Source: Ferrovibrio sp.
Lineage (GTDB): Bacteria > Pseudomonadota > Alphaproteobacteria > Ferrovibrionales > Ferrovibrionaceae
Length of the DNA: 51,223 nt
Assembly (NCBI RefSeq): GCF_025869515.1
Contig: NZ_JAOZVR010000088.1
Coordinates: 1-51,223, forward strand
Direction of reading: 5' to 3'
Part shown: positions 1-51,223 of the stretch, piece after piece
Numbering within the stretch: position 1 is the stretch's first letter
Layout of the letters: the number at the start of each line of letters is the position of its first letter
Notes under the pieces: model-generated
The model's input: the letters and a program-made list of their open reading frames with translations, nothing else
Told to the model about the DNA's origin: nothing
Database searches by the model: none
Position numbers and translations under genes: made by a program

Positions 1-679
1 AGTCATCCAGCTCGGCATGGAATGCCTTGGTAAAGTTGGTGACCTCGTATTGGGGATTCAGCAGCTCTTGGCGCATGCTCGGAGCATGGTGGGTCACGAC
101 GACAGTTTTGCCGCCCCAAGGCGTGGAGAGCTGCTTATCCAGCCAGGCGACTGAGTCTTTGTGGAACTGCTGGGTATCCCGTGGTTGAAGATATTTTCCG
201 CGATAGCCAATGGTGCGGAAGTCATTCAGCATGGGTGGATTGTTGTCGAAGCCTGTCCACAGCGTCGTGAACAGGAAACGGATGCCAAACCTGTTCTCGT
301 TTAGAACGGTGTTGTCTGCGAAAACAGCCCGACCAGCGCGCTCTGATAACGCCAGTGTCACCCACTCGATTGTCGAGCCGTAGAATTCATGGTTGCCCGG
401 CAGAAAGACGACGGGCGTCTCAAGGTAGCGTGCCACGGCATTCGCATATGCCCTTGCCGCGGCGCCCAGCGCGATATCACCGGCTAGGATGACCATATCG
501 GGGCGCGCTGCCTTCAATGGCCGAAGGTCCGGGCCCAACATGTATTTGCGCCCGTAGAAACCTTCGATGGCGTGCGCGGGGTGGGCTGGTTCCGGAAGCA
601 GCCTGATGCCATCAGAGACTTTCTCGAATTCCAGATGGAGGTCGCTCATGAGCGCAATCTTCATGTTCCGGTTCGGCAT
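1..679 (-). CDS. Calcineurin-like metallophosphoesterase, C-terminus cut by window edge
   Basis: The minus-strand frame stays open from 679 to the left edge, so only the N-terminal 226 or so residues are seen. The metallophosphoesterase metal motifs are readable: MSDLHLEF (D-x-H), VILAGDIA (GD), LPGNHEFY (GNHE) and VVTHHAPS (H...H). These fit a two-metal phosphatase of the calcineurin-like superfamily; the substrate cannot be inferred. Two starts are possible, ATG at 679 or ATG at 664, five codons downstream. 679 is preferred because it sits 5 nt after the stop of the upstream gene, suggesting coupling. It is the last visible gene of a three-gene minus-strand cluster with two small paralogous proteins. 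Confidence 0.85.
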   Translation of the reverse strand, partial: MPNRNMKIALMSDLHLEFEKVSDGIRLLPEPAHPAHAIEGFYGRKYMLGPDLRPLKAARPDMVILAGDIALGAAARAYANAVARYLETPVVFLPGNHEFYGSTIEWVTLALSERAGRAVFADNTVLNENRFGIRFLFTTLWTGFDNNPPMLNDFRTIGYRGKYLQPRDTQQFHKDSVAWLDKQLSTPWGGKTVVVTHHAPSMRQELLNPQYEVTNFTKAFHAELDD

Positions 680-684
680 CGCGC

Positions 685-999
685 TCACCGCGTCTTCAGG
701 TCGAGCGCGCGGTTCAGACGGTAGAAGCCGTTTAACGCTCGGACCCAGCCGCGGTCCCAGTTCGCGACCCACAACTCGCTGGTCTTGACGACAGCGCTAT
801 ACGGTCCGGCCTGAACGAGATGGCCGGTCAGACACGGTAATACCCGCTTGCTCAGGACCACGTTGTCGAGAACAGGCGCAGTCGACAGGCCCTGCGGTTG
901 GCGACCGGCGTGGATGGCTTTCAGGTCCCGCGCCAATGCATCGACAAGAGCAATAGTGTGCTGAAGGTCGCCATTCATCTGGCGATCGAGCGAAATCAT
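685..999 (-). CDS. Small hypothetical protein, paralogue of the 1087-1440 product
   Basis: An ORF open from 1062 contains a better start at 999: ATG preceded by AAGGTG with about 6 nt spacing, giving 104 residues beginning MISLDRQMNGDL. Its C-terminal half (ELWVANWDRGWVRALNGFYR) matches the neighbour's DLWVFAPGLGWARTYSRWYR, and both have the pattern P.L...(20-30 aa)...T.(E/D)LWV....GW.R....(F/W)YRL...L. From memory this resembles the DUF6634 family, which has no known function; I could not verify that. No signal peptide or membrane segment is seen. The gene ends 5 nt before the phosphoesterase start. Confidence 0.6.
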   Translation of the reverse strand: MISLDRQMNGDLQHTIALVDALARDLKAIHAGRQPQGLSTAPVLDNVVLSKRVLPCLTGHLVQAGPYSAVVKTSELWVANWDRGWVRALNGFYRLNRALDLKTR

Positions 1000-1086
1000 G
1001 GTGTCACCTTGGTTGTGGCTGACGGAGCTGACTGGGAGGTCAGCGCCGTATTCGGCCTTCAAGGCGAGGGTTTACGGGGACGGCAA

Positions 1087-1440
1087 TCAAGGGGCACCGC
1101 CAATGTCGAAAGTGATGCGCGGTGGGAATTCCAGCGGTGACTTCAGCCGATACCAGCGGCTGTAGGTCCTCGCCCAGCCCAGGCCGGGGGCGAAGACCCA
1201 CAAGTCACTAGTCGTCGCCATTGGGCTCGTGATGCGAGGGTGGTTCTTGACGACGCCCTTCAGGCAGTACATCGGACGTGTATCGACCCAATAGTCAGTC
1301 AGTTCTGGCGCGTGGGTCAGATCTGCTTCGGTGGGCGCAGTCCATTGGAGCAGGCGCTCCAAGTCGTCGGCCAGGGAGCGCAGCTTACGGATGTCATTCG
1401 TCGTAGGCCTGTCCAGGCCTTCATCAGTGTAGCGGTACAT
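1087..1440 (-). CDS. Small hypothetical protein (DUF6634-like), first gene of minus-strand cluster
   Basis: The product is 117 residues. It starts at ATG 1440 behind AGGGA (about 8 nt spacing). The N-terminal half is helical with leucines (RKLRSLADDLERLLQW); the C-terminal half holds the SDLWVFAPGLGWARTYSRWYRL segment shared with the 685-999 product, so the two are diverged tandem duplicates. The function is unknown. The reading frame is open upstream of 1440 without another ATG, so an alternative start cannot be excluded. It probably forms an operon with the following paralogue (87 nt gap) and the metallophosphoesterase. Confidence 0.6.
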   Translation of the reverse strand: MYRYTDEGLDRPTTNDIRKLRSLADDLERLLQWTAPTEADLTHAPELTDYWVDTRPMYCLKGVVKNHPRITSPMATTSDLWVFAPGLGWARTYSRWYRLKSPLEFPPRITFDIGGAP

Positions 1441-1999
1441 GAAGATGTCCCTGAGATGGGGATTGCTGTCGGCCAGCCGTCGAAATTCCGGCGGGCGGTT
1501 CAGGGTGAGCGCAGTCTCAGGGTGTAGGCAGAAAATGGCCGTCGGCTGAGGCTGGCTCAGCTCGGTATTCGGGACTGGGAGGTGCCCAGAGCAGTGCAGA
1601 GAGGACCGTAGGTCTCCCCCAATGTTCTGCAGTATTCAGCAATCTTTCTCATAGAAGAGAACAAAACAGAAAAATAAGATTCGGTCAACTTGTTTCTCAT
1701 GGTATTTTCAGGCGAGGCATTTGCCGACGCCGACGGATGAATGGGGCATTGGAATCGCTCGTGTTTTAGACGTTGGTAACCGAACACAGCGCAGGGTGCT
1801 CTGAGTGATTCGGCGATGTTCGCGACCCCAAACGGTCACTCGCGAATTTTGAGCGGCATTGGAATGTTGAGGGCCTTGTGGCGGCCAGGGCCGTTATCCC
1901 CGGCATTCACAAGGCCAGCCTGATTCAAGAGACGCTAGTGATTGCGTTTTGGTACTCTTGGGCATCCTTAACGAGTCTATTAAAAAGCAACTTTCTGAC
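1441..1999. other. Gene-poor stretch between the minus-strand cluster and the AAA-subtilase operon
   Basis: No convincing gene is present. A minus-strand ORF (1557-1787; internal ATG at 1698) lacks a ribosome site and recognisable motifs, so I do not call it. The stretch must hold divergent promoters for both flanking operons, but I see no clear -35/-10 pair. It contains the 9-bp inverted repeat described at 1872-1916. Confidence 0.5.
1872..1916. repeat. Inverted repeat upstream of the AAA ATPase gene
   Basis: GGCCTTGTG (1872-1880) and CACAAGGCC (1908-1916) are perfect 9-bp arms separated by 27 nt that are themselves rich in GGCC. The repeat lies about 85 nt before the likely ATPase start and could be an operator or an RNA hairpin in the leader. 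No experimental support is possible here. Confidence 0.4.
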
Positions 2000-3064
2000 A
2001 TGGCGAGAAGCGACCTACTCATCTCCTTGGTAAAAGCCAGCGCAGCTGGTGACAGGGAGACTTTGAAATCTACCGTAGAGGCTATGGTCGCGGATGAGCG
2101 TGCAAAGAGCCATCACGGACTGGCAGATCGCCTGCAGAAAGCGCTGAACACGGTTGCGGTATCTCCGCCTTCGCTGGTGACTTCTCATTCAGTGAATAAT
2201 GCAGGGCGCGAAGCGATTTTGGAGCGGGACCCACAGGTTTCACTCGACGACCTTATTCTTCCGCTTCCGGCACGCCGCACTGCTGATCAGCTAATTGAAG
2301 AGCACCGGCGCGCTACAGTCTTGCGTGCTCACGGGATGGAGCCTAGGCATCGGGTTTTGCTATCGGGGCCGCCAGGTAATGGTAAGACGTCATACGCCGA
2401 GGCGATCGCCGAGGCGTTGGCGCTCCCTCTGTTTGTCATCCGCTACGATGTGATCGTTGGAAGTTTCCTCGGAGAGACGAACACGAGGCTTCGTCGTCTA
2501 TTTGACTACGTCCGTACTCAACCATGTGTCCTCTTCTTTGATGAGTTCGACGCAATTGGTAAAGAGCGTGGCGATGAGCATGAGACTGGGGAAATCAAGC
2601 GGGTCGTTTCATTTCTGCTCATGCAGCTCGACCAGCTACCTAGCTATGTAGTTGCTATTGCAGCCACTAATCATGCGGAATTACTCGACCGCGCCGTATG
2701 GCGGCGGTTTGAAGTTCGACTTCAGCTTCCGCAACCTGACCAGAAAGTCCTTGCAGAATATGTAGATAGGCAGATTTCTCGCTGGCCGGAGAGACCGAAA
2801 GTCGCTGCGAACCAAATTGCAACCCAGCTTGGAAATACTAGTTTCGCGGAAACGCTAGATTTCCTTCAAAATGTACGTCGACGCAGTATACTCGGCCTGG
2901 GGGAAACACACGTCGACGTTGCTCTTAAGACCGAGATGGAATTGTGGGCATCGCGCGTAAAACCTATTGCAGGCAATGGCGAGCGATCCAACAAAACCGC
3001 TGCTCCGTCTGGAAGTACAACCAAACGGAAAGCGTCGGATAGGAAAAGGCGGCCGACCGCCTAA
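2000..3064 (+). CDS. AAA+ ATPase, partner of the adjacent subtilisin-like protease
   Basis: A 354-residue product with one AAA+ module. Walker A is GPPGNGKT (Lys129), Walker B LFFDEFD (Asp181-Glu182), sensor 1 is AATNH, and the WRRFE segment supplies a candidate arginine finger. The N-terminal 100 residues are helical and may bind the partner; the C-terminus is basic and disordered. ATG 2000 is chosen over an in-frame TTG at 1949 because 1949 lacks a ribosome site, though 2000 has only a weak one. The gene overlaps the next one by about 90 nt, a strong sign of coupled translation. AAA ATPase plus S8 protease pairs are known in mobile and accessory DNA of proteobacteria; their function is unsettled, with defence or protein quality control as guesses. 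The reading of ATPase activity is firm, the role is inference. Confidence 0.88.
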   Translation: MARSDLLISLVKASAAGDRETLKSTVEAMVADERAKSHHGLADRLQKALNTVAVSPPSLVTSHSVNNAGREAILERDPQVSLDDLILPLPARRTADQLIEEHRRATVLRAHGMEPRHRVLLSGPPGNGKTSYAEAIAEALALPLFVIRYDVIVGSFLGETNTRLRRLFDYVRTQPCVLFFDEFDAIGKERGDEHETGEIKRVVSFLLMQLDQLPSYVVAIAATNHAELLDRAVWRRFEVRLQLPQPDQKVLAEYVDRQISRWPERPKVAANQIATQLGNTSFAETLDFLQNVRRRSILGLGETHVDVALKTEMELWASRVKPIAGNGERSNKTAAPSGSTTKRKASDRKRRPTA

Positions 3065-5513
3065 GGCCGCGGGCTTCAACCGTCGTCGACAGGCTGAAAA
3101 TTTCGGCCCTCTGTTCAATCGATTGAAAGAAGTGCTTGCGCGAGATCCAGCTGCCCTGGAACTGCGTAGAGACCCGGCTGCGTTGGCGCCAGAAACCTTA
3201 TTGGTGTTTGTCGTCAGAGAATCCGTTCAGGATTTGGCGCGCGCCATCAACCAAGTACCAGGCTTAGACTTCATTGACGTAGACGAACTTGATCCGGACG
3301 CAGACGGCCGCAAGCCCGTCGCATATATGCTCGTCCCGGATGTTGCGGCACTCCGACAAATCCTCTCCCTCTGGGACAAATGGCAGCGGAACGAGGAGCT
3401 CGGAATTGGAAATGCGCCGTGGCGCCACGTCTTTGAGACACTTCAGGATTTGCGGCGCTGGGGGCCAGATGACCGTGTTGCGGACTGGGAGCGATCTGTC
3501 CTTGAGAACATCATCGAGAATTTGGACGATGATGAACGTATTCGGGTTGAGATTGAACTGGTTTACCGGCGCAATCCGGATGTTGGCACGCAGATGGAGC
3601 AGGACCTGCGGAGAGCGATCACGGACCGCGACGGAGAAGCAGTATCATCCTTCCGTCGCGACGATATCGCTTATCATGCCATTCTCGCTGATCTGCCTGT
3701 AATTGTCGTTCAGGGAATCGTCGACCGCGAAGAGGACGGCCTCGCAGGCGAGACAGCAGTAATGCACATTCGCCCACAAAGCTTGGCATCGTCAATTCAG
3801 GTCGCTGACCAAGATGAAGTAGAGCAAATCAACGCGGCGGTTCCCGCTGGGGCGCCGATCCTTGCCGTCTTGGATGGTGTGCCTATCGCAAACCATCCGC
3901 TTCTGAATGGGCGTCTACTCGTCGAAGACCCGTTGGGCTTGGAGGAGGAAACGCAAGTAATTAACCGCACTCATGGCACGGCGATGGCATCGGCTATCGC
4001 GCTGGGGGACAGATATCGTGCGGAGCAGCCGCTTCCACGCCGAATACTGTCTGTCCCAGTATTGCGCTGGGATGGTGGTATGGAGGCCATTCCAGATGAC
4101 CGCCTTATCGTAGATGTGATTTACACAGCAGTTACTTCGCTGCGGTCTGCTGAATCTGATGGTGGCAATGTAATTATTGTCAATATTTCGCTGGGAAATC
4201 TAAGGCGGCCATTCCACGGGCAAATGTCTGGCTGGGCCCGACTGCTCGATAGGTTGGCATGGCAGTACGGCATCTTATTTGTAGTCAGCGCAGGGAATGT
4301 CACCGATAGGTTCGACGTGGCGCCATATCGGACCACGATAGAGTTAGAGGCTGACCAGCGGCATCGGCAAAACCGAATTCTGCAAGCGTTGGAAGGTTTG
4401 AAGGCGGACCGGAGAATTATCTCGCCTGCTGAGACGTTGAATGGCCTGACCGTTGGGGCGGCCAATCAGGACAATGTTCCACCGATCCATCGGCAGAGAG
4501 CGGTCGGTCTCATTGACCCGTTTCCTGAGTTTGACACCTCAAATCCAAGCAGCCGCTTGGGACCGGGGCTCAATAATTCCGTGAAACCGGATGTAATTTT
4601 TCCTGGAGGCCGCGAGCACTTGCGTCCCTTCTTAACCGGTGCCGCCGTTGCCTTGCAGCCAGTTCAAGCCACAAGGAGCTTCGGGATTAGAGTGGCATCG
4701 CCTCCTGCTGCGGGTGACTTAGCTCGCGAGGGATACACAAACGGGACCAGTGCTGCTGCAGCGCAGGCTTCCCGAACGGCACATCGCATTCATGACGCTT
4801 TGGAAGATACCTATGGTGAGGCGTTTATTCGCCTTTCGCATAGGCATCGAGCTGTTCTGCTTAAAGCACTCACTTGCCACACTGCGATATGGTCGAAAGC
4901 AACAAGAGATTTTATCGTCGGCATCGCGGGGCCCGCAGATAACAAGTTGCACATGAAGCAGAAAGACAACGTCCGGAGATATATCGGATACGGATTGGTC
5001 GATGGAGATGATGCGGTTGCGTGCGCTGCAGACAGGGCCACATTCTGGGCGTGCGGTCAAATCGGGCTTGAAAACGCCGTTACTGTCGATGTCCCTATTC
5101 CTCTGTGCATCGCGAACCTGACTCGTCCTCACGCGCTGTGCGCGACGCTGGCTTGGTTCACGCCAGTTCAGCCAGGGCGGCAATCCTATAAAGGTGTTCG
5201 ACTTAATTTATTGGAACCCAAGGAGGCTGTTTCCGGTCTTGGCGTTTCGGGATCCGGTGTTCCTCAGCCTGATCAAAATCAGATGCGCCGCGGCACATTG
5301 ATCTCTCGCCGATGGAGCGGAGATAAGGCGCCTGTTGTCATACCGAATATGGACTTCACTCTAAATATCCAGCGCGAAATTGATAACGGGGATGATTTCG
5401 AGGAAGAGGTTCCGTTCGGTCTGGCGGTGACAGTCACGATGCCGGGGGTGAACGAAATTTATGAACAGGTGCGTCAACGCCTCGGCGTTCAGCTTCGTCC
5501 GGGCGTGCGATAA
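2976..5513 (+). CDS. Subtilisin-like serine protease (peptidase S8), large, cytoplasmic
   Basis: The product has 845 residues from ATG 2976 (or 848 from 2967). The triad is in S8 order: Asp300 in AVLDGVP, His333 in NRTHGTAMA, Ser592 in NGTSAAAA, with an oxyanion Asn in VVSAGN. About 270 residues precede the catalytic domain and contain a basic start (KRRIGKGGRPPK), and about 240 follow it. The long His-Ser spacing holds insertions. There is no signal peptide, so the protease probably acts inside the cell, driven or gated by the ATPase encoded just upstream in an overlapping frame. The stop codon shares one base with the next gene's ATG (TAATG). Substrate unknown. Confidence 0.9.
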   Translation: MASDPTKPLLRLEVQPNGKRRIGKGGRPPKAAGFNRRRQAENFGPLFNRLKEVLARDPAALELRRDPAALAPETLLVFVVRESVQDLARAINQVPGLDFIDVDELDPDADGRKPVAYMLVPDVAALRQILSLWDKWQRNEELGIGNAPWRHVFETLQDLRRWGPDDRVADWERSVLENIIENLDDDERIRVEIELVYRRNPDVGTQMEQDLRRAITDRDGEAVSSFRRDDIAYHAILADLPVIVVQGIVDREEDGLAGETAVMHIRPQSLASSIQVADQDEVEQINAAVPAGAPILAVLDGVPIANHPLLNGRLLVEDPLGLEEETQVINRTHGTAMASAIALGDRYRAEQPLPRRILSVPVLRWDGGMEAIPDDRLIVDVIYTAVTSLRSAESDGGNVIIVNISLGNLRRPFHGQMSGWARLLDRLAWQYGILFVVSAGNVTDRFDVAPYRTTIELEADQRHRQNRILQALEGLKADRRIISPAETLNGLTVGAANQDNVPPIHRQRAVGLIDPFPEFDTSNPSSRLGPGLNNSVKPDVIFPGGREHLRPFLTGAAVALQPVQATRSFGIRVASPPAAGDLAREGYTNGTSAAAAQASRTAHRIHDALEDTYGEAFIRLSHRHRAVLLKALTCHTAIWSKATRDFIVGIAGPADNKLHMKQKDNVRRYIGYGLVDGDDAVACAADRATFWACGQIGLENAVTVDVPIPLCIANLTRPHALCATLAWFTPVQPGRQSYKGVRLNLLEPKEAVSGLGVSGSGVPQPDQNQMRRGTLISRRWSGDKAPVVIPNMDFTLNIQREIDNGDDFEEEVPFGLAVTVTMPGVNEIYEQVRQRLGVQLRPGVR

Positions 5514-5821
5514 TGCTCCAGTGGCGGTCATATGCCTTGGTATTTGCGCCAGTATTAATTTCTATTTTCTGCGCTTTCGTGGCATTTTCCGCATTGAGTG
5601 CCCCGGCCCTCAGCGATGCCGAGGTGCGCGATCGGATAATTCAAGAGTCCCTCCGAGGCTACAGCGGGAATTGCCCGTGCCCCTACAATCTGATGCGCAA
5701 TGGCCGTGAGTGTGGTCGGAGCAGTGCTTACAGCCGCCCGGGTGGCGCTGCGCCGCTCTGCTACCCCAATGACATCTCCGACGACATGGTTCGCGCCTAT
5801 CGAAAGCGGAACGGCTTCTGA
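5513..5821 (+). CDS. Small exported Cys-containing protein
   Basis: The product has 102 residues. Residues 1-30 form a signal peptide or anchor (hydrophobic run YALVFAPVLISIFCAFVAF, then an Ala-rich cleavage-like region). The mature part has a compact Cys-rich core, NCPCPYNLMRNGRECG...GGAAPLCYP, with four Cys able to form disulfides in the periplasm. Similar small exported proteins occur widely in alphaproteobacteria without assigned function (from memory). It starts at the A of the protease stop codon (TAATG) and ends in a TGATG overlap with the following gene, so all four genes are translationally coupled. Confidence 0.75.
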   Translation: MLQWRSYALVFAPVLISIFCAFVAFSALSAPALSDAEVRDRIIQESLRGYSGNCPCPYNLMRNGRECGRSSAYSRPGGAAPLCYPNDISDDMVRAYRKRNGF

Positions 5822-6306
5822 TGTTCCAGCTACTTCAGGTGACGCGCACTTTCGGGGCGGCACTCGTCGCTCTGGGGTTGACGGCGTCTGCGGCCAATGC
5901 TGCCGAGCGATATCAGATTGAGGGTACGTTCGATGGCTGCGAATTCGGGAAGTATTACGCCCTGCTTGGCGGCGGCATCCTTGAGTGCCAGGAGTACAAT
6001 TACTTCTATGAGTTCATGCCGGAAGTGATTGCATCAGGCCTACAGGTCATCACCATTGGCAAACAGAGAATAAATGGGCGATTGCATAAGGGCTCAGTCA
6101 TAAAGACCAAAGTGTCTGATTCCTTCGAAGGCTGTGAGTTCGACAAGACCTATAGGTTCGACAACGGCCTTATCTTCAAGTGCATGACCTACAGCTATTC
6201 GTACTCTTACCGCCCGGACGTCAAAATTATTGTGGTCGAAGGAACGAAGCCTACTGTCTACATCAATAACCAGAAGTACGACGGGATGCTTTTCCGCGGC
6301 CGTTAG
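5821..6306 (+). CDS. Exported protein with two tandem repeats
   Basis: The product has 161 residues. The N-terminus (LVALGLTASAANAAERY) is a Sec signal peptide with an ANA cleavage site near residue 27. The mature protein consists of two copies of one unit, about residues 32-92 and 93-160, sharing F(D/E)GCEF(G/D)K.Y......G.I..C..Y.Y.Y...P.V followed by a G.L..G end. Each repeat has two Cys, suggesting one disulfide per repeat. The function is unknown. Start ATG 5821 overlaps the previous stop. It is the last gene of the ATPase-protease operon; the next gene lies on the other strand. Confidence 0.75.
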   Translation: MFQLLQVTRTFGAALVALGLTASAANAAERYQIEGTFDGCEFGKYYALLGGGILECQEYNYFYEFMPEVIASGLQVITIGKQRINGRLHKGSVIKTKVSDSFEGCEFDKTYRFDNGLIFKCMTYSYSYSYRPDVKIIVVEGTKPTVYINNQKYDGMLFRGR

Positions 6307-6430
6307 GATGCCTCTGACTTTGCCCGTGTGTTACGGTCAAAGTCTGGCGATGTCGTCGCCGGAGGGCGTTTCTGGCCAAGCGCCAACGTCACTGGCTTCT
6401 AACCACCCCTAATCTTACCGCACGGTAATG

Positions 6431-6826
6431 TTATCCGCGTTTCTTGGGAGCCTTAGGCTGTTTTTTGGCGGCTTTGTCGAAGACTGCGGCCAGGTCCTCA
6501 ACTTCGATGGCTTGGCCGGATTCCAGCATTGCCCGGAACTGGCCGACAGCTTGGTCAATGGCCGCCTCCGGGCCGCGCTTCTTTACCCGAGTTACGCCGA
6601 CGAACAACTCATCCATGTTCCGGCCAAGAGCCTGCGCAATCTTGAATAGCGTCAGCGCCGAATTGAAGAACTCGCCTCGTTCCAGATTGCCGATGGCGTC
6701 GAGGGACACCCCGGCTTTGTCGGCCAGCTGCTGCTGGGTTAGCCCGGCGCTCTTCCGGTAATCCCGGATTTGGGCCCCCAGAGCTTCGAGGATGTCCTTT
6801 TCTCGCATGGCCGGACCATGGGCCAA
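6431..6826 (-). CDS. XRE-family helix-turn-helix regulator
   Basis: The product has 131 residues (125 if ATG 6808 is used). A lambda-Cro/C1-type HTH occupies residues 14-70: IRDYRKSAGLTQQQLADKAG, VSLDAIGNLERGE, LFKIAQALG. The C-terminal 60 residues are acidic-helical and then Lys-rich (KAAKKQPKAPKKRG). It is transcribed away from the membrane protein at 6968-7465. Two matching 17-bp palindromes between the two genes are the likely binding sites, so it probably represses itself and its neighbour. Confidence 0.85.
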   Translation of the reverse strand: MAHGPAMREKDILEALGAQIRDYRKSAGLTQQQLADKAGVSLDAIGNLERGEFFNSALTLFKIAQALGRNMDELFVGVTRVKKRGPEAAIDQAVGQFRAMLESGQAIEVEDLAAVFDKAAKKQPKAPKKRG

Positions 6827-6843
6827 GCCTGGCGGAATAGTAC

Positions 6844-6860
6844 ATGGCGCGTAGTGCCAT
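6844..6860. promoter_or_regulatory. Probable XRE operator, site 1
   Basis: ATGGC-N7-GCCAT palindrome (17 bp) lying 18-34 bp upstream of the XRE gene start on its strand. It has the same half-sites and spacing as site 2 (6886-6902), whose centre is 42 bp away, four helical turns. Assignment to the adjacent regulator is inference from position. Confidence 0.55.
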
Positions 6861-6885
6861 ATTTTCTTGAATTTAAATCAAAGAA

Positions 6886-6902
6886 ATGGCATTCAATGCC
6901 AT
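6886..6902. promoter_or_regulatory. Probable XRE operator, site 2
   Basis: ATGGCATTcAATGCCAT is a perfect 8-bp inverted repeat around one base. It contains the same ATGGC-N7-GCCAT frame as site 1 and sits between the divergent starts of the XRE gene and the membrane-protein gene. Confidence 0.6.
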
Positions 6903-6967
6903 AATTGGCGAGTGGATGGACAAGCGTGCTCGCGAATCGGGACAAACTTGGGCAAGAGGTAGACTGG

Positions 6968-7465
6968 ATGTCGTCGCTCAAAGTGGTGAAGGGCACCCTG
7001 CAAGTCACGGGCGAATATGAAACCAGTAAGCACGGTCGCACCAACTGGACGTTCTGGCGCATCGAAGATGAGAACGGGCGGGATGTTATGCTTAAGCAGG
7101 TCAGTGCAGGAGAACTCATGCGCTCTCATGCATTTCCCGGCACGGAAGCGACCTTCGTTTTTACGAATGACCCGAGCCCGACATTCATTGGGATGAAGTA
7201 TTCAGATGGACGTATCGCAGAGTCCTGGGATGAATGGAACAAGGGTCGCAAAACCGTCCTCAAAGTATTTATTTTCGGCTTGCTTCTGTTCCTCCCGGCC
7301 GTGTTAGCCATATTGCTTGGTGGTAAGGGCGAGCTCATGGGATTGGTTGTCGCCGTCACGATTGTTGCGTGCGGTCTCACATTCTTTGGAGGATTGGGCT
7401 GCTTGGCGATTCTGTTTTCCGCTAAGCCCACAAAAGAGCAGCTCACGGCAGCGCTGAATGGGTAG
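6968..7465 (+). CDS. Small membrane protein of unknown function
   Basis: The product has 165 residues. ATG 6968 has an AGAGG site about 8 nt upstream and is preferred to the in-frame TTG at 6905. The N-terminal 95 residues form a soluble, beta-rich domain (SSLKVVKGTLQVTGEYETSK...). Two membrane helices follow (VLKVFIFGLLLFLPAVLAILL and a VVAVTIVACGLTFFGGLG...LAIL stretch), and a short Lys-containing tail ends the protein. It is divergent from the XRE gene and probably under its control. No family was recognised. Confidence 0.65.
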   Translation: MSSLKVVKGTLQVTGEYETSKHGRTNWTFWRIEDENGRDVMLKQVSAGELMRSHAFPGTEATFVFTNDPSPTFIGMKYSDGRIAESWDEWNKGRKTVLKVFIFGLLLFLPAVLAILLGGKGELMGLVVAVTIVACGLTFFGGLGCLAILFSAKPTKEQLTAALNG

Positions 7466-7596
7466 AGAATAGTCGTCTTCGCGATTGTCTAAATGTGAGA
7501 CATGCCACATAAACTTGGCAGGCATTTGTCATTGAAGGTTGGCCGATCTCAATTCACCACTGGCACGACCTCTGGGAACGCGCTAATGGTTGTGGA

Positions 7597-7647
7597 TTGA
7601 CATCCGATACACAACGGATGTGTTTTCTTTGAATTCCGAAATCGGAA
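7597..7647 (+). promoter_or_regulatory. Promoter with two palindromes ahead of the toxin-antitoxin pair
   Basis: TTGACA (7597-7602) is a perfect -35; the -10 region is weak. ACATCCG (7600-7606) and CGGATGT (7615-7621) form a 7-bp inverted repeat across it. A second perfect palindrome, TTCCGAAATCGGAA (7634-7647), overlaps the ribosome site of the antitoxin gene. Type II antitoxins of this kind usually repress their own operon by binding such palindromes; binding here is inferred. Confidence 0.5.
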
Positions 7648-7654
7648 AGAAAAC

Positions 7655-7891
7655 ATGTCGACCAAAATCTGGCGCGCCAGCGACGCAAAAGTACAATTCG
7701 CCGACCTGATAAAAGCCGCGGCGGATGGCGAACCGCAACGTATCCGGTCTGAAGACGGCTCGGATGTCGTTCTCATTTCGAAAACCCATTTCGACCAGAT
7801 CGCTCCTTCGCTTAAGATCACATTGCTGACCGGGGAACGCCCTGGTCTGGCGGGTGATGCGCTGGATGACGAGATCAAGGGCTCGCAGTAG
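7655..7891 (+). CDS. Phd/YefM-type antitoxin
   Basis: The product has 78 residues: STKIWRASDAKVQFADLIKAAADGEPQRI...VVLISKTHFDQI, the prevent-host-death fold, with an N-terminal DNA-binding part and a C-terminal toxin-neutralising tail. GGAAAG precedes ATG 7655. It is followed after 46 nt by a PIN-domain toxin gene on the same strand, the usual antitoxin-first order of FitAB/VapBC-like modules. It probably binds the palindromes just upstream. Confidence 0.88.
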   Translation: MSTKIWRASDAKVQFADLIKAAADGEPQRIRSEDGSDVVLISKTHFDQIAPSLKITLLTGERPGLAGDALDDEIKGSQ

Positions 7892-7937
7892 TTGGGCCTG
7901 AGGTGACGCCTCCGGTATATGTGCCGGAGCGTTGGCC

Positions 7938-8447
7938 TTGTTCGTCTTGGATACCGACGTCATCAGTCAGCTGGCCCGACGGCGTCCCGACCCCAATGTC
8001 GTGAGCTGGCTGGCGGAACAGGCTCCTGCGGACATCACCACCACAACCGTGACCATTGAAGAACTGAAGGCTGGCATCGAGAATATCCGGCGCCAGGATG
8101 CAGACCGGGCGGCCCTCCTGGATCGCTGGCTGATGCGGATTGTCACGTTTGGCCAGCCTCAGATTCTGGCCGACACTCCGGAGGCCGCCCTGCTGTTCGG
8201 TGCTATGCGGGAAACACCAGCCTTGCGGAACTTCGTGTTCACCGGCCCGAAGGCGGGGAAGTTGGCCTTGGGGAACGACCTGAGGATAGCCGCAATTGCC
8301 ATCTGCCATCGGGCGACCGTGGTGTCCGGCAACATCCGACACTTCCTGGAAGTCCATGAGCGTTTCCCGTTGCCCGGCTTGTTTGACGTCTTCCGAGGGA
8401 TATGGGCGGTTGAGCCGGGGCAGGACCGTCAGCAAAGATTGGTTTGA
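7938..8447 (+). CDS. PIN-domain toxin (FitB/VapC-like ribonuclease)
   Basis: The product has 169 residues. PIN-domain acidic residues are visible: LDTDVIS near the start, Glu in TVTIEELKAG, Asp in LGNDLRIAAIA and the terminal SGNIRHF segment. This predicts a Mg-dependent single-strand RNA endonuclease inhibited by the upstream antitoxin. No ATG exists at the start. TTG 7938 (MFVLDTD...) is preferred because GGAG at 7926-7929 then has 8 nt spacing; TTG 7932 would leave 2-3 nt. A 10-bp hairpin follows the gene at 8465-8487. Confidence 0.85.
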   Translation: MFVLDTDVISQLARRRPDPNVVSWLAEQAPADITTTTVTIEELKAGIENIRRQDADRAALLDRWLMRIVTFGQPQILADTPEAALLFGAMRETPALRNFVFTGPKAGKLALGNDLRIAAIAICHRATVVSGNIRHFLEVHERFPLPGLFDVFRGIWAVEPGQDRQQRLV

Positions 8448-8464
8448 AAACCGAAAGGCCGTTG

Positions 8465-8487
8465 GCCGGCAGGCTTCGCCTGCCGGC
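8465..8487. terminator. Strong hairpin between convergent genes
   Basis: GCCGGCAGGC (8465-8474), loop TTC, GCCTGCCGGC (8478-8487): a perfect 10-bp stem located between the PIN toxin gene and the convergent AbiEi-like gene. There is no T-run on either side, so it is a stem-loop barrier or RNA 3' end rather than a textbook intrinsic terminator. Confidence 0.45.
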
Positions 8488-8579
8488 GGCAATCAATTAA
8501 TGGCTGGCCAGCCGATAGACGCCCCGCCCACGACCCATTCCTCCGGCTACACATATATATACTGTCAGTCCACCGCCCT

Positions 8580-9440
8580 TTACCTAAGGGAAGGTATGAA
8601 ACGGTTCGCGAGATCTAGGAGCGGGAAGACCTCTTCGCGATACCCGAGACGGTCAGCCATTTCCCGGACTTCATCCAGGTCATACCTATCAGCGTATGCT
8701 TTCAATGCACCGAACGCGATCCCATCGGAGAAGCTGGTGGCGTTCTCTTTCTTGGGGCGTAGAACCCTGTTGCGGAAGACCAGCAGGTCGCAGACCGTCC
8801 TGGCTGGGGAGGTCACCAGAACCTCATGCCCGTAAACCATATGACGATCGAAGCCGAAATGCTTTTCGGTCAGCTCCAGGTCACTGATGACCTCGTGCCA
8901 GTATCCGTCCGCTACTCCCGGAACCGACGCGTCGGGTTCTGTGGGTGGTAGCATGGCCTGCCAGTTCACAGCGATCGGCACAAACCCATCAATCGACTTT
9001 GACAGCCGCCGTCCAGCGGGAAGGGCGAGCCACAGCTCCTCTGTTTTCAGGGCGCAAATCCCGTGAAACGCGGCAGCTGTGTTGAAGCAGACGGCGAATT
9101 CGGGTCCGTGCGCTCGGATAGCCGCGATCGCGAGATGGAGCGAATCGTAGTCTCCAGGTAGGCAGTAGAGACCGTAAAGCGGACTCCAAAGGCGCCCGTC
9201 ATCCAGCATTTCTTTTATCGCAGCCCGATCGAGACCGGCATTGATGAGATCTATTGACCGAGCTGGGCCCTGTTTTTCAGCAAAGTATGCAAGAATTTGT
9301 TCAAAATGTTTTTTGTGTCGTCCCGGAGGGCGGCCAAACCGAATTTTCCGATCGTAGTTTCTTAAAGACGCCTCATCCGGCCGAGTTCGGGCTTTGTTTG
9401 CGATCGGAGAATTTGAAGTGGCGCCCAACTCGCTCGACAT
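8580..9440 (-). CDS. AbiEi-like antitoxin/transcription regulator, without visible AbiEii partner
   Basis: The product has 286 residues. After a 40-residue basic extension comes a winged-helix-like part (EQILAYFAEKQGPARSIDLI...AIKEMLDDGRLW), then YGLYCLPGDYD, VCFNTAAAFHGI and ELWLALPAGRR. This is the block pattern of AbiEi antitoxins of type IV systems (family knowledge). The C-terminal half includes SPARTVCDLLVFR, also usual. An AbiEii nucleotidyltransferase toxin normally lies next to it; neither neighbour qualifies. The first 30 codons overlap a cluster of GATCG-containing repeats, so the true start may be later than ATG 9440. Confidence 0.7.
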   Translation of the reverse strand: MSSELGATSNSPIANKARTRPDEASLRNYDRKIRFGRPPGRHKKHFEQILAYFAEKQGPARSIDLINAGLDRAAIKEMLDDGRLWSPLYGLYCLPGDYDSLHLAIAAIRAHGPEFAVCFNTAAAFHGICALKTEELWLALPAGRRLSKSIDGFVPIAVNWQAMLPPTEPDASVPGVADGYWHEVISDLELTEKHFGFDRHMVYGHEVLVTSPARTVCDLLVFRNRVLRPKKENATSFSDGIAFGALKAYADRYDLDEVREMADRLGYREEVFPLLDLANRFIPSLR

Positions 9441-9683
9441 ATTTTCGGTCCAAAAATCTTTGTTCTCCTTTGAGAATCCTTAGTGCCGTTGCAAGAGGCA
9501 AAGGATTTCTTTGTTCAGACGGCGCGGACCTCCGATCGTAACTGCAAATTCGCGATCGCAAATTCATCCGTGCGACGAAACTGCATGATCGCAAATTTGT
9601 GTTCTCAAAACTGGGCGAAGTTGACAAAGGGGTGGGGACTGCAACTTTCTACGCATCAATGCAACATCTAATTCATTTTTTTC
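9441..9683. other. Repeat-rich non-coding stretch upstream of the AbiEi-like gene
   Basis: No gene is seen in these 240 nt, which are visibly AT-richer than their surroundings. TTCTC-CTTT-GAGAA (9463-9476) is an inverted repeat just ahead of the AbiEi-like start. AATCCT (9475-9480) and AGGATT (9502-9507) flank a 21-nt segment. GATCG repeats are listed separately. This zone could hold transposon-end (TnsB) sites or regulator sites; the sequence alone does not decide. Confidence 0.45.
9532..9606. repeat. Direct repeats GATCGCAAATT and TTTGTGTTCTC
   Basis: GATCGCAAATTC (9554-9565) and GATCGCAAATTT (9587-9598) are 33 bp apart, with a related CTGCAAATTC at 9542-9551. CCGATCGTA occurs at 9532-9540 and also at 9348-9356. 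TTTGCGATCGGAGAATTTG at 9397-9415 is similar to the reverse strand of the first copies. TTTGTGTTCTC occurs at 9596-9606 and again at 9690-9700, inside the next promoter, with a shorter TTTGTTCTC at 9459-9467. The pattern suggests multiple protein-binding sites. Confidence 0.5.
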
Positions 9684-9712
9684 TTGACTTTTGTGTTCTC
9701 TTTATGTAGAGT
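9684..9712 (+). promoter_or_regulatory. Predicted promoter of the transposition locus leader
   Basis: TTGACT (9684-9689) and TAGAGT (9707-9712) are separated by 17 nt. The spacer contains a copy of the TTTGTGTTCTC repeat, a possible operator. The expected transcription start falls at about 9719, exactly on a tandem ATGATG, so the first ORF would be leaderless. This is the only good promoter between the AbiEi-like gene and tnsA. Confidence 0.5.
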
Positions 9713-9718
9713 GTTCGC

Positions 9719-9808
9719 ATGATGACCGAGAGCATTTCACACACCCTTCTCACCGCAGCTTGGACGCAGCTCCAGGCTACGGGTCATCGTATCCCCAACA
9801 TAACTTAA
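9719..9808 (+). CDS. Possible 29-residue leader ORF
   Basis: ATG ATG ACC ... TAA encodes 29 residues (MMTESISHTLLTAAWTQLQA, then TGHRIPNIT). There is no ribosome site, but the predicted promoter would start transcription at or next to the ATG, which is compatible with leaderless translation. It directly precedes the structured region and could be a leader peptide. It may equally be chance. Confidence 0.25.
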   Translation: MMTESISHTLLTAAWTQLQATGHRIPNIT

Positions 9809-9829
9809 CGGAGCTACTCCTCTACGATC

Positions 9830-10171
9830 GTGCGGGCTTGCTTTAAGCCCGCGTGCGTCGACGTGCGTTCAGTGTGCGAATGAGTAGTGCGTTAGGTCCA
9901 AAAACTTGGTCGTGAGGCAGTTTCCCGATCGACCAAGACCCGCCGGGTTCAGACGTGGAACCGGCGGACGGGAAAGCTTTGTCCAAAATTCGGACAGCGC
10001 ATTCTTGGGCGACCATCGAAGAACGAAGTTCTGTTTCAATTTCCGCAGGAAGCCGACGATGGTCGCCATGCCACGTAAATACAGAAAATCAAATTTCGAT
10101 TGGCTGTGATGCCCACCCAACATCGGGTGGGCGTCCGCCAGCCAACGAAACACTGAGGCCCAAGGAGGGCC
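9830..10171 (+). ncRNA. Predicted structured RNA leader of the Tn7-like locus
   Basis: About 340 nt without a coding frame contain a succession of exact stems. P1 9832-9839/9845-9852 (8 bp). P2 9905-9912/9930-9937 (8 bp). P3 9940-9950/9958-9967 (10 bp, one bulged G). P4 9980-9984/9992-9996. P5 10008-10018/10057-10067 (11 bp, perfect), which encloses two small hairpins 10020-10032 and 10041-10051, a branched junction. P6 10081-10107 has an internal AA/GG loop. P7 10108-10118/10125-10135 (11 bp with one GU) abuts P6 for coaxial stacking. P8 10157-10161/10167-10171 has AAGGA, the ribosome site of the next gene, in its loop. It matches no RNA I know (tmRNA, RNase P, SRP and 6S were considered). 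Independent RNA or cis-acting leader are both possible. Confidence 0.6.
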
Positions 10172-10178
10172 AACCAGT

Positions 10179-10535
10179 ATGCGAACTAGTAGCAACGCGC
10201 TCTTGAGCGTGAACGAAGAAGCTTGGCCTGTTGCCAAGCCGCGGACTGCCGGTGCTGCCGGTGGTGGCGGTGACGACATGGACCCGCCGTCCTACCCCGA
10301 CGCCCTGTTCTGGGACGTGAAGGCCGAGGTCGTCGAGCTTGACGACTACAGGCCTGGCGCCAGTGCGAAACGTCGGGCCCGGCAGAGCAAGGAAGGGTTC
10401 CGCATGGTGCTGATGTCAGGGGCGCGTACGCGCGGCCTGCGGTCACGGCACTTGGCTCGCCGTGACCTCCGGGCGATGGATCTCAGCCAAGACCCGTTCG
10501 CCCGCCGCCGTCGTAAACCCAGCAACGATAACTAA
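10179..10535 (+). CDS. Arg-rich small protein of unknown function in the Tn7-like locus
   Basis: The product has 118 residues. ATG 10179 follows AAGGAGGG (10162-10169), which lies in a small G/C hairpin, so translation may be controlled by RNA folding. The first third is low-complexity (AGAAGGGGDD), the middle acidic (DVKAEVVELDDY), and the last 55 residues carry many Arg and Lys (KRRARQ, RTRGLRSRHLARRDLR, FARRRRK), typical of nucleic-acid binding. No family was recognised. It is followed after 12 nt by the 71-aa TnsB-domain-like ORF with its own AAGGAG site, so the two form an operon. Confidence 0.55.
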   Translation: MRTSSNALLSVNEEAWPVAKPRTAGAAGGGGDDMDPPSYPDALFWDVKAEVVELDDYRPGASAKRRARQSKEGFRMVLMSGARTRGLRSRHLARRDLRAMDLSQDPFARRRRKPSNDN

Positions 10536-10547
10536 GGAGACTGCCAC

Positions 10548-10763
10548 ATGCGTACACACAGCCGTTTTCGTCGTAACGACGAGCTCACGATCGACGGTGT
10601 CGATCACACCGTCCAGGGCCGCGTGAACTGCGGGTACTTCATGGCGCTCAAGCTGCGTAAGCGGGGCTCCAGGAAGGTCCGGTACTTCCCGGAGAGCAGT
10701 ATGTGGGACATGGCACTGCAGGGCCGAGTGGTCAAGTGCCCTGCACCTGAATACGCCCACTAG
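10548..10763 (+). CDS. Stand-alone protein resembling the N-terminal domain of TnsB
   Basis: The product has 71 residues, with AAGGAG 9 nt ahead of ATG 10548. It aligns over its whole length with the first 60 residues of the TnsB encoded at 11797: RFRRNDELTIDG here against NFSRNELLEIEG there, then a hydrophobic L.L segment, a (M/L)W...L..G..(V/I) segment and a terminal (K/R)(C/V)P. This looks like a separate copy of the TnsB N-terminal domain. It could compete for TnsB partners or DNA, or act as a regulator of the tns operon; both are inference. The similarity is my reading by eye. Confidence 0.6.
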   Translation: MRTHSRFRRNDELTIDGVDHTVQGRVNCGYFMALKLRKRGSRKVRYFPESSMWDMALQGRVVKCPAPEYAH

Positions 10764-10784
10764 GTCTGGACATCTGATGGTTTG

Positions 10785-10980
10785 CCCGACGGCCGGTGTT
10801 ATCCGGCTGTCGGGTAAGCCCAACTCATCACTCCTGAAGAGGACTTCGCTTTCGAATGTGTACATATCGAATAAGCGGCAGTCCGGTCTGATGCAGTAGC
10901 ACTGCAAGGCCGGTTGCCAGAAACGGCAGCCGCCACTCAGGAGGTCCAAGGCATTACCAACATGCTGCTTATGCAGCGTG
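10785..10980 (+). ncRNA. Second structured stretch directly upstream of tnsA
   Basis: Three well-formed units occur in 200 nt. (1) 10785-10796/10803-10814 is a 12-bp stem with one GU pair and loop TGTTAT. (2) A three-way junction is closed by GCGGC 10875-10879 / GCCGC 10929-10933. It holds CCGG 10883-10886 / 10910-10913 topped by TGCAGT-AGC-ACTGCA (10892-10906), and TGCC 10915-10918 / GGCA 10925-10928. (3) 10961-10968/10973-10980 is an 8-bp stem with loop TTAT. A perfect AGGAGGT (10939-10945) lies between units 2 and 3. It may be a cis-regulatory leader of tnsA or part of the same RNA as 9830-10171. Confidence 0.5.
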
Positions 10981-11024
10981 GTCGGCAGGCTTGTGCCTTT
11001 TCACTGAGTGAGAACCCGAAGTGA
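10962..11024 (+). CDS. Possible 20-residue leader ORF before tnsA
   Basis: ATG 10962 to TGA 11022-11024 encodes MLLMQRGRQACAFSLSENPK. AGGAGGT (10939-10945) is upstream but 16 nt away, longer than usual, and the ATG is inside hairpin 10961-10980. It ends 19 nt before the preferred tnsA start, as a leader peptide would. Weak evidence. Confidence 0.2.
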   Translation: MLLMQRGRQACAFSLSENPK

Positions 11025-11043
11025 AACAGAGCCTGAGGTCACT

Positions 11044-11775
11044 ATGAGACTGCGAGCAATGGATTTGCGGGATGAAGCCCGAAACCCATCCAAACGAATG
11101 AAGCATGTGCTTCCCATGCTGAAGCGACAGTTCCCGTGCCGCCCGGAGCCATCACGTCCAATCGTGACGCGTGCTCCGCACCGGCCGGTCGGACGGTTTG
11201 TCAGCGACAAGATGCACGGACCACTTGAATGGGAGTCGTTCCTGGAATGGGACCATTTCCGAGTTCTTGAGACCGACAACTACGTGAAGGAGTACCACCC
11301 GCAACCACCGCCTATCGACTATCCGCTGGATGGTCAGACCCGCTCATACACAGCCGATGCACTGGTCCACCGGAGGGACGGCAGGCGCGTGTATGTGGAG
11401 GTCAAGTACGAGGAGGACGCCAAGCGCTTGGACAACGTGGCGAAATTCGAGGCCATCGATTCCGTATGTCGCAAACTCGGTGCCGATTTCCATGTCGCCA
11501 CCGAGAAGGAAATCCGCCGACAGCCGCGGCTCAGCAATGCGAAAGAATTGCTGCGCTACCGGCGGGTGGAATCGAAGGGGCGTCTGGAGCTCGACGTAAT
11601 GGAAGCCGTGACCACGCAGCGGCTCGTAACAGTGCGTGATTTGATGGGAGCCATCCGGCTACCAGACTCCCGGTTGGGCGAGCTCTATGCGCTCGCTCTC
11701 CGGGGGGACATCAACATCGACCTGGAGACGGCACCCCTGTCACCCGACAGCAAGGTTTTCCGTCCTTACGCCTAA
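11044..11775 (+). CDS. tnsA: TnsA-like transposon endonuclease
   Basis: The product has 243 residues. In Tn7, TnsA cuts the 5' ends of the element while TnsB joins the 3' ends, giving cut-and-paste movement (family knowledge). The restriction-enzyme-like active site is visible: Glu64 in WESFLEWD, Asp105 in YTADALV and Glu119-x-Lys121 in YVEVKYEE, with the spacing of the Tn7 enzyme. A C-terminal wing (LMGAIRLPDSRLGELYALALRGDI) matches the winged-helix part that contacts TnsC. ATG 11044 is preferred; an in-frame GTG at 11008 adds 12 residues. The gene runs 21 nt ahead of tnsB in the same operon. Confidence 0.93.
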   Translation: MRLRAMDLRDEARNPSKRMKHVLPMLKRQFPCRPEPSRPIVTRAPHRPVGRFVSDKMHGPLEWESFLEWDHFRVLETDNYVKEYHPQPPPIDYPLDGQTRSYTADALVHRRDGRRVYVEVKYEEDAKRLDNVAKFEAIDSVCRKLGADFHVATEKEIRRQPRLSNAKELLRYRRVESKGRLELDVMEAVTTQRLVTVRDLMGAIRLPDSRLGELYALALRGDINIDLETAPLSPDSKVFRPYA

Positions 11776-11796
11776 AGCCCTGGGAGGGGCTCTTGC

Positions 11797-13839
11797 ATGA
11801 CGAGTATCAACTTTTCGCGTAACGAGCTGCTCGAAATCGAAGGCGAGCAGTTCAAGGTCTTCAGCCGGACGCCACTGGGCGCGCTCAATCTTGAGCATGT
11901 CACCGGCGGATTCATGGTGACGAAGACCGATGAGGAGCTGGCCAAGCTTTGGCGCGAAGGCGACCTCATCCGCGTGCCGGACAACAAGGAGGGCACGATG
12001 TCGGACAAGGAACGTCAGGTTCTGATGGCCGACTTCTCCTCCTTGCCGGACAAGACCAAGGCGGCTGCCGAACGCAGGATGCACTATGTCCGGGCCGTGA
12101 TGCTGGCAAATCCGCTGTTCCATACCAGCGAAGCCCTGGACCCCATCATCTTCCGGGTAGCAGCGGAAATCGGCGATACAGTTGTGCCGACAGCACGCCG
12201 GGTGTCGGAATGGGTGAAGCTGTATGGGCGTAACGGTACGCCAGACCAGAGCAATATCCGCTGGCTGGCCCCCCGTTACCACCTGCGCGGCAATTCCCAG
12301 AGCCGGTTCTGCCGTGAGGTCGTCGACCTGACCTGGGACATCATCGACCGGGAGTTTCTGAGGCGGAAGCCTGAATCCGCCAAGGAAGTCCACTCGATGA
12401 TTGAGACTGCCGTCGAAAAGATGCGGGTGGACGACATCCATCCCATCTATCGGACCAAGGATGGCAAGGCTCTGCTGTATCCGAGCCTGGTTACCTTGCG
12501 CCGCTGGCTGAAGTCGATCGACAAGGAGGTCGTGACACGTACCCAGCGGGGTCCCGTCGAGGCGAAGCGTCTGCACGAACCTGTGCTGCGTGGGCCGCAG
12601 GGCGACCGTCCGCTGGGTGAGGTCGAAATCGACCACCATCTGCTCGACATCATCCTCATCGATGATGAGCGGAATATGGTGCTCGGTCGTCCATGGCTGA
12701 CACTCGGGCTCGACAGGTACACCCGTGAAATCTCGGGATACCATATCGGGTTCCATGCGCCCAGCGCGTATACGGTGGGCTTGTGCATCAAGCACATCTG
12801 TACGCCGAAGGACGGCGAGGGCGACGAGAACGGGGAGGCGAAGGCGCCCTGGCCGGTGTTTGGGGTTCCCGACACCATCATCGTCGACAACGGTGCAGAA
12901 TTCGACAGCGCCCAGTTCAATGGTGGCTGTTACGCGCTCGGCATCGATGTCGTCAGAGCGCCGGTCCGAACGCCTCAGTACAAGGGGAAGGTCGAGCGTC
13001 TGTTCGGCACGGTCGCCATGGATGTGGTCCAGAAAATCCCGGGCTATGTCCATGCGAATGTGATCAAGCGTGGCGATTACAAAGCCGAGGAGGAAGCGGT
13101 CTGCACACTTTCCGACTTCTTGGCGGCCTTCGATCTGTGGGTCCGGAAAATTTACCGGGTCCGCGAGCACCGCGGCATCGGCATGTCACCGGCTGAGAAA
13201 TGGGAGGAGGCGACCAAAAAGTATTCGGTCCGCCTTCCCTCGGATGTCAGCCAGCTGAACCTGCTGCTGACGTTGACGGCGATGCGCGCTCTGACCCGTA
13301 AGGGCATCGAGTATCGGGGTCTTGTCTACAATTCGAAGGACCCCGAGTTCCGGAAGATGATCAACCGCCCGGATAAGCCTGCGAAGGTGAATATCCGCAT
13401 CGACATCGACGACATGAGTTCGATCGTCGTCGAGGACTGGCGGGATGGCACGACCCATGTGGTGCCGTCGATCGACCCGGACTACACCAATGGCCTGCGT
13501 CTGGAAATGCACGAAATCCTGACCAACCAGGCCAAACTGAAGCGCAAGGCGCATCAGCGTGTGACGGTGCGTCAGCTCCAGCAGGCCCGCGAAGAGTTCC
13601 GCGAGTCCGTGCGTGAAATGAAGCGCAAGAAGAAACTTGCCAAGCGCCTGCTTTCGGCGATGGGCGAGGAAGCGGCCAAGTCGGGCAATCAGGGCATGCC
13701 CATTGTGCATAAGACTGAGGAGGCTCCGGTCGAGCTTCCGCTGTCCGCCAACACCGCGCCTGTGCCGCCTGCTGCGGTGAACGACGACACCGACCTTTCG
13801 GTCGTCGCGGCCAAGCTCGGCCTGAAGACGGCGGCATAA
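11797..13839 (+). CDS. tnsB: TnsB-like DDE transposase
   Basis: The product has 680 residues. RNase-H-fold catalytic triad: Asp279 (EVEIDHHLLD), Asp364 (IIVDNGAEF) and Glu400 (YKGKVERLFG), the last two 35 residues apart as in Mu/IS3/Tn7 transposases. An N-terminal domain (residues 5-60) is also encoded separately at 10548-10763. Helix-turn-helix segments follow for end binding (PTARRVSEWVKLYG). After the catalytic core come a beta barrel and a long basic coiled segment (residues 560-630: LKRKAHQRVTVRQLQQAREE...), then a TnsC-interacting tail. It catalyses strand transfer of the element's 3' ends. Confidence 0.95.
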   Translation: MTSINFSRNELLEIEGEQFKVFSRTPLGALNLEHVTGGFMVTKTDEELAKLWREGDLIRVPDNKEGTMSDKERQVLMADFSSLPDKTKAAAERRMHYVRAVMLANPLFHTSEALDPIIFRVAAEIGDTVVPTARRVSEWVKLYGRNGTPDQSNIRWLAPRYHLRGNSQSRFCREVVDLTWDIIDREFLRRKPESAKEVHSMIETAVEKMRVDDIHPIYRTKDGKALLYPSLVTLRRWLKSIDKEVVTRTQRGPVEAKRLHEPVLRGPQGDRPLGEVEIDHHLLDIILIDDERNMVLGRPWLTLGLDRYTREISGYHIGFHAPSAYTVGLCIKHICTPKDGEGDENGEAKAPWPVFGVPDTIIVDNGAEFDSAQFNGGCYALGIDVVRAPVRTPQYKGKVERLFGTVAMDVVQKIPGYVHANVIKRGDYKAEEEAVCTLSDFLAAFDLWVRKIYRVREHRGIGMSPAEKWEEATKKYSVRLPSDVSQLNLLLTLTAMRALTRKGIEYRGLVYNSKDPEFRKMINRPDKPAKVNIRIDIDDMSSIVVEDWRDGTTHVVPSIDPDYTNGLRLEMHEILTNQAKLKRKAHQRVTVRQLQQAREEFRESVREMKRKKKLAKRLLSAMGEEAAKSGNQGMPIVHKTEEAPVELPLSANTAPVPPAAVNDDTDLSVVAAKLGLKTAA

Positions 13840-13903
13840 GTTCAGCCCAGTTCAGTGCGTAGCGTGCGTACCAACCATCCCATCAACAACGAATGAGGCC
13901 TGC

Positions 13904-14974
13904 ATGAATACTCCCGTCAATGGCTCGTCGGCCAACGACAACCCCAACCCGCCGCCCCAATATGGGGCGGCGGTGCCAAGGGACGAGCGTATCGCGCGTA
14001 TCCGGCAGCTTCGGAGCGTCTACATTGACTCCGACTGGACCAACCGGATTTACGACACGCTCGACCAGCTGATGGAGCACGCCCTGTCGGGGGCGCCGGA
14101 AGGCATCTCCGAACAGACGCTGCTCGTGACCGGCCCACCAGGCGGCGGTAAATCCCGTCTGCTGAATCGGTACGCTAATCGGCATCTGCCGGTTCGCCTT
14201 CCCGATCGGACGACGCTTCCGGTGCTCAAGGTGAGTATTCCGGCAAAGGCGACGGTCAAGGGGCTGGTCGAGCACTGCCTTCGTGCGCTGGGCGCAATCG
14301 GTGGCAGGGGCACTTCGGGCAATCAGTCGGCGCTGGAATCCCGCATGCTGTATTTCATGCGGGAGCGCGGGGTGAAGCTCATCATCTTCGATGAACTTCA
14401 GCATCTGGCGCACAATTCCGGGTACCAGTCGGCGATTCCGCCGGACTACTTCAAGGCAATCCTGAACGACAATATCTGTCCCGTCGTTCTGGCAGGCAGT
14501 TCGCCGAATGCCGAGGAGTTGTTCAATTCCTGCCACGAGCTGAAGCGGCGTGCCATCGCGCAGCTGAAGTTGGGACGTCTGGACTGGAACAACCAGGAGC
14601 ACCGCGACGCCTTCCGGGCGATGCTCCAACAGTTCGAGGTGCACATTCCCCTGCACCACAAGTCGTCGCTCAGTGACGTCCGGACAGCGCTTCGCCTGTA
14701 CATGATTTCCGACGGCCTGTTCGGCAAGGCCGTGGATTTCATCATCAACGCCACGCAACGGGCGTTGGTGTCGGGCGCCCAGTATCTGCACTGGGAGGTG
14801 CTGCGGGACACGCTCGAAGGGTTCCGCGAGGACCGTCCGGACTGGTTCAACGTCTTCGATGTCCAGGATGACCAGGCCCTTAGCGGCTTTGTCGCCCAGA
14901 AGGACACGAGCCGGGTGACCCGCCTGCACCGCAAGAAGGCAAAGATTATCCTTCCTGACCAGGAGGCGGCGTGA
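13904..14974 (+). CDS. tnsC: TnsC-like AAA+ transposition regulator
   Basis: The product has 356 residues. Walker A is GPPGGGKS (Lys83), Walker B LIIFDELQ (Asp163-Glu164), sensor 1 VVLAGSS. In Tn7-like elements this ATPase assembles on target DNA chosen by TniQ/TnsD and activates TnsA and TnsB. A Pro/Asn-rich N-terminal tail and a C-terminal basic end (RLHRKKAKIILPD) flank the AAA core. The length is closer to the shorter TnsC/TniB forms than to the Tn7 protein of about 555 residues. Its stop codon overlaps the GTG start of tniQ (GTGA), so the two are co-translated. Confidence 0.93.
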   Translation: MNTPVNGSSANDNPNPPPQYGAAVPRDERIARIRQLRSVYIDSDWTNRIYDTLDQLMEHALSGAPEGISEQTLLVTGPPGGGKSRLLNRYANRHLPVRLPDRTTLPVLKVSIPAKATVKGLVEHCLRALGAIGGRGTSGNQSALESRMLYFMRERGVKLIIFDELQHLAHNSGYQSAIPPDYFKAILNDNICPVVLAGSSPNAEELFNSCHELKRRAIAQLKLGRLDWNNQEHRDAFRAMLQQFEVHIPLHHKSSLSDVRTALRLYMISDGLFGKAVDFIINATQRALVSGAQYLHWEVLRDTLEGFREDRPDWFNVFDVQDDQALSGFVAQKDTSRVTRLHRKKAKIILPDQEAA

Positions 14975-16893
14975 GTATGGGCCGCGCCATGACAGACAAT
15001 ACTGAACTGGCGCGGCTGCCTTTTCCGGCGACGCCGGTCGCGGGCGAGAGCCTTCTGGGCTTTCTCCTGCGACTGGCGGAGCGGAACAAAGTCAACGACC
15101 CCATCGCTTTCCTGGCTTACTGCAGTGGCCAGCACACGACGGTCTCAGCGCTTGCCCTGTCTGCCAGTGACATGTCGCGGCTGAACACACGATGCGGCAT
15201 CCCGGCGGGAAGCCTGGAAGCCATGGCCTACCGGCCAATCGAGAACGGCCTCATCGACTTCTTTGGCACTAGTCTGCGCTGCGAAGACCTGGCTCTTCAG
15301 AATCGACGCTTTTGTCCCGCCTGCCTTAAGGAAGGCGCGCATCATCGAGCCGTCTGGGACCTGACGATTACCACTGTCTGCATCCGGCATGGTTTGTACC
15401 TGCAGGACGCCTGCCGGTATTGCGCGCGCCCCGCTGACTGGACCTTCGGCAGCGTCGGCTTCTGCCCCTGCGGGAAGTCATATTCAACTTCCGCATCCAT
15501 TCCAGTGCCCGACCAGGAGCTGCGCGCCCTGAAGTATGTGCTCGGGCGCATCGAGGGGACGGTCAGGAATAGTAGTTCGAAAGTTTTGGATAAACTCGCA
15601 CCAGTGCATGCCATCGAGCTGATGCTCGGTCTTGGCACCGTTGCTGCAGGTCGGACCCAACGTCGCCGCCGCATCGCAAGCCTGCGCGATGGCGAAATCG
15701 GCCAAACACTGAATGGCGGGTTCAATATCTGCCTGGGCTGGCCAGACAGGTTATTCGAATGTCTTGGCCGTCTACAGGATGGTCGCCATCAAAACGGGCG
15801 CCGGTACGGGCTGGAGCTTACCTTCGGCCCGGTGGCTTTCTGGATGAAACACGCGGACACCTCCGATGAAGTCCGTGCTGTGCTCACCGATGCGATGAGC
15901 CGTCATCCCGACCTCAAATACGCCGCGTCGTTGCGCTCAGCGCGGGTTGTATCAAATGACGACGGCAGCCTGCTGACACTTGATGAGGCTCAGCAGGCGC
16001 TGCGCCGCGCGCATGGAAAGGTCCGTGACGTCCTGATGCGCCATGGCCATGTCATCCGCGATGACCAGAAGGGTGGCGGCGCACCCATCCTGGTCAATGC
16101 ACGTGCGGTGTGGCGGCTGCAGATGGATCTCTTTGACTTCGCCGATGAGAAAACGTTGCGTACAATGCTGAAATGCTCGCGCGTCGGGCTGAAGGTCTTC
16201 TTGAAAGCGGGCTGGTTAGAACCGGCTAGTGGAGCGGCGGCTGAACTTGCTGGGCGACCCGTCTGGAGCAAGAAGGCCGTGTGCGCGACGCTGGCTCAGA
16301 TGAAGGCGGAAACGGTTGGAAACCGTAGACCGCGTAAGGCGGTTCCGATGTCGAAAGCACTGAGTGACAGCCGCTTTGCCGTAGTGGACTGGAGTCCATT
16401 TGCAATGAAGCGGGAATTCCAGCACTGCAGCTGGGATGGCGCGGGTGAAGGTCTTGCAGCGCTGCTGCTGGACGAGCGGGTATTTCGGCGGGCGCGTGCG
16501 GCTGGGCCATCCACCATCCCCGAGGCCGCAGTGAAGCTCGGGGTGAAGGAGCAGGTCGGCTATCACTTGGTGAACAGGGAGATTCTTGGATGCGGCAGGG
16601 TTCCTGGACAGAATGGGCGCCGGGTTGGCGATGCCGATATCGTGGCCTTCCATGCGGCCTACGTCATTCCGCGGCAACTCGGGCTGGACGAGGGGCGTTA
16701 TCGGGGCTGGACGTCAGAGCAGTTGGTGGCGGAGGGTCTCGTGCCGGTATCGGGGCCGGGCGTGGACGGCGGGCGGCAGTTCGTGTTCCGGCGCCAGGAT
16801 GTGGAGCGCAGTTCCCTGTTTTCTGCTAATTTCGGCGGGGCCGGTGAGCAGGGTACGGTTGGCTCGCGGCGCATTCCCTCCCGATTGGCATGA
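14971..16893 (+). CDS. tniQ: TniQ/TnsD-family target-site selector, long form
   Basis: About 640 residues from GTG 14971 (GTGA overlap with tnsC); ATG 14977 or 14989 are alternatives. The N-terminal TniQ domain (PFPATPVAGESLLGFLLRLAERN) is followed by a zinc-binding set: FCPAC (Cys115, Cys118), VCIRHG, CRYC and CPCG. The C-terminal half carries helix-turn-helix-like pieces (RTMLKCSRVGLKVFLKAGWL; TIPEAAVKLGVKEQVGYHLV). This is the layout of TnsD proteins that bind a fixed chromosomal site and recruit TnsC. It overlaps orf5 by 4 nt (ATGA). The target of this protein is not known; the adjacent cytochrome b561 3' end is one candidate. Confidence 0.88.
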   Translation: MSMGRAMTDNTELARLPFPATPVAGESLLGFLLRLAERNKVNDPIAFLAYCSGQHTTVSALALSASDMSRLNTRCGIPAGSLEAMAYRPIENGLIDFFGTSLRCEDLALQNRRFCPACLKEGAHHRAVWDLTITTVCIRHGLYLQDACRYCARPADWTFGSVGFCPCGKSYSTSASIPVPDQELRALKYVLGRIEGTVRNSSSKVLDKLAPVHAIELMLGLGTVAAGRTQRRRRIASLRDGEIGQTLNGGFNICLGWPDRLFECLGRLQDGRHQNGRRYGLELTFGPVAFWMKHADTSDEVRAVLTDAMSRHPDLKYAASLRSARVVSNDDGSLLTLDEAQQALRRAHGKVRDVLMRHGHVIRDDQKGGGAPILVNARAVWRLQMDLFDFADEKTLRTMLKCSRVGLKVFLKAGWLEPASGAAAELAGRPVWSKKAVCATLAQMKAETVGNRRPRKAVPMSKALSDSRFAVVDWSPFAMKREFQHCSWDGAGEGLAALLLDERVFRRARAAGPSTIPEAAVKLGVKEQVGYHLVNREILGCGRVPGQNGRRVGDADIVAFHAAYVIPRQLGLDEGRYRGWTSEQLVAEGLVPVSGPGVDGGRQFVFRRQDVERSSLFSANFGGAGEQGTVGSRRIPSRLA

Positions 16894-18320
16894 TGGACGA
16901 TATGGCGCTTCCCGAGCACGACCAAAAGAATGTCGATGCCTTCTTCGACGCCGTGAAGGCGCTGGAGCCTGCCTTTAAGTACGACTCTTTCTCCTATATT
17001 GCTGTGAAGCACGAGGGTGCGTTCATTCTGCTGCAGGCAGCGTTGCAGCGTCATGTGGCGAAGCCTTCGCTGCCCTACACCCTGTTCTCGACCGAGCATG
17101 TCCGTGCCGGAAACTGTCTCCTCAAAGACATCGGCCTATCACCGCGACAATTCGTCGAGGCGCTGTTCGCCGGGTCGGTCAAGGTTCACGGTACCGAACT
17201 GAAATTTCCTGGCGACTATTCGAACGCGCGCTTGACTTACTTTTCGCCTTTCTGGACGCCTGCGCTCCAGGCTCAGAGTCGGGTGAATACTTTGCAGATC
17301 TCCGGCGCGCAGCAGGCGACATTTATCCGGCAGCCCATGCTGGATTGGGAGTTGCGGGCCGCTGTGACGCCCTATGACAACATCCAGGAGCTGATGAACG
17401 AATTCCAGCTCGGCACACTCCAGGCCAATGGTGTCGTCCATGTTCTTGTCATCGCGCACACCGCCGCACTGATTAATGGCGCATCGCAGGTGATTGATGA
17501 AGATGCCGATATCGGCATCCGGCTCGCTCATGGCCTCAAAAAGAAAGATGCGGCCATCGGCGTCAGGATACTGAAGCCGGGAAGCCCGATTGAGAGGATG
17601 CAGATTGCGGGCAAGGACCTGAAGTGGACGAGAGCGCCCGACTTCACTCTGGGCACTGCGCACATTCATGTTCCAAAGGCGTCGATACTGCAGTGCTTCG
17701 CCATCTACGGCGGCGACACCCAGAGCTATTACTGGGTAAGCGACCCCACCACGACACACAATACTCGGCGGACCGCCCTGCATGCCTATGACCCGCAGCT
17801 GGATAAGCTCAGGGACATCCTGATTCGTGATAGCTTTCGCGGCTCAGATGCGCGTGACTTCGAGGTCGGAATCTCCTGGCTGGTCTGGCTGCTTGGCTTC
17901 AGTGCTGCGCACCTGAGTGCAACGAAGACCAGCGATGCGCCTGATATCATCGTCACCAGTCCGAACGGCAATATTGCCGTGGTGGAATGCACGACCGGTC
18001 TGCTGAAAGCCGAAAACAAGCTCGCCAACCTTTACGATCGGGTGCAAGCGATGCGACGGTCTTTCGAAACGTCCGGCCACAGCAATATTCGCATCCTGCC
18101 GGTTATTGTAACCGCAAAGAGCAAGAACGATGTTGCAGCCGACCTGGAGCAGGCTGAGAAGCTCGGCATCCTAGTGTTTACCCGCGAGAACATCGAAAAC
18201 GCGCTGAACCGCTCATTCGTGCCGCAAAACGCAGAGCAGCTCTATGCGGAGTGGGAGCAGGCGGTCAGCATGGCGCTGTCTAAATACAATAACCAAGGCG
18301 GGCTCCCTCCGGGGAGCTGA
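16890..18320 (+). CDS. Fifth operon gene: protein with C-terminal PD-(D/E)xK-like domain
   Basis: The product has 476 residues, with ATG 16890 overlapping the tniQ stop. No family was recognised for residues 1-300. Residues 310-440 read like a restriction-endonuclease fold: EVGISWLVWLLGF, then a PDIIV strand (Asp352), a short NGN turn, VVECTTG (Glu366) and LLKAENKLANLYDRV. The usual E-x-K lysine is replaced by Thr368; Lys373 or Lys378 could substitute, or the domain may bind DNA without cutting. In Tn7 this operon position holds tnsE, to which no resemblance is visible. A targeting or accessory role is inferred only from the coupling to tniQ. Confidence 0.65.
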   Translation: MMDDMALPEHDQKNVDAFFDAVKALEPAFKYDSFSYIAVKHEGAFILLQAALQRHVAKPSLPYTLFSTEHVRAGNCLLKDIGLSPRQFVEALFAGSVKVHGTELKFPGDYSNARLTYFSPFWTPALQAQSRVNTLQISGAQQATFIRQPMLDWELRAAVTPYDNIQELMNEFQLGTLQANGVVHVLVIAHTAALINGASQVIDEDADIGIRLAHGLKKKDAAIGVRILKPGSPIERMQIAGKDLKWTRAPDFTLGTAHIHVPKASILQCFAIYGGDTQSYYWVSDPTTTHNTRRTALHAYDPQLDKLRDILIRDSFRGSDARDFEVGISWLVWLLGFSAAHLSATKTSDAPDIIVTSPNGNIAVVECTTGLLKAENKLANLYDRVQAMRRSFETSGHSNIRILPVIVTAKSKNDVAADLEQAEKLGILVFTRENIENALNRSFVPQNAEQLYAEWEQAVSMALSKYNNQGGLPPGS

Positions 18321-18341
18321 CCGCCAGTTCGGTCTGGTGTG

Positions 18342-19319
18342 TCATGCGAGCCGGGCGTGCTTCGGCGGTCGTTCCTCGTAGGCGCGCTCAATGCAGTCAG
18401 CTATCAGCGACCTGGGCGTCCAGTGGGTGAAGGCGGGCCGAATCCTGTCGATAAAGTAGACGGCCTTGGTTTCTCGATTGGCAAGCGCATGGGTTACGCC
18501 CGCTTCGAAGATTTCGGGGTCGTCTGAGAGGATGCGCAGGCCTGCGGTCAGGAAGAGGCTGAACTGCAGTTCGCTGATGTCGGTGCGTTGCTGCAGGTCT
18601 TTCGGGCCATCCAGCTGAAGCTGTTCGATGTGCCGGTGGAATGGGTCGGCGGGATTGATGCCACGGGAGACATGGGCGAAATATCCAAAACGGCTTAACA
18701 GAAACCAGAGGTCCTGCGGCTTCATGCCCCTGAGGAGCGGTGGCTCGAATTGCTCGATGCCGTTCATGGCGTTGAGCAGATAGGTCTGGCCTTCGAGAAA
18801 CACCGGGTCGACCAGTTGCTGCTGTATAGAGCTGAGGTCGATGTTGTCGCCACAGATGTTTGGCGCCTTGGTATTCCATGTCAGCAATTCCTCGGTGCCG
18901 GGAACATGGCAGACCAGGTGTGTGCGATGTTCGGGGCATATGCGCACGAAACGCATCTCGGCAGCGGTCTTGGTGAAGCCATGCTCGCGCAGGCAGGCAG
19001 GGCAGACCCGCCGCTTCCGGAGCACAATGGCTGGCTCAGCGACCCGGTCGCCGACCTCATAGGCATTTCCGAGAATAAAATGGTGTTCCTGCATCAGTTG
19101 CAGGCGGGCGGCCGGGATGCCAGAAGCGACCGAGATTCGCTCAATAGCGTCGTCGGAATAGGTTTCTTGAGCGAAATGGATGCCGAAAGTACTCGATGCC
19201 CAGCTACTGATGTTGAAGACCCCGTTCCGGGTGCCGAGACGACCTATGAAGCTGTTCAGGCTTTCGTCGTGACCGGGATTTTCGATGCGAAGGGGAAGCG
19301 GTTCTATCGGGTTGGCCAC
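18342..19319 (-). CDS. Second TniQ-family protein, short form
   Basis: The product has 325 residues from GTG 19319 (MANPIEPLPLRIENPGHDES). TniQ hallmarks are an N-terminal ESLNSFIGRL segment and a zinc knuckle, RVCPACLREHG (CxxC) and RICPEHRTHL (CxxH). There is no long DNA-binding C-terminus. Short TniQ proteins accompany a partner that supplies DNA recognition, such as Cascade in type I CRISPR-associated transposons (family knowledge). Here there is no Cas gene. It is convergent with the tnsA-orf5 operon (21 nt apart) and divergent from the HEPN-like gene. A second targeting route is the obvious hypothesis; a decaying paralogue is the alternative. Confidence 0.8.
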   Translation of the reverse strand: MANPIEPLPLRIENPGHDESLNSFIGRLGTRNGVFNISSWASSTFGIHFAQETYSDDAIERISVASGIPAARLQLMQEHHFILGNAYEVGDRVAEPAIVLRKRRVCPACLREHGFTKTAAEMRFVRICPEHRTHLVCHVPGTEELLTWNTKAPNICGDNIDLSSIQQQLVDPVFLEGQTYLLNAMNGIEQFEPPLLRGMKPQDLWFLLSRFGYFAHVSRGINPADPFHRHIEQLQLDGPKDLQQRTDISELQFSLFLTAGLRILSDDPEIFEAGVTHALANRETKAVYFIDRIRPAFTHWTPRSLIADCIERAYEERPPKHARLA

Positions 19320-19505
19320 GGGACTTTTCTTTGAATTCGGGGAGCGTTTCTTTGATTTACCGAAGGATTTTCGGGGAGGGTCGGAACGATATCAAGGATT
19401 TCAGGGTGTGGAAGGGCAAGATTTTGCAACTTTGGCGGCGGAAGTTGGGGCTCGATCCCGTGGCGCGGGCTAGGATTGGAGCTGGCGGAATCGAGGGAGG
19501 GACAG

Positions 19506-20057
19506 ATGGCCGAGGCTCCAAAATTCGAAATAGGCGATGCGTCCCAGGACATCACCTTTGCCGCGGTGGGGGCGGCCCTGAGCCAATGGGAGCATCTCGA
19601 AGCGTGGCTAGCGAACATATTCATCGACGTCTGCGGCTTCATCGGCGAATTCGAACCCAACTCGGCTGTCGGCAGGGCGTACGGCACCGTGGTGGCTTTC
19701 ACCGGTCGCGTTCAGATGATTGAAGCAGCTGCTGAGGTCTTCTTTGCCGAGAAGGGCGAGGACGACGATTCCAAACGGCTTCGAGCAGTGATTGCGAAGG
19801 CAAGGGGTCTTTCAGGCCGCCGGAATGAAATTGCTCACGGCATCGTCCAGCCGTGGGGAAGAGACCGCGGGTTCGCGCTGGTGCCGTCCTGGTATGCGAC
19901 CCGGAAAATGACCTTGATACCCAAGCGCCATGGCTTCAGTGACGCGGTTCCGAGTTATGCCTACAGGTCGGTGGAGATCTATTCCTTCCGGGATGCTTTC
20001 AAGGAATTGGCGGAAGAGGCGGTGCGTATTCGGGTTCACGAACCGTACTTTGCCTGA
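19506..20057 (+). CDS. HEPN-like protein at the island edge
   Basis: The product has 183 residues. ATG 19506 has GGGAGGGACAG directly upstream; a TTG at 19476 is less likely. It is mostly helical. SGRRNEIAHGIV contains R-N-x-x-x-H (Arg106-Asn-Glu-Ile-Ala-His111), the Rx4-6H signature of HEPN ribonucleases and toxins. An earlier ALSQWEHLEAWLANIF helix pairs well with that fold. Many HEPN-fold proteins are not nucleases, so RNase activity is a guess. No nucleotidyltransferase partner lies next to it. It is the last gene before the core chromosome. Confidence 0.5.
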   Translation: MAEAPKFEIGDASQDITFAAVGAALSQWEHLEAWLANIFIDVCGFIGEFEPNSAVGRAYGTVVAFTGRVQMIEAAAEVFFAEKGEDDDSKRLRAVIAKARGLSGRRNEIAHGIVQPWGRDRGFALVPSWYATRKMTLIPKRHGFSDAVPSYAYRSVEIYSFRDAFKELAEEAVRIRVHEPYFA

Positions 20058-20385
20058 GGACGGGCGGATTGTTGTGGTCCAGCCAGCGCTTGGAATTCCA
20101 GCGGATTTGGCCGTCCGAACGCCGTTGGTGGGGCTTGTGATTGTGGCGAGGGCGCCTGTCGTAGCCAGTGGAATATTGCCTACGGTCCCCCTCGCCGCCC
20201 CCATGCTGGGGGGACCGCGAAAGCCGGAGTCACTAATCGTGATTGCTCTGGCGGAGAATGTAGGTAATTGCTGGCATTCGTGTTCGATAATGGTGAGCAC
20301 GAAATCGGCTAAGTTATTGACATGACGTGGGGTGGCAACCGTTTTAAGTGATCACGCACACGGCTCCATGGGCCGCGCCTTTTTT
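20058..20385. other. Junction zone between island and chromosome
   Basis: No gene is present. CGGTCCCCC (20183-20191) and GGGGGACCG (20209-20217) form a 9-bp stem. GTGATTG occurs at 20137-20143 and 20239-20245. CGGC (20361-20364) / GCCG (20372-20375) followed by eight T (20380-20387) is a weak terminator-like element facing the b561 stop codon. The right transposon end must lie here or just inside; TTGACA at 20317-20322 is one candidate terminus (ACA-3'), but no matching left end or target duplication was found. Confidence 0.45.
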
Positions 20386-21090
20386 TTATTTCAGCAGTGA
20401 TATCCCGCCGAAGACGACGGCGAGGCAGGCAGCGAAGATCGCCAGGGCCAGCGCCGGATGGCCGCCCGCAGCATCCGCCGCAGCGGCAGCATGCTTGCGG
20501 CCGGTCACCATCGGGGTAACGAGGTTTTCCTTTTTCACCGTCAGGTAAAATACGGTGGACAGCAGATGCACGGCGATCACCGCCCCCAGAACCCAGATCG
20601 TCCGGCGGTGGAGGGTACCCAGCAGGGCAGCGGTGCTGCTGGGCACTTTGGAATACAGCGGCCCGTCGGTGACGATATCGTCGCTGGTGAACAGGCCGGT
20701 GCCGGCCTGCAGGGCCAGCAGCCCCAGCATGGCCAGCACGGCATAGCCGCCGACCGGGTTATGGCCGATGTATTTCGGGCCCGGGCGGCCGAAGAGCGTG
20801 CCGAGATAGCGCAGGCCGGCCATCGGCCCGGCGACGAAATCTGTGAACCGGGCGTAGCGGTTGCCGGCAAAACCCCAGATCAGGCGGAACAGCACCAGGC
20901 TGAGCACCACCTGGCCCAGGGTCATATGCAGGTCCAGCTTGCCCTGCCAGCCGGTCCAGACCATGGCGATCACCAGGGCGACCAAACCCCAGTGAAACAG
21001 GCGGGTCGGCAGATCCCAGACCCGGATGGGGACGAAGCCGGGCTTGGCCGCAGGCGACCCGGAAGCGGAATGGGGCGTTTCAATGGTCAT
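20386..21090 (-). CDS. Cytochrome b561-type membrane haem protein
   Basis: The product has 234 residues from ATG 21090 (15 extra codons are possible from 21135). The VWDLPTRLFHW opening, LHMTLGQVV, LHRRTIWVLGAVIAVHLLSTVFY and four hydrophobic helices with conserved His fit the Ni-hydrogenase-type/bacterial b561 family, which moves electrons across the inner membrane with two b haems. An extra C-terminal helix (HPALALAIFAACLAVVFGGI) follows an Ala-rich linker. The gene's 3' end faces the island, with only about 330 nt to the last island gene. Confidence 0.85.
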   Translation of the reverse strand: MTIETPHSASGSPAAKPGFVPIRVWDLPTRLFHWGLVALVIAMVWTGWQGKLDLHMTLGQVVLSLVLFRLIWGFAGNRYARFTDFVAGPMAGLRYLGTLFGRPGPKYIGHNPVGGYAVLAMLGLLALQAGTGLFTSDDIVTDGPLYSKVPSSTAALLGTLHRRTIWVLGAVIAVHLLSTVFYLTVKKENLVTPMVTGRKHAAAAADAAGGHPALALAIFAACLAVVFGGISLLK

Positions 21091-21223
21091 CGGCACTCTC
21101 TGGGGGTTGTGCGCCGCAATCGTAAGGATTTGCAAACACTAGGCAAGTTAGAGGTGTTGCGGCGTCTGTGGCGAGGACTTAATCTCACGCGTCGTTCACA
21201 ATGTTGCTAACCGGGACAATCGG

Positions 21224-22273
21224 GTGCGGGGCAGTCGCTTCTTCTTCATTCTTCTCGCCGCTGCGGTCCTGGGTATCCTGGCCGTGATCTTTTTTGGCGC
21301 AGACTCCAACAATCGGGGCATGACACCGACGGCCAATATTCCGCCGCCGCCGGTGCCGGCCGCGCCAGCCACGCCGGCGCCGGACAGTGTCGCCAAGGCA
21401 CCGCCCAGCTTCGATGTGGTGCGCATCAGCCGCAACTGCACCTCGGTTTTCGCCGGCCGCGCCATGGCCGGTTCGGTGGTGATGGTCAAGTCCGGCCAGC
21501 GCGAGCTTGGCCGGGTGACGGCCGATACCCGCGGCGAATGGGTGCTGGTGCCGGACCTGCCGCTGGAACGCGGCAATCAGGAATTCACGCTGGAATCCCA
21601 GATGCAGGGCCAGGAGCCGATCAGGGCCGAGGCCTCGGTGGTTGCCGTGGTGCCGGAATGCCAGCCGGGCGAGGGCGGCGAGCAGGCGATTGCCGTGCTG
21701 ACACCGCTGAAAGGCGCCAGCCGCCTGCTGCAGCGGCCCGACGGTCCGCTCGATCCCGCCCGCAAGGGGCTCGCGCTCGATGCCATTGAATACGACCAGG
21801 CCGGCAACCTGATCCTGTCCGGTCGTGCCCAGCCGGGCTCGACGGTGCAGGTTTATCTGAACAACGAGCCGATCGGCGTCGCCACGGCCGACGACAAGGG
21901 ACGCTGGACGCTCCGGCCCGACAAGGCGGTCGATCCTGGCATCTATTCGCTGCGTGTCGACCAGGTCGAGCAGGCCGGCGGCAAGGTGGCCTCACGCCTG
22001 GAGATGCCTTTTGCCCGCGCGCGGCCGGAGGATGTCAAATTCGACGCCAGCGGCAACAGCATCATCGTGCAGCCCGGCAACAGCCTGTGGCGCATCGCCC
22101 GCCAGGTTTACGGCCTGGGACCGCGCTATACTGAAATCTACCGGGCCAACCAGGCCCAGATCACCGATCCTGACCTGATCTATCCCGGCCAGGTCTTCGC
22201 GGTACCCGGCGCAAAACCTAACGGTCAGTCCGGCGGTCAGCCGGCCGCCAGCCCCGCCGGCAAGTCGAACTGA
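21224..22273 (+). CDS. LysM-domain envelope protein
   Basis: The product has 349 residues, GTG start. One N-terminal membrane helix (FFFILLAAAVLGILAVIFF) is followed by a Pro/Ala linker, Ig-like repeats (residues 65-115 and 190-245: GRAMAGSVVMVKSGQ..., GRAQPGSTVQVYLNN...) and a C-terminal LysM (VQPGNSLWRIARQVYGLGPRYTEIYRAN...DPDLIYPGQVFAVP) that binds peptidoglycan. It is a typical alphaproteobacterial periplasmic peptidoglycan-binding protein of unknown detailed role. It is transcribed divergently from the b561 gene. Confidence 0.85.
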   Translation: MRGSRFFFILLAAAVLGILAVIFFGADSNNRGMTPTANIPPPPVPAAPATPAPDSVAKAPPSFDVVRISRNCTSVFAGRAMAGSVVMVKSGQRELGRVTADTRGEWVLVPDLPLERGNQEFTLESQMQGQEPIRAEASVVAVVPECQPGEGGEQAIAVLTPLKGASRLLQRPDGPLDPARKGLALDAIEYDQAGNLILSGRAQPGSTVQVYLNNEPIGVATADDKGRWTLRPDKAVDPGIYSLRVDQVEQAGGKVASRLEMPFARARPEDVKFDASGNSIIVQPGNSLWRIARQVYGLGPRYTEIYRANQAQITDPDLIYPGQVFAVPGAKPNGQSGGQPAASPAGKSN

Positions 22274-22437
22274 GGTGAAACGGCCGGTCCCGGTATGCCG
22301 GGGCCGGTCCTGATCCCTTACCGCGCCGGCCCGGGCGCGCTACACTCTTGCCATGATCGCCAATTCCAATTGCGCCGAGAGGGGTGCCCGCGAAGCCGGG
22401 CGGCCTGCCGGGCGCATCGAGGACCGTTTTCGTGAGC

Positions 22438-23487
22438 ATGGATTCCCCCCTTCCCCGACAGGGTAGTGCCGGCATACCAGGCGTGTCCGCTGCGCCGGGC
22501 GACCCGGCGCCGGTCTTTGCCGCCATCGATCTGGGGACCAACAACTGCCGCCTGCTGATCGCGCGGCCCCATCGCGACAGGCTTGGGCGCGAGAATTTTC
22601 GCGTCATCGAGGCGTTTTCCCGCATCGTGCGGCTGGGCGAGGGCCTCAGCCTGTCCGGCCGGCTGTCTGATGCGGCGATGGCGCGCACGATCGAGGCGCT
22701 GAAGATCTGTTCCGAGAAGATGGCGCGGCGCAATGTCGCCTTCGCCCGCGCCGTCGCCACCGAGGCCTGCCGCCGCGCCGCCAACGGGGTCGAATTCCTG
22801 CATGAGGTGAAAGTCGCGACCGGTATCAGCCTCGATATCATCTCGACGGCGGAAGAGGCGCGGCTGGCGCTGACCGGCTGTGCGCCGCTGCTGGAAGCGC
22901 CGCATCGCCAGGCCATCGTTTTCGATATCGGCGGCGGCTCGACCGAAATCCTCTGGGCCCGCCTGCTCGGCGGCGGCCGCACCGAGGTGATCGACTGGAT
23001 CTCGCTGCCGTTCGGCGTGGTCAACCTGACCGAACGCTTCGGCCCGGGCGACAGCCACAGCGGCAGTTACGCGCAGATGATCGACACGGTGGCCGAGGCG
23101 CTGCAGCCTTTCGAGGCCAGGCACAATCTGTCGCAGCAGCTCAAGACCGGCCATATCCAGGTGCTCGGCACGTCGGGCACGGTCACCACCCTGGCCGGCG
23201 TTCACCTCAACCTGCCGCGCTATGAGCGCCGCCATGTCGACGGCTGCTGGCTGGAATTCCCTACCGTGATCGAACAGTCGCGCCGGCTGGCGGCGCAGAG
23301 CGTGCCGGAACGCGCGCTGTATCCCTGCATCGGCGAGGAACGCGCCGATCTGGTGGTGGCGGGCTGTGCCATTCTCGAGGCGCTCTATCGCTTCTGGCCG
23401 GCAACCCGGCTGCGCGTGGCCGATCGCGGCGTGCGCGAGGGCGTACTGGTGGAACTGATGCGGCAGCAGCGCAGGAAGACGTCATGA
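22438..23487 (+). CDS. ppx: Ppx/GppA family phosphatase
   Basis: The product has 349 residues from ATG 22438; an in-frame GTG at 22384 would add 18. Actin-like ATPase motifs: [15 protein letters not shown] (phosphate 1), [12 protein letters not shown] (phosphate 2) and [12 protein letters not shown]. The family hydrolyses polyphosphate ends or pppGpp and links to stringent response. It lacks the long C-terminal HD-like region of E. coli Ppx, as is usual for alphaproteobacterial forms of this length. Its last codon overlaps the rlmE ATG (ATGA), a pairing common in alphaproteobacteria. Confidence 0.9.
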
Positions 23488-24173
23488 ACGCACCGCGCAA
23501 ACCCGGGCCCAAGGTGAAGGTGCGCACGGCGCGCGGCCGCAGTGTCGGTCAGGCGAAATGGCTGCTGCGCCAGCTCAACGACCCCTATGTCGCGGCGGCC
23601 AAGACCGAGGGCTGGCGCAGCCGTGCCGCCTACAAGCTGATCGAACTGGACGACAAGTACAAACTGCTCAAGCCCGGCATGCGCATCGTCGATCTCGGCG
23701 CGGCACCCGGCGGCTGGACCCAGGTGGCGGTCAAGCGCGTAAAGTCGCTCGACAAGGGCCCCGGCGCCGGCGGCGGCTTCGTGCTCGGTGTCGACATCAA
23801 CCCGGTCGACCCGATCCCCGGTGCCTCGCTGCTGCTGCAGGATTTTCTCGCCGAGGGCGCCGACCAGAAGGTGATCGACGCGATGGGCGGCAAGGCCGAC
23901 TTCGTTTTCTCCGACATGGCCGCGCCAGCCACCGGCCATCGCCAGACCGACCATATCCGCATCATGGCACTGTGCGAGGTGGCGCTGGATTTCGCCATCC
24001 GTGTGCTCAATCCGGGCGGCGGCTTCCTGGCCAAGGTGCTGCGCGGTGGTACCGAAAACGAGCTGCTCAACACCATGAAGCGGGATTTCCGCACCGTCCG
24101 GCATGTCAAACCGCCGGCCAGCCGGGCGGATTCGGCCGAGAGTTATGTGATCGCCACCGGCTTCCGCGGCTAA
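23484..24173 (+). CDS. rlmE: 23S rRNA (uridine-2'-O)-methyltransferase RlmE/FtsJ
   Basis: The product has 229 residues. SAM motif I is [14 protein letters not shown]. The K-D-K-E catalytic tetrad is visible in RAAYKLIEL (Lys), VFSDMAAP (Asp), FLAKVLRG (Lys) and DSAESYVIA (Glu). RlmE methylates U2552 of 23S rRNA on the 50S subunit. The basic N-terminus ([17 protein letters not shown]) assists RNA binding. It is translationally coupled to the upstream ppx-like gene. Confidence 0.94.
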
Positions 24174-24277
24174 ATGTCCTGAATCCCTGCCTTTCTTGAG
24201 GCTGGACCGGGCCGGAAAGACGGTCTATATCCTCCGCGGCAAGGATACCTTACTCCCAGTCAGGAGCCGCCTTGCCA

Positions 24278-26469
<2,192 letters not shown>

Positions 26470-26475
26470 GGTCGC

Positions 26476-27768
26476 ATGACCCCTGCGGCGCGGCTCGCCG
26501 CCAGCATCGAGATCATCGCCGAGATTTTACAGCGCGCCGCTGCCGCCGACCGTGTGGTCACTGAATGGCAGCGGCGCAGCCGTTTTGCCGGTGCCAAGGA
26601 TCGCCGCGCGGTGAGCGAAACCGTTTATGCCGTGCTGCGCGAGCAGGGCATGCGGCGCTGGCGTGTCGAACAGGCCGGTGCCGAACTGACGCCGCGCCTG
26701 CTGGTGTTTGCCGATGCGGCCACGCCGCTGCATGTCTGGCAGGAGCTTTGCACAGCGGGCGGCTATGGCCCGCCGGCGCTGGATGACACCGAGATCGCGG
26801 CGCTGTCGAAACTGCCCAGCGATGAAGACGCGCCGCTCTGGGCGCGCGCCAACCTGCCGCCCAGTGTGGCCGAGATGGTACAGGCCACTTTCGGTGTGCA
26901 TACCGAGATGGAACTCGCCGCGCTGAACGGCCGCGCGCCGCTCGATCTGCGGGTGAACACGCTGCAGGCCAACCGCGAAACGGTGCTGGAACAGCTGCGC
27001 GCCGATGGCATCGCCGCCGCCGCCACGCCGCTGTCGCCGATCGGCATCCGGATTCCGGAACGCGTGCGGCTCGACATGAATTCCTTATATCGCGACGGAC
27101 TGATCGAACCGCAGGATGAAGCGGCCCAGCTGGCCGGCCTGCTGGTCGATGCGAAACCGGATGAAACCGTGGTCGATCTCTGTGCCGGCGCCGGCGGCAA
27201 GACGCTGTTACTGGCCGCCTGCATGCGCAATCAGGGCGTGCTGCAGGCCTGCGATAACGACGCACGCCGGCTCGCCCGGCTGGTGCCGCGACTGGAACGT
27301 GCCGGGGCTCGCAACATCGTGATCCGCGATGCCGATGCGATGCCGGCGCTGCTGGCCGAGCTTGAAGGCAGGGCGGATCGCGTGCTGCTGGATGTGCCCT
27401 GCTCGGGCAGCGGCACCTGGCGCCGCAATCCGGAAGCGCGCTGGCGCTACGATCCCGCCAGCCTTGACGAGGTATTGCGCCGCCAGCGCGGCCTGCTGGA
27501 AGATGGCGCAAAGCTGGTGCGTCCGGGCGGCCGGCTGGTCTATGCCACCTGCTCGATCCTGCCGGCCGAGAATGGCGACCAGGCCGACTGGTTCCTGGCG
27601 CATCACGCGGAGTTTACGGCATTGCCTCTGGCCGAGGCGTGGCCGGCGGGTGTAACCGATCAGCGTATCCGGTCCGGCGACCGCCTGAACCTGACCCCTT
27701 ACCGGCATGGCACCGACGGCTTTTTCGCCGCCGCTTTCCAAAGGCAGCCGTCAGGGGGGCAGGCATGA
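26476..27768 (+). CDS. rsmB: RsmB-like rRNA cytosine-C5 methyltransferase
   Basis: The product has 430 residues. The N-terminal 140 are NusB-like helices. The SAM-binding segment is VVDLCAGAGGKTLLLAA, with two catalytic cysteines in LLDVPCSGSGTWRRNP and LVYATCSILPAENGDQ, the pattern of NOL1/NOP2/Sun RNA m5C methyltransferases. By length and NusB part it matches RsmB (C967 of 16S rRNA); another RCMT specificity is possible. It starts 6 nt after guaB. Confidence 0.85.
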   Translation: MTPAARLAASIEIIAEILQRAAAADRVVTEWQRRSRFAGAKDRRAVSETVYAVLREQGMRRWRVEQAGAELTPRLLVFADAATPLHVWQELCTAGGYGPPALDDTEIAALSKLPSDEDAPLWARANLPPSVAEMVQATFGVHTEMELAALNGRAPLDLRVNTLQANRETVLEQLRADGIAAAATPLSPIGIRIPERVRLDMNSLYRDGLIEPQDEAAQLAGLLVDAKPDETVVDLCAGAGGKTLLLAACMRNQGVLQACDNDARRLARLVPRLERAGARNIVIRDADAMPALLAELEGRADRVLLDVPCSGSGTWRRNPEARWRYDPASLDEVLRRQRGLLEDGAKLVRPGGRLVYATCSILPAENGDQADWFLAHHAEFTALPLAEAWPAGVTDQRIRSGDRLNLTPYRHGTDGFFAAAFQRQPSGGQA

Positions 27769-27801
27769 GCCGGCCTGGACATCAACATGAGGAGCTTCTG
27801 C

Positions 27802-28296
27802 ATGTCGCGTCTTTCGATCTCCCGCTTTGTCCTTGCCCTGGCCGCCTGCTTCATGTTGGCCGCGCCGGTCTTGATCGCAGGACCGGTCCTGGCCGCCGGT
27901 TCCGATCCGGCCCCCGCGGCCAAGCCGGCCGACCCGAATTTCACCGAGGGCCGCAAGGCGATCGATGCCAAGGACTGGGCCAGGGCGATTCCGCTGTTCG
28001 AGCAGGTGGTGGCCAAGGACGCCCAGAATGCCGATGCCTTCAACTGGCTGGGCTATGCCTGGCGCAACCAGGGCAACTACGACATGTCCTTTGCGAATTA
28101 CACCAAGGCGCTGACCATCGATCCGCGCCATCGCGGCGCCCACGAATATATCGGCGAGGCGTATCTCAAGGTGAACAACCTGCCGAAGGCCGAGGAGCAT
28201 CTCAAGCGGCTCGACAGCCTGTGCACCTTCGGCTGCGCCGAATACACCGAGCTGAAAAACAAGATCGCCGCCTACAAGGCCGCCAAGCCGAGCTGA
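27802..28296 (+). CDS. Exported TPR protein, copy 1
   Basis: The product has 164 residues from ATG 27802 (GAGGAG upstream); 27787 is an alternative. A signal peptide (ISRFVLALAACFMLAAPVLIA...AGPVLAAG) precedes three tetratricopeptide-like repeats ([60 protein letters not shown]). A C-terminal CTFGCAEYTEL has two Cys. It is a periplasmic protein-protein interaction module of unknown partner and a close paralogue of the next gene. Confidence 0.8.
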   Translation: MSRLSISRFVLALAACFMLAAPVLIAGPVLAAGSDPAPAAKPADPNFTEGRKAIDAKDWARAIPLFEQVVAKDAQNADAFNWLGYAWRNQGNYDMSFANYTKALTIDPRHRGAHEYIGEAYLKVNNLPKAEEHLKRLDSLCTFGCAEYTELKNKIAAYKAAKPS

Positions 28297-28413
28297 CCGG
28301 CGCGTTTTTTACTGCTGGCCGGGCCGCCCCCTCCTGTCGGGAGGGTGGCCCGGTCCTGCCGGTCCGGCCTATAATGGCGGGTGTCCAGGACGTCTGTTCC
28401 AAGGAGCCCCGCC

Positions 28414-28911
28414 ATGGCTGACCCGCGCAAGTTTTCCCGCCTTTCCATCGCTGTTTTCACCCTGTTGGCCGCGCTGGCTGTGCCGGCGGCACCATCCTTC
28501 GCCATGGGCAGCAGCGATCCCGCCGCCGGCATGCCCAAGGCGGTCGATCCGAATTTCGCCGAAGGCAAAAAGGCGATCGACGCCAAGGACTGGGCCAGGG
28601 CGGTCGAGCTGTTCTCCAGCGTGGTGGCGAAAGACGACAGGAATGCCGATGCCTTCAACTGGCTCGGCTATGCCCAGCGCAACCAGGGCGACTATCCGAA
28701 AGCCTTTGCGGCTTACGAGAAGGCGCTGGCCATCGATCCGCGCCACAAGGGCGCCCATGAATATATCGGCGAGGCCTATCTGAAGGTGAACAATGTCGAG
28801 AAGGCGGAGGAACACCTCAGGCGCCTCGACAGCATCTGCACCTTCGGCTGCGCCGAGCTGACCGAACTGAAAACCAGGATCGCCGCCTACAAGGCGGCCA
28901 AGCCGAGCTAA
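28414..28911 (+). CDS. Exported TPR protein, copy 2
   Basis: The product has 165 residues. ATG 28414 has AAGGAG upstream. It has the same layout as the gene before it: signal peptide ([17 protein letters not shown]), three TPR-like repeats and the [12 protein letters not shown](T/N) end with two Cys. The two mature proteins are nearly collinear, showing a tandem duplication. A G/C-rich hairpin and a TATAAT hexamer lie in the 117-nt gap between the copies, so copy 2 may have its own promoter. Confidence 0.8.
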
Positions 28912-28954
28912 GTCGAGCCGGTTTTTTCTACAGCAGAGGAGTTTAAAAACGCCG

Positions 28955-30514
28955 ATGGCGGAGCGCATTCTTATTATCGATTTCGGATCGCAGGTCACCC
29001 AGCTGATCGCCCGCCGCGTGCGCGAGTCCGGCGTGTATTGCGAGATCGTGCCCTTCCAGAAGGCGGACAAGTGCCTTGACCTCGTCAACGACCACGGCAC
29101 GCTGAAGGGCATCATCTTCTCCGGCGGTCCGGCCTCGACGACGGAAGAATTCTCGCCGCGCGCGCCTGAAGGCGTCTTCAAGCTCGGCCTGCCGATCTTC
29201 GGCATCTGCTACGGCGAACAGACCATCTGCATGCAGCTCGGCGGCAGCGTGGAAACCGGCCATCACCGCGAATTCGGCCGCGCCTTCCTCGAGATCAAGG
29301 ATAACTGCGACCTGTTCGACGGCGTCTGGTCCAAGGGCGAGAAGCACCAGGTCTGGATGAGCCATGGCGACAAGATCACCGAGATCCCGACCGGCTTCCG
29401 CGCCGTCGGCGTCAGCGACGGTTCGCCCTTCGCCGCCATCGCCGATGACGTGCGCAAGATCTACGCCGTGCAGTTCCACCCCGAAGTGATGCACACGCTG
29501 GATGGCGCCAAGCTGCTGCGCAATTTCGTGCGCAAGGTGGCCGGCTGTTCGGGCGAGTGGACCATGAAGGGCTTCCGCAACGAGGCCATCGCCAAAATCC
29601 GCGAACAGGTCGGCAAGGGCCGCGTGATCTGCGGCCTCTCCGGCGGCGTCGACAGCTCGGTGGCGGCCGTGCTGATCCACGAAGCCATCGGCGACCAGCT
29701 CACCTGCGTCTTCGTCGATCACGGCCTGCTGCGCAAGGGCGAGGGCGAAGAGGTCGTGCGGCTGTTCCGCGACCATTACAACATCCCGCTGATCCACAAC
29801 GACGCGTCTGACCTTTTCTTAAGCAAGCTGGCCGGCGTCAGCGATCCGGAGACCAAGCGCAAGACCATCGGCGGGTTGTTCATCGATGTGTTCGAGGCCG
29901 AGGCCAAGAAGATCGGCGGCGCGCAGTTCCTCGCCCAGGGCACGCTCTACCCCGACGTGATCGAAAGCATCAGCTTCTCCGGCGGGCCCAGTGTCACCAT
30001 CAAGTCGCATCACAATGTCGGCGGCCTGCCGGCGCGCATGAACATGCAGCTGGTCGAACCGTTGCGCGAGCTGTTCAAGGATGAAGTCCGCATGCTGGGC
30101 CGCGAACTCGGCCTGCCGGAATCTCTCGTCGGTCGGCACCCGTTCCCGGGCCCGGGCCTGGCGATCCGCATTCCGGGCGACATCACCAAGGAAAAGCTCG
30201 ACCTGCTGCGCGAGGTGGATGCGGTCTATCTCGATGAAATCCGCCGCTCCGGGCTATATGACCAGATCTGGCAGGCCTTCGCCGTGCTGCTGCCGGTGCG
30301 CACCGTCGGCGTGATGGGCGACGGCCGCACCTATGACCAGGCCTGCGCGCTGCGCGCGGTCACCTCGACCGACGGTATGACGGCGGATTACTTCCCCTTC
30401 CCGCATGACTTCCTCGGCCGCGTGGCGACCCGCATCATCAACGAGGTGCGTGGCATCAACCGCGTGACCTACGACATCACCTCGAAGCCGCCGGGCACGA
30501 TCGAGTGGGAGTAA
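28955..30514 (+). CDS. guaA: GMP synthase (glutamine-hydrolysing)
   Basis: The product has 519 residues. The class I amidotransferase domain has nucleophile Cys85 (GICYGEQ) and His175/Glu177 (FHPEVMH). The ATP-pyrophosphatase loop is GLSGGVDSS near residue 229, and the C-terminal dimerisation domain ends [11 protein letters not shown]. It converts XMP to GMP. The 63-nt 3' end is repeated at 32412-32474, showing that a foreign element integrated at this gene; the gene itself is complete. Confidence 0.97.
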
Positions 30515-30554
30515 TTCCGGCGGTCACCACCGCCTATGCGCCAGGGGTGGGCGG

Positions 30555-31196
30555 TTAGCCTTCTGAGCCGGCCTGTCCGTACTGCATGCCGGTGCGGAAG
30601 GCGGCGACAAGGCTGCGGATCACATTCTTTGCCATCGCCTCGGCCGGCAGACCGGCCTTCACGGCGGCCTCGACATGCGCGGGATGCACGAACACGGTGA
30701 CGGCATCCCGCACCACACCCGCCGCGGTCGCGACGTCATCGACCCTGAATTCCCGCCGCTTGACGCCGTCTGCTATGATTTCGGCTATGAGCGCCGTCAT
30801 CGCGCGGGCATAAGCCGCGATGATGTCCGGCCGCACTTCAACAATGCGCCGATAGAGCTGATAAACCTCCGGGTCGCCCGCGAAACGCTCGCGCTTGCGG
30901 GCATGCAGGGCCAGCACCATGGCCTCAAGCCGCTCGGCCGCCGGGCCATCCACATCGACGAAGCGACGCGCCATCTCTTCTTCGTCGCGCATGGCTTCCG
31001 CGACCACAGCATCGAAGATGTCCGCCTTGGAGCGGAAGTGGCGATAGATCGTGGTATGCGACGTTCCGAGTGCGCGGGCGATATCGACGACATTCGTTTT
31101 CGCTTCGCCGAAGCGCCTCAACTGGGCGCGGGCAGCGTCGAGAATCTGTGCTCGAAACGAAGGGTCTTCGCCGGTGCTGACGGGGGGCGTCTTCAT
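30555..31196 (-). CDS. TetR-family transcriptional regulator
   Basis: The product has 213 residues from ATG 31196; an upstream ORF extension to 31463 lacks family features. The N-terminal HTH (RAQILDAARAQLRRFGEAKTN...IARALGTSHTTIYRHFRSKADIFDAVV) is the TetR/AcrR DNA-binding domain, followed by a helical ligand-binding domain. It is divergent from the epimerase gene at 31321, and GAACA/TGTTC repeats lie between them, so it probably controls that gene and itself in response to an unknown small molecule. Confidence 0.88.
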   Translation of the reverse strand: MKTPPVSTGEDPSFRAQILDAARAQLRRFGEAKTNVVDIARALGTSHTTIYRHFRSKADIFDAVVAEAMRDEEEMARRFVDVDGPAAERLEAMVLALHARKRERFAGDPEVYQLYRRIVEVRPDIIAAYARAMTALIAEIIADGVKRREFRVDDVATAAGVVRDAVTVFVHPAHVEAAVKAGLPAEAMAKNVIRSLVAAFRTGMQYGQAGSEG

Positions 31197-31236
31197 GATG
31201 AGAACTTTAGGGCAACTTGTCTGGATATGCAACATA

Positions 31237-31287
31237 GAACAAATTATATAAAATGTTCGTTGTATATTGTTCGGGTTTGAATATAGT
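31237..31287 (+). promoter_or_regulatory. Operator and promoter between tetR and the epimerase gene
   Basis: GAACA (31237-31241) and TGTTC (31254-31258) form an inverted repeat with 12 nt spacer; a further TGTTC lies at 31268-31272. TTGTAT (31260-31265) and TATAGT (31282-31287), spaced 16 nt, are a plausible promoter for the epimerase gene overlapped by the repeats. TetR binding is inferred from position. Confidence 0.45.
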
Positions 31288-31320
31288 GGGGCGCAGCATC
31301 GCCCTAACCCGGAGGTTTTC

Positions 31321-32391
31321 ATGCAACCCAGCTCCCAGCCCGCCGCGACCCCGCGCACCGCCTTCGTCACCGGTGGCTCAGGCTTTGTCGGCTCCCGCCT
31401 GATCACGCTGCTTGTCAGCCGTGGCTGGCAGGTGAAAGCGCTGGCGCGCAGCCGGGCGGCCATTGAAGCCGTGCAGCGGGTCGGTGCTATGTCGATCTAC
31501 GGTGATTTGACGGACGCCCGCGCCCTGCGCTCCGGTCTGGAGGGCTGCGAGGTTGTCTTCCACGTTGCCGCGCATTTCAAACTCTGGGGGCCGCGCGCCG
31601 TCTTCGACCAAGTGAATGTCGAAGGGACCCGAGCGCTTGTGGAGGCTGCGATGGCGACCAGTGGCTTGCGCCGCGTTATTGGCGTCAGTGCGGCGGCGGT
31701 CGTGATGGGGGATCCGGAACCGATGCTCGAGGTGGATGAGAGTCTTCCGCTCCAGACCCGCGACTTCGCACCCTACTCGTCGTCGAAGGCCGAAGGCGAG
31801 CGTCTGCTGCTGGCCGCCAATAGCCGCCGGCCAGGCTTCGAGACCATCGCCATCCGTCCGCCCTTTATCTGGGGTCCGGATATGCCGACCCTGGATCACA
31901 TGGTCGAAACCGTGCGGGCCGGGCGTTTCCAGTGGGTCGGCGGCGGCGGACAGGCCATGTCCACCTGCCATGTCGACAATCTCTGCGAGGCGCTGCTGCT
32001 GGCCGTCGACCGTGGCCGCGGCGGCGAGGCCTACTTCGTGTCCGACGGAGAAAACGGCACGCTGAAGAACGTCATCTCGGCGTTGCTGGCCACGCGCGAC
32101 ATAGTACCGAAGGCCCGTGCCGTGCCGTTCCGCCTGGCCTGGATGATGGCGGGCGTCATGGGTGCGGCATGGCGCATGCTGGGGCGTAGCGGCGAGCCAC
32201 CCATTACGCGCCAGATGCTGCGTCTGATCGGCAAGCCGTTCACCATCAGTATCGCCAAGGCGCGCGCAGACCTTGGCTACGTGCCGCGCGTCAGCTTTGC
32301 CGAAGGAATTGCGATCATGGGTCGCGGCACGCATGCCGTACATGCAGTGCCCGGCCTGGCGCGACCGGCGCCGGCGCCGGCTGGCCCCTGA
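31321..32391 (+). CDS. NAD(P)-dependent epimerase/reductase (extended SDR)
   Basis: The product has 356 residues; GGAGG precedes ATG 31321. Rossmann motif TGGSGFVGSRLI, YGDLTD, VVFHVAA and the catalytic YSSSK (Tyr-x3-Lys, residues about 154-158) place it in the extended short-chain dehydrogenase group near 3-beta-HSD/dihydroflavonol-reductase types. The LDHMVETVRAGRFQWVGGG segment is typical of sterol/flavonoid-like members. Substrate unknown. It sits in the guaA island under probable TetR control. Confidence 0.85.
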   Translation: MQPSSQPAATPRTAFVTGGSGFVGSRLITLLVSRGWQVKALARSRAAIEAVQRVGAMSIYGDLTDARALRSGLEGCEVVFHVAAHFKLWGPRAVFDQVNVEGTRALVEAAMATSGLRRVIGVSAAAVVMGDPEPMLEVDESLPLQTRDFAPYSSSKAEGERLLLAANSRRPGFETIAIRPPFIWGPDMPTLDHMVETVRAGRFQWVGGGGQAMSTCHVDNLCEALLLAVDRGRGGEAYFVSDGENGTLKNVISALLATRDIVPKARAVPFRLAWMMAGVMGAAWRMLGRSGEPPITRQMLRLIGKPFTISIAKARADLGYVPRVSFAEGIAIMGRGTHAVHAVPGLARPAPAPAGP

Positions 32392-32411
32392 TTTGTCACC
32401 GGTCCTGATAG

Positions 32412-32474
32412 GGCATCAACCGGCTCACCTACGACATCACCTCGAAGCCGCCCGGCACGATTGAATGGGAATGA
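32412..32474 (+). repeat. Displaced second copy of the guaA 3' end (attachment-site scar)
   Basis: It encodes [20 protein letters not shown] and a stop, against [20 protein letters not shown] in guaA. 55 of 63 bases match, with 26 identical in a row (32427-32452); most differences are synonymous, so the two copies come from different guaA lineages. In this kind of integration the original host end is displaced to the far side while the element restores the gene. Confidence 0.85.
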
Positions 32475-32569
32475 GGGGGCGTAGTTTGGATGCTGCGGGA
32501 TACTGCGTCGTAGCATCGGCGGTTTCGACGCTTCGATAGATCGCTAATAACGGCGCCAGATATGCCGCC

Positions 32570-33121
32570 TCAGCGGGAAAGCCGCGCAAGGTAAGCGCAG
32601 AACATGTCCGCCATGGCATCGGCGTAGGCGCCGATCTCTTGCTCCGTTCTCGGGCGCTCCGAAAAGCGGCTACCCACCTGCGAAAGCGTGGTCTCTATGA
32701 GGTCAGCGGCCAACTCGACGGTCGCCTGGTCGAGCGTGGGAAGAGCCTCGCGCAGGAAAGTGACGATGATGAGTGACCCGGCCTCGCGCGCAGCGTCAGC
32801 CTCGGGCGCGTTGCGGTAGAGCGGTGCGGCATCGGCGAGCGCCGTGCGAATCTCTGCCTCGTCGCATTCGGAACGGAGAAAGGCGTGCACGAGCGTGCGC
32901 AGCCGCTCATCGGCAGAATGATTGCGATCCTTCAGGATGTCCCGCAATAACGCGCTTGTTTGCAGCCATTCGTCGCTTTGCAGGCGAAAGAGGATTGCTG
33001 CCTTGTTCGGAAAATATTGGTAAAGCGATCCGACACTGACACCCGCCCGTTCGGCGACGCGGGCCGTGGTGAATCGAGCGGCTCCCTCGGCCCTTAGAAC
33101 CTGAACAGCAGCGGCGAGCAC
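32570..33121 (-). CDS. TetR-family regulator with unclear start
   Basis: About 183 residues from GTG 33121. The HTH is FTTARVAERAGVSVGSLYQYFPNKAAIL. Family similarity seems to continue upstream in the same frame (RKQPQQARANDLVAS), yet no ATG, GTG or TTG occurs there before the frame runs out of sense. The gene either starts at GTG 33121 with a clipped first helix, uses a rare start (ATT or ATC), or is damaged. It is divergent from the methyltransferase gene at 33286 and probably regulates it. Confidence 0.75.
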   Translation of the reverse strand: MLAAAVQVLRAEGAARFTTARVAERAGVSVGSLYQYFPNKAAILFRLQSDEWLQTSALLRDILKDRNHSADERLRTLVHAFLRSECDEAEIRTALADAAPLYRNAPEADAAREAGSLIIVTFLREALPTLDQATVELAADLIETTLSQVGSRFSERPRTEQEIGAYADAMADMFCAYLARLSR

Positions 33122-33285
33122 CGATGCTACGAGGTCGTTTGCGCGTGCCTGCTGAGGTTGCTTTCGCGAGGAAATCTGCGGAATTTTATGCGCGGCGATG
33201 ACCGTTCTCCAGGATGCGAATAGTGAATGTGACGAACTAATCGTATTTTCACTGCCATCGCAAGACGCATTCTAGGAGCCTGTCC

Positions 33286-33960
33286 ATGACCACCCTGACC
33301 ACAAACCCTGTTGCCTCACTGCTCGACCGACTCTTCACCGAGGCCGATGCGGTCGACCCTGCCACCACGCCCTCCGTCGCTGAGTATTGGAACGGCCTCA
33401 CCAGCGAGGATAAGGCGCGCCTCGTGCGCAGCCGCGCGGATTACAAGGATCTCTACAGCCGGATGAAGGACATCCCGCTGGCCGTCTCGCGCCAGACCGG
33501 CGATCTGCTCTACATGCTCGCGCGGTCGATGCGGGCGATGTCGGTCGTCGAATTCGGTACATCCTTCGGTCTGTCGACGATCTGCCTTGCAGCGGCGCTA
33601 AGGGACAATGGTGATGGCAGGTTGATCACTAGCGAGTTCGAGCGTTCAAAGGTCGCGCGTGCCAAGGCGAACCTGGTCGAGGCAGGCCTTGCCGATCTCG
33701 TGGAGTTTCGGGAGGGAGACGCGCTGGAGACACTGGCACGCGACCTGCCCGAGAGCGTTGACCTGCTGCTGCTCGATGGCGCCAAGGCTCTCTACAAGGA
33801 CGTTCTCGACCTGATTGCGCCGCGACTGCATTCAGGCGCCCTGATCGTCGCAGACAATGCTGATTTTTGCCCGGGTTATCTGGACCGCGTACGAGCTACC
33901 GGCAGTGGCTATCGATCTGTGCCCTTTGCCGATGACATTGAACTGACCATCCGCCTGTGA
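33286..33960 (+). CDS. SAM-dependent O-methyltransferase
   Basis: The product has 224 residues; AGGAGCC precedes ATG 33286. Motif I is VVEFGTSFGLSTICLA, an acidic residue occurs in ITSEFERSK, motif II-like EGDALETL follows and LLLLDGAKALY is the catechol-OMT-like metal/substrate region. This is the small class I O-methyltransferase family (family 3). The substrate is unknown. Probably in a transcription unit with the NmrA-like gene 70 nt downstream. Confidence 0.82.
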   Translation: MTTLTTNPVASLLDRLFTEADAVDPATTPSVAEYWNGLTSEDKARLVRSRADYKDLYSRMKDIPLAVSRQTGDLLYMLARSMRAMSVVEFGTSFGLSTICLAAALRDNGDGRLITSEFERSKVARAKANLVEAGLADLVEFREGDALETLARDLPESVDLLLLDGAKALYKDVLDLIAPRLHSGALIVADNADFCPGYLDRVRATGSGYRSVPFADDIELTIRL

Positions 33961-34030
33961 TCCCCGAGCTGGGGGGCGAAATTCGCGCCGCCCATCTTCT
34001 TTTGGGCTCGACTTGAAAAAAGGAATCCCC

Positions 34031-34912
34031 ATGATCGTCGTAACAGCACCCACAAGCCAGATCGGCAGGAAAATTGTCGACGACCTTCTAGCCACCGACG
34101 CCAGCTTGCGCCTTGTTGTTCGTGATGTCGCCAAGCTTCCCGGCGCCATACGCCATCGCGTCGAAGTCATCGAAGGCTCGCATGGCGACCCATCGATTGT
34201 GGATCGCGCCTTCAGCCGGGCCAGTGCCGTGTTCTGGCTGGTCCCGGCCGACATGACGAAGAGTCTTGATGCGGCTTGGCTTGACTTCACGCGGCCTGCG
34301 GCTGCGGCGCTGCGGTCGAATGCCGTGCCGCGCGTGGTCTCGGTGACCGCGCTCGGGCGCGGCACGCCCTGGCAGGACAAGGCCGGGCCGGTCACCGCAT
34401 CGATCCGGGCCGACGATATGTTGATGGCGAGCGGCGCCGCCTTTCGTGGCATCGCCATGCCGTCATTCATGGAGAATGTGGCTCGCCAGGCCGGCGTGAT
34501 TCGCGAGAAGGGCATGTTCTTCGGCCCGATCAACCCGGACAGGGAGCTCCCGTTCACCGCAACCCGCGATATCGCCGTGGTTGCCGCTCGCCTGCTTGGC
34601 GACGATCGCTGGACGGGCCAGGAGGACGTTCCGTTGCTGGGACCAGAGGACCTGTCCTTCAGAGATCAGGCGGAGATCATGTCGGACGTAATCGGTCGCC
34701 GGATCTGTTATCAGCAGATCAGTTATGAGCAGTTCCGGCAGCAGTTCCTCGACCGTGGTGCGAGCGAGTCCTTCGCCCAAGGTTATGTCGACATGTATCG
34801 AGCCAAGGAAGAGGGCATTGATAGTTTGGCACGGCGTAACCCGCAGAGCACCGGGCGAACGAGCTTTCGCGCATTCTGCCAGGATGTTTTGCGTCCGTTG
34901 ATCGCCAGCTAG
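34031..34912 (+). CDS. NmrA-like NAD(P)-binding protein
   Basis: The product has 293 residues from ATG 34031 (AAAGGAA upstream; the in-frame TTG 34013 is less likely). The start MIVVTAPTSQIGRKIVDDLL is an atypical Rossmann nucleotide-binding turn, followed by SLRLVVRDVAKLP and a segment with WLVPADM, as in NmrA/HSCARG and quinone-reductase-like (QOR2) proteins. There is no Tyr-x3-Lys pair, so it may be a redox sensor or a reductase. It follows the methyltransferase gene. Confidence 0.75.
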   Translation: MIVVTAPTSQIGRKIVDDLLATDASLRLVVRDVAKLPGAIRHRVEVIEGSHGDPSIVDRAFSRASAVFWLVPADMTKSLDAAWLDFTRPAAAALRSNAVPRVVSVTALGRGTPWQDKAGPVTASIRADDMLMASGAAFRGIAMPSFMENVARQAGVIREKGMFFGPINPDRELPFTATRDIAVVAARLLGDDRWTGQEDVPLLGPEDLSFRDQAEIMSDVIGRRICYQQISYEQFRQQFLDRGASESFAQGYVDMYRAKEEGIDSLARRNPQSTGRTSFRAFCQDVLRPLIAS

Positions 34913-35077
34913 GCACCGTTGCTCGTTCGTCATCGCGAAGACGATCATGACCTTTCCTCTGAAGAAGAGATTTGGCAGCTCTAAAATACGGTCCCTCAGC
35001 GCAGCTGCTTGATAAGCGCCGATGCTGACGGTACTTTCGGCCGATTTTTAGCCGCCGATTTCAGCCCGTACGGACCC

Positions 35078-36706
35078 ATGATTCGCCTCGATAACGTCAG
35101 CAAGCAGCACGGCCACCAGATTCTGTTCATCGATGCGTCGATGGGCCTCCAGAAGGGGGAGAAGGCGGGGCTGGTCGGGCCGAACGGCGCCGGCAAGTCG
35201 ACGCTGTTCCGCATGATCGTCGGCGAGGAAAAGCCCGACGATGGCCAGGTGGCGATCGATACCGGCATGACGATCGGCTATTTCAACCAGGATGTCGGCG
35301 AGATGTCGGGCCAGAGCGCGGTCGCGGCCGTCATGGACGGCGTCGGGCCGGTGAGCGCGCTGGCCGCCGAAATGGCGCAGCTGGAAGCCGCGATGGTCGA
35401 CCCTGAGCAAGCCGACGAGATGGACGCCATCATCGAACGCTACGGCGAGGTGCAGGGCCGCTTCCAGGAACTGGACGGCTATGCGCTGGAGGCCAAGGCG
35501 CGCGAGGTGCTGGCCGGCCTGAGTTTCAGCCAGGAGCGGATGGATGGCGATGTGGGCCTGTTATCCGGCGGCTGGAAGATGCGCGTGGCGCTTGGCCGTA
35601 TCCTGCTGATGCGGCCCGACGGCATGCTGCTCGACGAGCCGAGCAACCATCTCGACCTTGAAAGCCTGATCTGGCTGGAAGCCTTCCTCAAGGATTACGA
35701 TGGCGCGCTGCTGATGACCTCGCATGACCGCGAGTTCATGAACCGCATCGTCGGCAAGATCGTCGAGATCGACGGCGGTTCGCTCACCACCTATTCCGGC
35801 AATTACGATTTCTACGACCAGCAGCGCGCGCTGAACGAAAAGCATCGCCAGGCGCAGTTCGAGCGCCAGCAGGCGATGCTGGCCAAGGAGATCAAGTTCA
35901 TCGAGCGCTTCAAGGCGCGTGCCTCTCATGCCGCGCAAGTCCAGAGCCGGGTGAAGAAGCTGGACAAGATCGAACGCGTCGAGCCGCCGCGGCGGCGCCA
36001 GGCCGTGCAGTTCGAATTCCGCACCCCGCCGCGCTCGGGCGAAGACGTGGCGAACTTCCGCGACGTGCACAAGAGCTATGGCAGCCAGCCGATCTATGCC
36101 GGGCTGGATTTCCAGGTGCGGCGCAAAGAGCGCTGGTGCGTGCTGGGCGCCAACGGCACGGGCAAATCCACCCTGCTGAAGCTGATCGCCGGCGACACCA
36201 AACCCGACCAGGGCAGCGTCTCGCTGGGCAGCAGCGTGAAGATGGGCTATTTCGCCCAGCATTCGATGGACCTGCTGGACGGCGACGACACGATTTTCGA
36301 AACGCTCGACAAGTCATTCCCGCAGGCCGGACAGCCGGCTTTGCGCACGCTGGCCGGCTGCTTCGGCTTTTCCGGCGACGACATCGAGAAGACCTGCCGC
36401 GTGCTGTCGGGCGGCGAGAAGGCGCGTCTGGTGATGGCCAAGATGCTGTACGATCCGCCGAACTTCCTGGTGCTCGACGAACCGACCAACCATCTCGACA
36501 TGGCCACGAAAGAGATGCTGGTCGCAGCATTGGCGGATTTCGAGGGCACCATGCTGTTCGTGTCGCATGACCGCCATTTCCTCGCCGCGCTTTCAAACCG
36601 CGTGCTGGAACTGACGCCGGAAGGCGTGCATCAGTTCACCGGCGGCTATACCGAATATGTGGAACGGACCGGCCAAGAAGCGCCGGGGCTGCATCCGGGC
36701 GGGTAG
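35078..36706 (+). CDS. ABC-F family ATPase (translation factor type)
   Basis: The product has 542 residues from ATG 35078 (an in-frame ATG at 35009 would add 23 poorly conserved residues). Two ABC domains lie in one chain without membrane segments: Walker A GPNGAGKST and GANGTGKST; signatures LSGGWKMRV and LSGGEKARL; Walker B LLDEPSNHLD and VLDEPTNHLD. The linker between them is Arg/Lys-rich (RVKKLDKIERVEPPRRR), as in ABC-F proteins that act at the ribosomal E site (EttA/YheS/Uup group). Exact subgroup undecided. A clear terminator follows the stop codon. Confidence 0.92.
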   Translation: MIRLDNVSKQHGHQILFIDASMGLQKGEKAGLVGPNGAGKSTLFRMIVGEEKPDDGQVAIDTGMTIGYFNQDVGEMSGQSAVAAVMDGVGPVSALAAEMAQLEAAMVDPEQADEMDAIIERYGEVQGRFQELDGYALEAKAREVLAGLSFSQERMDGDVGLLSGGWKMRVALGRILLMRPDGMLLDEPSNHLDLESLIWLEAFLKDYDGALLMTSHDREFMNRIVGKIVEIDGGSLTTYSGNYDFYDQQRALNEKHRQAQFERQQAMLAKEIKFIERFKARASHAAQVQSRVKKLDKIERVEPPRRRQAVQFEFRTPPRSGEDVANFRDVHKSYGSQPIYAGLDFQVRRKERWCVLGANGTGKSTLLKLIAGDTKPDQGSVSLGSSVKMGYFAQHSMDLLDGDDTIFETLDKSFPQAGQPALRTLAGCFGFSGDDIEKTCRVLSGGEKARLVMAKMLYDPPNFLVLDEPTNHLDMATKEMLVAALADFEGTMLFVSHDRHFLAALSNRVLELTPEGVHQFTGGYTEYVERTGQEAPGLHPGG

Positions 36707-36731
36707 GGAGGAAGGCCTTCCTCCCTTTTCT
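36706..36731 (+). terminator. Intrinsic terminator of the ABC-F gene
   Basis: A perfect 20-nt palindrome, GGGAGGAAGGCCTTCCTCCC (36706-36725), is followed by TTTTCTGT. It begins on the last base of the stop codon. Confidence 0.85.
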
Positions 36732-37187
36732 GTCTAGCCTTTCGCCGGGACTCTTGAACGCGAAGGCAAGCCAGCTAATAAGACTAAAAGTTACTCTCTC
36801 CGACGCTTTCCTTTGCCAAACTTTGCCCTCTTGACGGGCAAGCCTATTTGCGAAGCCTGGTCGGCTTGTAGTTGAACCAGGTATCCTCGCCTTTTATCGG
36901 TTTTCTGTTTGTCCATAGGCATATACTGGCAACAGAGTGCGCAATAGAGAATTTCAATATGGTATCCTGAATGGCACCGCTTGGTCCAGACCAAGCGATA
37001 TTTCAGCCCTCGCAGCTGATTGGCTTGCATCATCTTTGCGCCTCGAGACCGTCAAGGATATCCTGCGCAGGATTGCCTATATATTGAAAATTATAGGTTT
37101 TCTCTATTGCCTGTGCTGGCGGTTGTTTGCACCGCTCGAATGTTTGGTAGTTGGAAGCGGCCGTCGGAGCACGACCGCATTTCGCAA
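36732..37187. other. AT-rich stretch without convincing gene
   Basis: These 456 nt are clearly lower in GC than both flanks. A minus-strand 80-residue ORF (36791-37033, Lys/Arg-rich, CALCC) has no ribosome site and no recognised family; several overlapping plus-strand ORFs are equally weak. CGCTTGGTC-CA-GACCAAGCG (36978-36997) is a perfect 9-bp inverted repeat. The stretch may be a remnant of a horizontally acquired gene. Confidence 0.5.
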
Positions 37188-37589
37188 TCACATCTTCGCC
37201 AGCGGCACCCGCGCCACCACCTTGATCTCGAAATCGAAGCCGGCCAGCCAGGTCACGCCCAGCGCCGTCCAGGTCGGCCAGGGCGCCTCGCCGATTTCCT
37301 GCGCGCGGATCCCCATCACGGTTTCAAACTGCTTTTCCGGATCGGTGTGGAAACTGATCACGTCGATCACGTCGTCGAAGCTGGCGCCGGCCGCCTTCAG
37401 CACGGCGTTGAGATTGTCGAAGGCGAGTTTCACCTGTCTGGCGAAGTCCGGTTCGGGCGAGCCGTCGGCGCGGCTGCCGACCTGGCCCGAGACGAAGAGC
37501 AGGTCGCCGGAACGGATCGCCGGCGAATACTGATGCGCGTCATACAGCGCGTGGCGGTCGGGCGGGAAAACGGCGTCGCGTCTGGTCAT
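37188..37589 (-). CDS. RidA/YjgF family protein
   Basis: The product has 133 residues, a single RidA-fold domain (YSPAIRSGDLLFVSGQVG...DFARQVKLAFDNLNAVLKAAGASFDDVIDVISFH). The family hydrolyses reactive enamines/imines or related intermediates; the typical Arg in the C-terminal strand of true RidA is not obvious, so it may be a divergent member. GGAG lies upstream of ATG 37589. It is divergent from a LysR regulator. Confidence 0.85.
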   Translation of the reverse strand: MTRRDAVFPPDRHALYDAHQYSPAIRSGDLLFVSGQVGSRADGSPEPDFARQVKLAFDNLNAVLKAAGASFDDVIDVISFHTDPEKQFETVMGIRAQEIGEAPWPTWTALGVTWLAGFDFEIKVVARVPLAKM

Positions 37590-37686
37590 GGCAGGCTCCT
37601 GTTTTGACTACAGGCCTGATATAGCGGCGGGGGATTGCTGGGATTAGACGTTGAAATCCGTACAGGGTGATGCAAAATCACCAGCA

Positions 37687-38622
37687 ATGACCCAGCCTTC
37701 AATCCCCCGGCCCTCAGCCACCCGGCCATCCTTAAGCGATCTGGCCGCCTTCGTGGCGGTCGCCACCCACCGCAGCTTCCGCCGCGCGGCTGATGAACTC
37801 GGCACGGCGCCCTCGACCTTGAGCCATGCCATGCGCGGGCTGGAGGAGCGGCTGGGCGTGCGCCTGCTGAACCGCACCACGCGCAGCGTCTCGCCCACCG
37901 AGGCCGGCGTCCGGCTGCTGGCCAGCCTGCAGACCGCGCTGGCCTCGCTGGACGATGCGCTCGACAGCGTCGCGGCGTTTCGCGGCAGCGGGAAGGTTGC
38001 TGGCATGGTACGGATCAATGCGCCGCCGCTCGGCATCGCGCTGCTGATCCGCGAGGTGCTGCCGCGCATGGCCGAACGCTTTCCCGATGTCACCGTCGAT
38101 CTGGTCGCCGAGGGACGGCTGGTCGATATCGTCGCCGGCGGGTTCGATGCCGGGCTGCGGCTGGGGGATACGATCCCGCGCGACATGATCGCCGTGCGCT
38201 TCGGCCGGCCGGTGGGTTTCGTCTGCGTCGCCGCGCCGGGCTATCTCAAGCGTGCCGGCCTGCCGAAAACACCCGACGACCTGATGCGCCACCGCTGCAT
38301 CCGTCACCGGCTGCCGGGTGGCAAGCTGTACCGCTGGGAGTTCGAGCGCGGCAAACAAACACTGGTGCTCGATCCGCCCGGCGCGCTCATCCTCGATGAC
38401 GACCGGCTGATGGCGGAAGCAGCAGCGCAGGGGCTGGGCATCGCCTATGTCGCGGATGCCGCCGCAACTGCTGCGCTCAAGACGAAGCAGCTGCGCCAGG
38501 TGCTGTCCGGCTGGATGCCGGCGGCGGAGACGCTGTCTGTGTATTATCCCGGCCACCGCGCCGTGCCGCCGGCGCTCCGCGCCTTCCTCGATATCGTCAA
38601 GGAAAGCGGCAGAGGCCGGTAG
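37687..38622 (+). CDS. LysR-family transcriptional regulator
   Basis: The product has 311 residues from ATG 37687. The N-terminal winged HTH (LSDLAAFVAVATHRSFRRAADELG...LSHAMRGLEERLGVRLLNRTTRSVSPTEAG) precedes a periplasmic-binding-like effector domain. This is the subgroup resembling AaeR/DmlR-type LTTRs. It is divergent from the RidA-family gene, a common LTTR target arrangement. The effector is unknown. Confidence 0.92.
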   Translation: MTQPSIPRPSATRPSLSDLAAFVAVATHRSFRRAADELGTAPSTLSHAMRGLEERLGVRLLNRTTRSVSPTEAGVRLLASLQTALASLDDALDSVAAFRGSGKVAGMVRINAPPLGIALLIREVLPRMAERFPDVTVDLVAEGRLVDIVAGGFDAGLRLGDTIPRDMIAVRFGRPVGFVCVAAPGYLKRAGLPKTPDDLMRHRCIRHRLPGGKLYRWEFERGKQTLVLDPPGALILDDDRLMAEAAAQGLGIAYVADAAATAALKTKQLRQVLSGWMPAAETLSVYYPGHRAVPPALRAFLDIVKESGRGR

Positions 38623-38623
38623 G

Positions 38624-39097
38624 TTACCCCTTCGCTGCCGCTTCCAGCGCGGCGATATCGATCTTCACCATCTTGAGCATGGTTTCGGTCACGCGTTTCG
38701 CCGCCGCGCGGTCCGGGCCTTTCTGCAGCTCGCCAAGCCGCCTGGCGTTGATCTGCCAGGCGAGACCCCAGCGGTCGCGCAGCCAGCCGCATTGCTCGTA
38801 CCGGCCGTCCTTGCCCAGGGCATCCCACAGGCGGTCGATCTCGGCCTGGCTGTCGCATTCGATCATGATCGAGATGCAGTGGTTGAAGGCATCGGGCCGT
38901 CCGGCGGCCTGGAAGGCCATGTAGCGCTGGTCGCCCAGCGTGAAGCCGGCGATTTTCACGCTGCCGGCCGGCCCCGACGGCGATTCAGCGGGCAGTGCCG
39001 AACCCCAGTCGAGCGACGACCCGGGGATCAGGGATGTGTAGAGGCGGAGCGCTGCGTCCATGTCCTTCTCGAACCAGAGACATTGCGTAACCTTCAT
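38624..39097 (-). CDS. VOC-superfamily (PhnB-like) protein
   Basis: The product has 157 residues from ATG 39097 (GAGGAAGGAACACGCC upstream). The PhnB/3-demethylubiquinone-like layout is visible: QCLWFEKDMDAALRLYTSLIPGS, FTLGDQRYMAFQAAG, FNHCISIMIECDSQAEIDRLWDAL, CGWLRDRWGLAWQI. Such proteins often accompany ArsR and SRPBCC genes, as here, with unknown substrates. It is divergent from the arsR-like gene and probably shares its operator. Confidence 0.85.
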   Translation of the reverse strand: MKVTQCLWFEKDMDAALRLYTSLIPGSSLDWGSALPAESPSGPAGSVKIAGFTLGDQRYMAFQAAGRPDAFNHCISIMIECDSQAEIDRLWDALGKDGRYEQCGWLRDRWGLAWQINARRLGELQKGPDRAAAKRVTETMLKMVKIDIAALEAAAKG

Positions 39098-39184
39098 GGC
39101 GTGTTCCTTCCTCTGCAGGGGTTTGTCACCCAAGGACGCTGCCGGGGCGGCTGTTCCGACAGCGCGGAGAAATAAAAGTGACAA

Positions 39185-39220
39185 ATTAGTATTGACTAAT
39201 CAATAAGTCGTGGCTAATAT
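39185..39220 (+). promoter_or_regulatory. Promoter and ArsR operator
   Basis: ATTAGT-ATTG-ACTAAT (39185-39200) is a 6-bp inverted repeat overlapping the -35 TTGACT (39192-39197). The -10 TAATAT (39215-39220) follows at 17 nt. The expected start is at or near the ATG at 39227, so the arsR-like mRNA would be leaderless. The palindrome is the likely autoregulatory site. Confidence 0.6.
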
Positions 39221-39226
39221 AATTCC

Positions 39227-39556
39227 ATGATCGAAGCCACACCCGTTTCCGCTGTCATGCGCGCCCTTGCCGACCCCACCCGCCGGGCGGTGTTCGAGCG
39301 CGTGGTCAGCGCCGAGGAAATCACCGTGGCCGAGCTGACGCGCGGCAGCGGCGTCACCCAGGGCGCCATCTCGCAGCATCTCAGATCGCTGAAGCAGGCC
39401 GGCCTGGTGATCGAACGGCCCGAGGGCCGCAACGTTTATTACCGCGCGCAGCCAGACGGGCTGCTGCCGCTGGTCGACTGGATGACCCACTACTCTGCCT
39501 TCTGGCGTGACAACTTCGACAGGCTGCGCGCCGTGCTCAAGGATATCGACCCATGA
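39227..39556 (+). CDS. ArsR-family HTH repressor
   Basis: The product has 109 residues: a winged HTH with ALADPTRRAVFERVV...EEITVAELTRGSGVTQGAISQHLRSLKQAGLVIERPEGRNVYYR. No metal-binding Cys pair is seen, so it is not a classical metal sensor. This subgroup is nearly always paired with an SRPBCC (AHSA1-like) gene, which follows with a 4-nt ATGA overlap. Confidence 0.9.
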   Translation: MIEATPVSAVMRALADPTRRAVFERVVSAEEITVAELTRGSGVTQGAISQHLRSLKQAGLVIERPEGRNVYYRAQPDGLLPLVDWMTHYSAFWRDNFDRLRAVLKDIDP

Positions 39557-40047
39557 ACAACATTGCCGTGAAATCCGACATGCAGTCTGCCGACACCACC
39601 TCGCCAAATTCGACTTCGATCGTGATCGACGAGGTTTTCCCGCATCGCGCCGAAGTGCTGTGGAAGGCCATCACCAATGGCGACCTGATGGGACGCTGGA
39701 TGATGAAGCCGGCCGGTTTCGAACCGGTGGTGGGCAACCGCTTCACCTTCCGGACCGCGCCGGCCGGCGCCTGGGATGGCACCATCCGCTGCGAAGTGCT
39801 GGAGGTTGCGCCGCTCGAACGCTTCGCCTTTGCCTGGCGCGGCGGCGACGAAGCCAATGTCGGCTACGGCTCGAAGCTCGACACGGTGGTGACCTTCACG
39901 CTGCACCGTGTGCAGACCGGTACGCGACTGCGCATGGAGCATTCCGGCTTCGTGCTGCCGAAGAACGACACGGCCTACACCAATATGGGCAAGGGCTGGG
40001 TCAAATGTGTCGAGACTCTCGGCAGCGTCGCCGGCGAGCAGAGCTGA
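39553..40047 (+). CDS. SRPBCC/AHSA1-like protein
   Basis: The product has 164 residues. The START-like fold is indicated by IVIDEVFPHRAEVLWKAITNGDLMGRWMM, FTFRTAPAGAWDGTIRCEVLEVAPLERFAFAW and a final helix after GW.KCVETLG. It is a hydrophobic-ligand-binding domain of unknown ligand. It is translated with the upstream ArsR-type repressor and forms a small-molecule response cassette with the VOC gene. Confidence 0.87.
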   Translation: MNNIAVKSDMQSADTTSPNSTSIVIDEVFPHRAEVLWKAITNGDLMGRWMMKPAGFEPVVGNRFTFRTAPAGAWDGTIRCEVLEVAPLERFAFAWRGGDEANVGYGSKLDTVVTFTLHRVQTGTRLRMEHSGFVLPKNDTAYTNMGKGWVKCVETLGSVAGEQS

Positions 40048-40136
40048 GTTAAACCCAACCGATCTGAACTGTTTCGCCGCCGGCCTCCGGCGGACAGGGC
40101 AACTGCGTCCGAATTTTTACGTTTAGGGGAAATCCG

Positions 40137-40571
40137 ATGACCAAGCCTTATACCGGCGCCAAACCTTATAATGGTGGATGCGCCTGCGGCGCCATCCGCT
40201 ACGAGATCGCGGCCGAGCCGGTGTTTTCCAACCACTGCCAGTGTCGCCACTGCCAGCAGCGCAGCGGCACCGGCCACGGCTCCTACCTCACCTTTGCGGA
40301 TCGCAAGGCGGTGAGCCTCAGCGGCACGGCAACGGAATGGGAGATCGCCGGCGACAGCGGCAACCTGAAGCGGCATGGCTTCTGCCCAAACTGCGGCGCG
40401 CCGGTCTACCTGACCTTTGCCGCGATGCCCGATCTCTTCACCATCCACGCCGCCAGCCTGGACGATCCGTCGCGCTTCACGCCGCAGGTGGTCACCTATG
40501 CCGCGCGCAGTCCGGCCTGGGACCCGCTCGATCCGGCCCTGACAAAGTTCGAGACCATGCCGACGGGCTGA
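40137..40571 (+). CDS. GFA-family zinc protein
   Basis: The product has 144 residues. The zinc-ligand pattern of the Gfa/CENP-V fold is present: GGCACGAIRYEI, CQCRHCQ and FCPNCGAPVY. Family members were first described as glutathione-dependent formaldehyde-activating enzymes, though most are uncharacterised. GGGGAA precedes ATG 40137. It is a separate unit between the SRPBCC gene and purT. Confidence 0.88.
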   Translation: MTKPYTGAKPYNGGCACGAIRYEIAAEPVFSNHCQCRHCQQRSGTGHGSYLTFADRKAVSLSGTATEWEIAGDSGNLKRHGFCPNCGAPVYLTFAAMPDLFTIHAASLDDPSRFTPQVVTYAARSPAWDPLDPALTKFETMPTG

Positions 40572-40681
40572 CTCCGGGCGCGTTCTGGGGGGCCAGATTC
40601 GGGGGCCGGGCTTTGCCTTGCGCGGGCCGCGGCTGCTATAAGCCTTGCTTGCATGTAACGGCGAGCGAGACCACCAAGACC

Positions 40682-41863
40682 ATGACCCCCACCGCCAAAA
40701 TCCTCCTGCTCGGCTCGGGTGAGCTGGGCCGCGAATTTGTCATCTCCGCCAAGCGCCTCGGCGCCCAGGTGATCGCCTGCGACAGTTATGCCGGCGCGCC
40801 GGCCATGCAGGTAGCCGATGGTTTCGAGGTCTTCTCGATGCTGGATGGCGCAGCACTCGGCGCCGCCATCGACAAACACAAGCCCGACTTCGTGGTGCCG
40901 GAAGTGGAAGCGATCCGCACCGAAGTGCTGAAAGAATATGAGGAGCGCGGCCAGAAGGTGGTGCCCTCGGCGCGCGCCACGCTGATGACCATGAACCGCG
41001 ACCGCATCCGCGATGTGGCGGCCAACGAACTCGGCCTGCCGACGTCGAAATTCCTCTATGCCGAAAGCCTGGAGGAGATGCGCGCTGCCGTCGCCAGCGT
41101 CGGCATCCCCTGCGTCGTAAAGCCAGTCATGTCATCTTCTGGAAAAGGCCAGAGCACGGTGAAGGCGCCGGCCGATATCGACAGGGCCTGGGATTATGCC
41201 GTGGCCGGCATGCGCGGCGACCGCAAGCGCGTGATCGTCGAGGCCTTCATCGCCTTCGACTACGAGATCACCCTGCTCACCATCCGCACCCGCGACGGCG
41301 TGCTCTTCTGCCCGCCGATCGGCCACCGGCAGGAACGCGGCGATTATCAGGAAAGCTGGCAGCCGACGCCGATGTCGGCCAAGGCCATCGCCGAGGCGCA
41401 GCGCCAGGCGAAAGCCGTGGTCGACAATCTCGGCGGCTATGGCCTGTTCGGCGTCGAATTCTTCATCAAGGACGACGCGGTGATCTTCTCCGAACTGTCG
41501 CCGCGCCCGCACGATACCGGCATGGTGACGCTGATCTCGCAGAACCTGACCGAATTCGACCTGCATGCCCGCGCCATCCTCGGCCTGCCGATCCCCGGCA
41601 TCACCCAGCATGGCGCGAGCGCCTCGGCCGTCATCCTGGCCGACCGCGACGCCACCGACTTCGCCATCGAAGGCCTGGCCGACGCGCTGCAGTCGCCGGC
41701 GCCCGGCACCGATATCGACCTGCGCATTTTCAGCAAGCCGACCACGCGGCCCTATCGCCGCATGGGCGTGGCGCTGGCGCTGGTGAAGGACGGCGATACC
41801 GATGCCGCACGCAAGGCCGCGAAGGCCGCCGCCGACAAGGTGAAGATCAGGTACAACAGCTGA
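40682..41863 (+). CDS. purT: Formate-dependent phosphoribosylglycinamide formyltransferase
   Basis: The product has 393 residues, the normal PurT length. An ATP-grasp enzyme: N-terminal LLLGSGELGREFVISAKRLG, ATP-binding VVKPVMSSSGKGQS, metal-binding VEFFIKDDAVIFSELSPRPHDTG. It uses formate and ATP to formylate GAR in purine synthesis, by-passing folate-dependent PurN. ATG 40682 is taken as the start; the longer open frame upstream overlaps the GFA gene and is not coding. Confidence 0.95.
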   Translation: MTPTAKILLLGSGELGREFVISAKRLGAQVIACDSYAGAPAMQVADGFEVFSMLDGAALGAAIDKHKPDFVVPEVEAIRTEVLKEYEERGQKVVPSARATLMTMNRDRIRDVAANELGLPTSKFLYAESLEEMRAAVASVGIPCVVKPVMSSSGKGQSTVKAPADIDRAWDYAVAGMRGDRKRVIVEAFIAFDYEITLLTIRTRDGVLFCPPIGHRQERGDYQESWQPTPMSAKAIAEAQRQAKAVVDNLGGYGLFGVEFFIKDDAVIFSELSPRPHDTGMVTLISQNLTEFDLHARAILGLPIPGITQHGASASAVILADRDATDFAIEGLADALQSPAPGTDIDLRIFSKPTTRPYRRMGVALALVKDGDTDAARKAAKAAADKVKIRYNS

Positions 41864-41876
41864 AGAGGGCAGGGCC

Positions 41877-42305
41877 ATGACCATCGACCGCAGCAACCCA
41901 CCGGGCCTGTCGAAGCCGACCGGCTATACGCATGTCACTGTCGTCACGGCCGGCCGGCAGGTTCATATCTCGGGCCAGGTGGCGCTCGATGCCGAGGGCA
42001 ACCTGGTCGGCAAGGGCGATCTGGGCGCGCAGACCGAGCAGGTGCTGAAGAATCTGAAGACCGCGCTGGCCTCGGTCGGCGCGGATTTCTCGCATGTGTT
42101 CAAGATGGTGACCTATGTGGTCGGCCTGACGCCCGACAAGCTGCCGGCGGTGCGCGGCGCGCGCGCAAAGGTGTTCGGCGACGGTCCCTATCCGGCCAGC
42201 ACGCTGGTCGGCGTCACCGCGCTGGTCAATCCGGATTTCCTGATCGAGATCGAAGTGATTGCCGCGTTGCAGGGCGACGGCGCCGGCGATCCGCCCGGAC
42301 CCTGA
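41877..42305 (+). CDS. RidA/YjgF family protein
   Basis: The product has 142 residues, RidA fold (HVTVVTAGRQVHISGQVALDAEGNLVGKGDLGAQTEQVLKNLKTALASVGADFSHVFKMVTYVVG). It is in an operon with purT (13 nt gap). Such proteins scavenge reactive nitrogenous intermediates; a link with purine or amine metabolism is inference. Different from the RidA-like protein at 37188-37589, with which it shares only the family pattern. Confidence 0.87.
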   Translation: MTIDRSNPPGLSKPTGYTHVTVVTAGRQVHISGQVALDAEGNLVGKGDLGAQTEQVLKNLKTALASVGADFSHVFKMVTYVVGLTPDKLPAVRGARAKVFGDGPYPASTLVGVTALVNPDFLIEIEVIAALQGDGAGDPPGP

Positions 42306-42323
42306 GCGGACAGTTGCGACGGC

Positions 42324-43145
42324 CTAGTCCGCGCCGTCGCTCGGGATCGGCAGCACGCGGCCGCAATGCTTGCAGTGCACGGCATCCGCGTCGTGCAGGC
42401 GCAGGGCGCAGTCGGGGCATTCGTAGCGCACCTTGTTGGGCCGGAAAATCGCCTGCAGCAGGCGCAGGAACAGGCTGACGCCGACGATCATGATAAGCAC
42501 CGACAGCAGCCGGCCGCCGGGCCCCACCAGCGTGATGTCGCCGAAGCCGGTGGTGGTCAGTGTCGTGATGGTGAAATACAGCGCGTCGACATAGGTCGAG
42601 ATGCCGCGATTGACGCCGTGCTGCGTGACATAGACGAAGGAGGTCACGATGAAGATGAAGACGACCAGGTTCAGGCTGCGCCAGATCACGTCTTCATGCA
42701 GGCGGAACCACAGCGAGCTTGAGCGCAGGTCGCGCAGCAGGTGATAGGAGCGCAGCAGCCGCAAGGCGCGGAAGATGCGCAGGAAGGCGAGATTTTCCAG
42801 CAGCACCGGCAGGAACAGCGAGGCGATCACCGCCAGGTCGGCCAGCATGGCCAGGCTGAAGACCTGGCGGCGCCGGTCGGGTTCGGCATAGAGGCGCAGC
42901 GCGAGCTCAAGGCTGAGCAGGGCGCCGAGCGCGAAATCGAGCGGCAAGACCCACCAGTGGTCATCCACGGTGGAAACCAGGATAAACAGCGCGATGGTCA
43001 GGATATCGAAAATGACCAGGCCGTAGCGGAAGCGCCGCGCCTCGCGATCCTCGCCGAAATAGAGATCCTGCAGCCGGCGCCGGAAGCCGCGACCCGATGG
43101 CACCGGCCGCTCGGCGTTTTCCTGGTCTGAGAATAGCTCTGTCAT
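42324..43145 (-). CDS. Voltage-gated-type K+ channel with C-terminal zinc ribbon
   Basis: The product has 273 residues from ATG 43145. It has six membrane segments; an Arg-rich S4-like helix (FLRIFRALRLLRSYHLLRDLR) and the pore/filter TTLTTTGFGDI before the last helix. The C-terminus, after FRPNKVRYE, is CPDCALRLHDADAVHCKHCG, a four-Cys zinc ribbon. The ribbon on a channel is unusual and may sense metal or redox state or aid assembly. The frame upstream of 43145 is non-coding. Confidence 0.87.
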   Translation of the reverse strand: MTELFSDQENAERPVPSGRGFRRRLQDLYFGEDREARRFRYGLVIFDILTIALFILVSTVDDHWWVLPLDFALGALLSLELALRLYAEPDRRRQVFSLAMLADLAVIASLFLPVLLENLAFLRIFRALRLLRSYHLLRDLRSSSLWFRLHEDVIWRSLNLVVFIFIVTSFVYVTQHGVNRGISTYVDALYFTITTLTTTGFGDITLVGPGGRLLSVLIMIVGVSLFLRLLQAIFRPNKVRYECPDCALRLHDADAVHCKHCGRVLPIPSDGAD

Positions 43146-43231
43146 CGGCACGCAGTTTAGGCGCCTGGGCCGGCTTGCGCCACCCCGCCGCGATCCGGCA
43201 TAAAATCCGGACAGCATTCTAGGCGAAATCC

Positions 43232-43588
43232 ATGACCGTCACCATCTATGGCATCAAAAACTGCGACACCATGAAGAAGGCCTTCGCCTGGCTGTCCGGC
43301 CATGGCGTTTCCTACGACTTCCACGACTACAAGGCGGCAGGCATCGACCGCGCGCATCTGCAGGCCTGGTGCAGGGCGCTCGGCTGGGAAACCGTGCTGA
43401 ACCGCGCCGGCACCACCTTCCGCAAGCTGCCCGACGCCGACCGCGAAGGCCTGACCGAGGCCAGGGCCATCGCGCTGATGATCGCGCAGCCCGCGATGAT
43501 CAAGCGGCCGATGCTGGATTATGGCGGCGGCAGAGTGATGGCCGGCTTCAAGCCGGAGCTTTATGCGGCGGCGCTGAAGAAAGGCTAA
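43232..43588 (+). CDS. ArsC/Spx-like thioredoxin-fold protein
   Basis: The product has 118 residues: TIYGIKNCDTMKKAFAWL (single Cys after the first strand), DYKAAGIDRAHLQAWC, NRAGTTFRKLP and IKRPML. It fits the YffB-type ArsC/Spx family, which is distinct from true arsenate reductases; members usually reduce glutathione mixed disulfides or have unknown roles. Confidence 0.88.
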   Translation: MTVTIYGIKNCDTMKKAFAWLSGHGVSYDFHDYKAAGIDRAHLQAWCRALGWETVLNRAGTTFRKLPDADREGLTEARAIALMIAQPAMIKRPMLDYGGGRVMAGFKPELYAAALKKG

Positions 43589-43926
43589 AGCAGTGCCCAT
43601 TTACGCAGGGCCAGTTTGCATGCTGAGGTTTGGCATCAAGAATGTGCCGCATGCTGCGCAAACAGATATAAGCCGGATCACTCGGTAGGGTCTGGTGATT
43701 CAAATCAGCCGAATTGATTGATTGCGTTGAGCGAAATCTGAACTCTCTGCTGAATGAAAAAGCAGAACTCATAATTGCGCATTCGCCCTTTATATACGCG
43801 CATAAATGTCCCCTCCGTATCTTTAAACCAAGGTTCCTGGGACCTGCTTCTTTATGGTTGCATCCCCGTCGGCACCCAGCCTAGCCTACCGGCGACTGAT
43901 AGTTGCCCAGGGCCGATAGAAACAGC
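43589..43926. other. Intergenic region upstream of the AraC-type gene
   Basis: 338 nt, AT-richer than the surrounding chromosome. I see no gene, tRNA or strong hairpin. A minus-strand ORF at 43548-43772 has no support. It presumably contains the promoter of the AraC-type gene, but no convincing -35/-10 pair is seen. Confidence 0.4.
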
Positions 43927-45009
43927 ATGTCGATGGAAAATCGAATCTTAAGTACATCGCTGTCGCCCGGTATCGTGCCAGAGGATGAGCACCTCGTCTT
44001 GTGGCGGCAAAGCGTCGCGCCCTATTTCGATGTGCAACCCGTCCGTGAATCGCGCCCCGGCGATCCCCTCCCGGAAATTCACCAGTTCCATCTGGGCAGG
44101 GCGATACTGGCCGAATCGAAATTCGCAGCCCAGACATTCAGGCGCGACCGCCAATGGATGGCCAGGTTCGACGATGTCGATCACGTCCTGTTTCAATTGC
44201 TCTGTGAAGGCAGCAACCACGTCGTCAACGGGAAAGCTGATTTCGTTCAGAAATGGGGCAATGTCTATGCGGTCAACATGGCCTATGAGCTCGATGCGCA
44301 ATCTGTCGATGCCCGGGCCATAACATTCGTGCTGCCGCGCCCCTTGCTGCGCGAGGAACTACCCTATCTGACCGATCTCCGCGGCAGCTTCCTGCCCGAC
44401 GGCTCGGCTGCCGCGCGGATATTCTCCAGCTATCTGGTATCACTTCGCGAAACCCTTTCTGCGGCCCGGGCGGAGGAGGCCGACTCCATCGTTCAGGTCA
44501 CGCTCGGCCTGATGGATTCCCTGGCGCGGCACGGCGACATCGCATCGAGCGCTGCTGAGGGCGCTTCTTTCGCTGTCATCTGCCGCTACATCGAGAAGAA
44601 TCTGAGTGATTTTGATCTTAGCCCAGCAAAAATTTGCCGGCATTTTCGCTGCTCGCGCGCGACTGTCTATCGTCTGTTCAAGCAGCAGGGCGGACTGTGG
44701 AGCCACATCCAGCGCCGCCGTCTTGTCGCCTGTTTCCAGGCCTTGACCTCGCCGCACACACGACACCGCGGCATCTTCGACATCGCTCTCGACTACGGCT
44801 TCGCCTCGCCCAGCCAGTTCAGCCGGCTTTTCCGCGAGCATTTCGGCGTGACACCGCGCCAGGCTCGGGATGCCGAATTGGCACGTCCAGCCGGCATCGT
44901 TCCGCTCCCGCAGATCGGCGATTCAGCCCAAAACGCCGCTGATTTGATGTCGCGTTGGGCGACAACACTGCTCTGGCAATCTCACGGCACCATTGCCGGG
45001 GTCAGGTGA
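43927..45009 (+). CDS. AraC-family transcriptional regulator
   Basis: The product has 360 residues from ATG 43927. The N-terminal 200 residues are an AraC-binding-like (cupin-type) ligand domain. The C-terminal double HTH is visible (DFDLSPAKICRHFRCSRATVYRLFKQQGG...HRGIFDIALDYGFASPSQFSRLFREHFGVTPRQAR). Effector and targets unknown; no adjacent structural gene is an obvious target. The layout matches the NphR/FeaR-like group of AraC proteins. Confidence 0.88.
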   Translation: MSMENRILSTSLSPGIVPEDEHLVLWRQSVAPYFDVQPVRESRPGDPLPEIHQFHLGRAILAESKFAAQTFRRDRQWMARFDDVDHVLFQLLCEGSNHVVNGKADFVQKWGNVYAVNMAYELDAQSVDARAITFVLPRPLLREELPYLTDLRGSFLPDGSAAARIFSSYLVSLRETLSAARAEEADSIVQVTLGLMDSLARHGDIASSAAEGASFAVICRYIEKNLSDFDLSPAKICRHFRCSRATVYRLFKQQGGLWSHIQRRRLVACFQALTSPHTRHRGIFDIALDYGFASPSQFSRLFREHFGVTPRQARDAELARPAGIVPLPQIGDSAQNAADLMSRWATTLLWQSHGTIAGVR

Positions 45010-45242
45010 TGAGCGGTACCAATATAATATTCACTCTCGCCGTGAAGGGTGTTGTTCGCGTCACGTGACCGTATAACTACGTGATTGTTGCTGTCGCAGT
45101 GCACGATCATATCGTGTTCTCCTTATCTCTATGCCGCCGCGGTGCCAACTGCCGTCCGCAGGGAGTTCCCCGGCTTGCGCGCCGGCGCCATCGGTCTATC
45201 CTGATCCGGGCCCCGCGCAGACGGGGCAGGGAGGACCACATC

Positions 45243-45839
45243 GTGGCGCTGCACCGGCCCGTTGCCGTCGATCCGAAAGACCGCCGGGTGCAGCATGCGC
45301 ATCTGCCGCTGGCGCAGGCGCTCGACCATCCGGTGTTCCGGCTGCCCTGCGAGTTATGGCAGCGCAAACGTGGCCCGCGCCGCCTGCCATCGCGCAGCGA
45401 CTTCGATCCGCTCGAACTCAAACCGATCCTGTCCCGTCTGATGCTGATCGAGGTGGTGCCCGACCCGCCCGACTTCCGCTATCGCCTGGCCGGCACGCTC
45501 AGCCGCGATCTGACCGGCGAGGACTGGACCGGCCGGTCGGTGCTTGATCTGGTGCCGCCGCAGCATGGCCGCCTGCTGTGGAACGCGCTGTGCGAGATGC
45601 AGCAGACCCTGGAACCGCAGTATGTCCAGCTCAGCGCGATCAGCAGCGGCGGCCAGCCGCTGTCCTACAACGTGCTGCGCCTGCCGCTCGGCGGCGACGG
45701 CGAGACCATGGACATGGCGCTGGTGGTGCAGGACCACGGCAATGCCCTGCCGTTGTTGCGGCTGTATTTCGACGAGCAGCGCGGAGAAGGGAGCATCCAG
45801 GCGGCGCTGTCGGTCCGACACCTGCCTGGGCCCGGGTAA
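45243..45839 (+). CDS. PAS-domain protein
   Basis: The product has 198 residues from GTG 45243 with GGGAGG about 8 nt upstream; the open frame continues to 45081 without a better start. DFDPLELKPILSRLMLIEVVPDPPDFRYRLAGTLSRDLTGEDWTGRSV is the single-PAS (PAS_5-like) family common in alphaproteobacteria, a sensory domain without output domain. A CCGGGT/ACCCGG hairpin (45832-45850) overlaps its stop codon. It lies upstream of a chemoreceptor, a possible partner. Confidence 0.75.
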   Translation: MALHRPVAVDPKDRRVQHAHLPLAQALDHPVFRLPCELWQRKRGPRRLPSRSDFDPLELKPILSRLMLIEVVPDPPDFRYRLAGTLSRDLTGEDWTGRSVLDLVPPQHGRLLWNALCEMQQTLEPQYVQLSAISSGGQPLSYNVLRLPLGGDGETMDMALVVQDHGNALPLLRLYFDEQRGEGSIQAALSVRHLPGPG

Positions 45840-45950
45840 AAATAACCCGGATAAGGCTTGCTTTAATCACAAAATAGGATTGTACAAAGGATATTCAATC
45901 TGGGGTGTATTACTCCAGGCAAGGTACTGCCCGCTTCGCCGAGATAAAAA

Positions 45951-48380
45951 ATGACTGTCGAAAAACCGATCCTCACCGCGCTCGATACTGCCGTTAAGGC
46001 GCATGCCCAGTGGAAGGATCGCCTCAAGAGCGCCGTGGAGACGCAGACCAGCGACATTGCGCCGGAACAGGCCTGCCTCGACAACCGCTGCCAGTTCGGC
46101 AAATGGATTTACAGTGAAGGCGCGGCGGCACCGCTGGCCGAACGTGGCGCCGATTACGAGCGCGTACGCCAGCTGCATGCCGAATTTCACCGTTGCGCCG
46201 GCGACACCCTGCGCAAGGCGCTGACCGGCGACCGTGCCGGCTACGACCGCGATACCGCGCCGAGCGGCCCGTTCCATATCGTCTCCACCGAGCTGACGCG
46301 CGCTCTGCTGTCCTGGCGGCGCCGGCTGCAGCGGCAGTTCCGCGGCGGCGACAGCAGCGCATCCGGCACCAGCCTGACGATGCCCGGCCTGCTCTGGGGC
46401 AATGCGGCGCTCGGCCTGCTGCTGGGCGGCGTCGGGATCGCGGGTTATGCGCTCTCCGGCACCGGCAACTGGTGGTGGCCCGTTGTCATCGGTGGTGCTG
46501 CGAGCCTGGCCATTTCCGGCTATGCCGCGCGCAGTTGCAACGCCTTGCCGCAGCGGCTCGCCGATGCGCTGGAGCGCCTGACCGGCGGCGATTATGACGG
46601 CGCCGTGCCGGGCAGCCAGCGCCGGGATGCGTTCGGCGCCATCGCGCGCGGCATCATCACGCTGCAGGAAGCCGCCATCGATTCCGCCCGCGCGCTCAAC
46701 GCCCTGAACGGTGCGCGCGCCGGTTTCATGGTGGTCGATACGCAGGGACTGGTCCTGTTTGCCAATGCAGCGATGTTCGCCATGCTGGAGCGGGCCGAAC
46801 CGGTGATCCGGGCGCAGCTCGCCGACTTCCGGGCCGACTCCGTGGTGGGGCGGCAGCTGGGCGCCGTTCATGCGCAGCTTGGCGATCTGGGGGCCCTGAC
46901 CGCACGGACCGGCGCCTTGCGTCTGCGGTTCGGTGAGCAGGTCTACGACATCGAGGCCGCCGAAACCCTCAGCCGGTCCGGCGCGAAGGTCGGCGCGGTG
47001 ATCCAGTTCATCGATGTCAGCGACATGGTCACGGTCGAGAACGAGGTGCGCGGTCTGGTCGAGCAGGCCAACGGTGGCGAATTCCGCTCGCGTCTCTCGC
47101 TGCAGGGCAAAACCGGCTTCATGCGCGACATCGCCGCCGGCATCAACGGTCTGGTCGACACGGTGGCGCGGGCCGTCGATGCGCTCGACGGTGTGATGGA
47201 GCAGATGGCGCAGGGCAACCTGAATCGCCGCATGGACGGCGATTTCGCCGGTCAGCTCAGGCACCTGCAGGACAGCTGCAATGCCACCATCGACAAGCTC
47301 AGGGAAATCACCGGGCGGATCGGCGATGCCGCCACCAATGTGAACGAGGCCTCTGCGGAAATCGCCACCGGCACACAGGACCTCGCGCATCGCACCGAAA
47401 GCCAGGCGGCCACGCTGGAGCAGACCGCCGCCGCCATGCATCAGATGACGGAAACGGTTAAGCGGAATGCCGACAATGCGCAGGCGGCCAACCGCAGCGC
47501 CGCCGAGGCGCGCGATACCGCCCGGCAGGGCGGCACCGTGCTCGATGCCGCGGTCACGGCGATGAGCGAAATCGAAGGCAGCGCGCAGAAGATCGGCGAT
47601 ATCGTCGGGCTGATCGACGAGATCGCTTTCCAGACAAACCTGCTGGCGCTCAACGCTTCAGTCGAGGCGGCGCGGGCCGGCGAGGCGGGCAAGGGCTTTG
47701 CCGTGGTGGCGCAGGAAGTGCGTGCGCTGGCACAACGTTCGGCCAATGCGTCGAAAGACATCAAGACGCTGATCAATACGTCCAATGGCCAGGTCAGGCA
47801 GGGTGTCGATCTGGTCAACCAGACCAGCTCGTCGCTGCAGAATATCCTTGCCTCGGTGCTGCAGGTCGGCGAAGTGGTGGCCGAAATCGCCACCGCCAGC
47901 GGCGAGCAGGCGCGGGCGATGCAGGAGGTCAATACCGCCATCGGCCAGATGGACGAGATGACCCAGCGCAATGCCGCGCTGGTCGAGCAGACCAATGCCT
48001 CGACGCAGAATCTCTCCTACCAGTCGCGCGAACTGACCACCCTGGTCGATTTCTTCAGCCATGGCGCGGGCAGCGTGGCAGAGCGCCGTCGCACCAGCCG
48101 GCACGACAGCCATGCCGACGACCGCGTCACGCTGAATGGTGCGGTCGCGCCGCTGCGCAACTGGAGCAGCAACGGCATGCTGTTCGGACCGGTTGCCACG
48201 GCTCCTGCTGCCGGCGCCGCGATCCGGCTGAAGGCGGCCGTCCGGATCGAGGGGCGCCAGCAGGACTTCGAGGTCGAAGCCAAGGTGATCCGTGTCGAAG
48301 GCGGCATGGTGGCGGTCAGCTATCGTCCACTGGACGATACCATGGCGGCCACGCTGAAAGCCTATTTCGGCGCAAACTGA
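45951..48380 (+). CDS. Methyl-accepting chemoreceptor with CZB, PAS and PilZ domains
   Basis: The product has 809 residues. N-terminal CZB zinc-binding domain (HAQWKDRL; CLDNRCQFGKWIY; HAEFHRC; about residues 22-110), a pair of membrane helices (about 143-190) with almost no periplasmic loop, HAMP-like segment, PAS (GFMVVDTQGLVLFANAAM, about 258-350), second HAMP-like segment, MCP signalling hairpin with tip EIAFQTNLLALNASVEAARAG (about 556-576), and a C-terminal PilZ-like domain (RRRTSRHDSHADDRVTLNG, about 710-805). It probably senses cytoplasmic signals and passes them to CheA/CheW. The PilZ part may bind c-di-GMP, though the RxxxR motif is imperfect. Confidence 0.88.
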   Translation: MTVEKPILTALDTAVKAHAQWKDRLKSAVETQTSDIAPEQACLDNRCQFGKWIYSEGAAAPLAERGADYERVRQLHAEFHRCAGDTLRKALTGDRAGYDRDTAPSGPFHIVSTELTRALLSWRRRLQRQFRGGDSSASGTSLTMPGLLWGNAALGLLLGGVGIAGYALSGTGNWWWPVVIGGAASLAISGYAARSCNALPQRLADALERLTGGDYDGAVPGSQRRDAFGAIARGIITLQEAAIDSARALNALNGARAGFMVVDTQGLVLFANAAMFAMLERAEPVIRAQLADFRADSVVGRQLGAVHAQLGDLGALTARTGALRLRFGEQVYDIEAAETLSRSGAKVGAVIQFIDVSDMVTVENEVRGLVEQANGGEFRSRLSLQGKTGFMRDIAAGINGLVDTVARAVDALDGVMEQMAQGNLNRRMDGDFAGQLRHLQDSCNATIDKLREITGRIGDAATNVNEASAEIATGTQDLAHRTESQAATLEQTAAAMHQMTETVKRNADNAQAANRSAAEARDTARQGGTVLDAAVTAMSEIEGSAQKIGDIVGLIDEIAFQTNLLALNASVEAARAGEAGKGFAVVAQEVRALAQRSANASKDIKTLINTSNGQVRQGVDLVNQTSSSLQNILASVLQVGEVVAEIATASGEQARAMQEVNTAIGQMDEMTQRNAALVEQTNASTQNLSYQSRELTTLVDFFSHGAGSVAERRRTSRHDSHADDRVTLNGAVAPLRNWSSNGMLFGPVATAPAAGAAIRLKAAVRIEGRQQDFEVEAKVIRVEGGMVAVSYRPLDDTMAATLKAYFGAN

Positions 48381-48500
48381 ACGCCTGGCTGCACGGTCGC
48401 GGGCTTGCCATTTGCATGGCCGGCGCCTAACTGGACACGGGTCCTGTCGCGACCGCGCAGTGCGGCCGCCATTCATCCTGCCATCCGGAGATCAGATCAC

Positions 48501-49007
48501 ATGTCGTTATCGATGTACCAGGCCTCGGTGCCGGTCTTTGCCCGCAGCCTGCGCATGCTGTCCAACCTGCTGGCCAAGGCCGAGGCCCATGCCGCCGCCC
48601 AGGGCATGAAGCCCGAGGAACTGCTGGAGGCGCGGCTGGCGCCTGACATGTATGCGCTCACGCGCCAGATCCAGGCTGCCTGCGACGCGGCAAAATTCGG
48701 CGCCGCGCGGCCGGCGGGCGTGACCCCGCCGAGCCATCCCGACACCGAAACCAGCTTCGCCGAGCTGCAGGCGCGCATCACGGCGGTGCTGGATTTCATC
48801 AACGGCATCGGCGAGGCTGCGTTCGCGGGTTCGGAAACCCGCCCGGTATCGCTGAAGACCGGCAGCGGTGAGCTGAGTTTCACCGGGCAGGAGTATCTGC
48901 TCGGTTTTGCGCTGCCGAACTTCTTTTTCCACGCGGTCACGGCCTACGACATCCTGCGCCACAAGGGTCTGCCGCTGGTGAAGCGGGACTTCCTCAACCT
49001 GGGCTGA
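48501..49007 (+). CDS. DUF1993 family protein
   Basis: The product has 168 residues from ATG 48501. SLSMYQASVPVFARSLRMLSNLLAKAEAHA, LAPDMYALTRQIQAACDAAKFGAARPAGV and NFFFHAVTAYDILRHKGLPLVKRDFL match the DUF1993 pattern, a DinB-like four-helix bundle with a putative metal site. No known function. Confidence 0.88.
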   Translation: MSLSMYQASVPVFARSLRMLSNLLAKAEAHAAAQGMKPEELLEARLAPDMYALTRQIQAACDAAKFGAARPAGVTPPSHPDTETSFAELQARITAVLDFINGIGEAAFAGSETRPVSLKTGSGELSFTGQEYLLGFALPNFFFHAVTAYDILRHKGLPLVKRDFLNLG

Positions 49008-49029
49008 GGTCGCAGGCAGGCTGGGCGGG

Positions 49030-49461
49030 TTACTTCCCGTCCAGCCGGCGGCTGAAGATCACGCGCGGTTCTTCCGCATAGCCCAGTGCGTCGTAGAAGG
49101 CGCGCACCCTGTCGTTTTCCGGCCGCACCATCAGCATGACTTTCGGCACGCCGCGGCTTTTGAGCCAGTTCTCGGCGGCGGCCACCATGGCGCGGCCATG
49201 GCCGCCTTTCTGCAGGGCGGGATCGACGGCGAGGTAATACAGCCAGCCGCGATGGCCGTCATGGCCGCACATCACGCTGGCCACGACGCGTTTGGTGTTC
49301 TCTGGGCCTTCGGCCTCGCCGACCAGGATGGTCGATTCAGGCTTCGAGACGCAGAAAGCGATGTCGCTGCCGGGATCGTTCCATGGCCGTGTCAGGCCGC
49401 AGGCTTCCCACAGGGCGATGACGGCGTCGCGGTCACGGGGCAGAAAGACTCTGATATCCAT
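49030..49461 (-). CDS. GNAT-family N-acetyltransferase (YpeA-like)
   Basis: The product has 143 residues. The acetyl-CoA motif A is LYYLAVDPALQKGGHGRAMVAAAENWL, and KVMLMVRPENDRVRAFYDALGYAEEP is the C-terminal GNAT strand. The start IRVFLPRDRDAVIALWEACGLTRPWNDP matches the YpeA subgroup. Substrate unknown. Adjacent to the dodecin gene on the same strand. Confidence 0.9.
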   Translation of the reverse strand: MDIRVFLPRDRDAVIALWEACGLTRPWNDPGSDIAFCVSKPESTILVGEAEGPENTKRVVASVMCGHDGHRGWLYYLAVDPALQKGGHGRAMVAAAENWLKSRGVPKVMLMVRPENDRVRAFYDALGYAEEPRVIFSRRLDGK

Positions 49462-49500
49462 TTTAATACACGTCCGGCCGCAACGCCGTGATCTCCGATG

Positions 49501-49710
49501 TCAGCCCTCGTATTTGAACGAGACCTTGAGTTTCGCGCGATAGGCTTCGATCTTGCCGTTATTCATCTGCATATCAAGCTGTACCACTTCGGCGACGCGC
49601 AGATCGCGCAGCGACTTCGCGGCGCGATCGACAGCCACCTTGGCTGCCTTCTCCCAGGAATCCTTGCTGGTGCCGACGATTTCGATCACTTTATAGACGC
49701 TATCGGCCAT
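49501..49710 (-). CDS. Dodecin (flavin-binding)
   Basis: The product has 69 residues from ATG 49710. SVYKVIEIVGTSKDSWEKAAKVAVDRAAKSLRDLRVAEV matches dodecin, a dodecamer that stores riboflavin or FMN. GGGAGAACGTC precedes the start. Confidence 0.93.
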   Translation of the reverse strand: MADSVYKVIEIVGTSKDSWEKAAKVAVDRAAKSLRDLRVAEVVQLDMQMNNGKIEAYRAKLKVSFKYEG

Positions 49711-49848
49711 GACGTTCTCCCGGTTGCCTGTTGGGCTGCGGGCCATCGCGAACCGCCGCGACGATGCGCAGCATACGGTCCCGCTTCTGTGACGGGCCGT
49801 GGCAAGCCTAGCCCGGTTGTCCGGGGCGCGGAAGCGGAATATCGGCGG

Positions 49849-50633
<785 letters not shown>

Positions 50634-50637
<4 letters not shown>

Positions 50638-51223
50638 TTGATGAAATACCAGGGATAGAGGCGCTGGTTGGCCTGCTTGAACAGGAAATCGGACACCAGG
50701 CCGATCACGCCGATGACGAAGATGCCGAAGATCATCTGCCCGGTATCGAGCAGGCGCTGGCTGTCCATGATCATATGGCCGATGCCGCTCTGCGCGCCAA
50801 TCAGTTCGGCGACGATCACATAGGTCCAGGCCCAGCCCAGCACCAGGCGCAGCGTCTCGGCGATCTGCGGCTGGGCGCCGGGCAGCAGCACGCGCAGCAC
50901 GATGCCGGAGCGTTTTGCGCCTAACGTCTTGGAGGCTTCGACCAGGTCGAGCCGGCTGCCGCCGACGATCACGGCGACCATCAGCACGATCTGGAAGAAG
51001 GAGCCGATGACAATCACGGACAGTTTCTGCGCCTCGCCGACGCCTGCCCACAGGATCAGCAGCGGGATGAAGGCCGAGGCGGGCAGGTAGCGGGCGAAGG
51101 AAATGAAAGGCTCGAAGAAGGCCTCCACGCTCTTGAAAGCGCCCATCAGGATGCCGAGCGGCACGGCGAAGACGGCGGCAATCACGAAGCCGCCGAGCAC
51201 GCGCCAGATGGTGATGGCGATAT
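50634..51223 (-). CDS. ABC transporter permease (SsuC/TauC-like), N-terminus cut by window edge
   Basis: The frame runs past the right edge (ITIWRVLGGFVIAAVFAVPLG...). Visible are several membrane helices and the EAA-type coupling segment (EASKTLGAKRSGIVLRVLLPGAQPQIAETLR). It forms one importer with the overlapping ATPase gene; the binding protein would lie beyond the window. The substrate (sulfonate, nitrate, taurine or pyrimidine-like) cannot be decided. Confidence 0.92.

What the first reader, a model, noticed from the sequence alone, without database searches (positions are those of the whole stretch)
9830..10171. Highly structured ~340-nt non-coding RNA candidate leading the Tn7-like locus
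At least eight perfect or near-perfect stems follow each other: 8, 8, 10, 5, 11, 4+4, 11 and 5 bp. They include an 11-bp stem closing two hairpins (10008-10067), two stems with no nucleotide between them (10107/10108), and tandem A-G mismatches in P6. This is far more than expected by chance and more than a simple attenuator. It lies behind a good promoter and ahead of a small Arg-rich protein gene whose ribosome site is inside the last hairpin. In other Tn7-like systems RNA guides the second TniQ; here no CRISPR exists, so a transposon-encoded RNA taking part in target choice or transposition control is conceivable (speculation).
Basis: partly seen in the sequence, partly recalled or inferred. 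Interest (0 to 1): 0.85.

Follow-up and report, generated by a model that had tools for sequence, protein, structure and literature searches.

The report
Structured leader RNAs of a transposon
In front of the genes of a Tn7-like jumping element, two stretches are predicted to fold as elaborate RNAs, with that pairing largely kept in a related genome; they match no family in the Rfam library and likely act within the messenger RNA to limit how much transposition protein is made.

Summary
9820-10200 folds far better than shuffles (z -7.6). In the one relative with DNA in reach (G001, element 85.5% identical) the helices of 9810-10175 are spared: 13 of 242 paired positions changed against 21 of 124 unpaired (window-only fold). 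The shared fold scores z -9.5 against shuffled alignments. A second such stretch, 10764-11043, between the 71-aa gene and tnsA, was missed (z -6.5; shared fold z -8.2, other strand -3.2). Rfam has neither; no coding signature was seen. Each runs up to the ribosome site of the next gene (p118; tnsA); no plus-strand terminator was found. I read them as cis-acting control regions of the p118-p71-tns mRNA (inferred, 0.6). A guide role is unsupported: no repeat array near the operon, no cas among 27 ORFs scanned, no 9-nt complement to the one insertion flank in view, and a core 160 of 166 identical in a copy with other surroundings. Covariation cannot be judged from two copies: one two-sided change per RNA. 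Unrelated structured leaders stand before some other Tn7-like operons, not all.

The parts
9684..9712 (+). sigma-70-like promoter, TTGACT-17-TAGAGT
   Evidence: 9 of 12 matches, 0.6 expected in shuffles
9719..9808 (+). 29-codon open frame that would start about at the predicted transcription start and ends just before RNA1; possible leader peptide, weak
   Evidence: Sequence; a 28-codon frame ends at the same place in G001 and a 29-codon one stands before the structured stretch of the paralogous element L039. Against: changes by codon position 7, 11, 10, no coding signature
9810..10175 (+). RNA1: predicted structured leader RNA (7-bp stem 9813-9819/9882-9888 over two hairpins; junction 9889-10076 with four helices; double hairpin 10089-10156; ribosome-site hairpin 10157-10171)
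9905..10070 (+). RNA1 core, 160 of 166 positions identical in G001
10157..10171 (+). terminal hairpin GGCCC-AAGGA-GGGCC with the p118 ribosome site in loop and 3' arm
   Evidence: sequence
10179..10535 (+). p118, Arg-rich 118-aa protein; KRRARQ invariant in the 4 sequences aligned
   Evidence: low-confidence model, one helix 61-78, pLDDT 48
10548..10763 (+). p71, 71-aa protein predicted to resemble a domain of Tn7 TnsB
   Evidence: pLDDT 81.5; best Foldseek hit 7pik (E. coli TnsB), E 0.024, prob 1.00, TM 0.67
10764..11043 (+). RNA2: second predicted structured RNA (18-bp hairpin 10779-10820; 7-bp stem 10831-10837/10937-10943 over three arms; hairpin 10961-10980; 3' helix 10984-11040 reaching the tnsA ribosome site)
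11044..11775 (+). tnsA
   Evidence: PF08722
11797..13839 (+). tnsB (DDE transposase)
   Evidence: PF09299
13904..14974 (+). tnsC (TniB/AAA)
   Evidence: PF05621
14971..16893 (+). tniQ1
   Evidence: PF06527
16890..18320 (+). orf5, 476 aa, C-terminal motif like PD-(D/E)xK nucleases (my reading of the alignment, motif recalled)
18342..19319 (-). tniQ2
   Evidence: PF06527
20204..20335 (+). stretch 87% identical in G001, likely near the right end of the element; host DNA begins near 20384

Best explanation
The two stretches are conserved segments, predicted to fold strongly, on the coding strand in front of genes of a Tn7-like element, and they likely act in cis, as folded parts of one long mRNA that limit translation of the genes behind them. 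Shown by computation: both fold far beyond chance, most of the fold is compatible with the relative's sequence, no coding signature was seen, and no terminator was found between them and the next genes. Predicted: one transcript starts near 9719, carries RNA1 up to the p118 ribosome site, then p118 and p71, then RNA2 up to the tnsA ribosome site. Inferred: the folds hold ribosome loading low until a ligand opens or closes them. The likeliest ligand is the element's own Arg-rich p118, in an autogenous loop, so that transposase is made only sparingly.
For: z -7.6 for RNA1 and -6.5 for RNA2; these hold the two lowest of 408 plus-strand windows in 51 kb. Window-only fold, RNA1: 13 of 242 paired positions changed against 21 of 124 unpaired, P 0.003; coding control p118: 31 of 240 against 13 of 117, P 0.71. 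Shared fold against 60 shuffled alignments: RNA1 z -9.5 plus, -6.9 minus; RNA2 -8.2 plus, -3.2 minus; controls p118 -3.0 plus, -0.9 minus, p71 -1.9 plus, -3.6 minus. Non-coding: codon positions of changes in the two long frames over RNA1 are 8,9,5 and 12,11,14; in RNA2 changes fall 7,6,9 by phase and the longest stop-free stretch is 79 codons, minus strand. Place: promoter match before RNA1, no plus-strand terminator in 9440-11100, each RNA ends at the next gene's ribosome site. In loci L039, L060 and L071 the most structured window of the fetched 19-20 kb lies just before the first gene of the tns operon, and the RNA1 core model does not match there. Precedent: weakening the ISPpu9 tnp 5'-UTR structure raises translation (PMC8450116, abstract).
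Against: Ribosome-site occlusion is not special here: computed unpaired probability is 0.67 and 0.64 for the p118 site (window, G001) and 0.35 and 0.17 for tnsA, while tnsB, tnsC, tniQ1 and orf5 of the window give 0.14-0.32 and tnsB of G001 0.60. Only two homologous copies; one two-sided pair change per RNA in the shared fold, which was itself fitted to both sequences. In the window-only fold 8 pairs of RNA1 are broken in G001. For RNA2 alone the sparing of paired positions is not significant (6 of 174 against 5 of 63, P 0.35), and its shortage of broken pairs (P 0.049) is matched by the coding control p71 (P 0.053). Six of 16 loci show no structured leader. p118 binding RNA is inference. No expression data.
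Confidence: 0.6

Rival explanations
1. RNA1 (and RNA2) is cut out of the transcript and works in trans as a stable RNA, as a regulator or as part of a transposition complex with p118, p71 or TniQ.
For: Size, junction complexity and near-invariance of the core (160 of 166 identical; the element overall is 85.5%) look like an RNA that binds protein over a large surface. p118 is Arg-rich and p71 is predicted to resemble part of TnsB. Precedent: a structured RNA processed from the IS200 tnpA transcript acts on host genes (PMC12594629, abstract).
Against: No terminator found between RNA1 and p118; RNA1 and RNA2 both run into the next ribosome site; at the same place in the paralogous element the RNA1 core model finds nothing.
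Confidence: 0.22
2. Guide RNA: RNA1 or RNA2 directs TniQ2 to the target, as CRISPR RNA does in CAST elements or the bridge RNA in IS110.
For: The locus has two TniQ genes, as the two-pathway I-B1 CAST elements do (PMC11406308, passage).
Against: No repeat array in 9000-20500; no cas protein among 27 ORFs scanned with Pfam and 10 with PADLOC; no exact complement of 9 nt or more to 20336-20700 on either strand, the only insertion flank on the contig; core nearly invariant although the two copies lie in different surroundings.
Confidence: 0.05
3. Leader-peptide attenuator: ribosomes on the 29-codon frame 9719-9808 decide how RNA1 folds.
For: A frame of 28-29 codons ends shortly before the structure in window, G001 and the paralogue L039, starting near a predicted transcription start (promoters of G001 and L039 judged by eye).
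Against: Changes by codon position 7, 11, 10; no intrinsic terminator found; an open frame of this length is not rare.
Confidence: 0.08
4. The hairpins matter as DNA, as binding sites or palindromes, not as RNA.
For: RNA1 also scores on the minus strand (z -6.9); in L062 palindromic GAATTCA repeats stand in the low-z region.
Against: Plus strand is better for both, clearly so for RNA2 (-8.2 against -3.2); the one-sided changes in the shared fold pass through G-U pairs, though a shared fold admits no other kind.
Confidence: 0.05

Closest known systems
ISPpu9 tnp 5'-UTR of Pseudomonas putida (PMC8450116, abstract read)
   Same: long structured 5'-UTR before a transposase gene; structure likely includes the ribosome site
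   Different: a small IS with two sRNAs; here a Tn7-like operon with two structured, multi-branched segments; sequences not compared
IS200 5'tnpA RNA of Salmonella (PMC12594629, abstract read)
   Same: highly structured 5' end of a transposase transcript
   Different: processed and acting on host genes; processing untested here
CRISPR-associated Tn7-like transposons (PMC11406308, passages read)
   Same: tnsABC/tniQ machinery; two TniQ proteins in I-B1 elements
   Different: no repeat array or cas gene found in what was scanned; the RNA stands before p118 and tnsA, not in an array
IS110 bridge RNA (PMC11208158, title and abstract start in search listing only)
   Same: transposon-encoded structured non-coding RNA
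   Different: DDE transposase (TnsB), not an IS110 recombinase; no target-matching loop found
Autogenous ribosomal-protein leaders (recalled; PMC7247131 seen in a search listing only)
   Same: long protein-binding fold before the gene of a basic protein
   Different: no binding shown; p118 has no Pfam, PHROGs or NCBIfam match

Membership tests
any Rfam 15 family | covariance-model score above the curated threshold | tested here: not met
   0 matches in 51 kb; at E up to 10 four hits in 9500-11100 (three miRNA models, one lncRNA exon), taken as chance
structured 5' leader of a transposase mRNA | conserved structure on the coding strand between promoter and first gene | tested here: met
   by computation, two copies only
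structured 5' leader of a transposase mRNA | no transcription terminator before the gene | tested here: met
   consensus scan only
structured 5' leader of a transposase mRNA | structure restricts access to the ribosome site | tested here: inconclusive
   p118 site mostly open in its loop; tnsA site no more closed than those of other genes
structured 5' leader of a transposase mRNA | helix mutations change translation | not testable with these tools
   needs reporter fusions
CAST guide RNA | CRISPR repeat-spacer units | tested here: not met
   direct repeats of 20 nt or more in 9000-20500: two two-copy families only; rest of the window not searched for arrays
CAST guide RNA | cas effector genes | tested here: not met
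   no cas family among 27 different ORFs scanned with Pfam and 10 with PADLOC; other ORFs not scanned
CAST guide RNA | spacer complementary to the insertion site | tested here: inconclusive
   no exact complement of 9 nt or more to 20336-20700; the left junction was not seen
IS110 bridge RNA | IS110 recombinase (DEDD) | tested here: not met
   transposase is TnsA plus a TnsB with Mu-type C-terminal domain
leader-peptide attenuator | translated leader ORF | tested here: inconclusive
   frame present in three loci, but no codon-position signal
leader-peptide attenuator | alternative terminator hairpin | tested here: not met

The most novel reading that the evidence does not exclude
RNA1 and RNA2 are a transposon-encoded RNA component of a CRISPR-free Tn7-like machine: with the Arg-rich p118 and the TnsB-like p71 they form an RNP that licenses TnsB/TnsC or TniQ, so that a Tn7 relative uses an RNA without any CRISPR system.
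Probability: 0.1. Interest if true: 0.9.

Novelty: new variant of a known kind. Interest (0 to 1): 0.5.

Why it matters
Tn7-like elements must keep transposition in check, and in what I saw control in CAST elements is ascribed to transcriptional regulators of the Xre and MerR types (PMC11406308, passages; PMC9938897, title and abstract start in a search listing). Two large conserved RNA folds flanking the first two genes of such an operon, and unrelated structured stretches at the same place in a few other Tn7-like loci, would point to RNA-level control as a recurring solution. They also give a defined, testable RNA with candidate protein partners. If the RNA worked in trans, it would be an RNA component of a Tn7-like machine outside CRISPR.

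Tried and rejected
More homologues: TnsB in genome contigs gave only the G001 contig. TnsB and its 13-row alignment in viral contigs gave none, and an RNA1 core pattern there gave none. DNA 9650-10560 in 41 relatives and in 72,556 plasmid records gave only G000 and G001, beside one 23-base match in G013. TnsB in 398 phylum genomes, 385 and 357 class genomes (overlapping draws) and the 18 family/order genomes: over most of its length, 40% identity or more only in G000 (C88, C118) and G001. print no identities, so closeness there was judged from scores; a few short pieces of 42-43% identity appear. RNA models R1 and R2 over 20 loci, and R2 over 18 family genomes, found only the two known copies; other hits had 17.4 bits or less. 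Protein relatives with 59-60% TnsB (P0003, P0004) and 84% and 67% p118 (P0242, P0243) exist. A contig of 30,389 bases is listed for both P0242 and a 70% orf5 (P0122), perhaps a further such element. No DNA of these was reachable.

Rejected: coding explanation (codon positions). tRNA, terminator or repeat explanations apply in some relatives but not here: in L065/L066 the low z lies on a tRNA-like stretch and a terminator next to host genes, in L063 on a terminator hairpin, in L062 on GAATTCA repeats (my reading of the sequence, no tRNA search run there). p118 as a homologue of the paralogue's 244-aa protein, which I had noted as likely (note): BLASTP E 5.6, not supported. p71 as a homologue of the paralogue's 78-aa protein: weak, E 0.005 over 14 residues. 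orf5 as RNA-guided effector: alignment shows a nuclease-like motif, no cas match.

Counts behind the 'structured leaders elsewhere' remark: the window and 15 of the 18 loci were scanned (L058, L059 and L070, without a TnsA match, were left out, while L056 and L071 were scanned on other anchors). 10 of 16 had a 250-nt window at z -4 or lower in the 2.6 kb before the anchor (window, L038, L039, L056, L060, L062, L063, L065, L066, L071) and 6 had none (L057, L061, L064, L067, L068, L069). Four of the ten (L062, L063, L065, L066) have the trivial explanations above and L056 was not examined. One search was run only on L039, L060, L071 and L062, chosen.

Full report
What was checked. Its closest relative is the same-genus genome G001, whose contig is JAGXRD010000146.1, 'MAG: Alphaproteobacteria bacterium isolate CROMO_A_67'. 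Pfam assigns tnsA, tnsB, tnsC (TniB) and two TniQ genes behind the stretch.

The structure is more than chance. 9820-10200 folds at -168.4 kcal/mol against -125.8 +/- 5.6 for dinucleotide shuffles, z -7.6. Among 408 plus-strand windows of the whole 51 kb the two lowest z values are at 10751 (-7.9) and 10001 (-6.2). The first of these is not in the finding: a second structured stretch, RNA2, fills the gap between the 71-aa gene and tnsA (10764-11043; -134.5 kcal/mol for 10750-11045, z -6.5). I call the original stretch RNA1.

It is kept by selection, as far as two sequences can tell. G001 carries the same element, 85.5% identical over 9734-19456. With the window's own fold of 9810-10175, 13 of 242 paired and 21 of 124 unpaired positions differ (permutation P 0.003), and broken pairs are fewer than expected (8 against 13.4, P 0.015). 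The p118 gene as control shows no such effect (31 of 240 against 13 of 117; broken 22 against 19.5), the p71 gene a weak one (4 of 132 against 6 of 84, P 0.15; broken 1 against 3.4, P 0.053). For RNA2 (10764-11000) the sparing of paired positions is not significant (6 of 174 against 5 of 63, P 0.35), and broken pairs are marginally few (2 against 4.8, P 0.049), no better than the p71 control. With the fold shared by both sequences the figures are 7 of 244 against 34 of 147 (9810-10200) and 7 of 184 against 17 of 99 (10764-11045), with 6 changed pairs in each and none broken; only one of the six is two-sided in each. That fold was fitted to both sequences, so the absence of breaks is partly built in. 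Against 60 column-shuffled alignments the shared fold scores z -9.5 (RNA1) and -8.2 (RNA2) on the plus strand, -6.9 and -3.2 on the minus strand; the coding controls score -3.0 and -0.9 (p118) and -1.9 and -3.6 (p71) on plus and minus. The cores are 160 of 166 and 117 of 122 identical.

No coding signature and no known family. Changes in the open frames 9955-10206(+) and 9869-10279(-) fall 8,9,5 and 12,11,14 on codon positions 1, 2, 3, while p118 shows 12,8,24. In RNA2 changes fall 7,6,9 by phase, and the longest stop-free stretch, on the minus strand, is 79 codons. Rfam gives no match. Covariance models of the cores find only the two known copies among 20 loci; the RNA1 core model also finds only these in 18 family genomes, beside hits of 16-17 bits that I regard as chance.

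Anatomy. A promoter match at 9684-9712 would start RNA near 9719. There a 29-codon frame begins and ends at 9808. A similar frame stands before the structure in G001 and in the paralogous element L039, but its changes show no codon pattern (7,11,10), so I do not rely on it. RNA1 then has a 7-bp stem over two hairpins, a junction closed by 9889-9897/10070-10076 with four helices (among them the 11-bp stem 10008-10067), a double hairpin, and a 5-bp hairpin carrying AAGGAGG of p118. RNA2 has an 18-bp hairpin, a 7-bp stem over three arms, and a last helix (10984-11040) that takes in the region of the tnsA ribosome site. No terminator was found on the plus strand between 9440 and 11100.

The small proteins. 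p118 has three entries in a 5.8-billion-protein set, one of them the window's own protein with another start. KRRARQ is invariant in the four sequences aligned. Its model is of low confidence (pLDDT 48) with one helix, so RNA binding is inference. p71 is predicted with pLDDT 81.5 and its best match among solved structures is E. coli TnsB, 7pik (E 0.024, prob 1.00, TM 0.67; none of 709 matches reached E 0.001).

Other Tn7-like loci. In L039, a second element of the same genome with TnsB 41% identical, the segment 17640-17960 before its first gene also folds strongly (z -4.6), but the RNA1 core model finds nothing there. Across 16 loci the picture is mixed (details in Tried and rejected). In L039, L060 and L071 the lowest z of the fetched 19-20 kb, on the operon's strand, lies directly before the first gene of the tns operon, but these were picked. 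I take this as a hint that structured leaders recur, not as proof.

Target choice. Host DNA begins near 20384, right of the element. The same host genes stand without the element in G005, G002 and, on another contig (C81), in G001, so the two copies of the element appear to lie in different places. The sequence right of the G001 element has no match in the other genomes of the genus, so its site stays unknown. The RNA core does not differ accordingly, and neither RNA has an exact 9-nt complement in 20336-20700. No repeat array was found in 9000-20500 and no cas gene among the ORFs scanned. A guide role is therefore unsupported, though the left junction could not be seen.

Mechanism. The placement of both RNAs on the coding strand, each running into the next ribosome site without a terminator, favours control within the mRNA. 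ISPpu9 is a precedent for a transposase 5'-UTR fold that lowers translation (PMC8450116, abstract). IS200 is a precedent for a transposase leader that is processed and acts on other genes (PMC12594629, abstract), so the trans rival stays open. The computed access of the ribosome sites does not single these genes out; if control is translational it probably needs a bound protein or a switch. I found no description of such RNAs in Tn7-like elements with the searches, of which I read listings only. A survey of Tn7-like cargo annotated non-coding RNAs with Infernal against Rfam (PMC8649781, passage), a method that would miss these.

Noticed in passing
window 10764-11043: Second, equally structured conserved stretch between the 71-aa gene and tnsA, not in the finding; now part of the report.
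   Followed up: yes
window 10548-10763: The 71-aa protein is predicted to fold like a part of Tn7 TnsB (7pik), as if a piece of the transposase were made on its own.
   Followed up: partly
window 16890-18320: orf5 has at least 244 relatives, mostly unnamed or 'hypothetical' in the part listed, with a conserved C-terminal motif resembling PD-(D/E)xK nucleases; no match on 72,556 plasmid records.
   Followed up: partly
window 1-1572 and G000:C118:71243-72821: 80% identical stretch shared with the contig that also holds the paralogous Tn7-like element, about 36 kb from its tnsB.
   Followed up: no
window 1126-1500: Third strongly structured place on the plus strand (z -5.7 at 1251).
   Followed up: no
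window 1949-5513: AAA ATPase gene followed by a subtilase (Peptidase_S8) gene left of the tns operon, possibly cargo.
   Followed up: no
window 20204-20384: Likely right end of the element, beside a cytochrome b561 gene; relatives show the site without the element.
   Followed up: partly
L071 7700-8080: Chain of strong hairpins before a TnsA-like gene, the last with AAAAGG in its loop next to the start codon.
   Followed up: partly
window 10030 and 11022: RNA1 and RNA2 share one 9-nt complementary stretch; may be chance.
   Followed up: no
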